Below, piece by piece: positions 1-64,000 of a stretch of 64,000 nucleotides of DNA (positions are counted from its first letter, which is position 1; the number at the start of each line of letters is the position of its first letter). Position numbers and translations under genes: made by a program. The notes below the pieces were generated by a model. It did no database searches. It was not told the origin of the DNA and worked only from the letters and a program-made list of their open reading frames with translations. The stretch comes from Membranipora membranacea (lineage: Eukaryota > Bryozoa > Gymnolaemata > Cheilostomatida > Membraniporidae): assembly GCA_914767715.1 (NCBI GenBank), contig OU612065.1, positions 31,682,001 through 31,746,000 on the forward strand. Direction: 5' to 3'.

Positions 1-1825
1 TACTGCTGATGTTCCCGTCAGTAATGAGGCTCAGACTTTGGTTCACAGAATTCAATGGAAACAAAGTAACTTCCTAATAGCCTGTAAGTCTCTTAGTCGA
101 AAAAAATTCATAGAGGTTAATTTCTTTATTTTTTTCAGCTCACATTTATGTAAAGTAATGATCTTACCTGCAATCATATATCCTCAAGCTATCGTACATA
201 CAATCAGACTATCATGACTGACCCCTCTTAAAATGTGAGAGAAGCACATTTGAAATTTAAAGATTATATTATGATGCTACAAAAAAGACCAGGGGTAAAA
301 AACAAGAGCTAACAGTTATTTTGCAAAATAATTTGGTACAAAAATAGTTAAACACATCTAAAAATTGAAAGTTTGCGCAAAACGTGCCAAAATAATCCTT
401 ATCTATATTGAAGAATGCTAACTACAAAGAAAAACAAGTAGTGTACTACTCAATTGGAGAATTTCAGATCAATGTTCAGAAAAAATTGACCTGCTATTGC
501 GAAATTAAATCCTTGATTTGTGTCTGTATGGCCAACTAAAAGAGTTTATTGGAATTTGCTTGGCAGTTATAGGCTGCAGCAATTGGTGAACAGCAAGCTG
601 TGGAAACAGTCATCAGTTATCATTAATACAAATCTCAGGAAGTCTGCATTCAACTTCTCATCGTAAACAAACAGATAGAAAGAGAGAAAGCTGATAATTA
701 TTGCCTGGACGGAGGAGACAATAATCTGAAAAATAAATTGAGCTTTTAAAATAATCTAATCAGTTACCAGTGGGCAAAATCTAGTGGTAGCTAGGTTGCT
801 ACAACATATCCTGACATGTGATACCATACCATAGTGCTAGAAATAGAGCTGTCTTTCCAATAAGTGCATAATAATGGAAGCTCTAGTCTCTGACCTCGTT
901 ATCATCTCCCCCAAACACCATTGTGATTGTCGTGACCTGAATTATAAAGTCAATTTACTATGAGGTAACGTCTTGAGCCAGTCATGCTACCAACAAAATG
1001 ATCGTGTGCCGATGCCATGTAACTCAGCCATTTCATTAGTGATTAAACCTATTTTTCTGTAGGATAGTCCTTTGACATAGTCTATACCTGCAGCACAGCA
1101 ATAATGGAGCTGCCTTCCATCAAGAAAGGCAACTCCGTGCCCCAGAGTTCTATTGAGACCTAAATATGTCTTCTTGGTTTGTATTGTTTTCCCATTTTAA
1201 GGACTCAGTCTAGGTGAATCATTTCAGGTCCTTTGCTGCAGAGACAAAAATATGCCTCAACACTTTACACATGCGCTGAGAGGATTAAATGTGGTACTAC
1301 ATCATATGAGAAAGTCTACTTATGGTCTCGAAGGTCAGATTGGAGATCTTCATAGACTCCCTAAGGGGAACTACAATGTCTCTCTGATTTGGCATCTTGA
1401 CTAACAGCATTTTCATTATAGGGCCAATTGTGTCAAAACATTTCTTCGCCCATGCTAATCATTCATGTAATAAGTAACCCTGTAGAATGATTTTGTAATG
1501 TTTACTTTCTTCACAATACAATACACAAAAGCCCCTGACTAGCAAGATCAAAGGAAGCCATATCACTGAAACCAGGCTAAAATTGGTCACCAAATGAGAG
1601 GGTTAAACCATAGATTGTCACTCGCTCTTTGACGGTATTTGATGTTATTGAGAGGCCTCAGGCGCTTTGTGGGATTGTCTCCTAACAAACATACTAGGTT
1701 AATCTTAGAGTAAGATCCAAAAATCTGGTTTCCGCAACATGGAGGCTTGTTACTGGGTGCAATCAAGGAGTTAACTCAAACTCCTAAATGCAATGCACTA
1801 TATTTGTATTGATGTGATATCTGAT
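1..1825. repeat. Direct segmental duplication, copy 1 (partner 62177-64000)
   Basis: The first 1.8 kb matches the last 1.8 kb of the window almost base for base, in the same orientation, with scattered substitutions and one-base indels. Both ends of the match are cut by the window edges, so the true duplication is larger. Apart from the broken TLC exon at 168-226 I see no coding content here. Confidence 0.93.
168..226 (-). pseudogene. TLC-domain gene exon, broken copy
   Basis: This is the counterpart of the exon at 62343-62401 in the other copy of the duplication. It keeps the acceptor, the donor (CAG|GTAAGA on the minus strand) and most codons, but one Cys codon TGT has become TGA (complement of 184-186). 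The exon would therefore terminate just before the Gly-Tyr-Met-Ile TLC motif. The downstream exons of this copy would lie to the left of the window. Either this copy is a pseudogene or the stop is an assembly error. Confidence 0.6.
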
Positions 1826-1836
1826 TTGCAGCCAAC

Positions 1837-1892
1837 CAGGGAGGGTGGGATGGTGGGTGGGATTCATGCCACCCTCCATCCCACCCTCCCTG
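1837..1892. repeat. G/C-rich inverted repeat (hairpin)
   Basis: Two 24-base arms (1837-1860 and 1869-1892) pair with one mismatch around an 8-base loop. One strand is a run of GGG triplets (core CAGGGAGGGTGGGATGG), so hairpin and G-quadruplex forms are both conceivable. A shorter relative lies near 14437-14467. It may be the end of a small fold-back element. Confidence 0.75.
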
Positions 1893-2748
1893 AGTCCACA
1901 GCCAGGGAAAAAATGCTGCATTAGAAGTTGCATTCTCAATAGTGTAAAGGGGACAACTCATTATTGTCAAATAAAATGAGTATTTTTGACCAATCAGGTG
2001 TGGTCTAACATAATTTTATTCTTCACATTTTCAATGTCAGAGGAAGGTCATCACAGTCATGCGTAATTCTTAGTGAAAAATCCGTATCATAAACCTACTA
2101 CTAACTAGCTTGTCTAATGGTGAGAGGTGAATTGCAAGAATAATTTTCATTGTGAGTCAGATAAGTCCGGGCAGGAATAAATATGTGCTGAGAAATTTGG
2201 CATTCTTTTAAAAAGTAACTGATAACAAATCTATGCTCCAACAGCCACTGAATTTAATATCATCCAGGGGGGGGTCTTTCAATTAGAAAGAAAGAGTGAT
2301 GCTTTACTAAAGCAAGTTATCACTATCACATCGCTCAAAATTATCACTCACTATGTGTTTCAATTAGAGAAAATCGCTCCCAAATTGCTCACTCAGAATG
2401 TATATAGAGTCCACCAAGTGACTGAGCATAATATATATGAGAATAGAATTGCTACTATCAAGTTCATATCCATTAATTGCGCTGTACACCCTGGGTCTCC
2501 ACCAGGGCTCTCAACCTGAGAGGAGTCAAAACCTGAGTTCCGCCGTTACCATGTCGCGCAGTGGCATTTCAAAAGCATGAAACGCCCTATGCATGAACAG
2601 CTAAGGTTTCCATGGGGGTTTGTAAGCCTCCCCGATGAATTATAGGCCTACTCACCTTTCAAAGCCTAAGCTTACTAATTTTGCTCACCTAAGCTTACTA
2701 ATTCAAAGCTCGCTCACGGATTTTGCTGATTACAGTTATTGTATTGTT

Positions 2749-4176
2749 ATGCTGAGAAGACTTATTGTGAATATAGCAAACCAATTCGATAAAACTTTGA
2801 GACAAAAAGGACCAATAAGTGAAGTTATCCAATCAGGAAAAGCTGTGAATGAGACTGTCCAATCAGCAGCTAAACGTATCGCTGCAGAGTCAGAAGATGT
2901 CGTCTCTCAGAACAAATGAATCAAACTTGATGATGAGGTAGGTTATGGGGTGTTTGATGATCAAACTATGAATATATCCGCCATTCAACATAGTTATAGC
3001 AATGATTTTGTTGTTGCTAGCGTCCTAACTTATTAGACTATCACATGACTATCATACTTGTCGATGTGTGATGCACTTACCATAATTCTGTCTTGACAAA
3101 AATTCGGAAAATATAAAATTAATCATAAGCAATATATACCATATCTATTGCAGGCAACTCTATCTACGCCAGCAGAGAGGAAGCCTAAACTGAAGAGGAA
3201 GAAGATATCCTTACTCACAGTCTACAGTGGCAAAGGTTATTACGGTGTTCAGATCCAGTGAGTAATTTGTATTAACTGACTGTATGTATCATGTATGATG
3301 TTGGTATGTAACTTGTGAGGCTTGATAATTAGATAATGCAATACTTCAGACCTAAACATTGATATGATGCTGTAACGGGTGTTTAAAGTCGATACCATAG
3401 GCTTAATAATAAACCTAGTCAAGACACTATATACAGCTGAAGTGAGACGACGTAATGACATTGGAAGGTGTAGTAGCATTGGTGTAATCATTGATTAACT
3501 GTCCATAATCCAGGTTTTTTGAGTTTGATAACTGCTTTACAATCAATTGCATTTCTTTATCAACTTGATGTTTTTGTTTCTTCATAAAATTTATTTGCCT
3601 AAATTTTGTATCAAACTGTTGATGACAAGCTGCTAAACCTCAAACTCAGAATCCGATCAAAATTGATCGAGTTATCAACAAAAATCCTAGTATATGAGCT
3701 GCGGGTCAATGATAACACCAATGCTACTACTCCTTCCAATGTCGTTAAGTTGCCCACAATTACACGCCTCAGTGCCTCAATGCTAATGCTCCATTTCGTG
3801 TACTGTCTAGGTTTATTATTATGTCTATGGTCGGCACTCGAAAGTTTTCTCATGTATTGGGTACTGAATATGATGCATCTCTAACAACATTCATAATACA
3901 TGCCGAGTCTAACAGATGGCACACTATGCCTATCTCATGCACGCACCAAATTGGGAGATTGGGTTCTGAACTGTTTTTTTCTCCCAATACAAAACATGTG
4001 CATATAGTATGGCTCTTGCTGTTGTTGCTTCGCATACGTATATTTTAGACTGTAACAATGCATGCATGTCTCATGTTTTATAGAATCACTGGACATTAGA
4101 CGATAGAATCGGAGCTGGTTAAAGCTTTACATACCAGTAACCTCATTGACCAGAGCTGTGCCAAGATATGAGTAAG
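2749..4176 (+). pseudogene. PUS1: PUS1-like pseudouridine synthase 5' exons, copy A (decayed)
   Basis: Three exons are recognisable: 2749-2937, 3154-3257 and 4084-4176. Exon 1 starts at the ATG of MLRRLIVNIANQ, a basic, mitochondrial-targeting-like N-terminus. Exon 2 encodes KRKKISLLTVYSGKGYYG, the N-terminal core strand of the eukaryotic Pus1/TruA family, which converts U to pseudouridine in tRNA. Exon 3 carries TIESELVKAL, matching the next Pus1 helix. Exon 1 has an in-frame TGA at 2917-2919 where copy B has TGT. Exon 3 has TAG just before the TIE motif and a one-base deletion. The catalytic-Asp exon is not present intact. Splice phases (0, 2, 0) agree between copies. Confidence 0.72.
3390..3834. 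mobile_element. Fold-back MITE with long inverted arms
   Basis: The left arm (about 3390-3520) and right arm (about 3660-3834) are inverted complements over roughly 130 bases with mismatches. Shared blocks include ACATTGGAAGG, GTAGCATTGGTGT and AATAATAAACCTAG. There is no coding capacity. It sits in the intron of the PUS1-like copy A. A diverged relative lies at 6770-7212 and a partial arm near 12650-12705. Confidence 0.75.
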
Positions 4177-4254
4177 GTATGAATGTAAAAAGGTAAATGA
4201 ACAGCTCGCCCTAACACTTATTTATTGAGAAGAACTGTCGCTCCAAATCCCATC

Positions 4255-4372
4255 GCTCAGTTGTATAAATTAACCACACTGAATATAGATATGAAATGGG
4301 GGTAACTGCCTGACCAAATGTGTCCCGACTTATGGACAACTGCTTCAATGACTTGTCTTCCATGGTTAGATT
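4255..4372. repeat. Intronic direct repeat (partner 7216-7337)
   Basis: About 118 bases beginning TCGCTCAGTTGTATAAATTA recur almost identically at 7216-7337. A short piece also appears at 5368-5400, directly abutting the acceptor of the third exon-2 copy. These are footprints of the local duplications that multiplied the PUS1-like exons. Confidence 0.85.
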
Positions 4373-4589
4373 GATTAGGCTGATTAACTATGTTCTTATC
4401 TCACAGACAAACTGGTTTTTTCCCTACTACTGTAAATTTAAACAATAATTGTTCATACACGATTGTATCTTGTTAAAGGAGCCAAAGCGCTCCGAGTGAG
4501 ATTAATTAGATGAGAGATAATGCTCACCGGTCAGCCTACTAACTCAAAGCTCGCTCATGGTTTTTACTGATTACAGTTATTGTAGCGTT

Positions 4590-6153
4590 ATGCTGAGACG
4601 ACTTATTGTGAATATAGCAAACCAATTAGATAAAGCTTTGAGACAAAAAGGAGCAATGAGTGAAGTCGTCCAATCAGATAAAGCTGTGAGTAAGACTGGA
4701 GTCCCATCAGCTGCTAAACGTATCGCTGCAGAGACAGACGATGTCGTCTCTCAGAACAAATGTATCAAACTTGATGATGAGGTAGTTTGTGAGATGTTTG
4801 ATGATCAAACTATGAATATATCTCCCATTCAACATAGTTATATCAATGATTCCTCTTGTTGCTAGCGTCCTAACTTATTAGACTATCACATGACTATCAT
4901 ACTTGTCAATGCGTGATGCACTTACCATTATTCTGTCTTGACAAAAATTCGAAAAATATAATAAAAGTCATATGCAATATATACTGTCTCTCTTGCAGAC
5001 CACTCTATCTACCCCAGCAGAGAGAAAGCCTAAAGTGAAGAGGAAGAAGATAGCTTTATTCACAGTATACAGTGGCAAAGGTTATCACGGTGTTCAGATT
5101 CAGTGAGTTTCTCCAATTTGCTGCTGTATGTATGATGTACGCAACTTGCAAGGCTTGATATTAGATAATAGCGATACTACAGACCTAAACATTGATATTT
5201 ATGGTTAAATCATGCAGTGCTCGAGATCAAAGCAACTTCTGTATGGGTATTTAGGGTCACTACACACAATGTTTTCAGGGTTTTGTTGCACATGGTCGTT
5301 GGTGATTTTATAAGGCATTTGCCACAATTGGCTTCGAAAGTATTTCCAATCTAATAATGGGTTGAGGCATATAAATTAACCCCACTGAATATAGATATGA
5401 AATTGCAGGCCACTCTATCTACCCCAGCAGAGAGGAAGCCTAAACTGAAGAGGAAGAAGATAGCTTTACTCACAGTATACAGTGGAAAAGGTTATCATGG
5501 TGTTCAGATTCAGTGAGTATTTTTAATTTGCTGCTGTATGTATCATGTTGGTATGCAACTTGGGAGGCTTGCTTGTAGATAATAGCATTACTACAGACCT
5601 AAACATTGATATTTATGGTTAAATCATGCAGTGCTGGAGATCAAAGCAACTTCTGTATGGGTATTTAGGGTCAGTACTCAGTTTTCTCCTGTATTGGATA
5701 TCTAGCGCCTTCATACATCCTCTGACAATTTAGATAATAAAACAAGATATATCTGTGAGTGCTTTTGATAGTTTGCATCTTGCTTTATTTGTGATTATAT
5801 AACTGTGCAATTTCTACTACAAATCCTCTCATCTCCTCATGGTGAGGGAGCAATTTATATCTACTCCCCCCCCCCCAACAAATATCAAGGCTACATGCTT
5901 AGTTTAACAGATCGCACACTATGTCTATCTAATTCAGATTGGGTTTTGACTTTTTTTCCCTCTCAATACAAGGCATGTGTATATAGTATGGCCCTTGCTG
6001 TTGATTTGCATATTATGATTTTGATTGTGATATGTATGTTTATATCTCATGTGTTGCAGAATCACCAGACACAAGTCGATAGAATCGAAGCTGGTTTAAG
6101 CTTTACACACCAGTAACCTGATTGACCAGAGTTATGCGGACGATATGAGTAAG
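4590..6153 (+). pseudogene. PUS1: PUS1-like pseudouridine synthase 5' exons, copy B (decayed)
   Basis: Exon 1 is 4590-4781 (64 codons, from MLRRLIVNIANQ), exon 2 is 4999-5102 and exon 3 is 6060-6153. Exons 1 and 2 are intact here: the stop seen in copy A is a Cys codon, and exon 2 reads RKKIALFTVYSGKGYHG. Exon 3 breaks the frame, with TAA replacing the Lys codon after the conserved Glu-Ser-Lys-Leu-Val, but it preserves the DQSYADDMSK end that copy A has lost. The two copies therefore carry different lesions. No intact exon with the catalytic Arg-Thr-Asp motif follows, so this is a partial duplicated gene. Confidence 0.72.
5409..5512 (+). pseudogene. Third copy of PUS1-like exon 2
   Basis: A 104-base exon flanked by TTGCAG and GTGAGT repeats the exon at 4999-5102 almost perfectly (IALLTVYSGKGYHG). 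It lies only about 300 bases downstream of the previous one, with duplicated intron around it. Splicing both in tandem would shift the frame (104 is not a multiple of 3), so only one can be used in a given transcript. Confidence 0.75.
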
Positions 6154-6347
6154 GTATGTATGTAAAAAAGCTACTCATGTAGTCTGACATTCCCTAATAA
6201 TGGAACTTGGTCCGTGTATAACCAGGAGATTAGGTCATATCATTAGTATTATCACCCTGGGAAAAGTGAAATCAATGGGTTACTCTTCAACATACCCTTA
6301 TGATTTGTGTTATCGGCTAAGAGATAAGTGATCCATTACTATTTGTA

Positions 6348-6410
6348 GTGTCCTTCGATGGAGAACCCGCAACTAAGTGCTTCTCTTTAGCTGTATCTAA
6401 TGTCCTGTCC
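6348..6410 (+). pseudogene. Possible eroded PUS1-like exon 4
   Basis: After an acceptor-like TTTGTAG the sequence reads Val-Ser-Phe and then a scrambled stretch with CCCGCAACTAAG. This is where a Pus1 gene would encode Ser-Phe-Gln-Arg-Cys-Ala-Arg-Thr-Asp-Lys, the catalytic Asp motif. The match needs indels and runs into transposon-like sequence resembling the fold-back arms. This is a weak call based on position and partial resemblance. Confidence 0.25.
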
Positions 6411-6701
6411 AGGTTTATTGATAAGTGTTTGGTGAAACATGACAAAACTCTTGCCCTGCGAGTATCGACTCCCGTATTGCCTATCAGGAGTTGCCTCCTC
6501 TGTTCAAATGAAGGAACAACTCCCGGTAATTTGCCAAGATCTATTATTAAATTGGCTACATGTACGATCTTAGTTTTAACTATATTGTGTTGTGAACACT
6601 GTATCAGGAGCGCAGCAACAAATTATGATTATCTTAGCAGCCAGCGCTTTTCTAAAATACTTTGTTATATTACATATCAGTCCTTTTTTTCAAACTCATT
6701 A

Positions 6702-6718
6702 ATTGAGGGGGGGGGGGG
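6702..6718. repeat. Homopolymer G run
   Basis: A G-rich tract, TTGAGGGGGGGGGGGGTGTT in context, near the left end of the second fold-back element. A C run of similar size lies at about 5869-5879 and a G run at 2265-2274. These are prone to assembly length error. Confidence 0.9.
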
Positions 6719-6769
6719 TGTTAGTTGTCCCAAGTGCCGCATGGACTTGAGAACCTAAACTGCTGTATA

Positions 6770-7212
6770 GGCATACAGGACACCTTATACAGCTGACGTG
6801 AGGCATTAAATTGTGGGTGACATAACGACATTGTAAGGTGTAGTAGTAGGGCGTTATCATTGCCTTGCAGCTCATAAACCAGGTTTTTTCTTGATAACTT
6901 CCATAATCAATTTTGAGCAGATTTTGAGTTTGAAAATTGCTTTGCAATCAGCAGCATATTGTTATCATCTTCATGTTATTTTTTCTTCAAGAAATTGTTT
7001 CCCTATGATTGTATCAAACTGTTCACTACAAGCCGTTAAGTTCATTGTAATTTTCAATCCGATCAAAATTGATCGAGTTAACAACAAAAACCTGGTGTAT
7101 TAGCTTCAAGGCAATGATAACACCAATGCTACTTCACCTTCCAATGCTGTTCCGTCGCCCACCACCAAATTCCTCCTGTCAAGGCTAATGCTCCATATAG
7201 TGGCCTGTCTGG
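6770..7212. mobile_element. Fold-back MITE, second copy
   Basis: The arms at about 6770-6900 and 7040-7212 are inverted complements and belong to the same family as 3390-3834. Shared blocks are ACAGGACACC-like ends, GACATTGTAAGGTG, GTTATCATTGCCTTG and CCAGGTTTTT. It is more diverged than the first copy and non-coding. Confidence 0.7.
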
Positions 7213-7775
7213 ATTCATCGCTCAGTTGTATAAATTAACCACATTGAATATAGATATGAAATGGGGGTAACTGACTGACCAAATGTGTCCCGACTTATGG
7301 ACAACTGCTTCAATGACTTGTCTTCCATGGTTAGATTACGGGAAGGTGCTTTATAATCCATCCAATCAAATTCATAAATGAAAATGTATGGCCCCAAATA
7401 TTAATAATTTAATATATATATATATAAAATATAAAATATAAATATGTACACAGTATATGACTCACACTATATATGCTGTAGGATCAATATCAAACGTGAT
7501 GTAATATATACCGTCACCATATATCTATATATCTATGATTGACCATTACCTAAATAAGGTGGCAACAACGTAGTATCCCATAGTACAATTCTCTGAATAT
7601 CATTTTATGAGTATCTATGTTCATTAAGATAATGCATCAATCATAGCATGATCATGTTGGAATTATGTTTGTATTTTCTGTTTATGTGAGATAAGACTTT
7701 ATTACTTCATTAACTACTGTATGATTTATCGATTATCCAGGAAAGTCCACCATTAAAACAGACCCAGAGAGGTAG

Positions 7776-10494
7776 TCTGGTTTCACACCTCGAGGCTATC
7801 ATACTATAGACTCTGTGAATGCTGCATTCAGTGCCAGAGCTCAGCCAATCAGATCTCATAACCAGCCATTCTCAAGCTACAGTCCGCAGCACTACCAGAG
7901 CAGCTTGGTAAGAGAAGAGATAATCATTTTACCTGATGCCTGATGACATGTATGATCTGATATAGCATGTTCGATTGGGTACATAGCAGTATGAGTAGTT
8001 CAAGTTAACCTTCGGTCCATGCTGCTGTAAGTGGCATTCTACCACCAATGATAGTTGGTCAGTAATTGATGATCGAATGCCACCAGAACCAATCCTATCC
8101 AATGCAAATAAGTAAGGATATAAATTTCATATTCCTACTTATTTTCTCTTACTCATGGACATTTTATAGTTTTCGCTCATGGGATTCCTAATTGGGTTGT
8201 GTCAGGAGTTTTCCCTTATTATATGGGGCGCTTAACAGATGAGACCATAAATTTGCACTTTTTTATAATAAGTTATCATAGGAGCAAATCACACTTTTCG
8301 GTCTGGCAGCCAGGGAAATTAAGATAGAAACGAAATGAGCGGAATTAAATGGGCGAATTATGCTGACCCGCTTTATTGGGCAAAAATTGACTGCGAATAT
8401 AATTTGATGTTTATAATATTATATAAATAATAAATAAATCATTAGAAAAAAAAGAAATAATAATATTCGAGCTTTCAATTTTGAATACTATATAAATTCA
8501 ACCTGAAAATATTGATTGCAGAAAAGAAATTCAGAATAGCATATAAAAATATATTTTACGAACAAAAAAGGCCAAAATCAACCGAGGTGAGAGGTCCCTG
8601 TTGTGCCATGATTTCAACCTGTACAACAGGTAACTTATGGGAGTGGAGACATGTACACAGTCTGGTTCCTTGGTTGGCCTGGCGGCGCGCCTGTGGGATG
8701 GGGTTTGATTGTGTGCAGGTTGCGAGTGTTTCGCTCTGTCGTTCTGGCAGGCGAGTGTGGCTTCAAGTGTTCTAGTCGGGCAGTCTCTGCTCTAGCTTCG
8801 TGCTATCTGACTGTCCCATTGCTTTTTAACCTTTTATATACCTTTGACACCGTTTTACTCATTCTAGTTTTTATAGTAAGCAATAAACACACACAAAAAA
8901 ATCAATGTTATTGTAATACAAAGCAATTCTATATTTAATACAATAACTTAATAAATATATAAAAAATTTTTCGCAAAACAAATTTAGCTGTTTATTTTTA
9001 GACACCTCCCTTCCTTATACTGAATTTCATTGTGATTGATCAAATTTTTGTATTTTTATCTATTATCATTTAATTAATTTAATTTTGATTGTATTAAAAA
9101 TTTAGATTCTTGGATTATTTTTTATTTCAGCATAGGTAAAATTTTGGATTACTGAATAAGTAGATCAATTGTAGTTAGCTGAAACCAAGGAGTTTTTACA
9201 GCAAAAGGTCTCATCTGCTTCCTTTATAACTTATGTAAAACCTTGCAAAAGTATGGATTCATCTGTAACTAATCAAGGGAGAATACTTCGAAAAACATAA
9301 CCCTGTTTTATAACAGGAAATAGAGGGAGGAGTGTTTGCAGCTTGTGTCTAGCTAGTCTAAGTCAAATGTTGATCAGATTATCAAAACTCCCTCAAAAAA
9401 GAGATACAAAGTCATATCTCTATGAGTTTGCAGATAATTATGGTTCTCTTTGCAGGTTTCAGCTAGCTATGATAGAGATGAAGCACCGTTAGAAGATGAA
9501 TCACACGTTCTGGTGCCGATATTTAAAGGTGAACAGACAGACGAGGAGAGAATACACAGACTTCTATATTCTGATGATCCGCCGAGTAGATACGGCAGTG
9601 AGGTGAGAGACTGTGACCCCGATGACTTACTTATTTACCGGGCTATGCCCTACCTGCCTTACTATGATGTATACTGTGACCCACAGATTGACAGTGTCAT
9701 TCCATGCTGCGGCTTACAATGCTGCACAGTGTCTACCAGTACAATATCCTATAAAACCATTAGTCGCTGAAATGTTTCCCACTGAACTGTGCTCCTAATT
9801 TCAAAACTCCCTGCGCCATTATGGACATTATAGGGAAATTATTATTGGTGTAGAGTAGTACTGCGCGGTATAACTAGCAATTCATAATAATATATAGGTC
9901 ACAGATAATATTGATATTTCCGATATTGATAAAATATTTGATATTGTTTCTTTCAAATGGAATCTGATGATAATTGCCTATTAATAAGGTAGTTGTCATC
10001 CCTTTTACCATGGGAAGACAATTATTATTTTTATAAACATTATCAAATCTAGCCCCAAGAAGGCCATTATAAAACACTCAAACCTTATTGATCAATGTAT
10101 ATCGTGCGTCACCTCAAATACCAAGTTTAATGAGTATGAGGGCTATGATGCGCAGCATGTAATGCATTATAGCTATGTATACACTAACAGAATAAGACGT
10201 TTAAATTGAGAACTGTGGGTCTTAGTTTGTATATGGCCTCTTGTGTTCCCATATTTCTACCACTATGGCTGTTCTTTTTTTGGTCTTTATTGTAACCACG
10301 ATGTAGGAACAAAATAGTCAATTTGACATTATTCTTTTCAGCTTAACTTGTCAAATCTGTCAGACTTGATATCAGAAGCTGATTTGAAATCTGAGTTGAG
10401 CGGCGAAAGTTTCCTTTACTGGGATGTAGTGGATGAGATGGTTGCCATGCTGAGTAACCGAGAAGTATCTACACCTAGTACACTCAACTCCTGA
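7776..10494 (+). CDS. Unrecognised gene, three 3'-terminal exons
   Basis: Exons are about 7776-7907 (start uncertain), 9456-9602 (49 codons) and 10342-10494 (50 codons plus TGA). All junctions are phase 0 with good GT/AG signals: CTTTGCAG before VSASYDRDEAPLED, and TTTTCAG before LNLSNLSDLISEADLKSEL. The tail is acidic, ends EMVAMLSNREVSTPSTLNS, and has no membrane segment or domain I know. The first exon is Ser/Gln/Tyr-rich (NQPFSSYSPQHYQSS) and probably disordered. The 5' exons are not identified. A 1.1-kb MITE lies in the first intron. The closing phases make a real gene likely, but no function can be given. Confidence 0.6.
8194..9303. mobile_element. MITE family A, long copy
   Basis: The left end GGGTTGTGTCAGGAGTTTTC and the right end, read in complement, GGGTTATGTTTTTCGAAG share GGGTT-TGT and a following TCCCTT block, giving imperfect terminal inverted repeats of about 30 bases. 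The subterminal CAGATGAGAC / GTCTCATCTG pair is also inverted. Internal sequence matches the element at 41908-42654 throughout, except for an extra internal segment at about 8550-8903. No transposase is encoded. Confidence 0.72.
8550..8903 (+). mobile_element. GC-richer insertion inside the MITE
   Basis: About 350 bases absent from the sister MITE at 41908-42654. It is visibly richer in G and C than its host and ends AATAAACACACACAAAAAAA, i.e. a polyadenylation signal followed closely by an A-rich tail. Open frames of 87 and 95 codons cross it without recognisable domains. The structure suggests a retroposed transcript fragment or SINE-like insert captured by the element. Confidence 0.5.
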
Positions 10495-10700
10495 AATCTA
10501 CCAGCAGTACACTGAACTCCTGAAATCTACACCTAGTACACTGAACTCCTGAAATCTACCAGCAGTACACTGAACTCCTGAGATCTACACCTAGTACACT
10601 GAACTCCTGAAATTTACCAGCAGTACACTGAACTCCTGAAATGTACCCCCAGTACACTGAGCTCATGAAAGCTACCTCTACTACACTGAAGTCCTGAAAC
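10470..10700 (+). repeat. 29-bp minisatellite spanning a stop codon
   Basis: Seven to eight imperfect 29-base units of the form CTCCTGAAATCTAC...AGTACACTGAA. Two variants alternate, with ACACCTAGTACACTG or ACCAGCAGTACACTG in the middle. The array begins inside the last codons (Thr-Leu-Asn-Ser-stop) of the preceding gene and continues as 3' untranslated sequence. Units decay towards the right end. Confidence 0.88.
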
Positions 10701-12383
10701 AGTGTGCCTTCAGTATAACGATATTGAGGAGTTGATTTTTACTTGGAGGCTGCTGAACAAGCTCAGTATGATAGGTCCCCGGGCAATGAGTGTCCTGAAG
10801 TAGAATAGATCAGGTTTGAGTGGATTTTTGTTTTCTTGTTTTATAAAAAGTTAATAGTTGACTTTTTGCATACCTAGATTGATCATCTCTTTCAGTGTTG
10901 TTCATTTGTTGTTGTTTATAATGTCTATTCCAATTTTCTATGACATATTCGTCCAATCAATACAATGCTTTCATGTTCATATCAGATGCAGTTATTCTGA
11001 AACGTAACCCTCACCAAGCTGCTGCAAGAGGAGAACCCACCTCTATACATACTACATGTTTAAGCACAGTTGTTCTGTAACACACATCTCCCAGGGACCG
11101 TTTGGTCTGACATAGCCAGGATTCCTATATGCTGCTGCCTCCGATTTTAGTTTTTTTTTTTGCTTACGAAATGAACATAGGTCTGACCAAGGAGTGACAG
11201 CTTGGTCTGACATGACTATACAAACAATCATAAATCTTGCTTCATGCTGGACAACTGACAAACACCACCCTGAGTTTAAACTGAAACAAAGAAAGCACTC
11301 CCTGTCACATTGAAAGTAAACCAGAGTGTTCTATGTTAGAGCTATATTACACGTAAGAGAGCAAATAGTTATCTAGCTCAGCTTGAACATGCGCCGATGC
11401 GAGAATCTAGACTCCATGCCCAAAAATATGCAGTATACCCTCTATGCTAAGCTCTTTTTTTCGTGCTGCATGCAATTCTTGCATCTAATGTAGGATGCGA
11501 TCAATTTCGAAGCATTTATTTCGCACATTTACTGACCTAGAGGTGGGAAGATAATTCTCAATTTATTACCTGCCTGTTCACAGGTACACCGCGGATGTCA
11601 TCCTTTCCAATTTATAAGGGTAAGACAGACATATCTCGTGAGCCTACAGTGATTCCTACTGATATCTTACACATATGTCGGAACATGAAGCTTTCATTAT
11701 TATATACAGGTATTGTAGCGGCAGCCGTGGTTAAGTTCTTGAGTTATTTATTGAGCTGTAAGTCTCGAACTGATGCCATTAAGACACCGTGAAAACTACA
11801 AAGTTTGAACAACAAGTTGGTAAAAATGTGTTTCTAAAAGTATAAAATTAGCAGGTATAACATCAAATACAGTTGAGACTTTTACATTATTTCACATCAA
11901 AGATATTAACGGTTCAGATTCACAGAAAAAGTAAAGTTATTAATTACCTGATTGGCTCTATAAAACGGCTGTGCTAAGTTGGTGGAACATGACATGACCT
12001 TCCATGGCTAGGCCAAGCATAGAACAAATCTCTATGATCAATACACAAGTATTTATAGTCAGTTAAATTGTTTACAAAAACATCTGAATGATTCATATAG
12101 CTTCATAGCGGGCAACAGCAAACCACTGAACAGGTGGATATCTGATTAATAACCACAAAAGGTTACAAAATATTTACTGGTTGGTGACAAAAGCATGGGT
12201 TTATGAATCACTTTCTTATGAAAATATTAGGCTTGATACAGTGCAAAATAGACAAACGAGATGAGCTAAAATTAGGCCATGTTGGCCGTTACAGGTATAC
12301 TTTTATAATGCAACTGCTATTTGAGATTATTGCAATTAAATCCACCAACCAAATAAAACTGTACTTTTTGTTTTTTATCCCAG
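10701..12383. other. Non-coding stretch, nothing convincing
   Basis: AT-rich sequence without recognisable domains or element ends. Short open frames at 11595-11792 and 12203-12403 have donor-like ends but no protein resemblance. Either could be an upstream exon of the candidate last exon at 12384, but phases do not support this clearly. Confidence 0.5.
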
Positions 12384-12497
12384 TTTGGTATCAATCAGGA
12401 TAGTTGTGTCGACATACAAGATAAGTTGGTAGACCCAGATATCGGGATGTCTCCGCCGATGAACTTCCAACCCAGAGGACCACTCTGTATCCTGTAG
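12384..12497 (+). CDS. Candidate last exon of an unrecognised gene
   Basis: A strong acceptor (TTTTTTATCCCAG) is followed by 37 codons and TAG: it opens FGINQDSCVDIQDKLVDPDI and ends QPRGPLCIL. The composition is protein-like (acidic, Pro-rich end). A second AG at 12396-12397 could shorten it by five residues in the same frame. I could not find a phase-compatible upstream exon. It could be an alternative 3' end of the gene at 7776-10494 or a separate small gene. Confidence 0.35.
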   Translation, partial: FGINQDSCVDIQDKLVDPDIGMSPPMNFQPRGPLCIL

Positions 12498-12832
12498 TGT
12501 GGGTGCAATTCGGCCCATTTTTCTCATATTTCTAAACCAAAACTGGAGCATTCATAAATTATGAATTGTGTCATTTTACTTGGTTTTACAAATTATATAG
12601 TAATGTATTGCTCACATCTATCCGAATTCAAATAATTAGAGGTTTAATCCATTGAGTGCATAACAAACCTTGTCAGGACACTATATATGCAGCGAAATGA
12701 AGCGTCTCACTCCTTGTTCTCTGGGACATAAACTCCCTGTTCTCAGTAGATATATGAAGATTGTATTCAGAGTTGTCATCTCAATACGCTTGAATATAGA
12801 GATATTATGTTCACTCTTCAATTAGAAATCTT

Positions 12833-13030
12833 TCGGGTTCACTAAAATGCGGAAATCCGTGATCACGCAAATTCACGTGCGTGTTGCGGGAATTAGTGCG
12901 TATTTCCGCATTTTAGTCAATCCTGTGTGGGATTGACTAAAATGCGGAAATCACCTTGTGACCTACTTGTGACCTTGAAAAGCATTTTTCCGCATTTTAG
13001 TCAAAATTGACTAAAGTGCGGAAATTTCAA
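12833..13030. mobile_element. Palindromic MITE with repeated TTCACTAAAATGCGG modules
   Basis: Four occurrences of ACTAAAATGCGGAAAT-type blocks alternate in orientation with TTTCCGCATTTTAGTC, making nested inverted repeats over about 200 bases. The outer edge, TTTCGGGTTCACTAAAATG, appears in complement at the edge of the related copy at 19943-20052. It is non-coding. Confidence 0.7.
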
Positions 13031-14030
13031 ATTTAGCTTTTTTTACCGCTGAATGTGGCCTATAAGCATAAAATTGATATGTGTTCTATGAAAACATCTC
13101 ATAGGCTATGTGTATGGACAATCTGGGTTAGAAATTATGTGTTATAGTACAGCTGTAGCATTATTTATGTAAAGCGGAATTCCTAGTGAAATATGTACAT
13201 GAGTATTCAGGAGAAGATAACTCTGATATGATGATTTGTCAAACAAAATTCCCATACTAGTTACTACTACTGGAATGCAGATTTTGATGAGACAAGTTTT
13301 ATTGAGCAGAAATGCTTTTATGGGCATATTATACATTGAGAGTGAAGCTATAGGACACTAGTATACATTGAGAGTGAAGCTAGATAATATATGCAATTAG
13401 CAAACCGGGTGTTTACACATCGATAGTTAACCTGATATCTTACAAGTGGTGACGTTAGGTGATTATCATTGTAGTAGCAAAAAAAGTCATCGGATAACAT
13501 AGGGAAATATCTGTGAAAACATGTAGATCAGTCTATTGGTGATCAAGTCCTTTGTAGCAGAACCGTATACAGTAGAGCATAGCCACCCACTTTGACACCA
13601 AAGATCATTTTCCGGGAAAGGCACGGTGGTCCTTGTCACAAGAATTCATAAGAGTTTTTTGGTTTTTCATTCTGCTCTATTGAAGTGCAAATGAACTAAT
13701 TATAACTTATAATATCCAAGCACTTAGTCAAGATTGCGTGATGAGACTGAGTAATTATACTTTTTATTTTCATAAGCCGCACAATAATCATATTGATCAG
13801 CCTGTATAAAAGCACAAGTGAGTCCAACAATGTAGTTGGTAGATATTTATAAAACAATTCATTGTTTCAGGTATTGATAGTGTAGAAGCGTAATATCAGC
13901 CAATGTTTTACTAAAATCAGAGGTAGTTTATAAGCAAACATACATCTGTAACGTTGTATTTAGCAAGATTAAACCTTGATTCACTGTGGTGTTTATGAAA
14001 TAAAACTGACCTACATTAGATGAGTTGAAT
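13031..14030. other. Non-coding stretch, nothing recognised
   Basis: AT-rich with no domain-bearing frame or clear repeat. A short duplicated phrase (ATACATTGAGAGTGAAGCTA) occurs at about 13332 and 13363. Confidence 0.5.
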
Positions 14031-14038
14031 TTTAGCAG

Positions 14039-14213
14039 GAGGAAAAGTTTGACATTTCACAATCTGAAATTTATCGATAGACTACATTTACTTCGAAAAG
14101 TTCTCTATCATTTCTACGAAGGTACCAGCTTTGATGGCTGTGTCTTTCGGCTCAAAGACACAATTTATGTTGATTGGAGAGTCTGTTGTGACCTTCTGCA
14201 CAAGATGGACTAG
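14039..14213 (+). CDS. Candidate last exon, 57 codons
   Basis: After TTTTAGCAG there is an open frame to TAG at 14211-14213. It is rich in hydrophobic and charged residues and ends FRLKDTIYVDWRVCCDLLHK then Met-Asp. It reads like a folded-domain fragment, but I do not recognise it and see no partner exon. It could be a pseudogene fragment. Confidence 0.25.
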
Positions 14214-15249
14214 AATCTATCGATCATAAGGCAGCTTCAGTACATAGCAAGAGTTATTCTCAGCAATCACAGAACTCGGTAGATGCATCCCTAGAAGAAA
14301 AGATAAAAATGTCAACTGAGCAGTCTGGGGGCAACTTAAGGACGTCTTATCATCGGTTGTCCCCTCATTGAACTTACATGTCAAAGAGAGAACAACTCTA
14401 TGATTTGTCTCAATTTGAAGTGAAAAAAAACAGGGAGCAGGGAGGGTATCCCACCCGTCCTCCCTGCCGAAAAGGAGACTCCCCGATGAGACAGAAACAA
14501 ACAGACCGCAGCTTCTTCCCTAATGATATTGAAAATGGTCTGACCACCCCCTAGCTAAAGGCTGATGGTTGATCATTGTGCAGGTCTCTAAAGGCCTAAT
14601 GTTTCAGAATTTATTTCATATCTTTTACCTACAACTAGGGCATATGCCCCCAATCGCAAAAATTATCCTGTCACAATATCATATGACATAAGGTTACGCT
14701 TTAGATACACACAGACCATCCTTGGTATTGAATCTAACTGCTAACTGCACGGTAGGTAAGTCTTTTGGACAAGGGCGATCAACTTCTAGCATGTCATGGC
14801 AAGATTGGCAAGATCAGCTTCCAATATTGGTTCCGCAGCACATGTATCTCTTCCCACCCAGTTGTGAGATGCCTAGCGATTTTGGAGGTATTGAAGCATG
14901 TTTTTTATGCACATTATACTCATCAAGCCCAAGGGTCTCGCAGTTATAAAATTGAAATTAGGACTGATTATTTGTAAAGTAATATTTACTGCAGCAGGCC
15001 TGTATAATGCAAGTCCTTGACCAGAAGTAGTATGACGAAAAATTATCAGATAAATTTGTAAGTGGGATTCTGAAGTATTGAACAATGATGTGGTTTGTTT
15101 CAACATATATATACATATCACTGACCTTATTGTACACAGTTCTTCACCATTATAAATAAACATCCTGCATAACATCAGTATACTAATACTGCAAACCTGA
15201 GCAAGGAGTCTGGAAATCATCTGAAATAAAAAAATGAAATATAAAATTT
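14214..15249. other. Non-coding stretch with a short hairpin
   Basis: No supported gene. A small inverted repeat around 14437-14467 (GCAGGGAGGGTATCCCACCC then TCCTCCCTGC) resembles the larger hairpin at 1837-1892. Open frames at 14722-14977 lack any recognisable features. Confidence 0.5.
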
Positions 15250-15440
15250 GTGGGGACGGTGAGATGGTGCAATCGGTTATCGGCTTGCTATTCACTGCCA
15301 GTCGATTGGTGCCGCAGGATTTGTGAGTTCGAATCCCGTTGGGGGAGCTTTCAAGGTTGATTGTTCCAGCCCCCAGCACCCTCGGGTGTATACCTCTACT
15401 ATAATATGGTGAACCATTGTTACTGCCTGTTAAACACATT
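15250..15440 (+). mobile_element. tRNA-derived SINE
   Basis: The head looks like a degenerate tRNA with a long variable arm. A D-arm/A-box-like GATGGTGCAATCGGTTATCG at about 15261 is followed after some 50 bases by a near-canonical B box, GAGTTCGAATCCCG, at about 15329. These are the two internal RNA polymerase III promoter elements. A non-tRNA body with CCCAGCACCCTCGGGTG follows. No matching acceptor stem or CCA context supports a functional tRNA. A similar A-box-like head (GGCGATGGTGCATTGGGAGC) occurs at about 22307. Confidence 0.6.
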
Positions 15441-18400
15441 TGTGGTTTGTTTACTACAACCCTAGAATGTATGGAAGGGTAATTTTGTGGCAGCAGGGAG
15501 GGTACATGTGATATGGAATTTCTTCAGATAGTCTGTTACATTACTCAAAACAAATTTTCAGACCATGCAATCGGTACTGCTGAAGCTGGATTTTTAGTCA
15601 CATTGACGAGCATTTCTAGCCCCTTACTTATAGAGGTGTATATCCTCTCTACCCAAGAGCACAAAAAAAACATGTTTGAAGAGGATAGGTTCTTTTGAAC
15701 CACCCAAGAGGAGTTTTAATAAAATGGCTTTGCGGAAATTGGGGTGTGCTAACATAAAGTCACCTCCTAACTAGTTTATTTATTTACTTCTCTTGGGTTA
15801 TTTATGAAGGACGTACACAAACCAATTTTCAAAACTTAAGGCGTTGCGCGAAGTGACATTATGAGATCGTACTGTTTTTTTAGCTTGTCTTCAAAAGCTA
15901 ATATTTATATGGGTTATAAGGTAGTTTGAGTTTGAAGTACTGAATGATGGTTGGATTTCACACATGCGGCCACGGGATAAGTTAAGTTTCACATTATACT
16001 TCTTTCTGACGGGTGTTTCTTACCTGAATGTTATTCATCGCCATAACACATAAACATGCATCATAACATCAGCACACTTATAACCTCAACTGGAAATTGG
16101 GAACAACCTGAAATATAAAATATATAATATGTAGGAACCATTGTTACCGTCAGTGGTTTGTTTACGCCAACCCAACAATGTAAGGGACTTGTGTGGGTGG
16201 GGAGGGTATAAATCAGATGGATTTACTGTAAGTAGTCTGTAAAATTACTCCACATACAACTGTGTGTGGGGCTTATCAAACTTGCTAATTACCAGTATCA
16301 ATCCTTTTCATAATAGCACACTATGTGATGTGCTCCGTATTTCAGGCCATGCAATCGACACAACAGATTTTCAGAAGTCATGGACCGGTGGGTAGGGCAC
16401 TCACTTCTTTGAGGTATTTTGGACAATTGTTGTTATAAACTACCTGCTGTCAACCCTCTGTATCAGACTAATTATGTTGTCAGAAAAGTGTTGATCATGG
16501 GGCAAGAGCTATGATAAACACCTACTCCCACCATGTGATCATTCAGGGATTATGAGGCAACTGAGATAATTCTAGAACATATCACTCGCAGCATGTAATG
16601 CCAAAAGTTATCAAAATTACCTCATCATAAAGTCTGTTTCCCATGTTTCCAATTCTTTGGATAGTCATGATCACGCATGCAGGATTGTCCTTGCATGGTA
16701 TGATGAGAGTAATCGACCTGTATTCACTCACAGATTGAATTAACTTTTAGTGACACTCAGTTCTACAAGTACCAATAACAAACAAAATCAGCGCCAAGCT
16801 ACTTCAAAAAACGCCTGCGATGGATTTTTGAGGTAAGATACAAACAATTGAACAATGTTGGACAAACTGATCAATGATGAGGATACAGATATATTAGTTG
16901 TTCCGCAATTGATGAATCAAATTGAATTAACGGAGCTCAATGGGAAAAAAAAAGAAAAACTGCTGATTTTTCACATAATATGACACTTATTACCTTACCA
17001 CCAAGCAACTCAAGCTTTCTTCACATTATTCGGCAATTTTTTAAGTTTTATGACTAGGTCAACTTACAATGGCTTTTGCTTGTTAGACCAATGAACTCCC
17101 TCATTGGTTAGAGAGGCACACTGTATAGTGTTGAGTACTGCAGACGAAACAGTGGCATTGCCTGTGAGTAATCAGTGAACATCTGACATCTTCGCTACCG
17201 CACATCTAAAATGGCAAGTGGTCTTCACCTTCATTTCAAAAGTTGCACTGAATTACTGATGGCAAATTCAATTGTACATGGACAATCAGTGCAACTAAAT
17301 ATGCTACTTCTCAGCAATACGTTTAGAGATAATTTTATATTTTCAAGGCAAAGAGCAGCGAGGATGCCGCTTTTTTTTGTAGTGCAAGTATTCCACTTAA
17401 TGGTTATCCATTAAAAAAAAATACTATTGGGATTAATGCACTATAAGATGTCTAATAAATAATTCTGTGAGCCAAAACCAAAGACCTAGGATCTCCATGA
17501 CAAATTCATCAGCTTTAAAATTGAAAGAGGCTGTAAGTACATTAACACTAAGCTGTTCAGTGTAGGCATATGGCCCAAGTGTCATTTTTATTCCAAACGG
17601 TGCACTATCTAGCGTGCTGGTCTATGAAACTTAATAATAGCATCTGAATGATGTGGAGCACAATTAAGTCAGGTCTAAATGGGTGGGCTTACAACCTCAT
17701 GACCTATCTATAGGCGAAAGGGCTCGCACCACCCTCACCCTGCCTGCACCCTCACTGCTCACACATAGCTAGGGTTAAATTCCATTCAAAGTTACCTACT
17801 CAATAAGTGTGAGCAGACAACTCAGCAAACAAATCATCTAACTGAAGCATAATTCTACACAGGGTCTGAAATATGATGAAGTATTCTTATGACTTGATTT
17901 TCCTAAAAGACTAGAAGTAGCCTACTCACACTGATCTTTGTCTCAGTCGCAGTTCTCAATGAATAGAAATGAGTATGAAGACCACCAATCGCTCTTCTCA
18001 CAGTAAAACCATCGCCAGTAAGAGAAAACAACCTTTTTTCCTGCAACAAGCAAATATCATGCACTTACAGGCCCAGGTAATATCCATACTGCACATTGTT
18101 TTTTTCTGCATATTCTTTCAATGCAATGTGGGTTATGATCTTCAGAAGTAATACATTTAGAAGCAATACTATGGATAAATTGACAAATCTCTAGTTATCT
18201 GAATATAACTACATGTACATTTCTAAGAACCACCAAGCCTCACTACTTTCAGCTTTCTAAAGTGGAGATCATAAGAAGGAGGGGTGTATAGTATATGATA
18301 AAGTTTTTTTTTTCATTTAGCCATATGGCATAAACAAACCAAAGCTCAATTTTGGTGTGATATGAAGTGTATTTGTATGCCCATCATAACAAGAACTTTT

Positions 18401-19030
18401 TTATCACACCTTCTAATGTAGGCTACAGCAACTGTGCTTAATCAAACCAGCAAGTAAGCTAGAGGAAAAACATCAGTATTTTGTAGCTGGCAACAGTAGT
18501 GTAGTGTAGTGTTATTATGCCCATACATAGCTATAGGAGCAAACAAATTTTGAGAATTCCATTGACCATTGATATTTCTGTGGTCGAGTACAAAATCAAT
18601 TACGACACGGACAATGCTTAAGGATATGTCCCCATTGATTCCCCAACAACCAATGTAAGAGGAATTAACTGAGGGTTAGGCGATCTACTGACCAAGGAAG
18701 CCTTTGAAGCACAGCACATGTTGTTTCAAATGAGTACAAATAAATGGCATTTTTATATCGAATTAATATTAATTAAAGTCACTCATTGTTGTGCTGTTGT
18801 ACGGTGAGTGAGTATAATACAACCACACACAGGTCCCATGTCCCGAGGGCCGTAACATCCACACACAACTCATCACAACCCAGGGTTAATGTGTTGTGGG
18901 CCATGTGACGCAGGGGGTTGGATCAAGTTGAAGTTAAAAGTTTAGTTTGAACGCACCAAACCAACCAAGACCTTGACAAGATTAGGTATGGACTTGAGTT
19001 CCTACCTAGGCTTATATATATAATGTAAAA
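15441..19030. other. Long non-coding stretch
   Basis: No gene supported. There are a few short frames with splice-like ends (for example 17969-18097 ending before GTAATATC) but no recognisable protein. Some phrases of 15000-15500 recur around 15960-16270, such as the words around the GGTTTGTTTAC motif, indicating an old diverged duplication of roughly 300 bases. Confidence 0.5.
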
Positions 19031-19036
19031 TAAGGC

Positions 19037-19600
19037 TTGCAAGTAAGTCCCAGGCCAGGGGCACCATGGGACTATCCGCATCTGGAGAACTTACAAGCAT
19101 GTAATTGTATACTTCGCCAATCCGATGTCCATTGGCAAAGTTGGCCTGTCTTGAAAAGCTTTGTTGGAAGGTGGGCTTGTCAAGACAGGCTATGGCAAAG
19201 TATACATGCTCATAACCTCCACACAGTCACTGATCTAAGCACACATTACAGCACTGACTTGAGTAAGTGTAACGTGTTGGTATATAACAGCAGAGTATTG
19301 GTTTAGTTCAGTGAGTGGGAAGGCTACTAGACTTGTAACTAGTAATCTGATTAAGTAGTAGTAATAGTACTACCTACAGTAAAGTCATAGGCATCTGGAG
19401 TTACAATACAAGCATGTATACTTTGCCAATGTCCATGATCATGATCATGGACATTGGTCACCCATCCTAGTCCTTTCCAAGCAAGGTATAGGCCATAGGC
19501 ATCTGGAGTTACAAGCATGTCCAGTATCAACCATACTGGACATGCTTGTAACTCCAGATGCTTAGAGGGCCTATGGTATAGGAATGGGCCCCTGGGACCC
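19037..19600. repeat. Fold-back element with two perfect palindromes
   Basis: 19426-19457 is a perfect 32-base palindrome centred on ATGATCATGATCAT. 19500-19527 and 19533-19560 are perfect 28-base arms around a 5-base loop, carrying CTGGAGTTACAAGCATGTCC. The same words (CATCTGGAG, ACAAGCATGTA, CCAATGTCCA) occur diverged at 19075-19210, so the block looks like a MITE built of nested copies. A cruciform is possible. Confidence 0.8.
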
Positions 19601-19942
19601 ATGAGTAAAGTAGAAAAAGAAATGATTTGTTAGTGAAGTAAGTAATGATGATTATTATTTAAACATACAAACGTTGGAAATATTTAGCTATATTAGTGAG
19701 TGCTATTACTATACAAGGATGGAAACTGTTACCTGAAACTTGCTGAGACTGGAAAGGAAAACACTACAGCAGTATAGTCTTCATTAGCAGAGTAGAGTAT
19801 GCAGCTTTACAGAGATTCTTCATGAAGAACACCACCAGGCATCAACCAAAATCCTGACCATGTTTTGGATTAGGCAGAAAATGAGATGACTACCCCTGAT
19901 TGGCTTGGTGGGATTCAATTAACCAATTAGAATGTGTTTTTT

Positions 19943-20052
19943 AATTTTCCGCATTTTAGTCATTTCATCGTAAAACTGAGAAACACGCGTGCTAACGCGT
20001 ACTTTCGAGAGAAATTCCGCATTTCCACATTTTAGTGAACCCCGAAATCTTT
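19943..20052. mobile_element. Small MITE related to 12833-13030
   Basis: The left end, TTTTCCGCATTTTAGTCA, and the right end, CATTTTAGTGAACCCCGAAA, are inverted relatives of each other and of the element near 12.9 kb. About 110 bases, non-coding. Confidence 0.65.
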
Positions 20053-21228
20053 TCCTTTAGTTAGTACATTATGCAAGATGATTGGTTTAGCTCTCAGCTG
20101 TAATTGACGTCACATCCAGTTGGAATTTCCATTTCCAGCCCATTTGGAAACTGGGTTGACAATAAGATTGGATTGGGCATGAATAAGGTTTTGTCCTTGG
20201 TAACTTGTATAAAAATGAATAGTCAGTAGGCATTAAGTATGGAATATGTTTTCTGAAGTAGCAGAGTCACAATCCAAACATGTATTGGTAACATTCAGTG
20301 CTACCACTGTTGTATAAAGCTTTGTCAAAGTTATTTTACAAATCTCAAAAAAATACAATTCCATTACAGAAAAAAACATACAGAGGGCAATTCACTTATT
20401 TTTGGTTTTCAAATTAAACACTAACCAGTTTGTCCCTGTCAACGGTGTGTGAAGGCTCTTCAGTTGTGTTTGAGGTAGTTTTGAGACAATGTAAGGCAGT
20501 CTTGACTCTTGAGGCCTACAGAGTCAAGTGTATAAGATCCTGTGGTCTCCTCATGAAATATATAGATTGATAGTTAGTAGTATCAATTCACCCTTACTAG
20601 ACTAAACCCTTGATTGTCATAGATCTAATGTTGTGTACCTGTACCTTATAGAGCTATCAATGTCCAGTATGATAGGTATTTCATAGAATGTTATAGATGC
20701 AGCCTATGTTATGCTCTAAGATATAAATATTTTAAATTCTTGATCCTATGCTTCCCTTTTACTACTTCTTGAGATGCAGGGGCTAAGCACATAAAGAGCA
20801 GGTGTAGGAATCACTCTTACAGGCTCTACTGCACCAACAGCACTGCTAATTATATGCATTAGTTGGTGTTGTTAGACTTGCCATTGCAGTTTATGCTTCA
20901 CATTTGTGGTGTTTTATGTGTTGTGCCGTTCAGACTGCTGTCACATAAAGTTACACTTTACATCTCCCTGAGAATATCATATAACATGTTTCCTTCATTT
21001 TGCCATGCCAGTAGCCAGCGCCTGTTTTTCATTCTCATTCAGAAGCAAAAACAACTATTTAAATTGCCGCTGCAAAATTGAAAGAAATCATCAACCCTGT
21101 TTTTTTAGCTCATCCTGCGGCCGATTAAGGTTTCAGCTAGTTGAAGTAGGCTATATTCAACATGGACTGACAAGCAGAGTTGATACACAGCAGACCGCTT
21201 CACAAGGAGAAACGGATACACCCATGTA
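20053..21228. other. Non-coding stretch with one weak candidate exon
   Basis: Mostly featureless. A possible last exon begins after CTGTTTTTTTAG at about 21110 and runs in frame to TAA at about 21229, ending TASQGETDTPM. No upstream partner or homology is visible, so I do not call it as a gene. Confidence 0.4.
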
Positions 21229-22165
21229 ACAAGTAGGTAGTAGCCAATCTGTTAGCTCTGATTGGTTGCTGGTTAGGAGAAGAAGAGCCAAGAATGCCAG
21301 GTCATAATGCACTTTCAGGAATTTACCTTCGACCTTGACATTGCCTTAAATGGGATATTGCATAAGATTAAACCAATTTGACCAGGCAGGCGCTCTATCA
21401 ACTGCGGTATAAGGACATGTGATGTTAGGCCCTTAATCCTTAAACGATAAAAGGCAGATGAAAAAGTTAGACAATGTCAATGTTGAAGGTACTATCCTAA
21501 AAGTACCGTATGACCTGGCATTGGTTCTTCTTCTCCCCGCCCATCGATCAGAACCAACACACTGGCTAAGTAGGTAGTAGCTTTAGGTAACTTGGGAATG
21601 AAAGATAAAGTTGCAGCAACTAGTTAGGCAATGCAGCAGTAACTACCCCACCCACACCAAGCCCAAAATCAGGAACTGCGGCAGTCCTATGATACTAACA
21701 TACATAATTTACAACATAATTTGTCACGTGACCTAGAGGGAACTCTCTTTATCTAGGTCACAGCCTTGGGGATACCTCAGTACATTGTGTTTTTACATAC
21801 AAGGTATTGCGACCTATATCTCAACACTGGGTAGCAACAGAGTGATATAAATTGGTGGGTATATGAAATGAAGCATGGAGATTCCAAATCTGGCATCCAT
21901 TAGTCCCTCAACACCTTCCTTGACTGCGAGCCTTTAAATGGGATATTGCGTAAGATGAAAATTTGACCAGGCAGGCGCTCTATCAACTGAGGTATCAGGA
22001 CATGTGATGATAGGCCCTTGATCATTAAACAAATAAGGTTGAAGGTACTATCTTAAAAGTACCGTATGACCTGGTATTGGCTCTTCTTCTCCCCGCCCAT
22101 CGATCAGAGCCAACACATTGGCTAAGTAGGTAGTAGCTTTGCATAACTTGGGAATGAGAATTAAA
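21229..22165. repeat. Duplicated MITE with tRNA-like segment
   Basis: Blocks 21344-21613 and 21931-22165 are direct repeats, both containing TGACCAGGCAGGCGCTCTAT and ACCGTATGACCTGGCATTGG-like text. 21229-21312 is an inverted copy of 21500-21582 (TAGGTAGTAGCCAA against TTGGCTAAGTAGGTAGTAG), giving arms of about 80 bases. On the minus strand the middle reads CCTCAGTTGATAGAGCGCC, very like a tRNA D-arm/A box. A further pair of related arms lies at about 62034-62110. Confidence 0.7.
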
Positions 22166-22895
22166 TTTGGCGATTTGCAACAACTAGTTAGGCAATGCAC
22201 AAGTCATTAGGCAGAAGGAGGGGTGTGTGCCTTGAAAAGAAAATTGATTCTTGATAATCAGTGTAAAAACACATGAATCATGGTAAATCACCTACGCTGT
22301 TGAGGGCGGCGATGGTGCATTGGGAGCAGAGTCGCTCTCGACTAAGTAAGGGAATAACCATGATTCATCGGATTTAACATCGACTATTAGTTTTCTAATA
22401 ACTTTTTATTCCATGGCACATGTTGCGCTTTTGCCTTTTCAGTGCATGGGTTAATAAGTGGTTTACAGCTAGACGCTATTTACATTTTAGTTTTACTGAC
22501 TATTATTACTAGTGTATACTGGATGTAAATTGCCTGTTATCTTGTGATTCACTTTGGTTGAAGTGCATAAGTCTATTACACTGCCCATACTGCCTGATCG
22601 ACTTGCCCTATATGAAAAGTGAATTAGGGAGTGTCAATGTAAACGGTTCTGGTTGCCGTTTTTTTTCTTCTCAGGTTTTGTGTCACATGCACCTCCATAC
22701 TGGAATTTTCAAGCCTGACATGTTTGCATCTACTGAGAGCATGCAATGATAACTCTCAGTAAAACAGAACATCGATTTTTAATTGATAAAATCCTGTTTG
22801 ATTTCTTTTAGATATTTCTGCTCACTGATGAGGTCACGGTGATGGTCAGTACACCCAGTGAATAGTAAGAGAGTTAACCTACAGTTATACATATC

Positions 22896-22986
22896 ATGGA
22901 CCTCAGCTCTGATTCTGCCAAGAGGAGAAGACTTGAGACACAAGCTCAGTCAACAGGAACAGGACAATCGGCTGGTGATCTGCATG
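22896..22986 (+). CDS. Roco-caspase exon 1: basic N-terminus
   Basis: Starts at ATG with [20 protein letters not shown] and ends in phase 1 at CATG|GTATGA. The AKRRRLE cluster resembles a monopartite nuclear localisation signal, but it could simply be a charged start. No signal peptide is present, so a cytosolic or nuclear protein is expected. The preceding 90 bases contain in-frame stops and no better ATG. Confidence 0.65.
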
Positions 22987-25900
22987 GTATGAAAAATTGC
23001 CGCCAAGTCAAAAAATTTAAGATCATTTCATCGCCCTACCCTACATCCTCCAATTAATATGCAAAGTTTGCAGATTTAATACATCTTCATATTTACATGC
23101 ATCATTTGAAAAAAAATCATACCCAATACCAATGTAAATCAGTAAACTATTTGACCAATCTGAATATCATCATGAAGATTTGGCACTTTTGCTTGTTGTC
23201 CTCTCATGGAAAACGGAAGGACAGCCCTAGAAATTTCAAATATATTGAAATTCTTCTCTTGCTAAGTGCATCGCTGCCAAACAGTTAATCATTGATATGA
23301 CATAATGTGAGATAAGGTCCTCATTATTCAAGTCCACACAATATGTTTTGTTATTTAGATGCAGCAGAATGGAGCCTTTCTCTCCCTAGCTATACTCAGT
23401 CACAACATCAATCTGCACCAACAACTCAACAGACAGAACTTCCAATGGTCACCCCACAAGGTGCCGCTTACCATAGATCCTCCTCGGGCCGATCGAATGA
23501 TGCTATGTTGGACAATAATTTCCAGCTACCAAATCTAGGAACCTCATTTCTACAACCTAGCATGCACGCGTACACACAAGCAAGCACCTCTCCATTCAGT
23601 TCTTTGTCAGAGCCGACCTCCAATCCTGTGCATCTAAGTGATGGAGGCCATCACTTACCTTCAAATGATTTCCACTATGGTCTACATGCCTATAACGAAA
23701 TTTCCCAGCCTCATCATCGTGGTTCAGTCCCTCCTGTGATGCTACCAAGTCATCAGTTATACCCACAAGGAGCTGCTTCGTCTGACATTACCAATACATC
23801 CTGGCACACTACAGGTAAATGAATTTAACTTATACTTTTGGTTAAAATTGCTGGTCTTTCGCTTTCCGAGTACTGTGAAATAGCAGCCGCATTGCTTCTG
23901 AGGTTCTTAAGCTCTTTACCGACCTGATACCCTCTTAGTTGATATAAGGCTTAGTCAAAATCAGAAGCTCTGTTCCTATTTTGAAAATATATTTTAAATG
24001 AAAATCATAGATTTAACCCCCTTCCCCCCAGAATGAACAGTTAAGGTCAAGTGCCAAAGATATACAAATGGTCAATGACATTGCTGTGTCCCTTGTGTAC
24101 CTGTGTACCTTTGTAGTCTAAGAGAAATTGACTCTCTTTTTCTCGCGACTGCTCTTAACATCACATCTTGATGATGAAGATATCTAGTTCATAATTACAC
24201 GAATATTTATAAATTTTAGAATAGTCTCATAACCTTGACAAATAAAACCACTTGATGCTGTTGTAACGCACTAAACTAAGTTCTCTTATCAAAGATTTAA
24301 CTTTGCGCTTCGCTGCACCGCAGTTCCGTTGTCAATGTCTTTTTGGTCAGGGTTTCTAGACCAACAGCAAAATATCAAGCAATACCAACTATGTTTGAAA
24401 AAAGAACACGTACAACATACAGGAACCATGATGACATGGGATAAATGTACTTGGTATTTCAACAAAATCACGAAACAAAGTGATCTTTGTGCATAACTAA
24501 TATCTGTGATGAGCAGGAAATCATCAACTAAATCAATATCAGCCAACAATTATAAGCTGGGTTCATACCCTACACCAATGTAATCATGAAGATTTGGCAC
24601 TTTTGCTCATTATCCTCTCATGGAAAACAGGAAGACAACCCTATGGATTTCAAAGACATTGAATTTTTTCTCTTGCAAAGTGCATCGCTGCCGAGCAGTT
24701 AACCATTGACATGGTATAATGTGAGATAAGGTCCTCACAATTCCAGCCCTCATACATGTTTTATTTATTCAGATACAGCTAAATGGAGACCTCCTCTCCC
24801 TGGTTATTCTCAGTCACAACATCAATCTGCACACACAACACAACAGACAGAACTTCCAATGGTCGCCCCACAAGGTGCCCCTTGCCATGGATTTTCCTCA
24901 GGCTATTCGAAAGATGCTATTTTGGACCACAATTTCCAGCTACAGAATCATTTCACTCAATTTTTACCACCACAACCAAGCACATCTACGTTCAGTTCTT
25001 TGCTAGAGCCGACCTTCGACCCTGTGAATCTAAGTTATGGAGGCCATCATTTACCTTCAAATGATTTTCACTATCGTCAACGTACATATAACAAAATGTA
25101 CCAGCCTCATCATAGTAGTTCAGTCCCTCCACTGATGCGACCCGGACATCAGGTATACCCACAGCGACCTGCTTCATCTGGAACAACCAATACAACCAGG
25201 AAGTCAACAAGTGAGTCTAGTGAATTTGACTTACATTTTTGGTAAAACATTTTGGTTAAAATTGCTGTTGGTCTTGTGAAATAAACGTTCCTCAAGTCAC
25301 AGCTGCATTGTTTCTGAGGTTCTCAGGCTCTTTATCATTGATGATACCCTCGTAGTTGATATAAAGGTTGGTTAAAATCAGCAGCTCTGTTCGTATTCTT
25401 AAAATATATTTTATATCGAAATCATATATCGGAATGAATAAACAGTTAAGGTCAAGTACCAAAGATATACAAACGGTCGGGAACATTACTTAGTTCCTTG
25501 TTTACTATCTATAAAACCTTTGTAGTCTAAGAGAAATTGACTCTCCTTTTCTTGCGACTGCTCTTAACTTCACATCTTGACGATAAAAATAAAAAGGTAT
25601 CATCACCTTGGGAATTTAAATCACTTGAATCATTTCATATTCTAATGTTCAGAGTATTATAAAGTCTGGTATCGAGATGACAGTGAACCAGATATAGATG
25701 AGATACCTGATAAACCAGACTACAGCAGTCTCACACTAGAAGATATACTATCAGCTACACAAGGTCACACTGTGACTCATATGGCTGTCAGAGGAGACAT
25801 ACCACCACTCAGTCGCATAGCTCCTAATCTCAAAGTCCTGCAGTGTGATTGGGTTGTGGACAGTTCCCAGTTAGAGAAGTGAGTATATTAAGATGTGTAT

Positions 25901-28900
25901 AAGAAACTGTACTTTTACCTCATTCATCAAACTAGGCTACTCTCCTTATCTGTAATTGAATTGACTGAGGACTAATATCAGGCGTCCTTCCTGGTTGCAA
26001 TGCCACAAACCAAATTCTCGCTTAGATACGCAGAGTAATCACAACTAAGTTGTGCTGTTTTGCAGTTTCACTGTCAATCACTTTGTGGTCAAACAAAAAC
26101 CTACTGTGAATGAAAAAAAACTTGTACACTAAGAATCTCAGAAATCACGGTAAAATGGGATAAATGTAGGTGTCTTATCTCAATAAACACACAGAAACAA
26201 CGGATCTTTGTGCAGAAAATCTATTATCTGTGATGAGCAGGTAATTTCTCTACTAAATCAACATTGGCCAATGGGGTTCAGTGAAAGCATACCACGGTGT
26301 TTTAATGGTCTGATGTCAAGACAATCGCAATTATCGCTTCAGTTAAGTTAGGAGTGCTTAAAAATCCCTAGGCTAGTATTTGACAGTGAAAAAGTCGAAA
26401 ATGTAACAAATAAGTTTATATCTAATATTAGATATATATATGTGTATGTGAGCATTATCTTTGTGAATTTTAGATGATGTCTAGATTTACCCCTCTGAAT
26501 TTGGCGAAAGCTTTCAATAGAACAATTGGATTTTTTTTTGTGTTTGAGGATATTAGCAAAAAAAATGATGTCGCTTCTACATAGTTTTCGGTTTGATGGG
26601 ATGCTTAAATAAGAGGCTCACTTAAAGTTTTATCGATCATAAAGAACAATGAGAAAACAAAACTTTTTATTATTATAATTATCTGTTCATTACAGTATCA
26701 CATCTCTTGTAAACCTCGAGGAGCTGAGGATATCTGGTGACTTATTTTCTGAAGGCCTGTGTACCTTACCTGAGGGAATCGGGAACCTTAAGAGTCTCCA
26801 GAAAGTAGTGATAACAAGCCCATCTCTCAATAAGTTACCTGAAAGGTAGGTATAGATCGTTTTGAGAATATTGCGTCATGGTGCCAATCATTCTTAGTAC
26901 TGCTTTCAAATCACATTTTAGTGTGTATAGGTATGATGTCTCTATAGCAGTCACAAACTTCACATACTTTAGATTATGCTGGTAATACACATAGTTATAT
27001 CGATCATAAAGAACGATGAGCAAACTAAACTTCGTATTAATATAATTATCTGTACATTACAGCATCACATCTCTTGTAAACCTCGAGGAGCTGAGTATAG
27101 ATGGTCTATTAGGTACCTTACCTGAGGGAATTGGGAACCTTAAGAGTCTCCAGAAAGTAGTGATAACAAGCTCATTTCTCGATAAGTTACCTGAAAGGTA
27201 GGTATAGATCATTTTGAGAATATTGCGTCATGGTGCCAAACTTTGTTTGTACTGCATTCAAATCAGCATGAGTTGGATCAAATACTGAAAGCTACACAGA
27301 ATGCAGGCAACATTTTTTCATGATCTACCTTTAGCTTATGTTGTAGTCATAACTCAATATTTTAAGTGAGAAAGTATGAAATGATGATTATGTGTATGAG
27401 GTGTGGCAAATTATGATCCAACAATACCTGTTCAATAATAAGAGCAAGAGAAATATTTCCGAATTCTAAAATTGTTAATACCTGCTGATTGTTGATTTGT
27501 TACAAAAAATTTTCAGCTCTTCCTCAAAGTTCTCCTCATTTTTCGCTAATAATCTTTATCTTCCCAGCATCTATTTGTGTCAGCTGCTCATATTTTAGTG
27601 TGTATAGGTATGATGTCTCTATAGCAGTCACAAACTCCACAAACTTTAGATTATGCTGCTAATACACATATTTTTCGATACATTTGATTGGATGCTAAAA
27701 CAAGAGGCTCACTTAAAGTTATATCGATCACAAAGAACGATGAGCAAACTAAACTTTGTATTAATATAATTATCTGCTCGTTACAGCATCACGTATGCGT
27801 TCCTTTAATGATTGCCCCCTTTTTCGTCAATTACCCCTCCAAGGTATGTTATTTAGAGAATTGTAAAGGTTAATGGACTCAGTTATCTAAAGTTGTACAA
27901 TGTTCCTGAAACTGAAAATATATTTATTTTTAACGCAAACAGGCAAAAACGGTTGTCACAGGCAAAAAGGTCGTCACAGGCAAAAACAGGCTATCTGCGG
28001 ATTAAAATATTCCTGGTAAAGCACGTTTTCCAAATTTCTAATTTTCTAATTAACATTAAAATTATTGCAAATACACTTTTATATGCGAAAAATTAGGACG
28101 GTTCATTTGGAATTAAATAAATTAATGATCAAACAAGCGGTTCAAAAGATGTCGCAAGAAAATTCAGATTTGGCTATTTCTTCTGTCATTCAAAACGAGT
28201 CATTGTTAGCAAGCGCAGTCATTAGAATCGTAATTGCATTGTTCAAATGAATGCATTCACGGTCAATTGAGCATGGCTTTCATTGCATTTGTGAAAAAAC
28301 AAACTTATAGACCTTTTTTGCTCGAAGCTTTCTGGCTATTTGTGAACAAAAGAAATTTCAAACAGGTTTTTTTTCCACTTTCTGGTAGGAGTTTCAGAGA
28401 GTTTTTGATAGCGTTGGAAAGCCCAAAAATAACTTAATTTGAATAACAAAGAAAAAGAAATTTTGAAAATAATACATATAGACCTTTTTTGCACGTGATA
28501 ACCAGATGTGGAACTATTCAGTTATTAAATATATTTGGAAGTGGTAGCGTATTGCGCTGGTACAGCACTAGATTTTGAAACCTCGTAGGCGCATTTGAAG
28601 GAACATTGGTCAAAAGATGAACTATTAACGGACCCATATTCCATGTACAATTCCCTACTAGCCAGCTTACACTTTCACTTCAAAGTTTCTAACATTCACT
28701 GTCATTGTTGTTCCATTTTGTTGCTTATACAGAAATGCTTAATCTCTCAATGATATAACAAATATTTGGGCAAAAATTGAATGCAGTTTTATTCAAATCT
28801 GAGGTGGAAAATATACATTCTAAACAACCATTTGTATACCATAGGTAATAACCTACTACAATGATCATGTTACTTTGGTGTGAATGGCAGTGAAATGAAA

Positions 28901-31900
28901 CTGTTGAGCTAGAGATTACAGGAATAGCCTGAAGGCGGTAATCGAAGCTCTCAAATTCAAATATCACAGCAGTTGCCATGTTGATGGAATAGCAGCATGA
29001 TAAGGAAAGGAGGCTGGTAAATACGTGAATCATACCTACTATAACAACATAATTTGTCATACGATTGACCCAAAGAGTACAGTGCGAGTTTGACCAATAA
29101 GAGGGGGTCAGTAAAATAAAGAAAGTTGAGCTAGAAATCACCTAATTCGGCTGAAGTTGAAATCAGACCTCATGTGCCCTAATATGTCAGTAAACACATC
29201 AACAATAAAATAGATTTATAAAACGAATAACAACGGAGAATGTTATTACATCAAATCCAATAAGAGAACACACCATCTCTTTTCTTAGGTCGTTGGACAA
29301 ACCATAAACTGTCAAGCGATGCACAATCCGTGTGCATTTTTCTTGGTCAGCCTCTACTTAAAAGATTCTTACATTCACCTCCATTGTTTCCCAACAATTT
29401 GCTTACATAATATTGTACTGCCTTCAATGGGGGATATCAAACTAAATATTGTACTACCAGGGTACAGGTGGAGGTACCCATAGTATAGTACTCAAATGTT
29501 CTAGGAATACAAATTTGCTCTGAAATTTAGTGGTCATCAAACTGGCAATATTTCCTTTTATATTACAGCATGCGTACACTCGTCAATTTGGAGGAACTGA
29601 TTATATATAACAGTATGAAGCTGAAATTCTTACCTGACTGGATTGGAGAGCTCAGGAGTCTCAAAATCCTCAATGTATCCCATTGCCAGCTAACTAGACT
29701 GCCTGACAGGTATGTAATTGTAGTATTTTGAGTCTGCCTTCTCTCTTGAATGATAATCTATAGGCTATCTAGGTGCTATTTACTTTGATATTTCGATTAA
29801 TTGAGTATGATTAAAGACTTCCTAAGGACCAAAGCAGTAGATAGTCTGGCAGCTAGTTCTGCAATAGTTATGCAATATTTTGACACTGAAAAAAATTGAA
29901 GCTCTTCAGGGTGAAAATTACTTGTAGCTTTAGAAAATACCCCCTCATTCATCAATTAAGCCTCTGAGGTTCCAAAATCTAGTGGTGTTGTATATGCAAT
30001 GTGCAGACAACTTTTTATCTGGAAACATCTTGAAGACTACAGAAGGACCAAAGCAATATATAGTCCGGCAGCTTGGACTACACAGTAGTTATGCAATATT
30101 TAAAAACTGAAAAAATTCATAGCTCTTCCAAGTAAAATTATGTGTACCTTTAATAATTGCCCCCTTTTTCGTCAATTACCCCTCTGAGGTATGTTATTTA
30201 GAGAACTGTAAAAGTTATTGGACTCAGTTATCTAAAATTGTACAATGTTCCTGAAAATAAATTTTTTTTAACGTATGTGGAACTGATCAGTTATTAAATA
30301 TATTTGGAAGTGGTAGCGTATTGCGCTGGTACAGCACTAGATTTTGAAACCTCATAGGCGCAATTGAACGATTATTGGTCAAAAGATGAACTATTAAAGG
30401 ACCCATATTCCATGTACAATTCCCTACTAGCCAGCTTACACTTTCACTTCAAAGTTTCTTACATTCACTGTCATTGTTGTTCCATTTTGTTGCTTATACA
30501 GAAATGTCTTCTCTCAATGATATATGAAATATTTGGGCAAAAATTGAATGCAGTTTTATTCAAATCTGAGGTGAAAAATATTCATTCTAGACAACCATTT
30601 GTTTACCATATGTAATAACCTACTACAAGGGTCATGTTACTTTGGTGTGAATGGCAGTGAAATGAAACTGTTGAGCTAGAGATTACAAGAATAGCCTGAA
30701 GGCGGTAATCGAAGCTCTCGAACTCTCAATTCTTCAATTATTTTAGTATTCTGTTATAACATCCATTATTATGATATAAAGGAGCGGGCCTAGTGCCGAT
30801 CCTTGATGTAATCCAACTTCAATGTGACTCTTGTCTGTCACTCCGGAGTCCGTCCTAACACTGGTGCTGCAGTCTCCGTACATGTCTTTGATGATGTCGA
30901 TGTACCGCTCTGGAACCATTCGCTTTCGTAAGCAAAACCATATCAGCTCACGTTGTATGGTATCATAGGCTTTTTCAAGGTCTACGAACACCATATGAAG
31001 AGCTTTGTTGTACTCTCTGTGTTTCTCCTGAAAAATTCTGAGGCAGAACATGGGCTCTGTGGTTGATTTTCCCTTCTGAAATCCATACTGGTTTTCCTTG
31101 ATTATGACTAATTCTCTGATTCTCTGCTCAATTATTCTCTCCAGTAGCTTAAGGCAGTGGCTCAGCAGTTTAATCCGCCGGTAATTTCCGCAGTCTAAAG
31201 GGTCTCCTTTCTGCTTACATATTGGTGTTATTGTGCTCTCCCTCCAGTCTGGTGGTATCCTTTTAGAGATGATGTTGTTTAAACACGCTGTCATCCAGGT
31301 GTTTCCTCTCTCTTTCAACAGCTTTATGATGTCTATTGGTAGTCGGTCTGGCCCCGTGGCTTCTTTGGGTATCATCTTTCCTATCTGGATGTTAACTTCC
31401 TCTTCATTGATCTTGGGTACTGGCCCTTGTACTGGCAAATGCGGAGGCAGTTCCTCCCTGCTGTTCTCATTATTTAGTAGACCATTGCAATAATTTTTCC
31501 ATCTCTTCTTGATTTGCTCATCTTCACACAAAATCTTTCCATCTATGTCCTTGACAAAAGGTATTCTGTCAATATCCTTAGATCTCCGATGTCTAGTTTT
31601 AGCTAGGCGGTGGATGATCTTTGGTCCATTCCTCTCTATTTCATCGTATAAGTTTTCTGATGCTGCTTCTTTTGCTACGGCCACCTTTTCCTTGCTTGTC
31701 TTGTTTAGGCTGGTGTACCGTTCTCTTGCTTCTTCTTTGTTATCTTCACTTGCTCTTTTCCATTCTTTCCATGGATCTTTCTTCTCTTTTACTGCTGTTT
31801 GTACTTCCTCATTCCACCACCAAGACTCTTTCTCTAAGTACTTTCCTGCCACTGACTCTCCGAGTATCTCCTTTGCTGCCTCCATAACCATCGGATAAGT

Positions 31901-34900
31901 CTCCGCCCACTGCAATCCTTCCTCAGTATAGATTCCATCTAACTTTTCACTCAGCTTCTCTATCAGTTCTTCTCCTTCCGGCTTGCTGAGCTTCCATCAG
32001 CTAATCTTCTTTTCCCTTTTTCTGGATCTTCTCTTTTCCTTCTAAGCCAAAATTTCAACCACCAGAAGCCGATGTTGTGACGCTACAGATTCTCCCTTGA
32101 TCAATTTACAGTCCTTGATCTTGCTTATCCTTTCTCTTCTTATCCTGATGTAGTCAATCACGGTCTGATTAGGTCCACTCTTGAATGTATAGGTCTGAGC
32201 ATCACTTTTAGTTAAGAATGTGTTCACCAGCGCCAGGTTGCACTCCCTAGCATAGTTCAGAATCGGCTCTCCTTCTTCATTGATGATTCCACGTATCTTG
32301 CCACCATTCCATCTTTCAAATCCATCTCTCTCAACTCTGACATGTCCATTGAGGTCTCCGGCAATAATCAGTTCTACAGATGTAGGCATACTGTCCGTTA
32401 CCGCCCCGAGTTGTGTCCAGAATCTATCCTTCTCTTCCTCTTGACATCCCTGTTGTGGCGCGTAGGCTGACACGATGTTATAAGTGTGCCGAGGTGTCAC
32501 CAGCTTCATACTCATTATCCTATCCGACTTCCTCTCTACTGCAATCACTTTGTCCTGCCATTCCTCTTCTCAAGCAAATAGCAACTCCATTCTTCGGTCT
32601 TCCTCCACCACTATTGTATAGCTTGATGCCTTCACCGATATTTCTTGCCTTGCGTCCAGATTTCCCTCCCGTCCATCTAGTTTCCTGCAGACATAGTATG
32701 TCAATGTTTCGTCTCACCATCAAATAGGCAATCTCTCGACTCTTAGCATTCAGCGTACCGATGTTTAGGGTCGCTATCCTGATCTTCTGTAGCCTCGCTC
32801 GCGTACTTCTCACAGGGTCAGCAAGGCCATCTAACCTCTGCGCATTGCTTAACACGGGGGATGCCCTAGCATGGTCTGGTATCTGTTGGTTTCTAAGCAT
32901 ATTGGTTGGAGGCTGGGGTGTTTCATCGACCGGATGCTCTTCCTGTCGCCGTCCCCTCTGTCTTCATCCAGGCTTGGGACTGGCTGCGTATTGCACTGGC
33001 TTGTACACTCCACAGGCGACATTTCAATGATATATTAATTTTTTTTTTGCCCAAATATTTCAATGATATGTCAAATATTTGGGCAAAGATTGAATGAAGT
33101 TTTATTCGAATCTGAGGTGGAAAATTTACATTCTAACCAGCCATTTGTATACCATAGTATAGTACTCAAATGTTCCAGGAATACAAATTTGCTCTGACAT
33201 TTAGTGGTCATCAAACTGGCAATATTTCCCTTTATGTTACAGCATGCGTACACTCGTAAATTTGGAGGAACTGAATATATCTTTCAGTAAGAAGCTGGAA
33301 TACTTACCTGACTGGATTGGAGAGCTCAGGAGTCTCAAATTCCTCAATTTGTATAATTGCCAGCCAACTAGCCTGCCTGACAGGTATGTAATTGTAGTAT
33401 TTTGAGTCTACCTTCTCTTTTGAATGATAATCTACAGGCAATCTAGGTGCTATTTACTTTGATATTTCGATTAATTGAGTATGATTAAAGACTTCCTAAG
33501 GACAAAAGCAATAGATAGTCTGGCAGCTAGTTCTGCAATAGTTAAATGCAATATTTTGACACTGAAAAAAATTGAAGCTCTTCAGGGTGAACATTATTTG
33601 TAGCTTTAGAAAAGACCTCCTCTTTCATCAATTAAGCCTCTGAGGTTCCAAAATCTAGTGGTGTTGTGTATGCAATGTGCAGACAACTTTTTATCTGTAA
33701 ACATCTTGAAGACTACAGAAGGACCAAAGCAATATATATTTCGGCAGCTAGGACTACACAGTAGTTATGCAATATTTAAAATCTGAAAAAAATTGATAGC
33801 TCTTCCAAGTAAAATTATGCGTACCTTTAATCTAGTGCAGCTGTACCAACCCAACATGCTACCACCTGTATGTAATTTCGAGAACTGTAAAGGTTAATGG
33901 ACTCAGTTATCTAAAGTTGTACAATGTTCCTGAAACTGAAAATATATTTATTTTTAACGCAAACAGGCAAAAACGGTCGTCACAGGCAAAAAGGTCGTCA
34001 CAGGCAAAAACAGGCTATCTGCAAATTTAAAATATTCCTGGTAAAGCACGTTTTCCAAATTTCTAATTTTCTAATTAACATTAAAATGATTGGAAATATA
34101 CTTTTATATGCGAAAAATTAAGACGGTTCATTTGGAATTAAATAAATTAATGATCAAACAAGCGGTTCAAAAGATGTCGCAAGAAAATTCAGATTTGGCT
34201 ATTTCTTTGGGCCTAAACGGTCTATCTGCATCAATTGTCATTCAAAACGAGTCATTGTGAGCAAGCGCAGTCATTAGAATCGTAAGTGCATTGTTCAAAT
34301 GAATGCATTCACGGTCAATTGAGCATGGCTTTCATTGCATTTGAGAAAAAAAAACTTATAGACCTTTTTTGCTCGAAGCTTTCTGGCTATTTGTGAACAA
34401 AAGAAATTTCAAACAGGTTTTTTTTCCACTTTCCGGTAGGAGTTTCAGAGAGTTTTTGATAGCGTTGGAAAGCCCAAAAATAACTTAATTTGAATAACAA
34501 AGCAAAAGAAATTTTGAAAATAATACATATAGACCTTTTTTGCACGTGATAACCGGATGTGGAACTAATCAGTTATTAAATATATTTGGAAGTGGTAGCG
34601 TATTGCGCTGGTACAGCACTAGATTTTGAAATCTCGTAGGCGCAATTGAAGGATTATTGGTCAAAAGATGAACTATTAAGGGACCCATATTCCATGTACA
34701 ATTCCCTACTAGCCAGCTTACACTTTCACTTCAAAGTTTCTTACATTCACTGTCATTGTTGTTCCATTTTGTTGCTTATACAGAAATGCTTAATCTCTCA
34801 ATGATATAACAAATATTTGGGCAAAAATTGAATGCAGTTTTATTCAAATCTGAGGTGGAAAATATACATTCTAAACAACCATTTGTATACCATATGTAAT

Positions 34901-37900
34901 AACCTACTACAATGATCATGTTACTTTGGTGTGAATAGCAGTGAAATGAAACTGTTGAGCTAGAGATTACAGGAATAGCCTGAAGGCGGTAATCGAAGAT
35001 CTCGAATTCAAATATCACAGCAGTTGCCATGTTGATGGAATAGCAGTAAGATAAGGAAAAGAAGGCTGGTAAATAAAAGAATCATACCTACTTTAACAAA
35101 ATAACATGTCGTACGAAATGACCCAAAGAGTGGAGTGTGAGTTTGACCAATAAGAGGGGCTCAGTAAAATAAAGAAAGTCGAGCTAAAAATCTCATGTGC
35201 TCTTATATGTCAGTAAACACATCAACAATAGAATAGATTTATAAAACGTATAACAACGGAGAATGATATTCCATCAAATCCAATATGAGTACACACCATC
35301 TTTTTTCTTCTCCAATTTGTTTGTTTCTACGTCTTATCATCAACGCATCATCAAGTCACGTTGGGTTCTCCAGGGTTGTGGTATGCGAGGCGGTCTGGCT
35401 CGCATCATTTTCTTGACGATTATCTTCGTTCCGCCCTGGTCTGGTCATCTTCATCCGCAGGAAGATAGGGCCTACAATAAATGGGCTCAGAATCAGTGTG
35501 ATACCTCTTCACCCTAGACTTGTTTCTTATCACTTGTCTGCCCTGAAGAGATTCTACTGTAACTTAACTACCACTGGACTCTATCACGGTTATAGGGTTT
35601 TCATTGAAAGTGCTTACTTCAATATCTCCATTTAATTTTTTTTTATGTGATTAAGACGTTTCCTGATGAAAATTATACAATACCAGTCCCATCTAAGTTG
35701 ATGAGTCTCTGTTTTGTTAGAGCTTACACAACGTGTGGCTTGATGGTTCCCTGCGTTAACAAAAACACAGATTACAAACCTAGAAAATATTTAGGATGGT
35801 GAAAAGAAGCATAATCAGCTGGATTTTGGTTTAACTAAGGTTTACAAATAACTTCGGAGCAATTTGATCAGTAATATATTCATTAGAAAATATCTAGACT
35901 TTATCTTGGGGATTACAACGAGAGTGATGCTCAAAACGGTCGTTGGACAAACCATAAACTGTCAAGAGATGCACAATCCTTGTGCATTTTTTTTGGTCAG
36001 CCTCTACTTAAAAGAGTCTTACATTCACCTCCATTGTTTCCCAAAATTTTGCTTACATAATATTGTACTGCCTTCAATGGGGGATATCAAAATAAATATT
36101 GTACTACCAGGGTACAGGTGGAGGTCACCAAATAGTACTCAAATGTTCTAGGAATACAAATTTGCTCTGAAATTTAGTGGTCATCAAACTGGCAATATTT
36201 CCTTTTATATTACAGCATGCGTACACTCGTCAATTTGGAGGAACTGAGAATATCTTACAGTAGGGAGCTGGAATCCTTACCCGACTGGATTGGAGAGCTC
36301 ACGAGTCTTAAAATCCTCGATGTATCCAATTGCCAGCTAACTAGACTGCCTGACAGGTATGTAATTGTAGTATTTTGAGTCTGCCTTCTCTTTTGAAGGA
36401 CCAAAGCAATAGATAGTCTGGCAGGTAGTTCTGCAATAGTTATGCAATATTTTGACACTGGAAAAAAATTGAAGCTATTCAGGGTGAAAATTACTTGTAG
36501 CTTTAGAAAATACCCCCCTTTCATCAATTAAGCCTCTGAGGTTCCAAAATCTAGTGGTGTTGTATATGCAATGTGCAGACAACTTTTTATCTGGAAACAT
36601 CTTGAAGACTACAGAAGGACCAAAGCAATATATAGTCTGGCAGCTAGGACTACACAGAAGTTATGCAATATTTAAAAACTGAAAAAATTCATAGCTCTAC
36701 AAAGTAAAATTATGCGTTCCTTTAATAATTTCCCTCCCCCCTTTTTCGTCAATTACCCCTCTGAGGTATGTTATTTAGAGAACTGTAAAGGTTAATGGAC
36801 TCAGTTATCTGAAGTTGTACAATGTTCCTGAAACTGAAAATATATTGTCTATGTGAGTGATGTTATTGGAAATTTGCAGGCACACTATGCCTAGCAGGTG
36901 TTTGTAATGAAGGAATGAAGAAGAGTTTGGTTATTCAAATGACATGTTCATTTTAAGTAGGTTATCTATGTTAAAAATGTTATAGCGCACCCAACCCGGC
37001 GTCAGGCCGTCGGCCTGACAGTGTTGGGGTAAGAAATATTTCCTCTGAACACCACTGCTTCTCTCAATTATATATCAAATATTTGGGCAAAAATTATGTT
37101 CAGTTTTATTCAAATCTGAGGTGAACAATATACATTCTAAACAACCATTTGTATACCATATGTAATAACCTACTACAAGGATCATGTTACTTTATTGGTG
37201 TGAATGGCAGTGAAATGAAACTGTTGAGCTAGAGATTACAGGAATAGCCTGAAGGCGGTAATCGAAGCTCTCGAATATAAATATCACAGCAGTGGCAATG
37301 TTGATGGAATTCAGCAAGATAAGGAAAAGAAGGCTGGTAAATACTTGAATCATACGTACTATAACAAAATAATATGTCTTACGAATCGACCCATGGAATA
37401 GCAGCAAGATAAGGAAAAGAAGGCTGGTAAATACGTGAATCTACGTACTATAACAAAATAATATGTCTTACGAATCGACCCATGGAATAGCAGCAAGATA
37501 AGGAAAAGAAGGCTGGTAAATACGTGAATCTACGTACTACTAAATAATATGTCGTACGAAATCGACCCAAAGAGTAGAGTGCGAGTTTGACCAATAAGAG
37601 GGGGTCAGTTAAATTAACAAAGTTGAGCTAGGAATCACCTAAATCGGCTGAAGTAGGAAATCAGACCTCATGTGCCCTAATATGTCAGTAAACACATCAA
37701 CAATAGAATATATTTATAAAACGAATAACAACGGAGAATATTATTACATCAAATCCAATATGAGAACACACCATCTTTTTTCTTCTCCAATTTGTTTATT
37801 TCTACGTCTTATCATCAACGCATCATCGAGTCAAGTTTGGTTCGCCAGGGTTGTGGTATGCGAGGCGGTCTGGCTCGCATCATTTTCTTGACGATTATCA

Positions 37901-40900
37901 TTGTTCCGCCCTGGTCTCGTCATCTTCATCCGCAGGGAGATAGGGCCTACAATAGTGCTTACTTCAATATCTCCATTTAATTTTTTTTGTATGTGATTAA
38001 GATGTCTCCTGATGAAAAGTTCTCTACATAATACATATGCAACACCAGCAACGCCAAGCAACGCCAAGCAACGCCAAGCAACGCCAAGCAACGCCAAGCA
38101 ACGCCAAGCAACGCCAAGCAACGCCAAGCAACGCCAAGCAACGCCAAGCAACGCCAAGCAACGCCAAGCAACGCCAAGCAACGCCAAGCAACGCCAAGCA
38201 ACGCCAAGCAACGCCAAGCAACGCCCGTATGCAGTCCAGCGTTGCATATACAGTTGTAGGTCAAGTTGTACACAACAAAAGGTACAACGCCTGACACAAC
38301 AAAGGCAGCTTTGTGCCAGGCGTTGTAGCATGCATGGAATATGGCGTGGTAGCAGGCGTGCATGCGGCCGCATGTGGCGTGGTTGGTGGTGCAAGATGAC
38401 CACTTTCCCAGGATTTAAACTATCACACCTCTGCTCAGTGGCTTTTACTTCTCCCCCACTTTCCTTGTTATCTCCCCCTACCTCAAACTTAGTTTGCCTT
38501 CAACTCTTCAAAAACTCACATAGCTTCCTATAAACCTGCAACTATGTTTATTTTGGTTTTATGTTGTTAAATCTTAAAACATATAACCATAAAGTCTAAT
38601 AAAACAGTACATTTTGAAGCATTTTTTAATTTTTGTCTTTCAACGAAATTATATATGGTCAAAAATAAGCGTGTTAACTCCAAAATTCACAGACTTATTC
38701 GTCATGTTGATGCTGGGTATACATTTTTACTAAAATAGATTCTGCCTTCTTTGAGAAGAGAAAACTACATTTTTATAGCAATTTAGAAGTTTAAGTTTCA
38801 GAAGTTTAAACTTCTAGCTGAGGCCTAGTTTAGACTGACAAACTGACAATTCAATAAATACACACAGCATTCATCCATTGTCTTAGGCTATTTTCTATCT
38901 ATACATTTCAATGATAATAATATCATTGACATTGGGCTGGTATTGTTATGTCACACCACAGCTCTAACAATGAATATTTATGTTGAGCTGAGTTTAATAT
39001 TGAGTATTTTGCAACAACTCATATGTATAGAGGAATCATTGATAATGATGACATAACATGATGCTCAAATTAATTATCATTTTTCCACCTTAATTTGCTA
39101 TCCTGGGCCAGCTTGTCCCTGTTTTTAATCAACAAATAATTCAGGGCAACAAATTCGCTCATACATCTAGTTAAAACTGTCTTTGCACTTGAGGTTATAA
39201 TACTATAGCTTTGCACCAATTTGATCACGCATCTTACAAATATAAATCCTTAGCATTGAACCTGACGAAATTATAGCGCCAAACTACACTCAGCATGTCA
39301 AATTCCTCCCTCAGTTTATTAAGTATCGGCTGAAATTAGTGATTATCACTTCCTGATTAAACATTGTTTTTTGCAACAATGTGAACACTTACAATTGCGC
39401 AATACATCAGAGAGCATAGCCTTCGATTACTCTCTTTGTCTAAACAATGCATCTTATACAACAAGCTTTCAATTCGATCAAGATGTCGAGCACAATAATC
39501 CTATGTCCGCAATGCAACAAGTACAATCATAATCCGCTACTACATCTTAAAAAATATTCTGATCACGAAATAAATTATCAATGGTGATGATTCAAATGTG
39601 GTAATTTAGCAGAAAATCTCAACAGGCAAAATCAAAAGTGAAAATTAGCCTTAGGCACAATTGTTCTTGGTTGGTTTCCCATCTTATTTCAATGTTTAAT
39701 ATCTTAACAAGTTTATTCAAGTATATAATTGTTGTAATTTCAATGTATATCCCAAGATAGTGAGCTAGATTATGTCTATCACCTGTGGATAAAGTTTGGA
39801 TACACACAAAATTTAACTCAGGATCTTGAACTTTGTCATATATCTGATTTTCAGGAAACTGCATGGGTTTTATACTATTCAATTGAGGAAAGTTGCTCTA
39901 AGACCAGTAGAGCCTCCTGAGTCCGGCTATCTAGAAGCGCATATCAAGCTAGTGTAACCGTGGATCTCGTTTGACACATGTCTCCACGATATACTGGCTC
40001 TGTGGGTTCTGAAAGATCTTCCTTATATAGTAGGCCAGAAGCAGCTATATCATAAGTTGTTCACCGAGTGTACCCAGTTGTAGTGGTCATATTTATAAAT
40101 TAAAAAGTGTTTTGTTTTGGCATTATATGTGTGGGGAAATAACTCTTAATCTGTGTAATCTACGTAATCTAATCACCAGGGAATTCAAAGTTGAAATTGC
40201 ATTGTGGGATTTTGTTGGCATGGCAGTTAATTCACCAAGTAAACTTGTAGAAATGTCTGTTCGTGTTAGATCAGCACTGAGCACCAGCATTGAAAAATTT
40301 CAATTGAACTATGTCAAACTTCTTATGGGACTAGTATGATATTGTATGGTCTTTACACCACTGTATTGGGGCAATTACAAACAACATTTTTGATGTTTCA
40401 ATTGCCTCTTATGTCATTTTTCGGCTGGATATTTTTTGCAAAACACATGAGCAAAGATTTCAATGTGTGCCTCACCTTTCAGAAAGAAACCCAACTGTCA
40501 GAGTCTGAAAAACTTTGAAATGCCAGCTTCGCATACTTTCCTAACATGCTAATGACATGATATGGGGATATGCGGTAGCGCTGCCTCTAACCAACCACCT
40601 CATGCAATGATAAAATATATACTATGTAGAACCCAGGACTATAGTCTTGACTTGTGCCAACTGCATCAAACTGTTGACTTCCCACTAATCACATATCATT
40701 AGTGTGAATATTTGGGATATGCTGTAGTGCTGCGGCTGACCTCTCCAACTTGGTACGCACTTTTTTCCTACATCAAATTTGTCTCACGCTATCATGTTTT
40801 GAGCAGTCTTACGTCTAGGCTGCTTTTTGTCTTGTTCTCGTTGAGATTTAGTGCTGTCGCTGACCACCTTTTTAAATGATGTGATAGAATATCTTGGTAA

Positions 40901-43900
40901 AATCATATATATAGTCGTTTTTCCTGCTGACCATATTAATCACTTAACATTTCACTTACCTCACCGATTGTGAAGAAAATCGCAGGTATGCTGCCGCGCT
41001 GCCGCTGACATGATTGCTACAACTGGGTACACTCTCAGTTTTGGTTTCAGCACGTTGTTCTACCCTAGATATACCCTTGTTTTAAACTCGTAACATTTCA
41101 CTTATAATTAGCGATTTTGAGAAAAAATGCGACATGCGGCCGCGCTGCCGGTCTTCCGCTGACATGATTGCTACGATTTGGTACACTAGACGGCGTGACC
41201 AGTGGATCAGTAGCCACTCGGAATGCAGGCAAATGGACCAAACTTTGTTCTAGGTTACACCCATATTTTTTATATTCAGCATGTTGTTATACCCTTGAAA
41301 CACCTTTTATTTAAACTCTTAATATTTCACTCATTAAAAGTAATTTTTAGAAGAAATGAGGATATGCTGCCGCTGACATGATCGCTACAACTGGGTACAC
41401 CCTTAATTTTGGATTCAGCACGTTGTTCCACCCTAGAAACACCATTTATTGAATTCTTAACATAAATTTGCAAGTCAACAAATTCCCCACAATGCAGTTT
41501 CAACCTGGAATTCCCTGAAGATTAGATTAGTAAGATTACACAGAATAGGAGTTATGTCCACACACATATAATGCAAAAACAAAACACCTTTTAATTTCTA
41601 AATATGACCACTGCAACTGGGTACAACCGGTGAATTTTACAGAAGAAATATCAATGAAGTATAATATGCGATCATTTTCCTCCCAATACTGTCCCTAGGG
41701 ATATATAAGTGAGAATTATGATTGCAGCTGGACAAATTTTAACACAGCTAGCAATTACAATTTTAACACAGCATTCTTCTCAGAGAGTGTTATCATGTGT
41801 TGCTTTTCATAAAATAATGTGTAATCGTGTGGCTAATTAAAAATGTTCTTACACAGGTGCTTTAGCTAGTGTTTGGTGAAAGGATTTAGTCAACATAATC
41901 GAATAATGGGGTTGTGTCAGGAGTTGTCCCTTATTATAAGGGGCGCTGAACAGATGAGAGCATAAATTGGCATTTTTTTATATAAGCTATCATTGGAGTA
42001 GATGACACTTTTTGGTCTGGCAGCCAGGGAACAAAATAAGGGCAATTTTATAGGCGGATTATGCTGACCCACTTTATGAGACAAAAATTGACTGCGAATA
42101 TAATTTGATATTTATTATATTATATAATATAATAAATATATCATTAAAATAAAGAGAAAAATAATAATAATCCAGCTTTGAATTTTGAATATTATATAAA
42201 TCCAACCTGATAATATTAATTGCAGAAAACAAATTGAGAATAACATATATATATATATATATATTTCATGTTATTGTAATACAAAACAATTCTATATTTA
42301 ATACAATAGCTTAATATATATGGAATTTTTTTGCAAAACAAATTTAGCTGTATATTTCATGACACCTTCCTTCCTGACACTAAATTTCATTGTGATTGAT
42401 CAGGTTTTTATAATTTAATGTATTATTATTTAATTTTAATTGTATTAAAAATTAAGATTTTCCGACACTTTTTTATTTCAGCATATAGGTCAGATTTTTG
42501 GAATACCGAAAAAAAAAATCAATTGTAGTTAGCAGAATCCGAGGAGTTTTTACAGCCAAAGGTCTCATCTGCTTTATGGCTTATATAAAACTTTGCAAAA
42601 GTATGGTCTCATCTGTAAATAGTCAAGGGAAATTACTACGGAAAACATGTCCCCATTGCGTTGGTTTGCGTTGTCGCAATGTCTCTCTGTTTAGTCCTAC
42701 AATCATATGACTTACTATGCAGTGCTCTTATCTTTACATGTAGGCATACAAGATATGATTAGTGGCATTAGGCTTAAAAAACGATGGCTTAAATTTTAGG
42801 CTAGCGCAATATAATTTTGAATAGTATCTTAGGCCAAGGATACAACCCCTGATACCACTTGCTCTTAGTGTAGCATCACTACAATCAAGAAACAGTGAAC
42901 AACATCCTCATGGCAGTAAATACCATAGTTAATACCTTTCAAACTGTGATTCCCAACTAATCGTATTGACTTCAAGCTGTTGATGGCATATGGCTGAGAA
43001 GCTATTGAATATTCCATTATGAAGATTTTATGCTCAAATTAAGCTGTGAAATCCCTCATGCCTTCTCTGGTGTTTCCTGATCATAATCAAATCGTGACGA
43101 AAAAACTGAGCTATTGTACAGAGTAATAAATGCCTTTATATTAACAATACTACTACTATTTGGGCCTCTTTGAGGAAGGGGGTTTGGATTTGAATGTGAC
43201 AAATTTATGTTGCCGTAATCAATCGCAGCGCCCAACCAATTCCAAAATATTTTGCTTTGGAGACAGTGATTAATTTTTGAAACATCCCTAGTAAACTTCA
43301 ATAATCTTCAGTAAACTTCAATAATAATGACATTGGGCCCTTACTTAATCCTTGTTTGAAATGTGATAGTGTCAGGACTCAGGAATTCTTGTGTGTTAAA
43401 ATCTTTTACAATTGTTTGGTGGTAATCATTGACTCAAAATAATCGTGAACACAAACGCATAAAGTGGGTTGATTCAAAGCCAGTAGCGTTGAATTTGGAC
43501 TGTGAAAAGTAATTCAAGCGTGTGTCTAACTGCTTACACTGGCATCAATTCTTTATTGCCATCTTGCTAGTGATAGGGTTGATGGAAAGTTATTTAACAA
43601 AATTGACGCGATTGATAGTTCTGCTTGGCGCTTTGAGTTTGGAATAATACTGTGTACAGGCATAGCCTTGTATGTGTGTAAAGATTCTGGTATTTGGAGA
43701 CATTTAATTTTTGATTGATCATATCCAACTTATTTATCAGTTTGCATAATTCCTGTTATTATATGTCTGCCGGATGGACTTAATATTTAGTGCAAAAAGT
43801 AAGCGTTCACTTCCAACCAATAGTGACTTTTTGAGGGACATAACTAATTGTCCTTTTTGTTCATGATAATAAACCAGTTTGTTGAAGAATTGAGTGATGA

Positions 43901-46900
43901 ACACTGTACACCCTCAACAATCATGTTAATAAACTCTAAGGTCCACACAGGTCAAATTGTGAGCGAGGGAGAGAGTAACTTTGATGTAGGAAATTTAACG
44001 ATAATTAGGAAAGACAACTCCTAAGGGTCATTTTCGAACTGAGAAGTATAATTCACTGAGTGAGGTTCCAAAATCTAGTGCTGTACCGGCCCAACATGCT
44101 ACCACTTGTATGTTATTTAGAGAAATGTAAAGGTTAATGGACTCAGTTATCTAAAGTTGTACAATGTTCCTGAAACTGAAAATAGATTTATTTTTAAGTA
44201 TGTGGAACTAATCAGTTATTAAAATTGTTTGGAAGTGGTAGCGTATTGCGCTGGTACAGCACTAGATTTTGAAACCTCATAGGCGCAATTGAAGGAGTAT
44301 TGGTCAAAAGATGAACTATTAAGGGACCCATATTCCATGTACAATTCCCTACTAGCCAGCTTACACTTTCACTTCAAAGTTTCTTACATTCACTGTCATT
44401 GTTGTTCCATTTTGTTGCTTATACAGAAATGTCTTCTTTCAATGATATATCAAATATTTGGGCAAAAATTGAATGCAGTTTTATTCAAATCTGGGGTGAA
44501 AAGTATTCATTCTAAACAACCATTCGTTTACCATATGTAGTAACCTACTACAAGGGTCATGTCACTTTGGTGTGAATGGCAGTGAAATGAAACTGTTGAG
44601 CTAGAGATTACAGGAATAGCCTGAAGGCGGTAATCGAAGCTCCCGAATTCAAATATCACAGCAGTTACCATGTTGATGGAATAGCAGCAAGATAAGGAAA
44701 AGAAGGCTGGTAAATTCGTTAATCATATGTACTATAACAAAATAATATGTCATGCGAATCGACCCAAAGAGTAGAGTGCGACTTTGACCAATAAGAGGGG
44801 GTCAGGAAAATAAACAAAGTTGAGCTAGGAATCACCTAAATCGGTTAAAGTGGGAAATCAGACCTCATGTGCCCTAATATGTCAGTAAACACATCAACAA
44901 TAGAATAGATTTATAAAACGAATAACAACGAAGAATGTTATTACATCAAATCCAATATAAGAACACACCATCTTTTTTCTTCTCCTTTGAATATATTTAT
45001 GTTTCTTCGTTTCATCTTCAATACGTCATCATTATGTCAAGTTTGGTTCTCCAGGGCAGGGGCGTATATTCTAAAAATTTTCACTCACTGACTTTTTAGA
45101 GATGACCATACTGATCGGGCGCAGCCCGATCCACATACCGTAGGCGTGGCGGGGTGGGTGTGGGAGGGGCGCTTAAGCGCCCCTCCCACCACGGAAATTT
45201 TTACATATCGGTAGCAAAGTAGTGCAAGCAGAGAGGTATTTCATTAGCTCACTGAGCTGTTGAGTACTTTCAGAAAACAACTCAATAGCAGTAGAAGATT
45301 ACGGTAAAAATTCTCCAGTTATAAAGCACCCATTTGAAAAAAATCAGACCTTGTTGGGATTCGAACCCAATTACAATATCGCCTACATTTACCCAGATGG
45401 TTAGGCTTGATTCTTTCCATCAAAGGCAGATTTCATTTTGGACTTTTGTTATCACGATCTCGAACACTTATATCATCATTAACCAAGCCCCGTACATCGG
45501 CAGTTTATGTTTCATGTCTCTGCTGTACAAAAGATCTGATGGAGTTTTCAAGGTAGCTGGGTGTGGTATGTTTCGATAGGCCATGACATAATTGGCTAAT
45601 TCAGATTTCCAATTGAGGTTGACATTTTCAACCTGCCAACTAAAGACCTATTCTGCACTTCAACTTCTCCATTTGCCTGGGGCCATCTATAGAGGGTCAC
45701 CTAATAGTGATCAATTCCCAGCAAAGTCAGATAGTCCTTAAACACGGCACTTGTAAACAGTGGGCCATTATCAGATTTGAGTGTGGTACGTATTCCATAT
45801 CTGAAGAATATATTGGCCAGTACTTCTGATGTTTGGGGTGCGGTTGTGGAGCTCAGGATAGAATAATCAACAAAGCGTGAATAATAATCTACCATTACCA
45901 TCACATACTCATTAGTTGGCTGTATGGGACTCAGAAAGTCTACACTAAAATCTGCCCATGGTTTCTTGGGCAGGTGCGTTACGCTCAGCGGCTCTGTAAT
46001 TTGACACTGGTGACATTTATTTTCACTTTATGCTCAATGTCTCTGTTTACACCAGGCCAATAAACCTTAGTCCTAGCCCTAGGCGTAGTTCCTACTATCC
46101 CAGGATTCCCCTCATGGGCCAAATCTATAACTCGCTGTCTCAATGATTTTGGAATCATGATCCTATTACCCTTAATATAATATAGCCTAACACACAAGTT
46201 CTGTGGCATTCCATCTGTCTCTACATCAGTCAGTGACCTACTGGGGTATGCTAATCACCTGATATTCCCCACTTTGGACCTGGACCAGAACCGCCTAATC
46301 CTACATTTGATGCATCACTGGTAACCATAGTCCCATTAACTACATCATAATAACCCAGGGTATGGGTGGTACATAGTGCTTGTTTTAGACTTTCAAATGC
46401 CTTCCTCTCATTCTGACTAAAATGGAATTGATCTCTGGCTTCTCCACGAATAAGTTTCCTGAGTGGTTCACATGTGTCAAATAGTAATCTGCGATGAATT
46501 TTGAGACATACTGAGTCAGCCCTAAGAAACTGCAATTTTCAGCTTGAGATGTTGGTTCACAAGCATTTTGCACAGCCTTTACATGCTTCTGCAATAGGCC
46601 TATCCCATTAACAGTTGGTTTGTGTCCTCTAATTCCAATTCTGGGACTTTGAATTTGCACTTAGCTTGGTTTAGGGCTTAATAAGTCTCTCTAAAACCTG
46701 ATCAATGATTTTGCCATGTTCCTCAGTAGTTTTGGCATATACAATAACATCATCTGACATATTAGCCACACCTTGGATACTTTGGATAAATTATTAGGCG
46801 ACGCAAAATCCATGTGCATTTTTCTTGGTCAGCTTCTTTTTCAAAAAAATTTACATTCACTTTCATTGTTTCCGCAACATCTTGCTTTCACAACATTGTC

Positions 46901-49900
46901 TTGCCTTTGAGGGGGGATATCACAACAAAAAGTGTATTATCAGAGTACAGGTGGAGGTCACCAAATAGTACTCAAAGGTTACAGTATTACAAGTTTGCTC
47001 TGGAATTCAGTGGTTATCAAACTTGCTTTATTCCCTTTCAATTACAGCATGCGTACACTCGTCAATTTGGAGAAACTGGATATATCTTACAGTAAGATGC
47101 TGCAATCCTTACCTGACTGGATTGGAGAGCTCACAACTCTCAAAATCCTCAATGTGTCATATAGCAAGCTAACTAGCCTGCCTGACAGGTATGTAATTGT
47201 AGTATTTTGAGTCTGCCTTCTCTTTTGAATGATAATCTACAGGCAATCTAGGTGCTATTTACTTTAATATTTCAATTAATTGAGTATGAATAAAGACTTC
47301 CTAAGGACCAAAGCAATAGATAGTCTGTCAGGTAGTTCTGCAATAGTTATGCAATATTTTGACACTGAAAAAAATTGAAGCTCTACAGGGTGAAAATTAT
47401 TTGTAGCTTTAGAAAATACCCCCTCTTTCATCAATTAAGCCTCTGAGGTTCCAAAATCTAGTGGTGTTGTATATGCAATGTGCAGACAAGTTTTTATCTG
47501 GAAACATCTTGAAGACTACAGAAGGACCAAAGCAATATATAGTCTGGCAGCTAGGACTACACAGAAGTTATGGAATATTTAAAAGCTGAAAAAATTCATA
47601 GCTCTTCCAAGTAAAATAATGCATTCCTTTAATAATTGCCCCCTTTTTCGTCAATTACCCCTCTGAGGTATGTAATTTAGAGAGCTGTAAAGGTTAATGG
47701 ACTCAGTTATCTAAAGTTGTACAATGTTCCTGAAACTGAAAATATATTTATTTTCTACGTATGTGGAACTAATCAGTTATTAAATATATTTGGAAGTGGT
47801 AGCATATTGCGCTGGCACAGCGCTAGATTTTGAAACCTCATAGGCGCAATTGAAGGATTATTGGTCAAAAGATGAACTATTAAGGGACCCATATTCCATG
47901 TACAATTCCCTACTAGCCAGCTTACACTTTCACTTCAAAGTTTCTTACATTCACTGTCATTGTTGTTCCATTTTGTTGCTTATACAGAAATGTCTTCTCT
48001 CAATGATATTTCAAATATTAGGGCAAAAATTGAATGCAGTTTTATTCAAATCTGAGGTGAAAAATATTCATTCTAGACAACCATTTGTTTACCATATGTA
48101 ATAACCTACTACAAGGGTCATGTTACTTTGGTGTGAATGGCAGTGAAATGAAACTGTTGAGCTAGAGATTACAAGAATAGCCTGAAGGCGGTAATCGAAG
48201 CTCTCGAATTCAAATATCACAGCAGTTGCCATGTTGATGGAATAGCAGCAAGATAAGGAAAAGAAGGCTGGTAAATAAAAGAATCATACCTACTATAACA
48301 AAATAATATGTCGTACGAATTGACCCAAAGAGTGGAGTGTGAGTTTGACCAATAAGAGGGGGTCAGTAAAATAAAGAATGTTGAGCTAGAGGTCACCTAA
48401 TTCGGCTGAAGTTGAAATCAGACCTCATGTGCCCTAATATGTCAGTAAACACATCAACAATAGAAAATATTTATAAAACGAATAACAACGAAGAATGTTA
48501 TTACATCAAATCCAATATAAGAACACACCATCTTTTTTCTTCTCCTTTGAATATATTTATGTTTCTTCGTTTCATCTTCAATACGTCATCATCATGTCAA
48601 GTTTGGTTCTCCAGGGCAGGGGCGTATATTCTAAAAATTTTCACTCACTGACTTTTTAGAGATGACCATAATGATCGGGCGCAGCCCGATCCACATGCCG
48701 TAGGCGTGGCGGGGAGGGGCGCTTAAGCGCCCCTCCCACCACGGAAATTTTTGCATATCGGTAGCAAAATAGTGCAAGCAGAGAGGTATTTCATTACCTC
48801 ACTGAGCTGTTGAGTACTTTCAGAAAACAACTCAATAGCAGTAGAAGATTACGGTAAAAATTCTCCAGTTATAAAGCACCCATTTGAAAAAAATCTGACC
48901 TTGTTGGGATTCGAACCCACAACATTCTTTATCAACAGTGATCATTAGGCACACGCTCTACACACTGAGCTATTCAGCCATTCACAGATATCTGTGGTCC
49001 GTGATTGGTAATATACGCCACTGCTCCAGGGTTGTGGTATGCGAGGCGGTCTGGCTCACATCATTTTCTTGACGATTATCATTGTTCCGCCCTGGTCTCG
49101 TCATCTTCATCCGCAGAGAGATAGGGCCTACAATAAATGGGCTCAGAATCAGTGTGGTACGTCTTCACCCTAGACTTGTTTTTTGTCACTTGTCTGCCCT
49201 CAAGAATTTCTACTGTAACTTTACTACCAATGGAATCGGCCATGGTCATAGGGTTTTTATTGAAAGTGCTTTGCATTTTTGTGGGACTGTCTCTTTGCAC
49301 AATTACAATATCGCCTACATTTACCCAGATGGTTAGGCTTGATTCTTTCCATCAAAGGCAGATTTCATTTTGGACTTTTGTTATCACGATCTCGAACACT
49401 TATATCATCATTAACCAAGCCCCGTACATCGGCAGTTTATGTTTCATGTCTCTGCCAAACAAAAGATCTGATGGAGTTTTCAAGGTAGCTGGGTGTGGTA
49501 TGTTTCGATAGGCCATGACATAATTGGCTAATTCAGCTTTCCAATTGAGATTGACATTTTCAACCTGCCAACTAAAGACCTATTCTGCACTTCAACTTAT
49601 CCATTTGCCTGGGGCCATCTATAGAGGGTCACCTAATAGTGATAAATTCCCAGCAAAGTCAGATAGTCCTTAAACACGGCACTTGTAAACAGTGGGCCAT
49701 TATCAGATTTGAGTGTGGTACGTATTCCATATCTGAAGAATATATTGGCCAGTACTTCTGATGTTTGGGATGCGGTTGTGGAGCTCATGATAGAATAATC
49801 AACAAAGCGTGAATAGTAATCTACCATTACCATCACATACTCATTAGTTGGCTGTATGGGACTCAGAAAGTCTACACTAAAATCTGCCCATGGTTTCTTG

Positions 49901-52900
49901 GGCAGGTGCGTTACGCTCAGCGGCTCTGTAATTTGACACTGGTGACATTTATTTTCACTTTATGCTCAATGTCTCTGTTTACACCAGGCCAATAAACCTT
50001 AGTCCTAGCCCTAGGCGTAGTTCCTACTATCCCAGGATTCCCCTCATGGGCCAAATCTATAACTCGCTGTCTCAATGATTTTGGAATCATGATCCTATTA
50101 CCCTTAATATAATATAGCCTAACACACAAGTTCTGTGGCATTCCATCTGTCTCTACATCAGTCAGTGACCTACTGGGGTATGCTAATCACCTGATATTCC
50201 CCACTTTGGACCTGGACCAGAATGGCACCTAATCCGAAATTTGATGCATCACTGGTAACCATAGTCTCATTAACTACATCATAATAACCCAGGGTATGGG
50301 TGGTACATAGTGCTTGTTTTAGACTTTCAAATGCCTTCCTCTCATTCTGACTAAAATGGAATTGATCTCTGGCTTCTCCACGAATAAGTTTCCTGAGTGG
50401 TTCACATGTGTCAAATAGAAATCTGGGATGAATTTTGAGACATACTGAGTCAGCCCTAAGAAACTGCAAATTTCAGCTTGAGATGTTGGTTCGCAAGCAT
50501 TTTGCACAGCCTCTACATGCTTCTGCAATAGGCCTATCCCATTAACAGTCGGTTTGTGTCCTCTAATTCCAATTCTGGGACTCTGAATTTGCACTTAGCT
50601 TGGTTTATGGTTTAATAAGTCTCTCTAAAACCTGATCAATGATTTTGCCATGTTCCTCAGTATTTGGCATATACAATAACATCATCTGACATATTAGCCA
50701 CACCTTGGATACCTGCGAGCAGTTTCTTAATCTCATGGTTAAAAATCTCAGGGGCTGAACTAACACCAAAGTTTAGTCACTCAAAGCGGTAGAGTCCTCC
50801 ATGAGTGGCAAAGGTTGTTATATAGCTGTACTCTGGTTTGATTTCTAAGTTGCTGAACAACCTACTACCATGCATATGCTGAATAATCTCAACCACAGTG
50901 GCGAGTGGATGGTGCTAGCGAATCACTGCTGCGTTGTCTCTCCTCATATCGATACACATGCGAATGTTGTTGTCTTTATGTTTAACTGTACCTGGACATG
51001 TACATGATATAGTAGTTATCAATTGCTAGTTAATTTGTTTAGATTTCACTTTTCCTACCCTTGAGAAGACATTTTCAAAACGGGATAAAATCTCCTCCAT
51101 AGTGTTTGCCGCTGTAGACTGGTTCGGTTGCAGATAGACATGTTGTCGACAGGAACCTCTGCTTCCTCACAGTCTACGAAACAAGGGAGACGAGTAGTAA
51201 ATGAACATGCAATGGAGAAAACATATCCATCAGAAGCGGATTGGTCATCTGCATGATCTATACCAGTATCATTGTCATGCAAATTTCTCACTCTATTTTT
51301 ATCATTGAGCTGGTTTCCTTTAAATCTACCACATCTACCACATTTGTTGATCCTGTTATTGTACTAATGTTCATGACTTTTCATTGTTTAGACGTATCCA
51401 AATCAGTTTTCAAAGTGAGGTTATTTTCTCTCAAAAGTTCCCATCTTATCTTGTCAGAAAGAATTCTCGATTCTAGTTGATCTCTAATCTTTATAACTGT
51501 GTCACGGAAATCACAACCGTCTGTCAAGCACCTAAGCTTAGTTGAAAATTGTGATATGGATTCACCAGTATCTTGTGAAGCTTTCCTAAACACATATGTC
51601 TTTGAAATGCAGGATTTATCTTTTGAACAAAATGTCCGGTCCGTGTCATCACAAGTTCATCATAATCAGAGTTCTGTGCAGCAGTGTCACCAGGTGTAAA
51701 TTTCCCGCACGCGCTGGCCCGCAGTACAGTAGTAGGGACCTCCTTTGGGCACGCAGCCTTGCTTTTAAGGCTTTTATCTCAGGTGAATCTTAACTTCTTC
51801 TTTATTGAAGAAACCCCTTTGTATTTGCATATTGACCAAATTCTTCAACCCACCAGCATGACCGTGTCTTGGAGATTTGAATTTTTTCTCCATCCGGTAT
51901 AAATGGCTCAGTGTCCCCGAGGCCAGCCATAGCAGTGCCGAGGGTGACAATTCTAATAGCACTAGCAATACAACTAGCAATGACACCATGCCTATATATA
52001 GAATCGGACTACTCCTAGTACTACCTAAACCTACCTAGCCCTACAATTCTATACAAGCAGAAGCATCCATGAGAATAACTAAGAAAATCATCATAATAGC
52101 AACTAGCCATGGATTAATATAATCAAGCATCCTGCCAATCTATTGTCTCAAACCCTGCGTAATACCTAACACATGACAAAAAGCACTACAATACAGTCAT
52201 CTGGTAATCTGAAGTCATCACCATGTTTTTTTTTGTTTTTTTTATTCTACAAGTCATATTCTTATGAGATTTTATTATAGATATGTTTTATTTCATCTTC
52301 CCAAACCACCATCGGATAGTTTTAGGCACTTATCTTTGTTTCAGTGAGAAGATAATAATGTGTGTAATAAATTCTGTGTTACATAAAACAGTTAGACTGG
52401 ATACATCACCCCAAACAAAAGTATCGTACCTCATGTGTGCTATCAATATACATAATTATATATTATATATATATTATATTATTAATTGCAGTAATATCTC
52501 TCTCTTCTGTAAATCTTAATTTAAACTTTTGGTTTTCTCTTTGGATTCTTCATATAGAGATACCTCCCTTGTGTAAACCATTGTGTAAACATGAGAGGAC
52601 AACTTTTCAACAGTACCTATGATTGTAAACAAAAAAATTAGTGCACTCTCCATATATCTCACCCTCCCTGGTGGTACTAAGCATCTATTATTCACTCTCA
52701 TGGCAGTGATTCACTTCAAAATCAATTGCTAACTTTACACAGTTGATCTGATAGTTCCATTTTTTTTCTCTTTAGTGTCTGCGATCTAGCCAGTTTAGAG
52801 CGACTCGATGTCCAACACAATTATCAACTCACCAAACTGCCAGCCAACCTGTTGAAGCTCACTAGTCTGAAGTCCCTTGGATGTGAAGGATGTGATTCCT

Positions 52901-55900
52901 TGAATTTTCCTCCATATGCTGTCTGTGTACAGGGCCTACAAGCAATTCATAAGTACCTGAGAGATCTGAAAAAGGGAATCGGTAAAAAGTTCATTCCCGT
53001 GACTGTTATCGGTGAATCTATGGCTGGGAAGACTAGTCTTGTCAAATCAATGCAGAGTGATAAGCGGTTTCTGACCACCCGTTCTAGCATACACCAGTTG
53101 GATGAAGCTACTAAGGTATTCAAAGTCTGTGAGGCTGACGCTGGTCCTGTTTTCAAGTTGGTATTTCATGATTTCGGTGGTCAGGTGATTTACCAATTCT
53201 CTTACCAACTTTCGTTTAGGTCTCAGTTCATCCCTCTTTTGGTCATAAACATTGCGGAATTTGATAGACTTGTGAATGAGCTTGGAGATGAAGCAGCCTG
53301 TCAAAAGGTGTGCTTTGACTGGCTCTCACATCTCTATCTATCCTGTCCCCAAGCTGGCCCTCCCCTAGTAGTTCTGACTCACCGGGATTGTATCAAGGAT
53401 CCTAAGATCTTCAAAGTGAGATGGAGCCAATTAGTACAGACAACTGAGAACCTACGGAAGAAGATAATCACTGAGGAACAGGCTCTTGCTCCGGAGTCAA
53501 CTCCATTAATACTCATGAATAGTTTCCGAGATTTATCAACGCCTCTTCTTACAAGACATAAACCCATGATCATTTATAGGGGAACTGGGAAAAAGGTCAT
53601 TAGTGACCTCAAAACTTTCCTGCTCTCAATCGGTTCACCATTGGTAACTGAGATACCAGAAAGCTGGTACAGATTCATGCTACTCTGTGCAGAGAGAACA
53701 GATCAGCCCTTTCTAACCCTTGAAGAGTTGGATTCATTGTTTCCTGATGACAAAGAGCGATACATTCTCCAATACCTTCATGAAATAGGGAGAGTAATGT
53801 GGTATAGGGAAAGAGGTAGACTAGCTAACGTTGTGTTTCATAGAATTGAACTTCTCGCCAAAGTAGTTGAGCTTCTCTTTGATCACTCTAGACAGGCTGC
53901 TTGGGATCAGCGCTTGAATGATTTTCAGCCATTTCAGCATAAAGGGTCTGGTATCAGCGAGAGAATCTACAGACAGATGGTTGACAAGTTTCTTGAAACA
54001 GGAATGATGAACACCATTCTTCTATCAAATCTCATTGTTACTGAGTCAGAGTTGATCCCCGAGCTCGCAACTGATGTTCTGAAAGTCTTCCATCTGATAT
54101 GTGGCCCAATCCATGAAGATGGGGCATATCACTACATTATCCCATACTTCAGTCAGAAGGTTATCACAGTGCTTGAAACAGGGAGTTATATTCCAATGAA
54201 AGTGGAATTGTCCTTCAATGGATTGCCAATGCCTGGTTATGTCTACCATTTGCTCACTGCAATCTTCGTTGATCATAACATTGAACACTCAGATCACATC
54301 GATGTTGGTATGAATGGTGCTTGTGTCGTAGATTTCAATGGAACAGTTGATTACTTTTCCCATAGTCATACTGATAGAACCATTACCATTCTAATATTGA
54401 CCAAACCTAAACACATCGTCAAATCCTGGGGGAGACAGTTGTCCAATGTGCAGCATTTAATATCAAAAGTGAAATCTGTCTGGAAGGGAGCTCACTTTGA
54501 TACTGTCTTTTACTGCTCACACTGTCTGATCAAAAAGGAAGTTATGCCTACTAACAGAGTCAACCCAGCATGGATGAATCTAGATGTGTCTCCTCAGTCT
54601 CTATCCCCAACTAGAGAGTACACTGGTGAGGAGGCTTCAAGATGTAAGAGGGCTCACGCTGCTGGAGGCCTGTCATCAGCTGTCCCGTTTCCCCTGCTCA
54701 GTCCATGTGAGTATTCACCACTTGAACTTTAAGATAACTCTTTGAATGCACTGCTACCTGGTTAGGTTAAACAATAATATCGACATGACTTAGATACAAC
54801 ACTAATATAACATAACAACTCAAAACAACCATAACTTTTTAAAGTAAGCGCTGTAACGATCATTCACAGATTTGACGAACAGCTATTTCTAAACCTTGGG
54901 GTCCAGCATATGTCAAAGAAAGCAATGTTCTAGCTGTTCAATGCGCATTCGTCACATTAAAACATTATGATGATATTTTCTGATTTGATCTGGTAGGTTA
55001 CAGCATTACAGAGAATGGGATTATAGCGTTGGACAAGTACCTACTGGATATCGAACCTGAGCGGAATCCGCAGAGTATGTTTATTCTTATCTTACCAACG
55101 TGTGCAAGCGGCATAAATGTTAGCTGACTTGTACAATTCTTGTCAAATTAAAATAAAGTGTAGTTGGAGATACGCTAAAGTGTCTCAGTCGCATTGTCCA
55201 AGTTAATGTAGAAACTTTTATTCTTTGGAGGATTGCGTGCTCAGCAAACGCGACAAAAGTTTCGTAGTTGAGTCTAGCCGTGTGGATTAGCGATTCGATG
55301 TTGTGTACTGCATATTAGGGTATGAAAGTCATTTTGCCTACTTCCTAAATATGTTTGTTTGTATTGTTTTCTAGCTACTGCCTTACCCTCATCTCAACCT
55401 GACGATGCGCCAGCACCTGCAGATTTACAGACAGCACATATAGATGATATTATGAGTATCGTAAACTCAGATACGGCTTCAATCGATCTACCATTTGCTC
55501 AGTCCACCATGAACCACAGAACACAGGTACTATAATCATGTGTCATTTTGCAGTCAATATGATGGTTCAACATTATTTGCCGTATTGTCATGTAGTAAAA
55601 GTTAACTAAACTGGGACTGGGTTCCATTGGCTGATTTACTGCATATAAACTTTGCAGGAAAATATTCAGCATATCATATAAGATGTACTTAACCTTTGTT
55701 AAAATTCAAGATATTTTTCCAGGAAGTGTATCCAATGTCAGAGACCCGTGGAAGAGCCCTCATCATATCTAACAATTACAACAACTCCAGACTGGGCTCA
55801 GAACATGACTATGATAACATGAAGAGAATGCTGACCAAACTAGGATTTATCACTGTTGGTGATCATCAGAACTATAGTGCTCAGGTAAACTCAGTACGAA

Positions 55901-58019
55901 ACTCATCTCACAATAGGTCCATTCACATGCAAAGCAGAATTCTCCATTGTCACAGAGTAATGCACATATTACCAATACTAAATTCCAATAAATGTGATGG
56001 ATTATCTATATATCTTATATAGAATTTTAGCCATATCTCTTGAATTGGGTGTAAACATCAGATGAAGTCATATTTTTGTTGAATGATAATATTATTCAAG
56101 GAGATGATAAAGGAGATCCACAAAGAGACACAACTGGTTGATCCACAGACAGGAGAATCAGTACATGCCCATCTGGGGTCATTTGTCTTAGTAGTTACAA
56201 GCCATGGCCATGAAGGAACAGTAGGAGGATCAGATGGTAAACAGATCAGGATTATAGACATGATCGGGCTACTGTCTCCTAAGAACTTTCCTGCTATGAA
56301 GGGAAAGCCAAAGATTGTAATGATCCAGGCTTGCGCAGGCAGTAAGTAAAGCCTATATATTGTGTCTATATTCTGCATTGATGATGATTTTTCTTTTAAT
56401 TAACCAGATAAATAAGTGTTCTTGACTCAAGTTGAATGAGAGTTCACAATCAACATCCAACAGTTGTAGTTTCGTAGCTCGATCATGGATAAGGGTGGTT
56501 TTGAGACTTGTCTTCTACTCGTGCAACTGCAAAAACTGCTTACCTGTCCTCAAATTTAAGTTAATAGACATTTTCTCTATATTTTAGGTCAGAGAGAAAT
56601 GCTGCTCACTGACACAACTCCTCCCGCTCCAGCCAATCAGAACCAGCCTGGAGTAGATATTGTGCAGCAGCCCCCTGTATCTGATGATGACTTACAAGAT
56701 GCTGATCCTGCAGATATCTCTACTGCTGACTTCATAATCATGCAGTCAAGCTTTGAATGTAAGTAAACTAGGTTTATTACAGACTGGGTGGTATAAGAGC
56801 TCAGAAGGCTGCAAGTAGGGGTTTGTGGCATCACATTTAAAAAAATTGAATTGATAATCCAATTTCACAAAATAATGCTTGCAGCCATTTAAGCAGCAGA
56901 CTTGACCAAATTTTGTTTTCACTTTCATAAAACCAATTTATTCCTGAGGGTGTATTCACAATACTTGATAGAAGCAGCTCGATGTGAGAAATAATGAGCA
57001 ATGTTGTAATAATTATGTTTCAACAGAACAGTTGGTTCTTTTTCAGCCAAAAACTCAGATTTAAATAGACTGTAATTTTGTTTTTGTTTCCAGCTTTCTC
57101 CTCCCCTCGACGAGCTAGCATAGGCTCACCATTCATCAGAACACTAGTCACTGTATTCTACAAATATGCTCATCAACTTCATATGGAGGAACTGGCAGCA
57201 ACTGTAAGCTTTGCTGCATCCATTCTTTTATGCACAGTGAATATCCATAAATACATAAAGATCTTACAGTTGTGTGTTGGTAGCTCATTGTGTATGACAT
57301 GATGATAAATTTTCAAATTGACTTGAGGCAACTTGTACACTTGAGAAGCATTTGTCAATTGATTACTTTCATGCCTTTCTCTCACTGTTTTCAATATCTA
57401 ATATGTCTATTCATAGATAAGACAGATGGTTGCGAAGATCGGAGTACAGCGAACAGAATATCTGCTCAGAACCAGAACACATAACACAGCGAGAGCTCAT
57501 GTCGCCTCTATGCCTCAGACTAGATGTACATTTCTTACTGAGAAGCTCTATTTTCAAACTGGAGTTAATATGAGGATAGAGAACCACCCTGGCTCACTGA
57601 CAAATCCTGTGTTACCCAATCCAACAGCTACTAGGATTCACCAGGAATCAGGTAAGTCATTGCTGGGAATCATTTATTAATGTCGTTGATGAGTTTTCAA
57701 CGTTATTCACTCTCTGTGATTGGAGGGGCACTTGTTTGAGTTATTCTGCCACTCCTCGGTGTAGAGATGATTGTATTCTGATAGCATATTGATAAAGAGT
57801 TTCCCATTACGGCCAATGGAACTGAGTTGATCATATCAAACATGTAAATAACTTTGATCTGATACTAATGGGTGTTCAAAGCTATAGATATTTATGTTAT
57901 TGGAAGGTGCCTTACTATACTATATTCCTATACTTATAACTGTAGATCAAACACTAACCATTGAGAGCGAAGGGCGCACTGTCAGACAGGCCACTTACTA
58001 TAAGTGGTCAGTAAGATGA
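22896..58019 (+). CDS. LRR-Roc-COR-caspase protein (Roco GTPase fused to a caspase), 19 exons
   Basis: Exons: 22896-22986, 23359-23814, 24773-25210, 25653-25878, 26696-26845, 27063-27197, 29569-29709, 33243-33383, 36216-36356, 47048-47188, 52776-54706, 54997-55074, 55375-55526, 55723-55884, 56101-56341, 56588-56758, 57094-57203, 57417-57651, 57946-58019. They sum to 5,214 nt with every phase matching, giving 1,737 residues. Approximate domains: basic N-terminus 1-30; low-complexity repeats 31-328; LRRs 400-735; Roc GTPase 757-955; COR 960-1250; linker; caspase p20 1408-1541 and p10 1590-1690. Roc-COR binds GTP and dimerises in known Roco proteins; caspases cleave after Asp. There is no kinase domain. 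The start is the first ATG of a basic exon and 5' UTR exons may be missing. The model was assembled by eye and is not transcript-verified. Confidence 0.8.
23359..23814 (+). CDS. Roco-caspase exon 2: low-complexity repeat unit 1
   Basis: 152 codons, phase 1 to phase 1. It is rich in Ser, Gln, His, Pro and Asn ([38 protein letters not shown]), with no folded domain recognised and probably disordered. It is homologous to exon 3 along its length, and flanking intron (for example TTGCAAAGTGCATCGCTGCC-like text) is duplicated with it, so the unit of duplication was about 1.4 kb of genomic DNA. Confidence 0.8.
24773..25210 (+). CDS. Roco-caspase exon 3: low-complexity repeat unit 2
   Basis: 146 codons, phase 1 to phase 1, a paralogue of exon 2 ([39 protein letters not shown]). 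The conserved islands are [16 protein letters not shown], the [12 protein letters not shown] block and the final Ser-rich tail; the rest has diverged with small in-frame deletions. Because both exons are symmetric in phase, either could be skipped without breaking the frame. Confidence 0.8.
25653..25878 (+). CDS. Roco-caspase exon 4: acidic linker leading into LRRs
   Basis: Phase 1 in, phase 2 out. It encodes an acidic segment ([20 protein letters not shown]), then [20 protein letters not shown] and [16 protein letters not shown], which already has the L-x-x-L-x-x spacing of an LRR cap. The donor is GAA|GTGAGT. Confidence 0.8.
26696..26845 (+). CDS. Roco-caspase exon 5: LRR exon 1
   Basis: 150 nt, phase 2 to phase 2, encoding two leucine-rich repeats: [15 protein letters not shown] and [18 protein letters not shown] then a final LNKLPE. 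The LPxxIGxLxxLxxLxI pattern is the LRR type seen in Roco proteins and Ras-group LRR proteins. It probably forms part of a curved ligand-binding solenoid. Confidence 0.85.
27063..27197 (+). CDS. Roco-caspase exon 6: LRR exon 2
   Basis: 135 nt, phase 2 to phase 2, a close paralogue of the preceding exon ([38 protein letters not shown]) with a five-codon deletion in the first repeat. The intron upstream (about TATCGATCATAAAGAACGAT to the acceptor) is also duplicated. A third decapitated copy of this acceptor lies at 27770-27793. Confidence 0.85.
27198..29568. other. Intron with recombinant repeat junction and MITE
   Basis: Contains part of the 26.6-27.2 kb repeat type up to about 27793 (an acceptor TTACAG plus six to seven exon bases, CATCACG). 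It then switches abruptly to the intron type that surrounds the downstream LRR exons (TATGCGTTCCTTTAATGATT). It also holds a MITE (27950-28505) and the repeated intron block GGAAGTGGTAGCGTATTGCG at about 28540. No extra LRR exon is complete here. Confidence 0.7.
27950..28505. mobile_element. Intronic MITE family B, copy 1
   Basis: About 555 bases with terminal inverted repeats CGGTTGTCACAGGCAAAAAG and, in complement at the right end, CTGGTTATCACGTGCAAAAA. The equivalent intron positions at about 30275, 44200 and 47757 join the flanks directly, so these units represent uninterrupted sites. It is non-coding. Confidence 0.7.
29569..29709 (+). CDS. Roco-caspase exon 7: LRR exon 3
   Basis: 141 nt, phase 2 to phase 2, two LRRs: [20 protein letters not shown] and [19 protein letters not shown], ending LTRLPD. 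The acceptor is TATTACAG and the donor ACAG|GTATGT. It is the first of four same-length paralogous exons that sit in genomic repeat units of about 3 kb. Confidence 0.88.
29710..33242. other. Intron carrying a LINE insertion
   Basis: The common intron block (GTATGTAATTGTAGTATTTT and onward) is followed by the GGAAGTGGTAGCGTATTGCG block at about 30310. An RTE-type LINE fragment (30735-33020) interrupts the unit, and the intron end before LRR exon 4 follows. The 83-codon open frame at 30364-30615 is repeated in other units and is treated as non-coding. Confidence 0.7.
30735..33020 (-). mobile_element. RTE-type non-LTR retrotransposon, truncated and frameshifted
   Basis: Read on the minus strand. 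An AP-endonuclease domain spans about 32900-32042, with [20 protein letters not shown], the catalytic-type LCLQETRW and [10 protein letters not shown], split by a frameshift near 32530. A reverse-transcriptase domain spans 31915-30743, with [20 protein letters not shown], motif [14 protein letters not shown] and motif [14 protein letters not shown]. Sequence stops just before the expected YxDD catalytic motif, so the 3' part is missing. This is unusual, since LINE truncation is normally 5'. The family resembles the RTE endonucleases often annotated as craniofacial development protein 2-like. Confidence 0.88.
33243..33383 (+). CDS. Roco-caspase exon 8: LRR exon 4
   Basis: 141 nt, phase 2 to phase 2: [20 protein letters not shown] then [19 protein letters not shown] and PTSLPD. 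Differences from its sister exons cluster in the variable x positions of LxxLxIxxS. Confidence 0.88.
33974..34555. mobile_element. Intronic MITE family B, copy 2
   Basis: Matches 27950-28505 nearly base for base, with a roughly 30-base extra phrase (GGGCCTAAACGGTCTATCTG) near 34210. Ends are CGGTCGTCACAGGCAAAAAG and the complement of GCACGTGATAACCG. The shared insertion in two units shows that unit duplication followed the transposition. Confidence 0.7.
35325..35600 (-). mobile_element. Ty3-type pol 3' end fragment without MITE (empty site)
   Basis: Homologous to 48605-49300 but lacking the hAT-like MITE: it reads straight through GGTTCTCCAGGGTTGTGGTA at 35365-35384. The minus-strand protein resembles the C-terminal tail after the integrase in Ty3 elements, but frames are broken. 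Confidence 0.7.
36216..36356 (+). CDS. Roco-caspase exon 9: LRR exon 5
   Basis: 141 nt, phase 2 to phase 2: [45 protein letters not shown]. It is compatible with all neighbouring LRR exons, so exon number could vary without frame loss. Confidence 0.88.
37312..37570. repeat. About 88-bp tandem triplication
   Basis: The phrase AGCAAGATAAGGAAAAGAAG through CGAATCGACCC occurs three times head to tail; the last two copies are nearly identical. Other LRR-unit introns carry it once (for example about 34690-35120 and 44680-44770), so this is a local expansion. Confidence 0.88.
37785..37965 (-). mobile_element. Ty3-type pol 3' end fragment, second empty site
   Basis: Again matches 48590-49120 without the MITE; the target sequence here is CGCCAGGG at 37843-37850, one base different from CTCCAGGG. 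It is truncated soon after, at AATAGTGCTTACTTC. Confidence 0.68.
38047..38225. repeat. Perfect 10-bp tandem array (AACGCCAAGC)
   Basis: About 18 head-to-tail copies of a 10-base unit without visible variation. Because 10 is not a multiple of 3 and the unit lacks stops, all six frames stay open across it, producing several spurious frames (65-190 codons). It lies deep in a Roco-caspase intron. The uniform copies suggest recent expansion or assembly collapse or extension. Confidence 0.97.
38400..40059. other. Unassigned intronic DNA
   Basis: No coding signal and no match elsewhere in the window that I can see. Directly after the satellite, 38270-38400 has complementary words around GCGTTGTA and GTACAACGC but no clean element. 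Confidence 0.5.
40060..41634. mobile_element. Non-autonomous DNA element with about 155-bp terminal inverted repeats
   Basis: The left end starts TTCACCGAGTGTACCCAGTT and the right end in complement starts TTCACCGGTTGTACCCAGTT. The two arms then align for about 155 bases with shared blocks GTGGTCATATTTA, GTGTTTTGTTTT, GCATTATATGTGTG and CAGGGAATTC. The interior (about 40560-41420) has five diverged repeats of GATATGC...GCTGCCGCTGAC. Short frames at 40112-40518 have no transposase motifs. Target duplications were not evident. Confidence 0.82.
41908..42654. mobile_element. MITE family A, short copy
   Basis: The left end, GGGGTTGTGTCAGGAGTTGT, and the right end in complement, GGGGACATGTTTTCCGTAGT, are followed by matching TCCCTT blocks. 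It aligns with 8194-9303 but lacks the 350-base internal insert. It contains a short TA dinucleotide run at about 42245-42265. Non-coding. Confidence 0.72.
42655..44040. other. Unassigned intronic DNA
   Basis: No gene or repeat recognised between the MITE and the next LRR-unit intron block. The open frame at 43056-43301 (minus) has no recognisable features. Confidence 0.5.
45057..45370. mobile_element. hAT-like MITE, right-truncated copy
   Basis: Begins CAGGGGCGTATATT right after CTCCAGGG and follows the full copy (48617-49023) to the B-box-like GATTCGAACCC. It then jumps to Ty3 sequence equivalent to about 49305 (AATTACAATATCGCC), losing roughly 385 bases including the right end of the MITE. 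A two- to three-base overlap at the join suggests a microhomology-type deletion after unit duplication. Confidence 0.8.
45371..46790 (-). mobile_element. Ty3-type retrotransposon fragment, copy 1
   Basis: Minus-strand pieces in element order. Reverse-transcriptase tail and RNase H-like segment 46660-46251 ([27 protein letters not shown]); integrase zinc-binding-like segment 46209-45985 ([24 protein letters not shown]); integrase core 45904-45701 ([14 protein letters not shown] and LKSDNGPLF). Frames are broken between pieces. It is near-identical to 49.3-50.7 kb, so it was copied with the LRR unit rather than transposed independently. The fragment is truncated upstream at about 46790. Confidence 0.88.
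47048..47188 (+). CDS. Roco-caspase exon 10: LRR exon 6
   Basis: 141 nt, phase 2 to phase 2: [45 protein letters not shown]. It is the last of the four 141-nt units before the long Roc-COR exon. Confidence 0.88.
48617..49023. mobile_element. Complete hAT-like MITE with tRNA-like end and 8-bp TSD
   Basis: 407 bases with 14-base terminal inverted repeats (CAGGGGCGTATATT; complement of right end CAGTGGCGTATATT), flanked by CTCCAGGG at 48609-48616 and 49024-49031. The 8-base duplication and CAGGGG-type ends fit the hAT superfamily. Inside are two strong hairpins (ATCGGGCGCAGCCCGAT; GGAGGGGCGCTTAAGCGCCC). On the minus strand a tRNA-like stretch shows A box TAGCTCAGTGTGTAGAGCG and B box GGTTCGAATCC. 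It has inserted into Ty3-type sequence. Confidence 0.92.
49032..51700 (-). mobile_element. Ty3-type retrotransposon, longest degenerate copy
   Basis: In minus-strand order: gag-like segment 51593-51381 ([30 protein letters not shown]); reverse-transcriptase core about 51000-50640 ([15 protein letters not shown]; the YxDD box appears as SDDVIVYA); RT tail and RNase H 50594-50170 ([28 protein letters not shown]); integrase zinc-binding and core 50141-49633; pol C-terminal tail 49300-49079. Many frameshifts and stops. LTRs could not be delimited. The hAT-like MITE interrupts its 3' flank, which continues left to about 48540. Confidence 0.9.
52776..54706 (+). CDS. Roco-caspase exon 11: last LRR plus Roc-COR GTPase
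   Basis: A 1,931-nt exon, phase 2 in, phase 1 out. It opens with a final LRR ([20 protein letters not shown]), then the Roc domain: P-loop GESMAGKTS at about residues 766-774, switch II DFGGQ at 819-823, and THRD at 888-891 in place of the usual NKxD, as is common in Roco proteins. COR follows: [56 protein letters not shown]. All nucleotide-binding motifs are intact, so GTP binding is expected. No kinase follows. Reading through the donor would end the protein after 27 bases, giving a possible unspliced, caspase-less isoform. Confidence 0.93.
54997..55074 (+). CDS. Roco-caspase exon 12: linker
   Basis: 78 nt, phase 1 to phase 1: [20 protein letters not shown]. Short, amphipathic and acidic, with no recognised domain. 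Acceptor TGGTAG, donor CAGA|GTATGT. Confidence 0.72.
55375..55526 (+). CDS. Roco-caspase exon 13: Asp/Pro/Ala-rich linker
   Basis: 152 nt, phase 1 to phase 0. [20 protein letters not shown] then [19 protein letters not shown]. Probably a flexible tether between COR and caspase, and rich in Asp, so it could be a self-cleavage region. No CARD or death fold is visible. Confidence 0.75.
55723..55884 (+). CDS. Roco-caspase exon 14: caspase p20, first half
   Basis: 54 codons, phase 0 to phase 0. [20 protein letters not shown] then [18 protein letters not shown] is the classic opening of the caspase p20 subunit: the Arg-Gly-x-x-Leu-Ile-Ile-x-Asn strand, the substrate-pocket Arg before Leu-Gly, the conserved Asp-x-x-Asn-Met and the Leu-Gly-Phe helix end. 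Acceptor TTTTTCCAG is strong. Confidence 0.93.
56101..56341 (+). CDS. Roco-caspase exon 15: caspase p20 catalytic half
   Basis: 241 nt, phase 0 to phase 1. [14 protein letters not shown] holds the catalytic His (about residue 1496) and [12 protein letters not shown] the catalytic Cys (about 1539). The usual pentapeptide QACRG reads QACAG here, losing the Arg. The order and spacing of motifs are normal for an active caspase. The acceptor is ATTATTCAAG, weaker than its neighbours. Confidence 0.93.
56588..56758 (+). CDS. Roco-caspase exon 16: p20-p10 intersubunit linker
   Basis: 171 nt, phase 1 to phase 1. Pro/Gln-rich and then strongly acidic ([17 protein letters not shown]), ending [11 protein letters not shown], which leads into the p10 strand. 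Caspases are activated by cleavage after Asp in this linker, and the Asp cluster gives several candidate sites. The linker is longer than in many effector caspases. Confidence 0.85.
57094..57203 (+). CDS. Roco-caspase exon 17: caspase p10, first half
   Basis: 110 nt, phase 1 to phase 0. [20 protein letters not shown] aligns with the p10 motif Ser-Trp-Arg...Gly-Ser-x-Phe-Ile: the pocket Arg and the Gly-Ser-x-Phe-Ile are kept but the Trp is replaced by Pro. The helix [14 protein letters not shown] follows as expected. Confidence 0.9.
57417..57651 (+). CDS. Roco-caspase exon 18: caspase p10, second half and tail
   Basis: 235 nt, phase 0 to phase 1. [16 protein letters not shown] is the typical closing strand of a caspase p10. 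It is followed by a non-conserved C-terminal extension ([20 protein letters not shown]). Confidence 0.9.
57946..58019 (+). CDS. Roco-caspase exon 19: terminal exon
   Basis: Phase 1 in; encodes [20 protein letters not shown] then Trp-Ser-Val-Arg and TGA at 58017-58019. A short extension beyond p10 with no known function. The acceptor is AACTGTAG. Confidence 0.75.
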
Positions 58020-59362
58020 AATCTATCATCTTCATACTTCCTCTGACTCCTCTACTACAAACAGATACAGATACGGATACGGATATAGACAGTTCATGAA
58101 TGTATGTAAACTCTACACAACAGGTGCTCTTATTACACTGACCATCATATCAGGTACTAGAAGTTAAGTTGATCTGACAACATTGTCACAACCACTGTTA
58201 TAGGAGTTTTCACAGGGTGACAATCGAATAGAGCTTCTACAGAACCAATATATGATTTTACAATGTATCACTGAGATAAATCATCATTATCATATAAATA
58301 TTTCATTTTATTTTTGGATCGATCCTATATATCTTGGTATTCTATGATATACTGTGCTATGCAGTAGTATGTTGGATAAGGTCTCATTTTCAATTGAGTA
58401 TGAGATATGTAGAATTTTTGAATCAAGAGTTTTAATCAGCCAAACTAGAATGGTAATGTATTCATGCGAGCATCAGTTTTTCAACTTTCAACTAACCATC
58501 ATTCCCTGTTAATGGTCAGACAACTCCTATTCCCTAGATGTATATTATGTACTGAATATATTATATCAATGATACATTTTTTATTCACGATATTTATAAC
58601 TAGTTCTAAGCATTGCATCAGTGATGTTTACCTCTGGGTTAATGTACTTTTTTGTTTAACTCGACTTACTTTGCTGATTAACAAAATATTATGTGTTTAC
58701 TCAAAGGCCTACAACGATAAGAATTGTTTAATTTGTGCCATAATTTGCTGCTTGCTAAAGTACATATTCCAAGAAAATCATCTTTGCTACTATGATTCAA
58801 GCAAGACTCCTACTGTGTCCATCATACACAAGTACACCAATACTAGACTATCACAACCCCATAGATAATAAGATTATCTGACTTGAGTGTTAATTATAAG
58901 ATCTGGTATCAAGGCTGATGCTGTTGATTCAAAGTTACTTTCCCTTGTCCAATTGAGTAGATTTCTAGTATAACATTTTCATTATAAGTGCTGTGATGTA
59001 GTGCTTGGTCTGCCTGCTGATTTCTAATGCCGATTGACGGTCATCACCTTCAAAGTTTGAGAGACCATAACTCCCTCAGTATTAGGATTCTAAAGCTGCA
59101 ATTTGCTCACCAGATAGAATAGAATATGCAGAATAAGATGATAAAAACAGCAGCGTCAGTAAGTCTTTAAACTTAACTTCATTTGTGGTATTTGGAATTA
59201 AAGTTTGCAACTTAGAGTTCATTACAGCTTTGTTGAAACCAAAGGAGAGGAACTCATGTCTTGTCTTGTCTTTGAGAAAGTGCTGACCGAGGTAACTCGG
59301 ATCAACCTGGGTTCAGGTCTCGGACCCATAGAACACAAGCCTTCCATAAAACAAAGTTTAAT
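58020..59362. other. Intergenic or 3' UTR region
   Basis: The repeats ACAGATACAGATACGGATAC at about 58063 are short GATACG-type tandem words. The 134-codon open frame at 58464-58868 shows no domain. No canonical AATAAA close to the stop was found. Confidence 0.5.
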
Positions 59363-59571
59363 CTAGCATCGTTGATCAAAACGCCCCAAAATACGAATGG
59401 ATTGGAGCAAATCTGAAACTGTGATGCGCGTTGGCTTAGCTGCCCCCTTTAGGACGTATTGACCAAAGGTTCGCTGCCTCGCCTGTTTGTAGAATTGGCA
59501 TGAGGTTACAAAGTGAAGGGCTGTGTCTTTGTCCTGACCACATTTTGAACAGTCTATTTCATCTCATAGCT
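59363..59571 (-). mobile_element. LINE 3' end fragment (CCHC-like tail)
   Basis: The minus strand encodes EIDCSKCGQDKDTALHFVTS followed by Cys and a basic helix (FYKQARQRTFGQYVL), ending at a TAG. The Cys-x2-Cys...His...Cys pattern with an amphipathic helix is the usual C-terminus of several non-LTR retrotransposon families. An upstream in-frame stop shows it is a dead fragment. Confidence 0.65.
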
Positions 59572-59582
59572 TGAGTTTTTGC

Positions 59583-59846
59583 AGGTGTACCGTGAAACTA
59601 GAGAAAGTGCGGAGATACGCTACATGCATGATGATGCCACACATCGAGCACTATGACGATAGACTGACCAAGCTAGCCTTACCCTACATATCCGAGTTCT
59701 TAATGTCTCTATGCAGCGAACACTTTTTAAAAATTTCAACTGATAATACCCATCCGGTGAACAATAGAATCAGACCTAACACTCAAAGAAACCCGCCCGT
59801 AAAGCAGTCATCGACATATACCGACCCAGCAAATGCCGCACTGTAA
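59583..59846 (+). mobile_element. LINE reverse-transcriptase C-terminal fragment
   Basis: KVRRYATCMMMPHIEHYDDR and LTKLALPYISEFLMSLCSEH then HFLKIS resemble the thumb/post-RT region of LINE proteins (basic helix, Tyr-Asp-Asp-Arg/Glu-x-Leu, Leu-x-Leu-Pro, Leu-Cys-x-x-Phe). It is in opposite orientation to and directly abutting the fragment at 59363-59571. Ends TDPANAAL then TAA. Confidence 0.55.
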
Positions 59847-60237
59847 AACGGCAGAACAGCTTTTTTGAATTCTATATGAGATTTTTCAACTAGTGCAATA
59901 TTTTTTCCATCAATTTTTTTGTAATCATTTCAATTTTGTCAACCTTTTTAGGAGTGATACCGGAAATGTCTAAATAAACAAACACCAAACATCAATGGCC
60001 CGTGACCAGTTACAACAGATATGAGGTTACTTATCTCTGAGCGTCCAAAGCAGAGGAGCCCAGTTTCAAATCTTAGATTCAGTTCACTAATGAATGATTT
60101 TGTATGATTACCATGTTAACAATTTCTCCAATAAAACATACAATTCTATTTCACTTTCTGTGGATGTTTCTCATAAGAATACCATTCATAGTATAATCTC
60201 GCAATAATGTGTAAAACCAGCTGATTTTAGTGCAAGT

Positions 60238-62401
60238 CTAGTCAGTTTTCACATTAGAACTTTGTGATGACGTAGAGTTAGCTGCCTCCTCAGCTGTAGA
60301 ACTGCGGCGTCTCAACACCCTGAGAACTCCTAATACCATCTTACGATACCAGTATAAATTCATAGCATCGAGAGTAAACCCAGCCAGCAGTGTGCCGGGG
60401 AGGTGATAGTATGTAGTGGGTGCCTCCTGACTCATATATAGGGTATAATAAGAATAAGGCATCGGGATTATCCTGGCTATTGTGAATGTGAATAACATTA
60501 ATAGTCCGTTGTAATAGTAAGCACTTCCCCACTTCATATCACAGTCGTGTAGAATTACCCTGTAAAACAAAGATTGATGGTACTGTAACATTATGTAAAC
60601 AACTCTGCTTGGAAATTGCCTGATTTAAAATGAAAGTGCCTGGAATATGGGTTTTTTTTCACTATAATGCTAAACAGGCCCGTAGTTCAAGAGGAGGCAG
60701 GGGCGCTCTGCCTGCCCTAGAATGGTTGATAGAGTGGCCTTAAACTGCTTTAATTGAATATTCCATATCAGAATCAGCTCATTCGGGACTTCGATGCGCT
60801 ATTCATATCATTAAAACGCTTTGGAGGCTGAGGATTAGCCCCAGTCTCCACAGGAGGAGCTTACAATACCCTTTGTAACACCCTCATCCATTTTACCTAA
60901 GCTACAGCCCTGCTGTATCACTGATCACACATGAGTAAGCTAGTCGATATATTTTTTATCACTGTTTACCGTTGATATTGATGTTCAACTCATCAGATAT
61001 TTGTATATTAGGAAACATGCTTGATTCTGAGCAAACATCTTGTGCTACGCTCATTCATTACCTCAAATTAACATTTATAGTTGACAGTTCAGCAAACAGC
61101 CTTAGTATTGTAAGATATAGGTATAGTTTCATTTCCTGCAAAATGAATAAAGTAAGTATGATTCGCTATAATTTCATCTTTGAAGCATTTGCAAATTATT
61201 CAAGGCGATGGAACTCCGAATATATCTTGGCCAATAATAAGGTCGCAGCTCTGCAACTATATATGCAATGCTTTGTGATGAATTCATCAAGTACCAAGCA
61301 GCACATAAACTTTATTCACCACAGCTCTTGGTCTATAGTTGTACCATGCAAACCCACTGATATATATTCCTGGATTAAGGGAACATATCTGACCCTGAAC
61401 AAGCCCATGGCAATTTACGTATGATTGCCGGAAAAAATTTCTCATCTATGATTGGTCCAAAAGTTCAGTTATGCTACAACCGACCCCTTGTAAACATTTT
61501 GTCTAAGTTTTTAAAGGTCTTTACTGGGAAGTCAGTCAAAGCATAATGTTAAAGCTGCCAAAATTTTAGCTAGACCCAACTACTGACACAAAGTTATATA
61601 CTGATGTAATTTTTCCACAAATAGCCATACTGTGTATTTTACCACAAATCCATGTGCAAACCTGATCTACTCATTATCATTATGGTCTGAAGTATTTAAA
61701 ATTTTCTAAATGCAGTCACTTTGCTCAAGGAGACAAGACAAGTACTAGATGAGTTCAGTTGGTACATGTAGTGTTTATGAGTTCTGCTTACCCAGACAAA
61801 GTAAAAAGTCAGGATGGTGGTAATATGATGTACAATAAAGATTGCTTCTCCTATCTTCTTATAATGGTAAATGAGCACAATCGTATCTGAAAAACAAATC
61901 ATCGTATTTATTTTTACGATAAGATAGTACAACTACCAGCTACCAAACACAACTACCATCAACCAGAAGTTCACCAGTTTACATTGTTTGTCAAACTCAC
62001 TCTAGCTAACAGTTTGAGGTTTAGGTTTAGGTAAGCCAATGTGTTAGCTCTGAATGGTTGGGTAGGGTTTTCCCCCCCTCACAGACCAATCGGAATATAT
62101 TGGCTAGGCTTTGACAAGGCTTTGGCTCCTTTGTGTGACCATATAATCAGTCCTTACCGATATCTTTGTTCCCCATACTGCTGATGTTCCCGTCAATAAT
62201 GAGACTCAGACTTTGGTTCACAGAATTCAATGGAAACAAAGTAACTTCTTAATAGCCTGTAAGTCTCTTAGTCGTAAAAACTTCATAGAGGTAAATTTCT
62301 GGATTTTTTTCAGCTCACATTTATGTAAAGTAATGATCTTACCTGCAATCATATATCCACAAGCTATCGTACATACAATCAGACTATCATGGCTGACCTC
62401 T
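60238..62401 (-). CDS. TLC-domain multipass membrane protein (TLCD4/TMEM56-like), four 3' exons
   Basis: Minus-strand exons in transcript order: 62401-62343, 61886-61792, 61135-61062, 60559-60238. Phases agree (the 62343 junction is phase 1, then 0, then 2). The protein runs LIVCTIACGYMIA, D-TIVLIYHYKKIGEAIFIV, HHITTILTFYFVW, LRLFAELSTINVNLR, ILHDCDMKWGSAYYYNGLL, MPYSYYTLY, LDAMNLYWYRKMVLGVL, and a Ser/Glu/Thr-rich tail ending SNVKTD. The Gly-Tyr-x-x-x-Asp, the His-His pair and the LRLFAELS motif are the landmarks of the TRAM/LAG1/CLN8 domain. Proteins of this family reside in ER or other membranes and are linked to lipid metabolism or transport. N-terminal exons should lie beyond 62401. The 62401 boundary could be 62399 or 62397. 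Confidence 0.85.
62034..62110. repeat. Small inverted repeat in TLC intron
   Basis: AGCCAATGTGTTAGCTCTGA on the left and CCAATCGGAATATATTGGCT on the right form imperfect inverted arms. The left arm matches the arm of the MITE at 21229-21582 (AGCCAATCTGTTAGCTCTGA), so this is a short member of the same family. Confidence 0.6.
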
Positions 62402-64000
62402 CTAAAAACGTGAGAGAAGCACATTTGAAATTTAAAGATTATATTATGATGCTACAAAATTGACCAGGGGCAAAAAACAAGAGCTAACAGTTATTTTGCC
62501 AAATAATTTCGTTCAAAAATAGTTAAAAACATCTAAAAATTGAAAGTTTGCGCAAAACGTGCCAACAAAATCCTTATCTAAATTGAAGAATGCTAACTAC
62601 AAAGAAAAACAAGTAGTGTACTACTCAATTGGAGAATTTCAGATCAATGTTCAGAAAAAATTGACCTGCTATTGCGAAATTAAATCCTTGATTTGTGTCT
62701 GTATGGCCAACTAAAAGAGTTTATTGGAATTTGCTTGGCAGTTACAGGCTGCTGCAATTGGTGAACAGCAAGCTGTGGAAACAGTCATCAGTTATCATTA
62801 ATACAAACCTCAGGAAGTCTGCATTCATCTTCTCATCGTAAACAAACAGATAGAAAGAGAGAAAGCTGATAATTATTGCATGGAAGGAGGAGACAATAAT
62901 CTGAAAAATAAATTGAGCTTTTAAAATAATCTAATCAGTTACCAGTGGGCAAAATCTAGTGGTAGCTAGGTTGCTACAACATATCCTGACATGTGATACC
63001 ATACCATAGTGCTAGAAATAGAGCTGTGTTTCCAATAAGTGCATAATAATGGAAGCTCTAGTCTCTGACCTCGTTATCATTTCCCCCAAACACCATTGTG
63101 ATTGTCGTGACCTGAATTATAATGTCAATTTACTATGAGGTAACGTCTTGAGCCAGTCATGCTACCAACAAAATGATCGTGTGCCGAGGCCATGTAACTC
63201 AGCCATTTCATCAGTGATTAAACCTATTTTTCTGTAGGATAGTCCTTTGACATAGTCTATACCTGCAGCACAGCAATAATGGAGCTGCCTTCCATCAAGA
63301 AAGGCAACTCCGTGCCCCAGAGTTCTATTGAGACCTAAATATGTCTTCTTGGTTTGTATTGTTTTCCCATTTTAAGGACTCAGTCTAGGTGAATCATTTC
63401 AGGTCCTTTGCTGCAGAGACAAAAATATGCCTCAACACTTTACACATGCGCTGAGAGGATTAAATGTGGTACTACATCATATGAGAAAGTCTACTTATGG
63501 TCTCGAAGGTCAGATTGGAGATCTTCATAGACTCCCTAAGGGGAACTACAATGTCTCTCTGATTTGGCATCTTGACTAACAGCATTTTCATTATAGGGCC
63601 AATTTTGTCAAAACATTTCTTCGCCCATGCTAATCATTCATGTAACAAGTAACCCTGTAGAATGATTTTGTAATGTTTACTTTCTTCACAATACAATACA
63701 CAAAAGCCCCTGACTAGCAAGATCAAAGGAAGCCATATCACTGAAACCAGGCTAAAATTGGTCACCAAATGAGAGGGTTAAACCATAGATTGTCACTCGC
63801 TCTTTGACAGTATTTGATGTTATTGAGAGGCCTCAGGTGCTTTGTGGGATTGTCTCCTAACAAACATACTAGGTTAATCTTAGAGTAAGATCCAAAAATC
63901 TGGTTTCCGCAACATGGAGGCTTGTTACCGGGTGCAATCAAGGAGTTAACTCAAACTCCTAAATGCAATGCACTATATTTGTATTGATGTGATATCTGAT
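62177..64000. repeat. Direct segmental duplication, copy 2 (partner 1-1825)
   Basis: Aligns with the window start at about 97 percent by eye over its whole length, to the last base of the window. It includes the intact TLC exon 62343-62401. The rest is presumed intron of the TLC gene; no further exon was identified with confidence. Confidence 0.93.

Follow-up and report, generated by a model that had tools for sequence, protein, structure and literature searches.

The window analysed here is a single stretch of 64,000 nucleotides from the bryozoan Membranipora membranacea, and its forward strand carries a gene model in which LRRs, a Roc GTPase, a COR domain, a linker and a caspase are read one after the other (positions of this gene are those of the window). 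Exons 11 to 19, rebuilt from the DNA, are joined across eight GT-AG introns, all in phase, into an open frame of 1,050 codons, which bears out an earlier note on this DNA that had placed the COR and caspase parts in one frame. With ten upstream exons (22896–47188) the full model has 19 exons, 18 GT-AG introns and no internal stop, and it ends in a TGA at 58017–58019; the total of 1,737 codons plus stop is the same as the count that the note had given for 19 exons without a phase conflict.

The first four exons (22896–22986, 23359–23814, 24773–25210 and 25653–25878) follow an in-frame GT-AG model and supply the N-terminal 403 codons, which start with a basic stretch. Exons 2 and 3 are a duplicated low-complexity pair (355 of 438 aligned bases identical). 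Exons 1 to 4 are without a known domain, and a Pfam search with the N-terminal 733 aa gave LRR families only (E ≤ 0.1), with LRR_14 at 3.7e-42 and LRR_8 at 1.4e-23. An LRR exon pair of phase 2-2 follows (exons 5 and 6, 26696–26845 and 27063–27197), and then four 141-nt LRR exons, also of phase 2-2 (exons 7 to 10, 29569–29709, 33243–33383, 36216–36356 and 47048–47188), which are near-identical duplicates with two repeats per exon as judged by eye.

Exon 11 (52776–54706) holds the last LRRs, the Roc GTPase (P-loop at 53011–53034) and COR. If left unspliced it meets a stop 26 bases beyond its donor, at 54730–54732, inside the intron that separates COR from the linker (54707–54996). The linker itself is encoded by exons 12 and 13 (54997–55074 and 55375–55526), in which two conserved helix-like motifs can be made out by eye, and exon 12 is a 78-nt cassette of phase 1-1, so that including or skipping it leaves the frame of the fusion intact. 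Caspase p20 is encoded by exons 14 and 15 (55723–55884 and 56101–56341), the Asp-rich inter-subunit linker between p20 and p10 by exon 16 (56588–56758), and p10 (SPRR..GSPF) and a C-terminal tail by exons 17 to 19 (57094–57203, 57417–57651 and 57946–58019).

LRR, Roc and COR domains

Exon 11 alone matches Roc (PF08477) in Pfam at 3.4e-6, with 27.7 bits against a cut-off of 27, and the spliced C-terminal 1,050 aa match it at 6.9e-6, with 26.7 bits against the same cut-off; LRR_4 is found at 0.00099 and 0.002, respectively. COR-A falls below the Pfam cut-off in the window copy (0.0066 for exon 11 alone and 0.011 for the spliced sequence). Among relatives in the same genome, Roc is matched at E ≤ 0.01 in 17 of 17 members and COR-A in 10 of 17, with a best COR-A value of 9.6e-6, and two of the 79 matches in a genome search with the COR-A profile pass the cut-off.

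The G1, G3 and G4 residues are invariant in all members of a 17-member family alignment (GxxxAGK[TS]S, DxGG and THxD). Exon 11 finds CtRoco (3dpu) in the PDB at 3.2e-6, and when the family alignment is used as the profile the CtRoco match improves to 2.9e-15, almost entirely over Roc. The COR stretch alone gave no significant PDB match; a single-sequence AlphaFold model of exon 11 had a mean pLDDT of 34.4 and was not used. On its sequence, exon 11 has the features by which the Roco family is recognized, namely a predicted Roc with nucleotide-binding motifs and a predicted COR directly after it. A match to NACHT or NB-ARC was found by Pfam in neither the N-terminal 733 aa nor the C-terminal 1,050 aa.

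The caspase part

The spliced C-terminal 1,050 aa match Peptidase_C14 at 2.4e-32 over profile positions 1–233 of 233, with p20 and p10 in one chain, and the claim that both subunits are present in full is thereby upheld. Taken one by one, exons 14 and 15 match the same profile at 1.2e-6 and 8e-9, exon 17 is weak in Pfam (0.044) and exon 18 has no Pfam match. The closest PDB matches of the caspase tail are caspase-9, CED-3 and caspase-6, the first of these at 3.2e-14 over query positions 21–238. Alignment to solved caspases indicates that the catalytic His (in SHGHEG, 56203–56205) and Cys (in QACAG, 56332–56334) are kept, and the window protein also keeps the three residues that in caspases hold the P1 aspartate (Arg-Gln-Arg, in SRLGS, QAC and SPRR). 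The window's caspase is complete and probably active. On either side of the p10 Arg it has Pro in place of the Trp of caspase-9 and CED-3, which suggests that the preference of the side pocket is altered relative to these two enzymes. Exon 16 aligns to the inter-subunit linker of caspase-9, and its Asp-rich sequence may offer sites for self-cleavage.

A death-fold prodomain (CARD or DED) was found neither in the N-terminal 733 aa (E ≤ 1) nor in the C-terminal 1,050 aa (E ≤ 0.1) nor in the linker (E ≤ 5). A hidden death-fold domain in linker exons 12 and 13 was also considered and was rejected since no Pfam family matched there at E ≤ 5.

A family of loci in the same genome

The earlier note, which deals with this one gene, was too narrow. 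A search of the window's own genome (339 Mb, 18 contigs) points to a large family, in which the window gene is, by sequence, one member among at least 80 loci that combine Roc-COR with a caspase (locus and match counts are lower bounds). Exon 11 has 69 scored matches in the genome (445 at first look), 42–100% identical and none with internal stops, and two 97% identical copies with open frames lie elsewhere on the window's contig. For the window's p20 exon there are 150 scored matches (212 at first look) on ten contigs. A listed p20 exon lies 1.1–3.3 kb downstream on the same strand in 42 of the 69 Roc-COR exons, and in 41 of 41 (window included) of those that are at least 54% identical. A COR-A profile search (E ≤ 1) gave 49 places outside the Roc-COR list, 24 of which have a listed caspase exon within 6 kb, and in total 66 of the 150 p20 exons have a listed Roc-COR or COR-A partner no more than 6 kb away, where the pairs rest on coordinates and the caspase side is the p20 exon only.

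Loci were also read by sequence from either side. Beginning with Roc, a caspase is found in 31 of 31 loci (the 20 best, nine distant and two later ones; window included). Beginning with the caspase, in a sample (C9, C5, C8 and C11) drawn from 108 unassigned p20 exons, a Roc-COR exon of 25–41% identity lies directly upstream in four of four. The number of 80 is the sum of 66, 9, 2 and 3 (the C5 sample being already among the 66), and it leaves out 17 Roc-COR and 24 COR-A places that have no caspase exon among the listed ones, as well as most of the 84 unpaired p20 exons. The order from Roc-COR to caspase is repeated on several contigs, and the LRRs of the relatives were seen at the start of exon 11 only.

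Whether read upstream or downstream, the effector in 35 loci is always a caspase, of one of two types. The second, divergent type (HG, QAC and RGAF motifs) is that of the nine distant copies and of L042 and L043. The p20 matches of the distant copies to the window exon are weak and occur in two of the nine (E 0.05 and 0.02); that these relatives are without a caspase was considered and rejected, since the HG and QAC motifs of the divergent caspase are present in all nine frames. In Pfam, p20-like pieces reach 1.6e-4 in L029 and 0.015 in L030, with no match in L035, and p10-like pieces reach 2.2e-4, 6.1e-4 and 8.6e-11 in L029, L030 and L035, while for the other six distant copies and for L042 and L043 the caspase assignment rests on motifs.

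Of 20 copies, counting the window, 19 retain the catalytic His and Cys and the three P1-pocket residues. The exception is L026 (C10, 22.19 Mb), in which the first Arg and the His are both replaced by Thr and the Cys by Val, with exon 11 and the p20 exon both free of stops, and which by its sequence is the family's one pseudo-caspase. Catalytically dead caspase relatives serve as regulators in other systems, and by analogy L026 may perhaps be a regulator too.

The junction between COR and caspase across loci

The loci that were read first are 29 of the 69 scored exon 11 matches, namely the best 20 (window included) and the last nine. Caspase exons D to H lie downstream on the same strand in all of the best 20, and tblastn at E < 1 finds exon B (window exon 12) in 18 and exon C (window exon 13) in 17 of these 20, the window again included. 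A T/GT donor in phase 1, at the same place each time, closes the COR exon in 33 of 33 loci (L009–L041, window included; in L040 the query alignment ended early and the junction was taken as the last Pro-Cys of the frame). Over the same 33 loci the read-through stop lies at 12 distances from the donor, between +8 and +101 bases. A constant donor together with a variable stop distance means that conservation is on the splice site more than on the stop, but a stop at +8 in 11 of the 33 loci means that its position is not free everywhere. On the other side of the intron, the acceptor starts with GT or GC in 20 of 20 copies, so that the split codon is always Cys, where the junction Cys of L027 and L028 rests on weak exon B matches; these two loci lack exon 13, and an in-frame donor for exon 12 could not be found in them.

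Between loci, the protein sequence of the linker exons is conserved. Pooled over four between-clade pairs, dN/dS is 0.43/1.09 for exon 12 and 0.36/1.00 for exon 13, and in three pairs compared inside the window's cluster both exons have a dN below dS; Roc-COR dN/dS in that cluster is about 0.25. For exon 13, three near-identical pairs have a dN of 0.03–0.04 with a dS of 0, from one or two changes each. Three of the 20 copies (L016, L017 and L025) have no Met in the exon C frame or before the caspase core, a Met is present in the exon C frame or at the start of exon D in the other 17, and the window copy has in-frame Met codons in exons 13 and 14, so a missing Met speaks against a separate caspase start in part, for 3 of the 20 copies only.

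Chance adjacency of two genes is very unlikely given the conservation of the donor (33 of 33), of the junction Cys (20 of 20) and of the linker as protein, and it was rejected. Transcripts that end at the stop near 54730, which the earlier note had named as the sign of two genes, appear unlikely from these comparisons. That LRRs, Roc, COR and caspase are fused at the level of one gene seems to us nearly certain.

Exchange of modules and duplication of LRR exons

Pairwise divergence between loci has a break where the linker meets the caspase. The identity of L016 and L018 is 90–99% through Roc-COR and the linker and 55–78% in the caspase part, and for L018 and L020 the corresponding values are 48–85% and 92–98%. 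At a resolution of 50 bases, L018 changes over near position 3000, and its caspase exon D starts at about 3014. L018 groups with L016 and L017 in the Roc-COR tree (100/100) and with L020 in the caspase tree (100/100), and the AU test rejects the opposite grouping in both trees (p 1.9e-5 and 1.0e-83), the tested groups having been chosen once the pairwise pattern was known. Weaker evidence of the same kind comes from L013, with Roc-COR nearest to L015 and caspase nearest to L009, and the caspase rejects a grouping of L013 with L015 (p 0.006). Five of the seven copies in the window's cluster share an identical p20 protein, which in the other two is 95% identical; Roc-COR is of two types there, and dS between L009 and L013 is 0.48 in Roc-COR and 0 to 0.08 in the caspase exons. 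Sequence comparison thus shows that receptor and caspase modules recombine, with L018 reading as an L016-like receptor on an L020-like caspase; apparent exchange in single copies may be misassembly. A module break between linker and caspase is also what separable units would lead one to expect.

Since exons 7 to 10 each measure 141 nt in phase 2-2, the gain or loss of one keeps the frame. Their pairwise identity is 86.5–90.8%, and dN exceeds dS in four of the six pairs. They are more divergent than the 3' intron flank (95–98% identical) and, in five of the six pairs, less divergent than the 5' flank (54–96% identical); when the two flanks are taken together, divergence is lower in the exons than in the introns (odds ratio 0.71, p 0.0036, with pairs that are non-independent). 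The comparison of exons with flanks shows LRR exon duplication and does not show diversifying selection, and the sequence evidence for LRR diversification is mixed.

Relation to known systems

NLRs, Apaf-1 and PIDD1 combine a repeat sensor and a switch with a caspase that is activated by proximity, and inflammasome and apoptosome receptors recruit a separate caspase through death-fold domains. The window protein is alike in principle, with repeat sensor, switch and a caspase that would be activated by proximity, but its caspase is covalently attached, its switch is a GTPase and it has no NACHT or NB-ARC match.

As for Roco proteins, the metazoan groups are LRRK1/2, the MASL1 type and DAPK1 (PMC6337361). 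They share the Roc-COR core, in most cases with LRRs in front, and the window protein differs in that it ends in a caspase and not in a kinase, a death domain or nothing. According to the available text of a 2021 paper, bacterial LRR-AP-GTPase(Roc)-COR proteins carry a caspase among at least 24 C-terminal domains; these conflict proteins, like the window protein, have N-terminal LRRs and Roc-COR, and their C-terminal effector may be a caspase, TIR, trypsin or another domain (PMC8195603); rarer AP-GTPase-COR effectors in bacterial conflict systems are also described (PMC7159879). The window gene differs from the bacterial ones in its 19 exons, in a tail closest to animal caspases and in having caspases as the only effector across 35 loci. 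A pattern scan of GTDB species genomes, which is a limited test, found no prokaryote relatives of its Roc-COR, and a scan of viral contigs found none either.

A sensor joined to a caspase is known from the amphioxus LRR-caspase and TNFR-caspase, for which an apoptosis shortcut was proposed and in which QACXG is kept (PMC2575513); the window protein has Roc, which is absent from the main text of that paper. Brown-algal ROCO proteins have LRR-Roc-COR with phase-2 LRR exons that undergo shuffling and diversifying selection, and a small group of them, together with some other SAR members, has a C-terminal peptidase (IPR009003) where the window protein has a caspase, a word that occurs 0 times in the available text of the source (PMC11378527). 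The algal genes have one LRR per 72-bp exon and the window gene two per 141-bp exon, and the diversifying selection on LRR exons that is described for the algae is not established for the window gene. LRR-GTPase-TIR and TIR-ROCO proteins occur in anemones and Aplysia (PMC5094078, PMC9334734), and one figure legend in a paper on sponge NLRs names both caspase (CASc) and COR (PMC12909245). No earlier report of an animal Roco-caspase was found in the literature searched, supplementary data lying outside the search. The earlier note had been aware of no described Roco-caspase, which is too strong, since LRR-Roc-COR proteins with a caspase are on record for bacteria (PMC8195603); these and the amphioxus LRR-caspases are precedents for the window protein.

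Proposed mechanism and alternative readings

Initiator caspases become active once they are brought together. In the mechanism that we propose, the LRRs would bind a danger or microbial signal, which would shift the nucleotide state of Roc and the COR-mediated equilibrium between monomer and dimer or oligomer; two caspase tails would then meet, become active by proximity and cut first the Asp-rich linker and then substrates in the cell, and substrate cleavage would lead to death or to an inflammation-like defence. The LRR array grows by exon duplication, and recombination immediately ahead of the caspase exons swaps receptor and caspase halves from copy to copy. In the current view Roco proteins alternate between monomer and dimer as their nucleotide state changes, and COR provides a main contact (PMC6337361). 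For the receptor-caspase we infer ligand sensing, GTP control, proximity activation and a defence role. We put the probability that a single gene in the window encodes a receptor-protease of 1,737 residues (some twelve LRRs, Roc, COR, linker and caspase) and that the mechanism holds as a whole at roughly 0.64.

If instead a Roco gene ended near 54730 and a separate caspase gene started near 55.4–55.7 kb, this would account for the stop that unspliced exon 11 reaches 26 bases past its donor, for the Met codons in exons 13 and 14 here and somewhere in 17 of 20 copies, and for recombination that breaks between linker and caspase. It would leave unexplained a donor kept in 33 of 33 loci against 12 stop distances from +8 to +101, a Cys junction codon in 20 of 20, linker exons conserved as protein, three copies (L016, L017 and L025) in which neither the exon 13 frame nor the stretch ahead of the caspase core offers a Met, and the same order in at least 80 loci on several contigs, and we regard two adjacent genes as highly improbable. 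An assembly artefact or decayed pseudogene is less credible still: the introns do hold many near-identical repeats, but 1,737 codons run without a stop, the two 97% identical exon 11 copies elsewhere on the contig have open frames, and Roc-COR dN/dS within the cluster is about 0.25.

It is easier, though still unlikely, to imagine that alternative splicing or intron retention yields both the fusion and a Roco-only protein that reads through to the intron stop, since in all 33 loci the donor is followed by a read-through stop and exon 12 is a phase 1-1 cassette; the read-through tail, however, is variable in length and sequence. Slightly more weight, within the range of the doubtful, goes to a real fusion that is no immune or death receptor, whose caspase would serve in limited signalling or processing or as a scaffold and whose expansion would be for, e.g., self-recognition or development. 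The loss of catalytic His and Cys in the near relative L026, the failure to find a death-fold domain and an LRR diversification that is not clearly shown would all suit it, but the catalytic residues are intact in 19 of 20 copies, and recognition receptors commonly expand in tandem and exchange modules.

Returning to the receptor-caspase as a single defence protein, the expansion, tandem clusters, LRR exon duplication and module exchange fit a recognition family, and the genome seems to hold a large family of receptors in one piece that may set off cell death or defence. A wider reading, on which we are of two minds and lean faintly toward doubt, is that there are roughly 100 to 200 or more one-piece LRR-Roc-COR-caspase receptor-executioners, with dead members as regulators, which vary by LRR duplication and half-swapping and would form a single-polypeptide inflammasome in which a GTPase takes the place of a STAND ATPase, the animal counterpart of plant NLR repertoires and of bacterial Roc-COR defence.

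If the mechanism is true, the GTP-dependent dimerisation of Roc-COR, a matter of debate for LRRK2 in Parkinson's disease, would gain a direct caspase readout on the same chain, and there would be an animal receptor that activates a caspase with neither a death-fold adaptor nor a STAND ATPase detectable, in parallel to the bacterial design. A tandem family with exchanged modules also lets one ask how innate receptors change their sensor and keep their effector.

Repeated and retrotransposon-like sequence around the LRR exons

LRR exons 7 and 8 of the Roco-caspase gene are separated by an intron that contains a reverse transcriptase frame on the minus strand at 30743-31996 (RVT_1, 4e-22). A repeated stretch is present in two copies with 98% identity to each other (45368-46780 and 49300-50712), within both of which minus-strand frames were judged by eye to be retrotransposon-like; the copies sit in the introns that flank LRR exon 10 on its two sides. 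Inspection by eye also finds, from 27785, the start of a third LRR exon of the exon 5/6 type that breaks off within a few bases, and this truncated copy is possibly a remnant of exon loss or exchange. A tandem repeat of the ten-base unit GCAACGCCAA occupies 38039-38225 (18.8 copies, 98% matches).

Neighboring regions of the window

Downstream of the gene, on the opposite (minus) strand, there are two matches to the TLC domain (TRAM_LAG1_CLN8), at 60241-60624 (4.8e-7) and 61699-61932 (0.0011). A possible upstream coding region lies near 9438-10495, the end of which adjoins eight copies of a 29-base tandem repeat (10467-10699), and a Pfam search with its frame 9438-9767 gave no match.

Relatives in the genome and a possible duplication within the cluster

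The Roco-caspase relative L026 (G000:C10:22185795-22193911, in the window's own genome) has other residues at the catalytic His and Cys positions and is a pseudo-caspase. Very long single open frames at some of the genome matches to exon 11 (Roc-COR) or to the COR-A profile point to intron-poor relatives; the frames are 1,745 aa long at the match G000:C11:2957960-2959843, 2,462 aa at G000:C11:3049855-3050037, 1,634 aa at G000:C1:30534585-30536486 and 1,705 aa at G000:C3:14199593-14199835. The two ends of the window, 1-1825 and 62176-64000, are 97.9% identical across 1,825 bp, a likeness that is consistent with a duplication of approximately 62 kb within the Roco-caspase cluster of contig C1.
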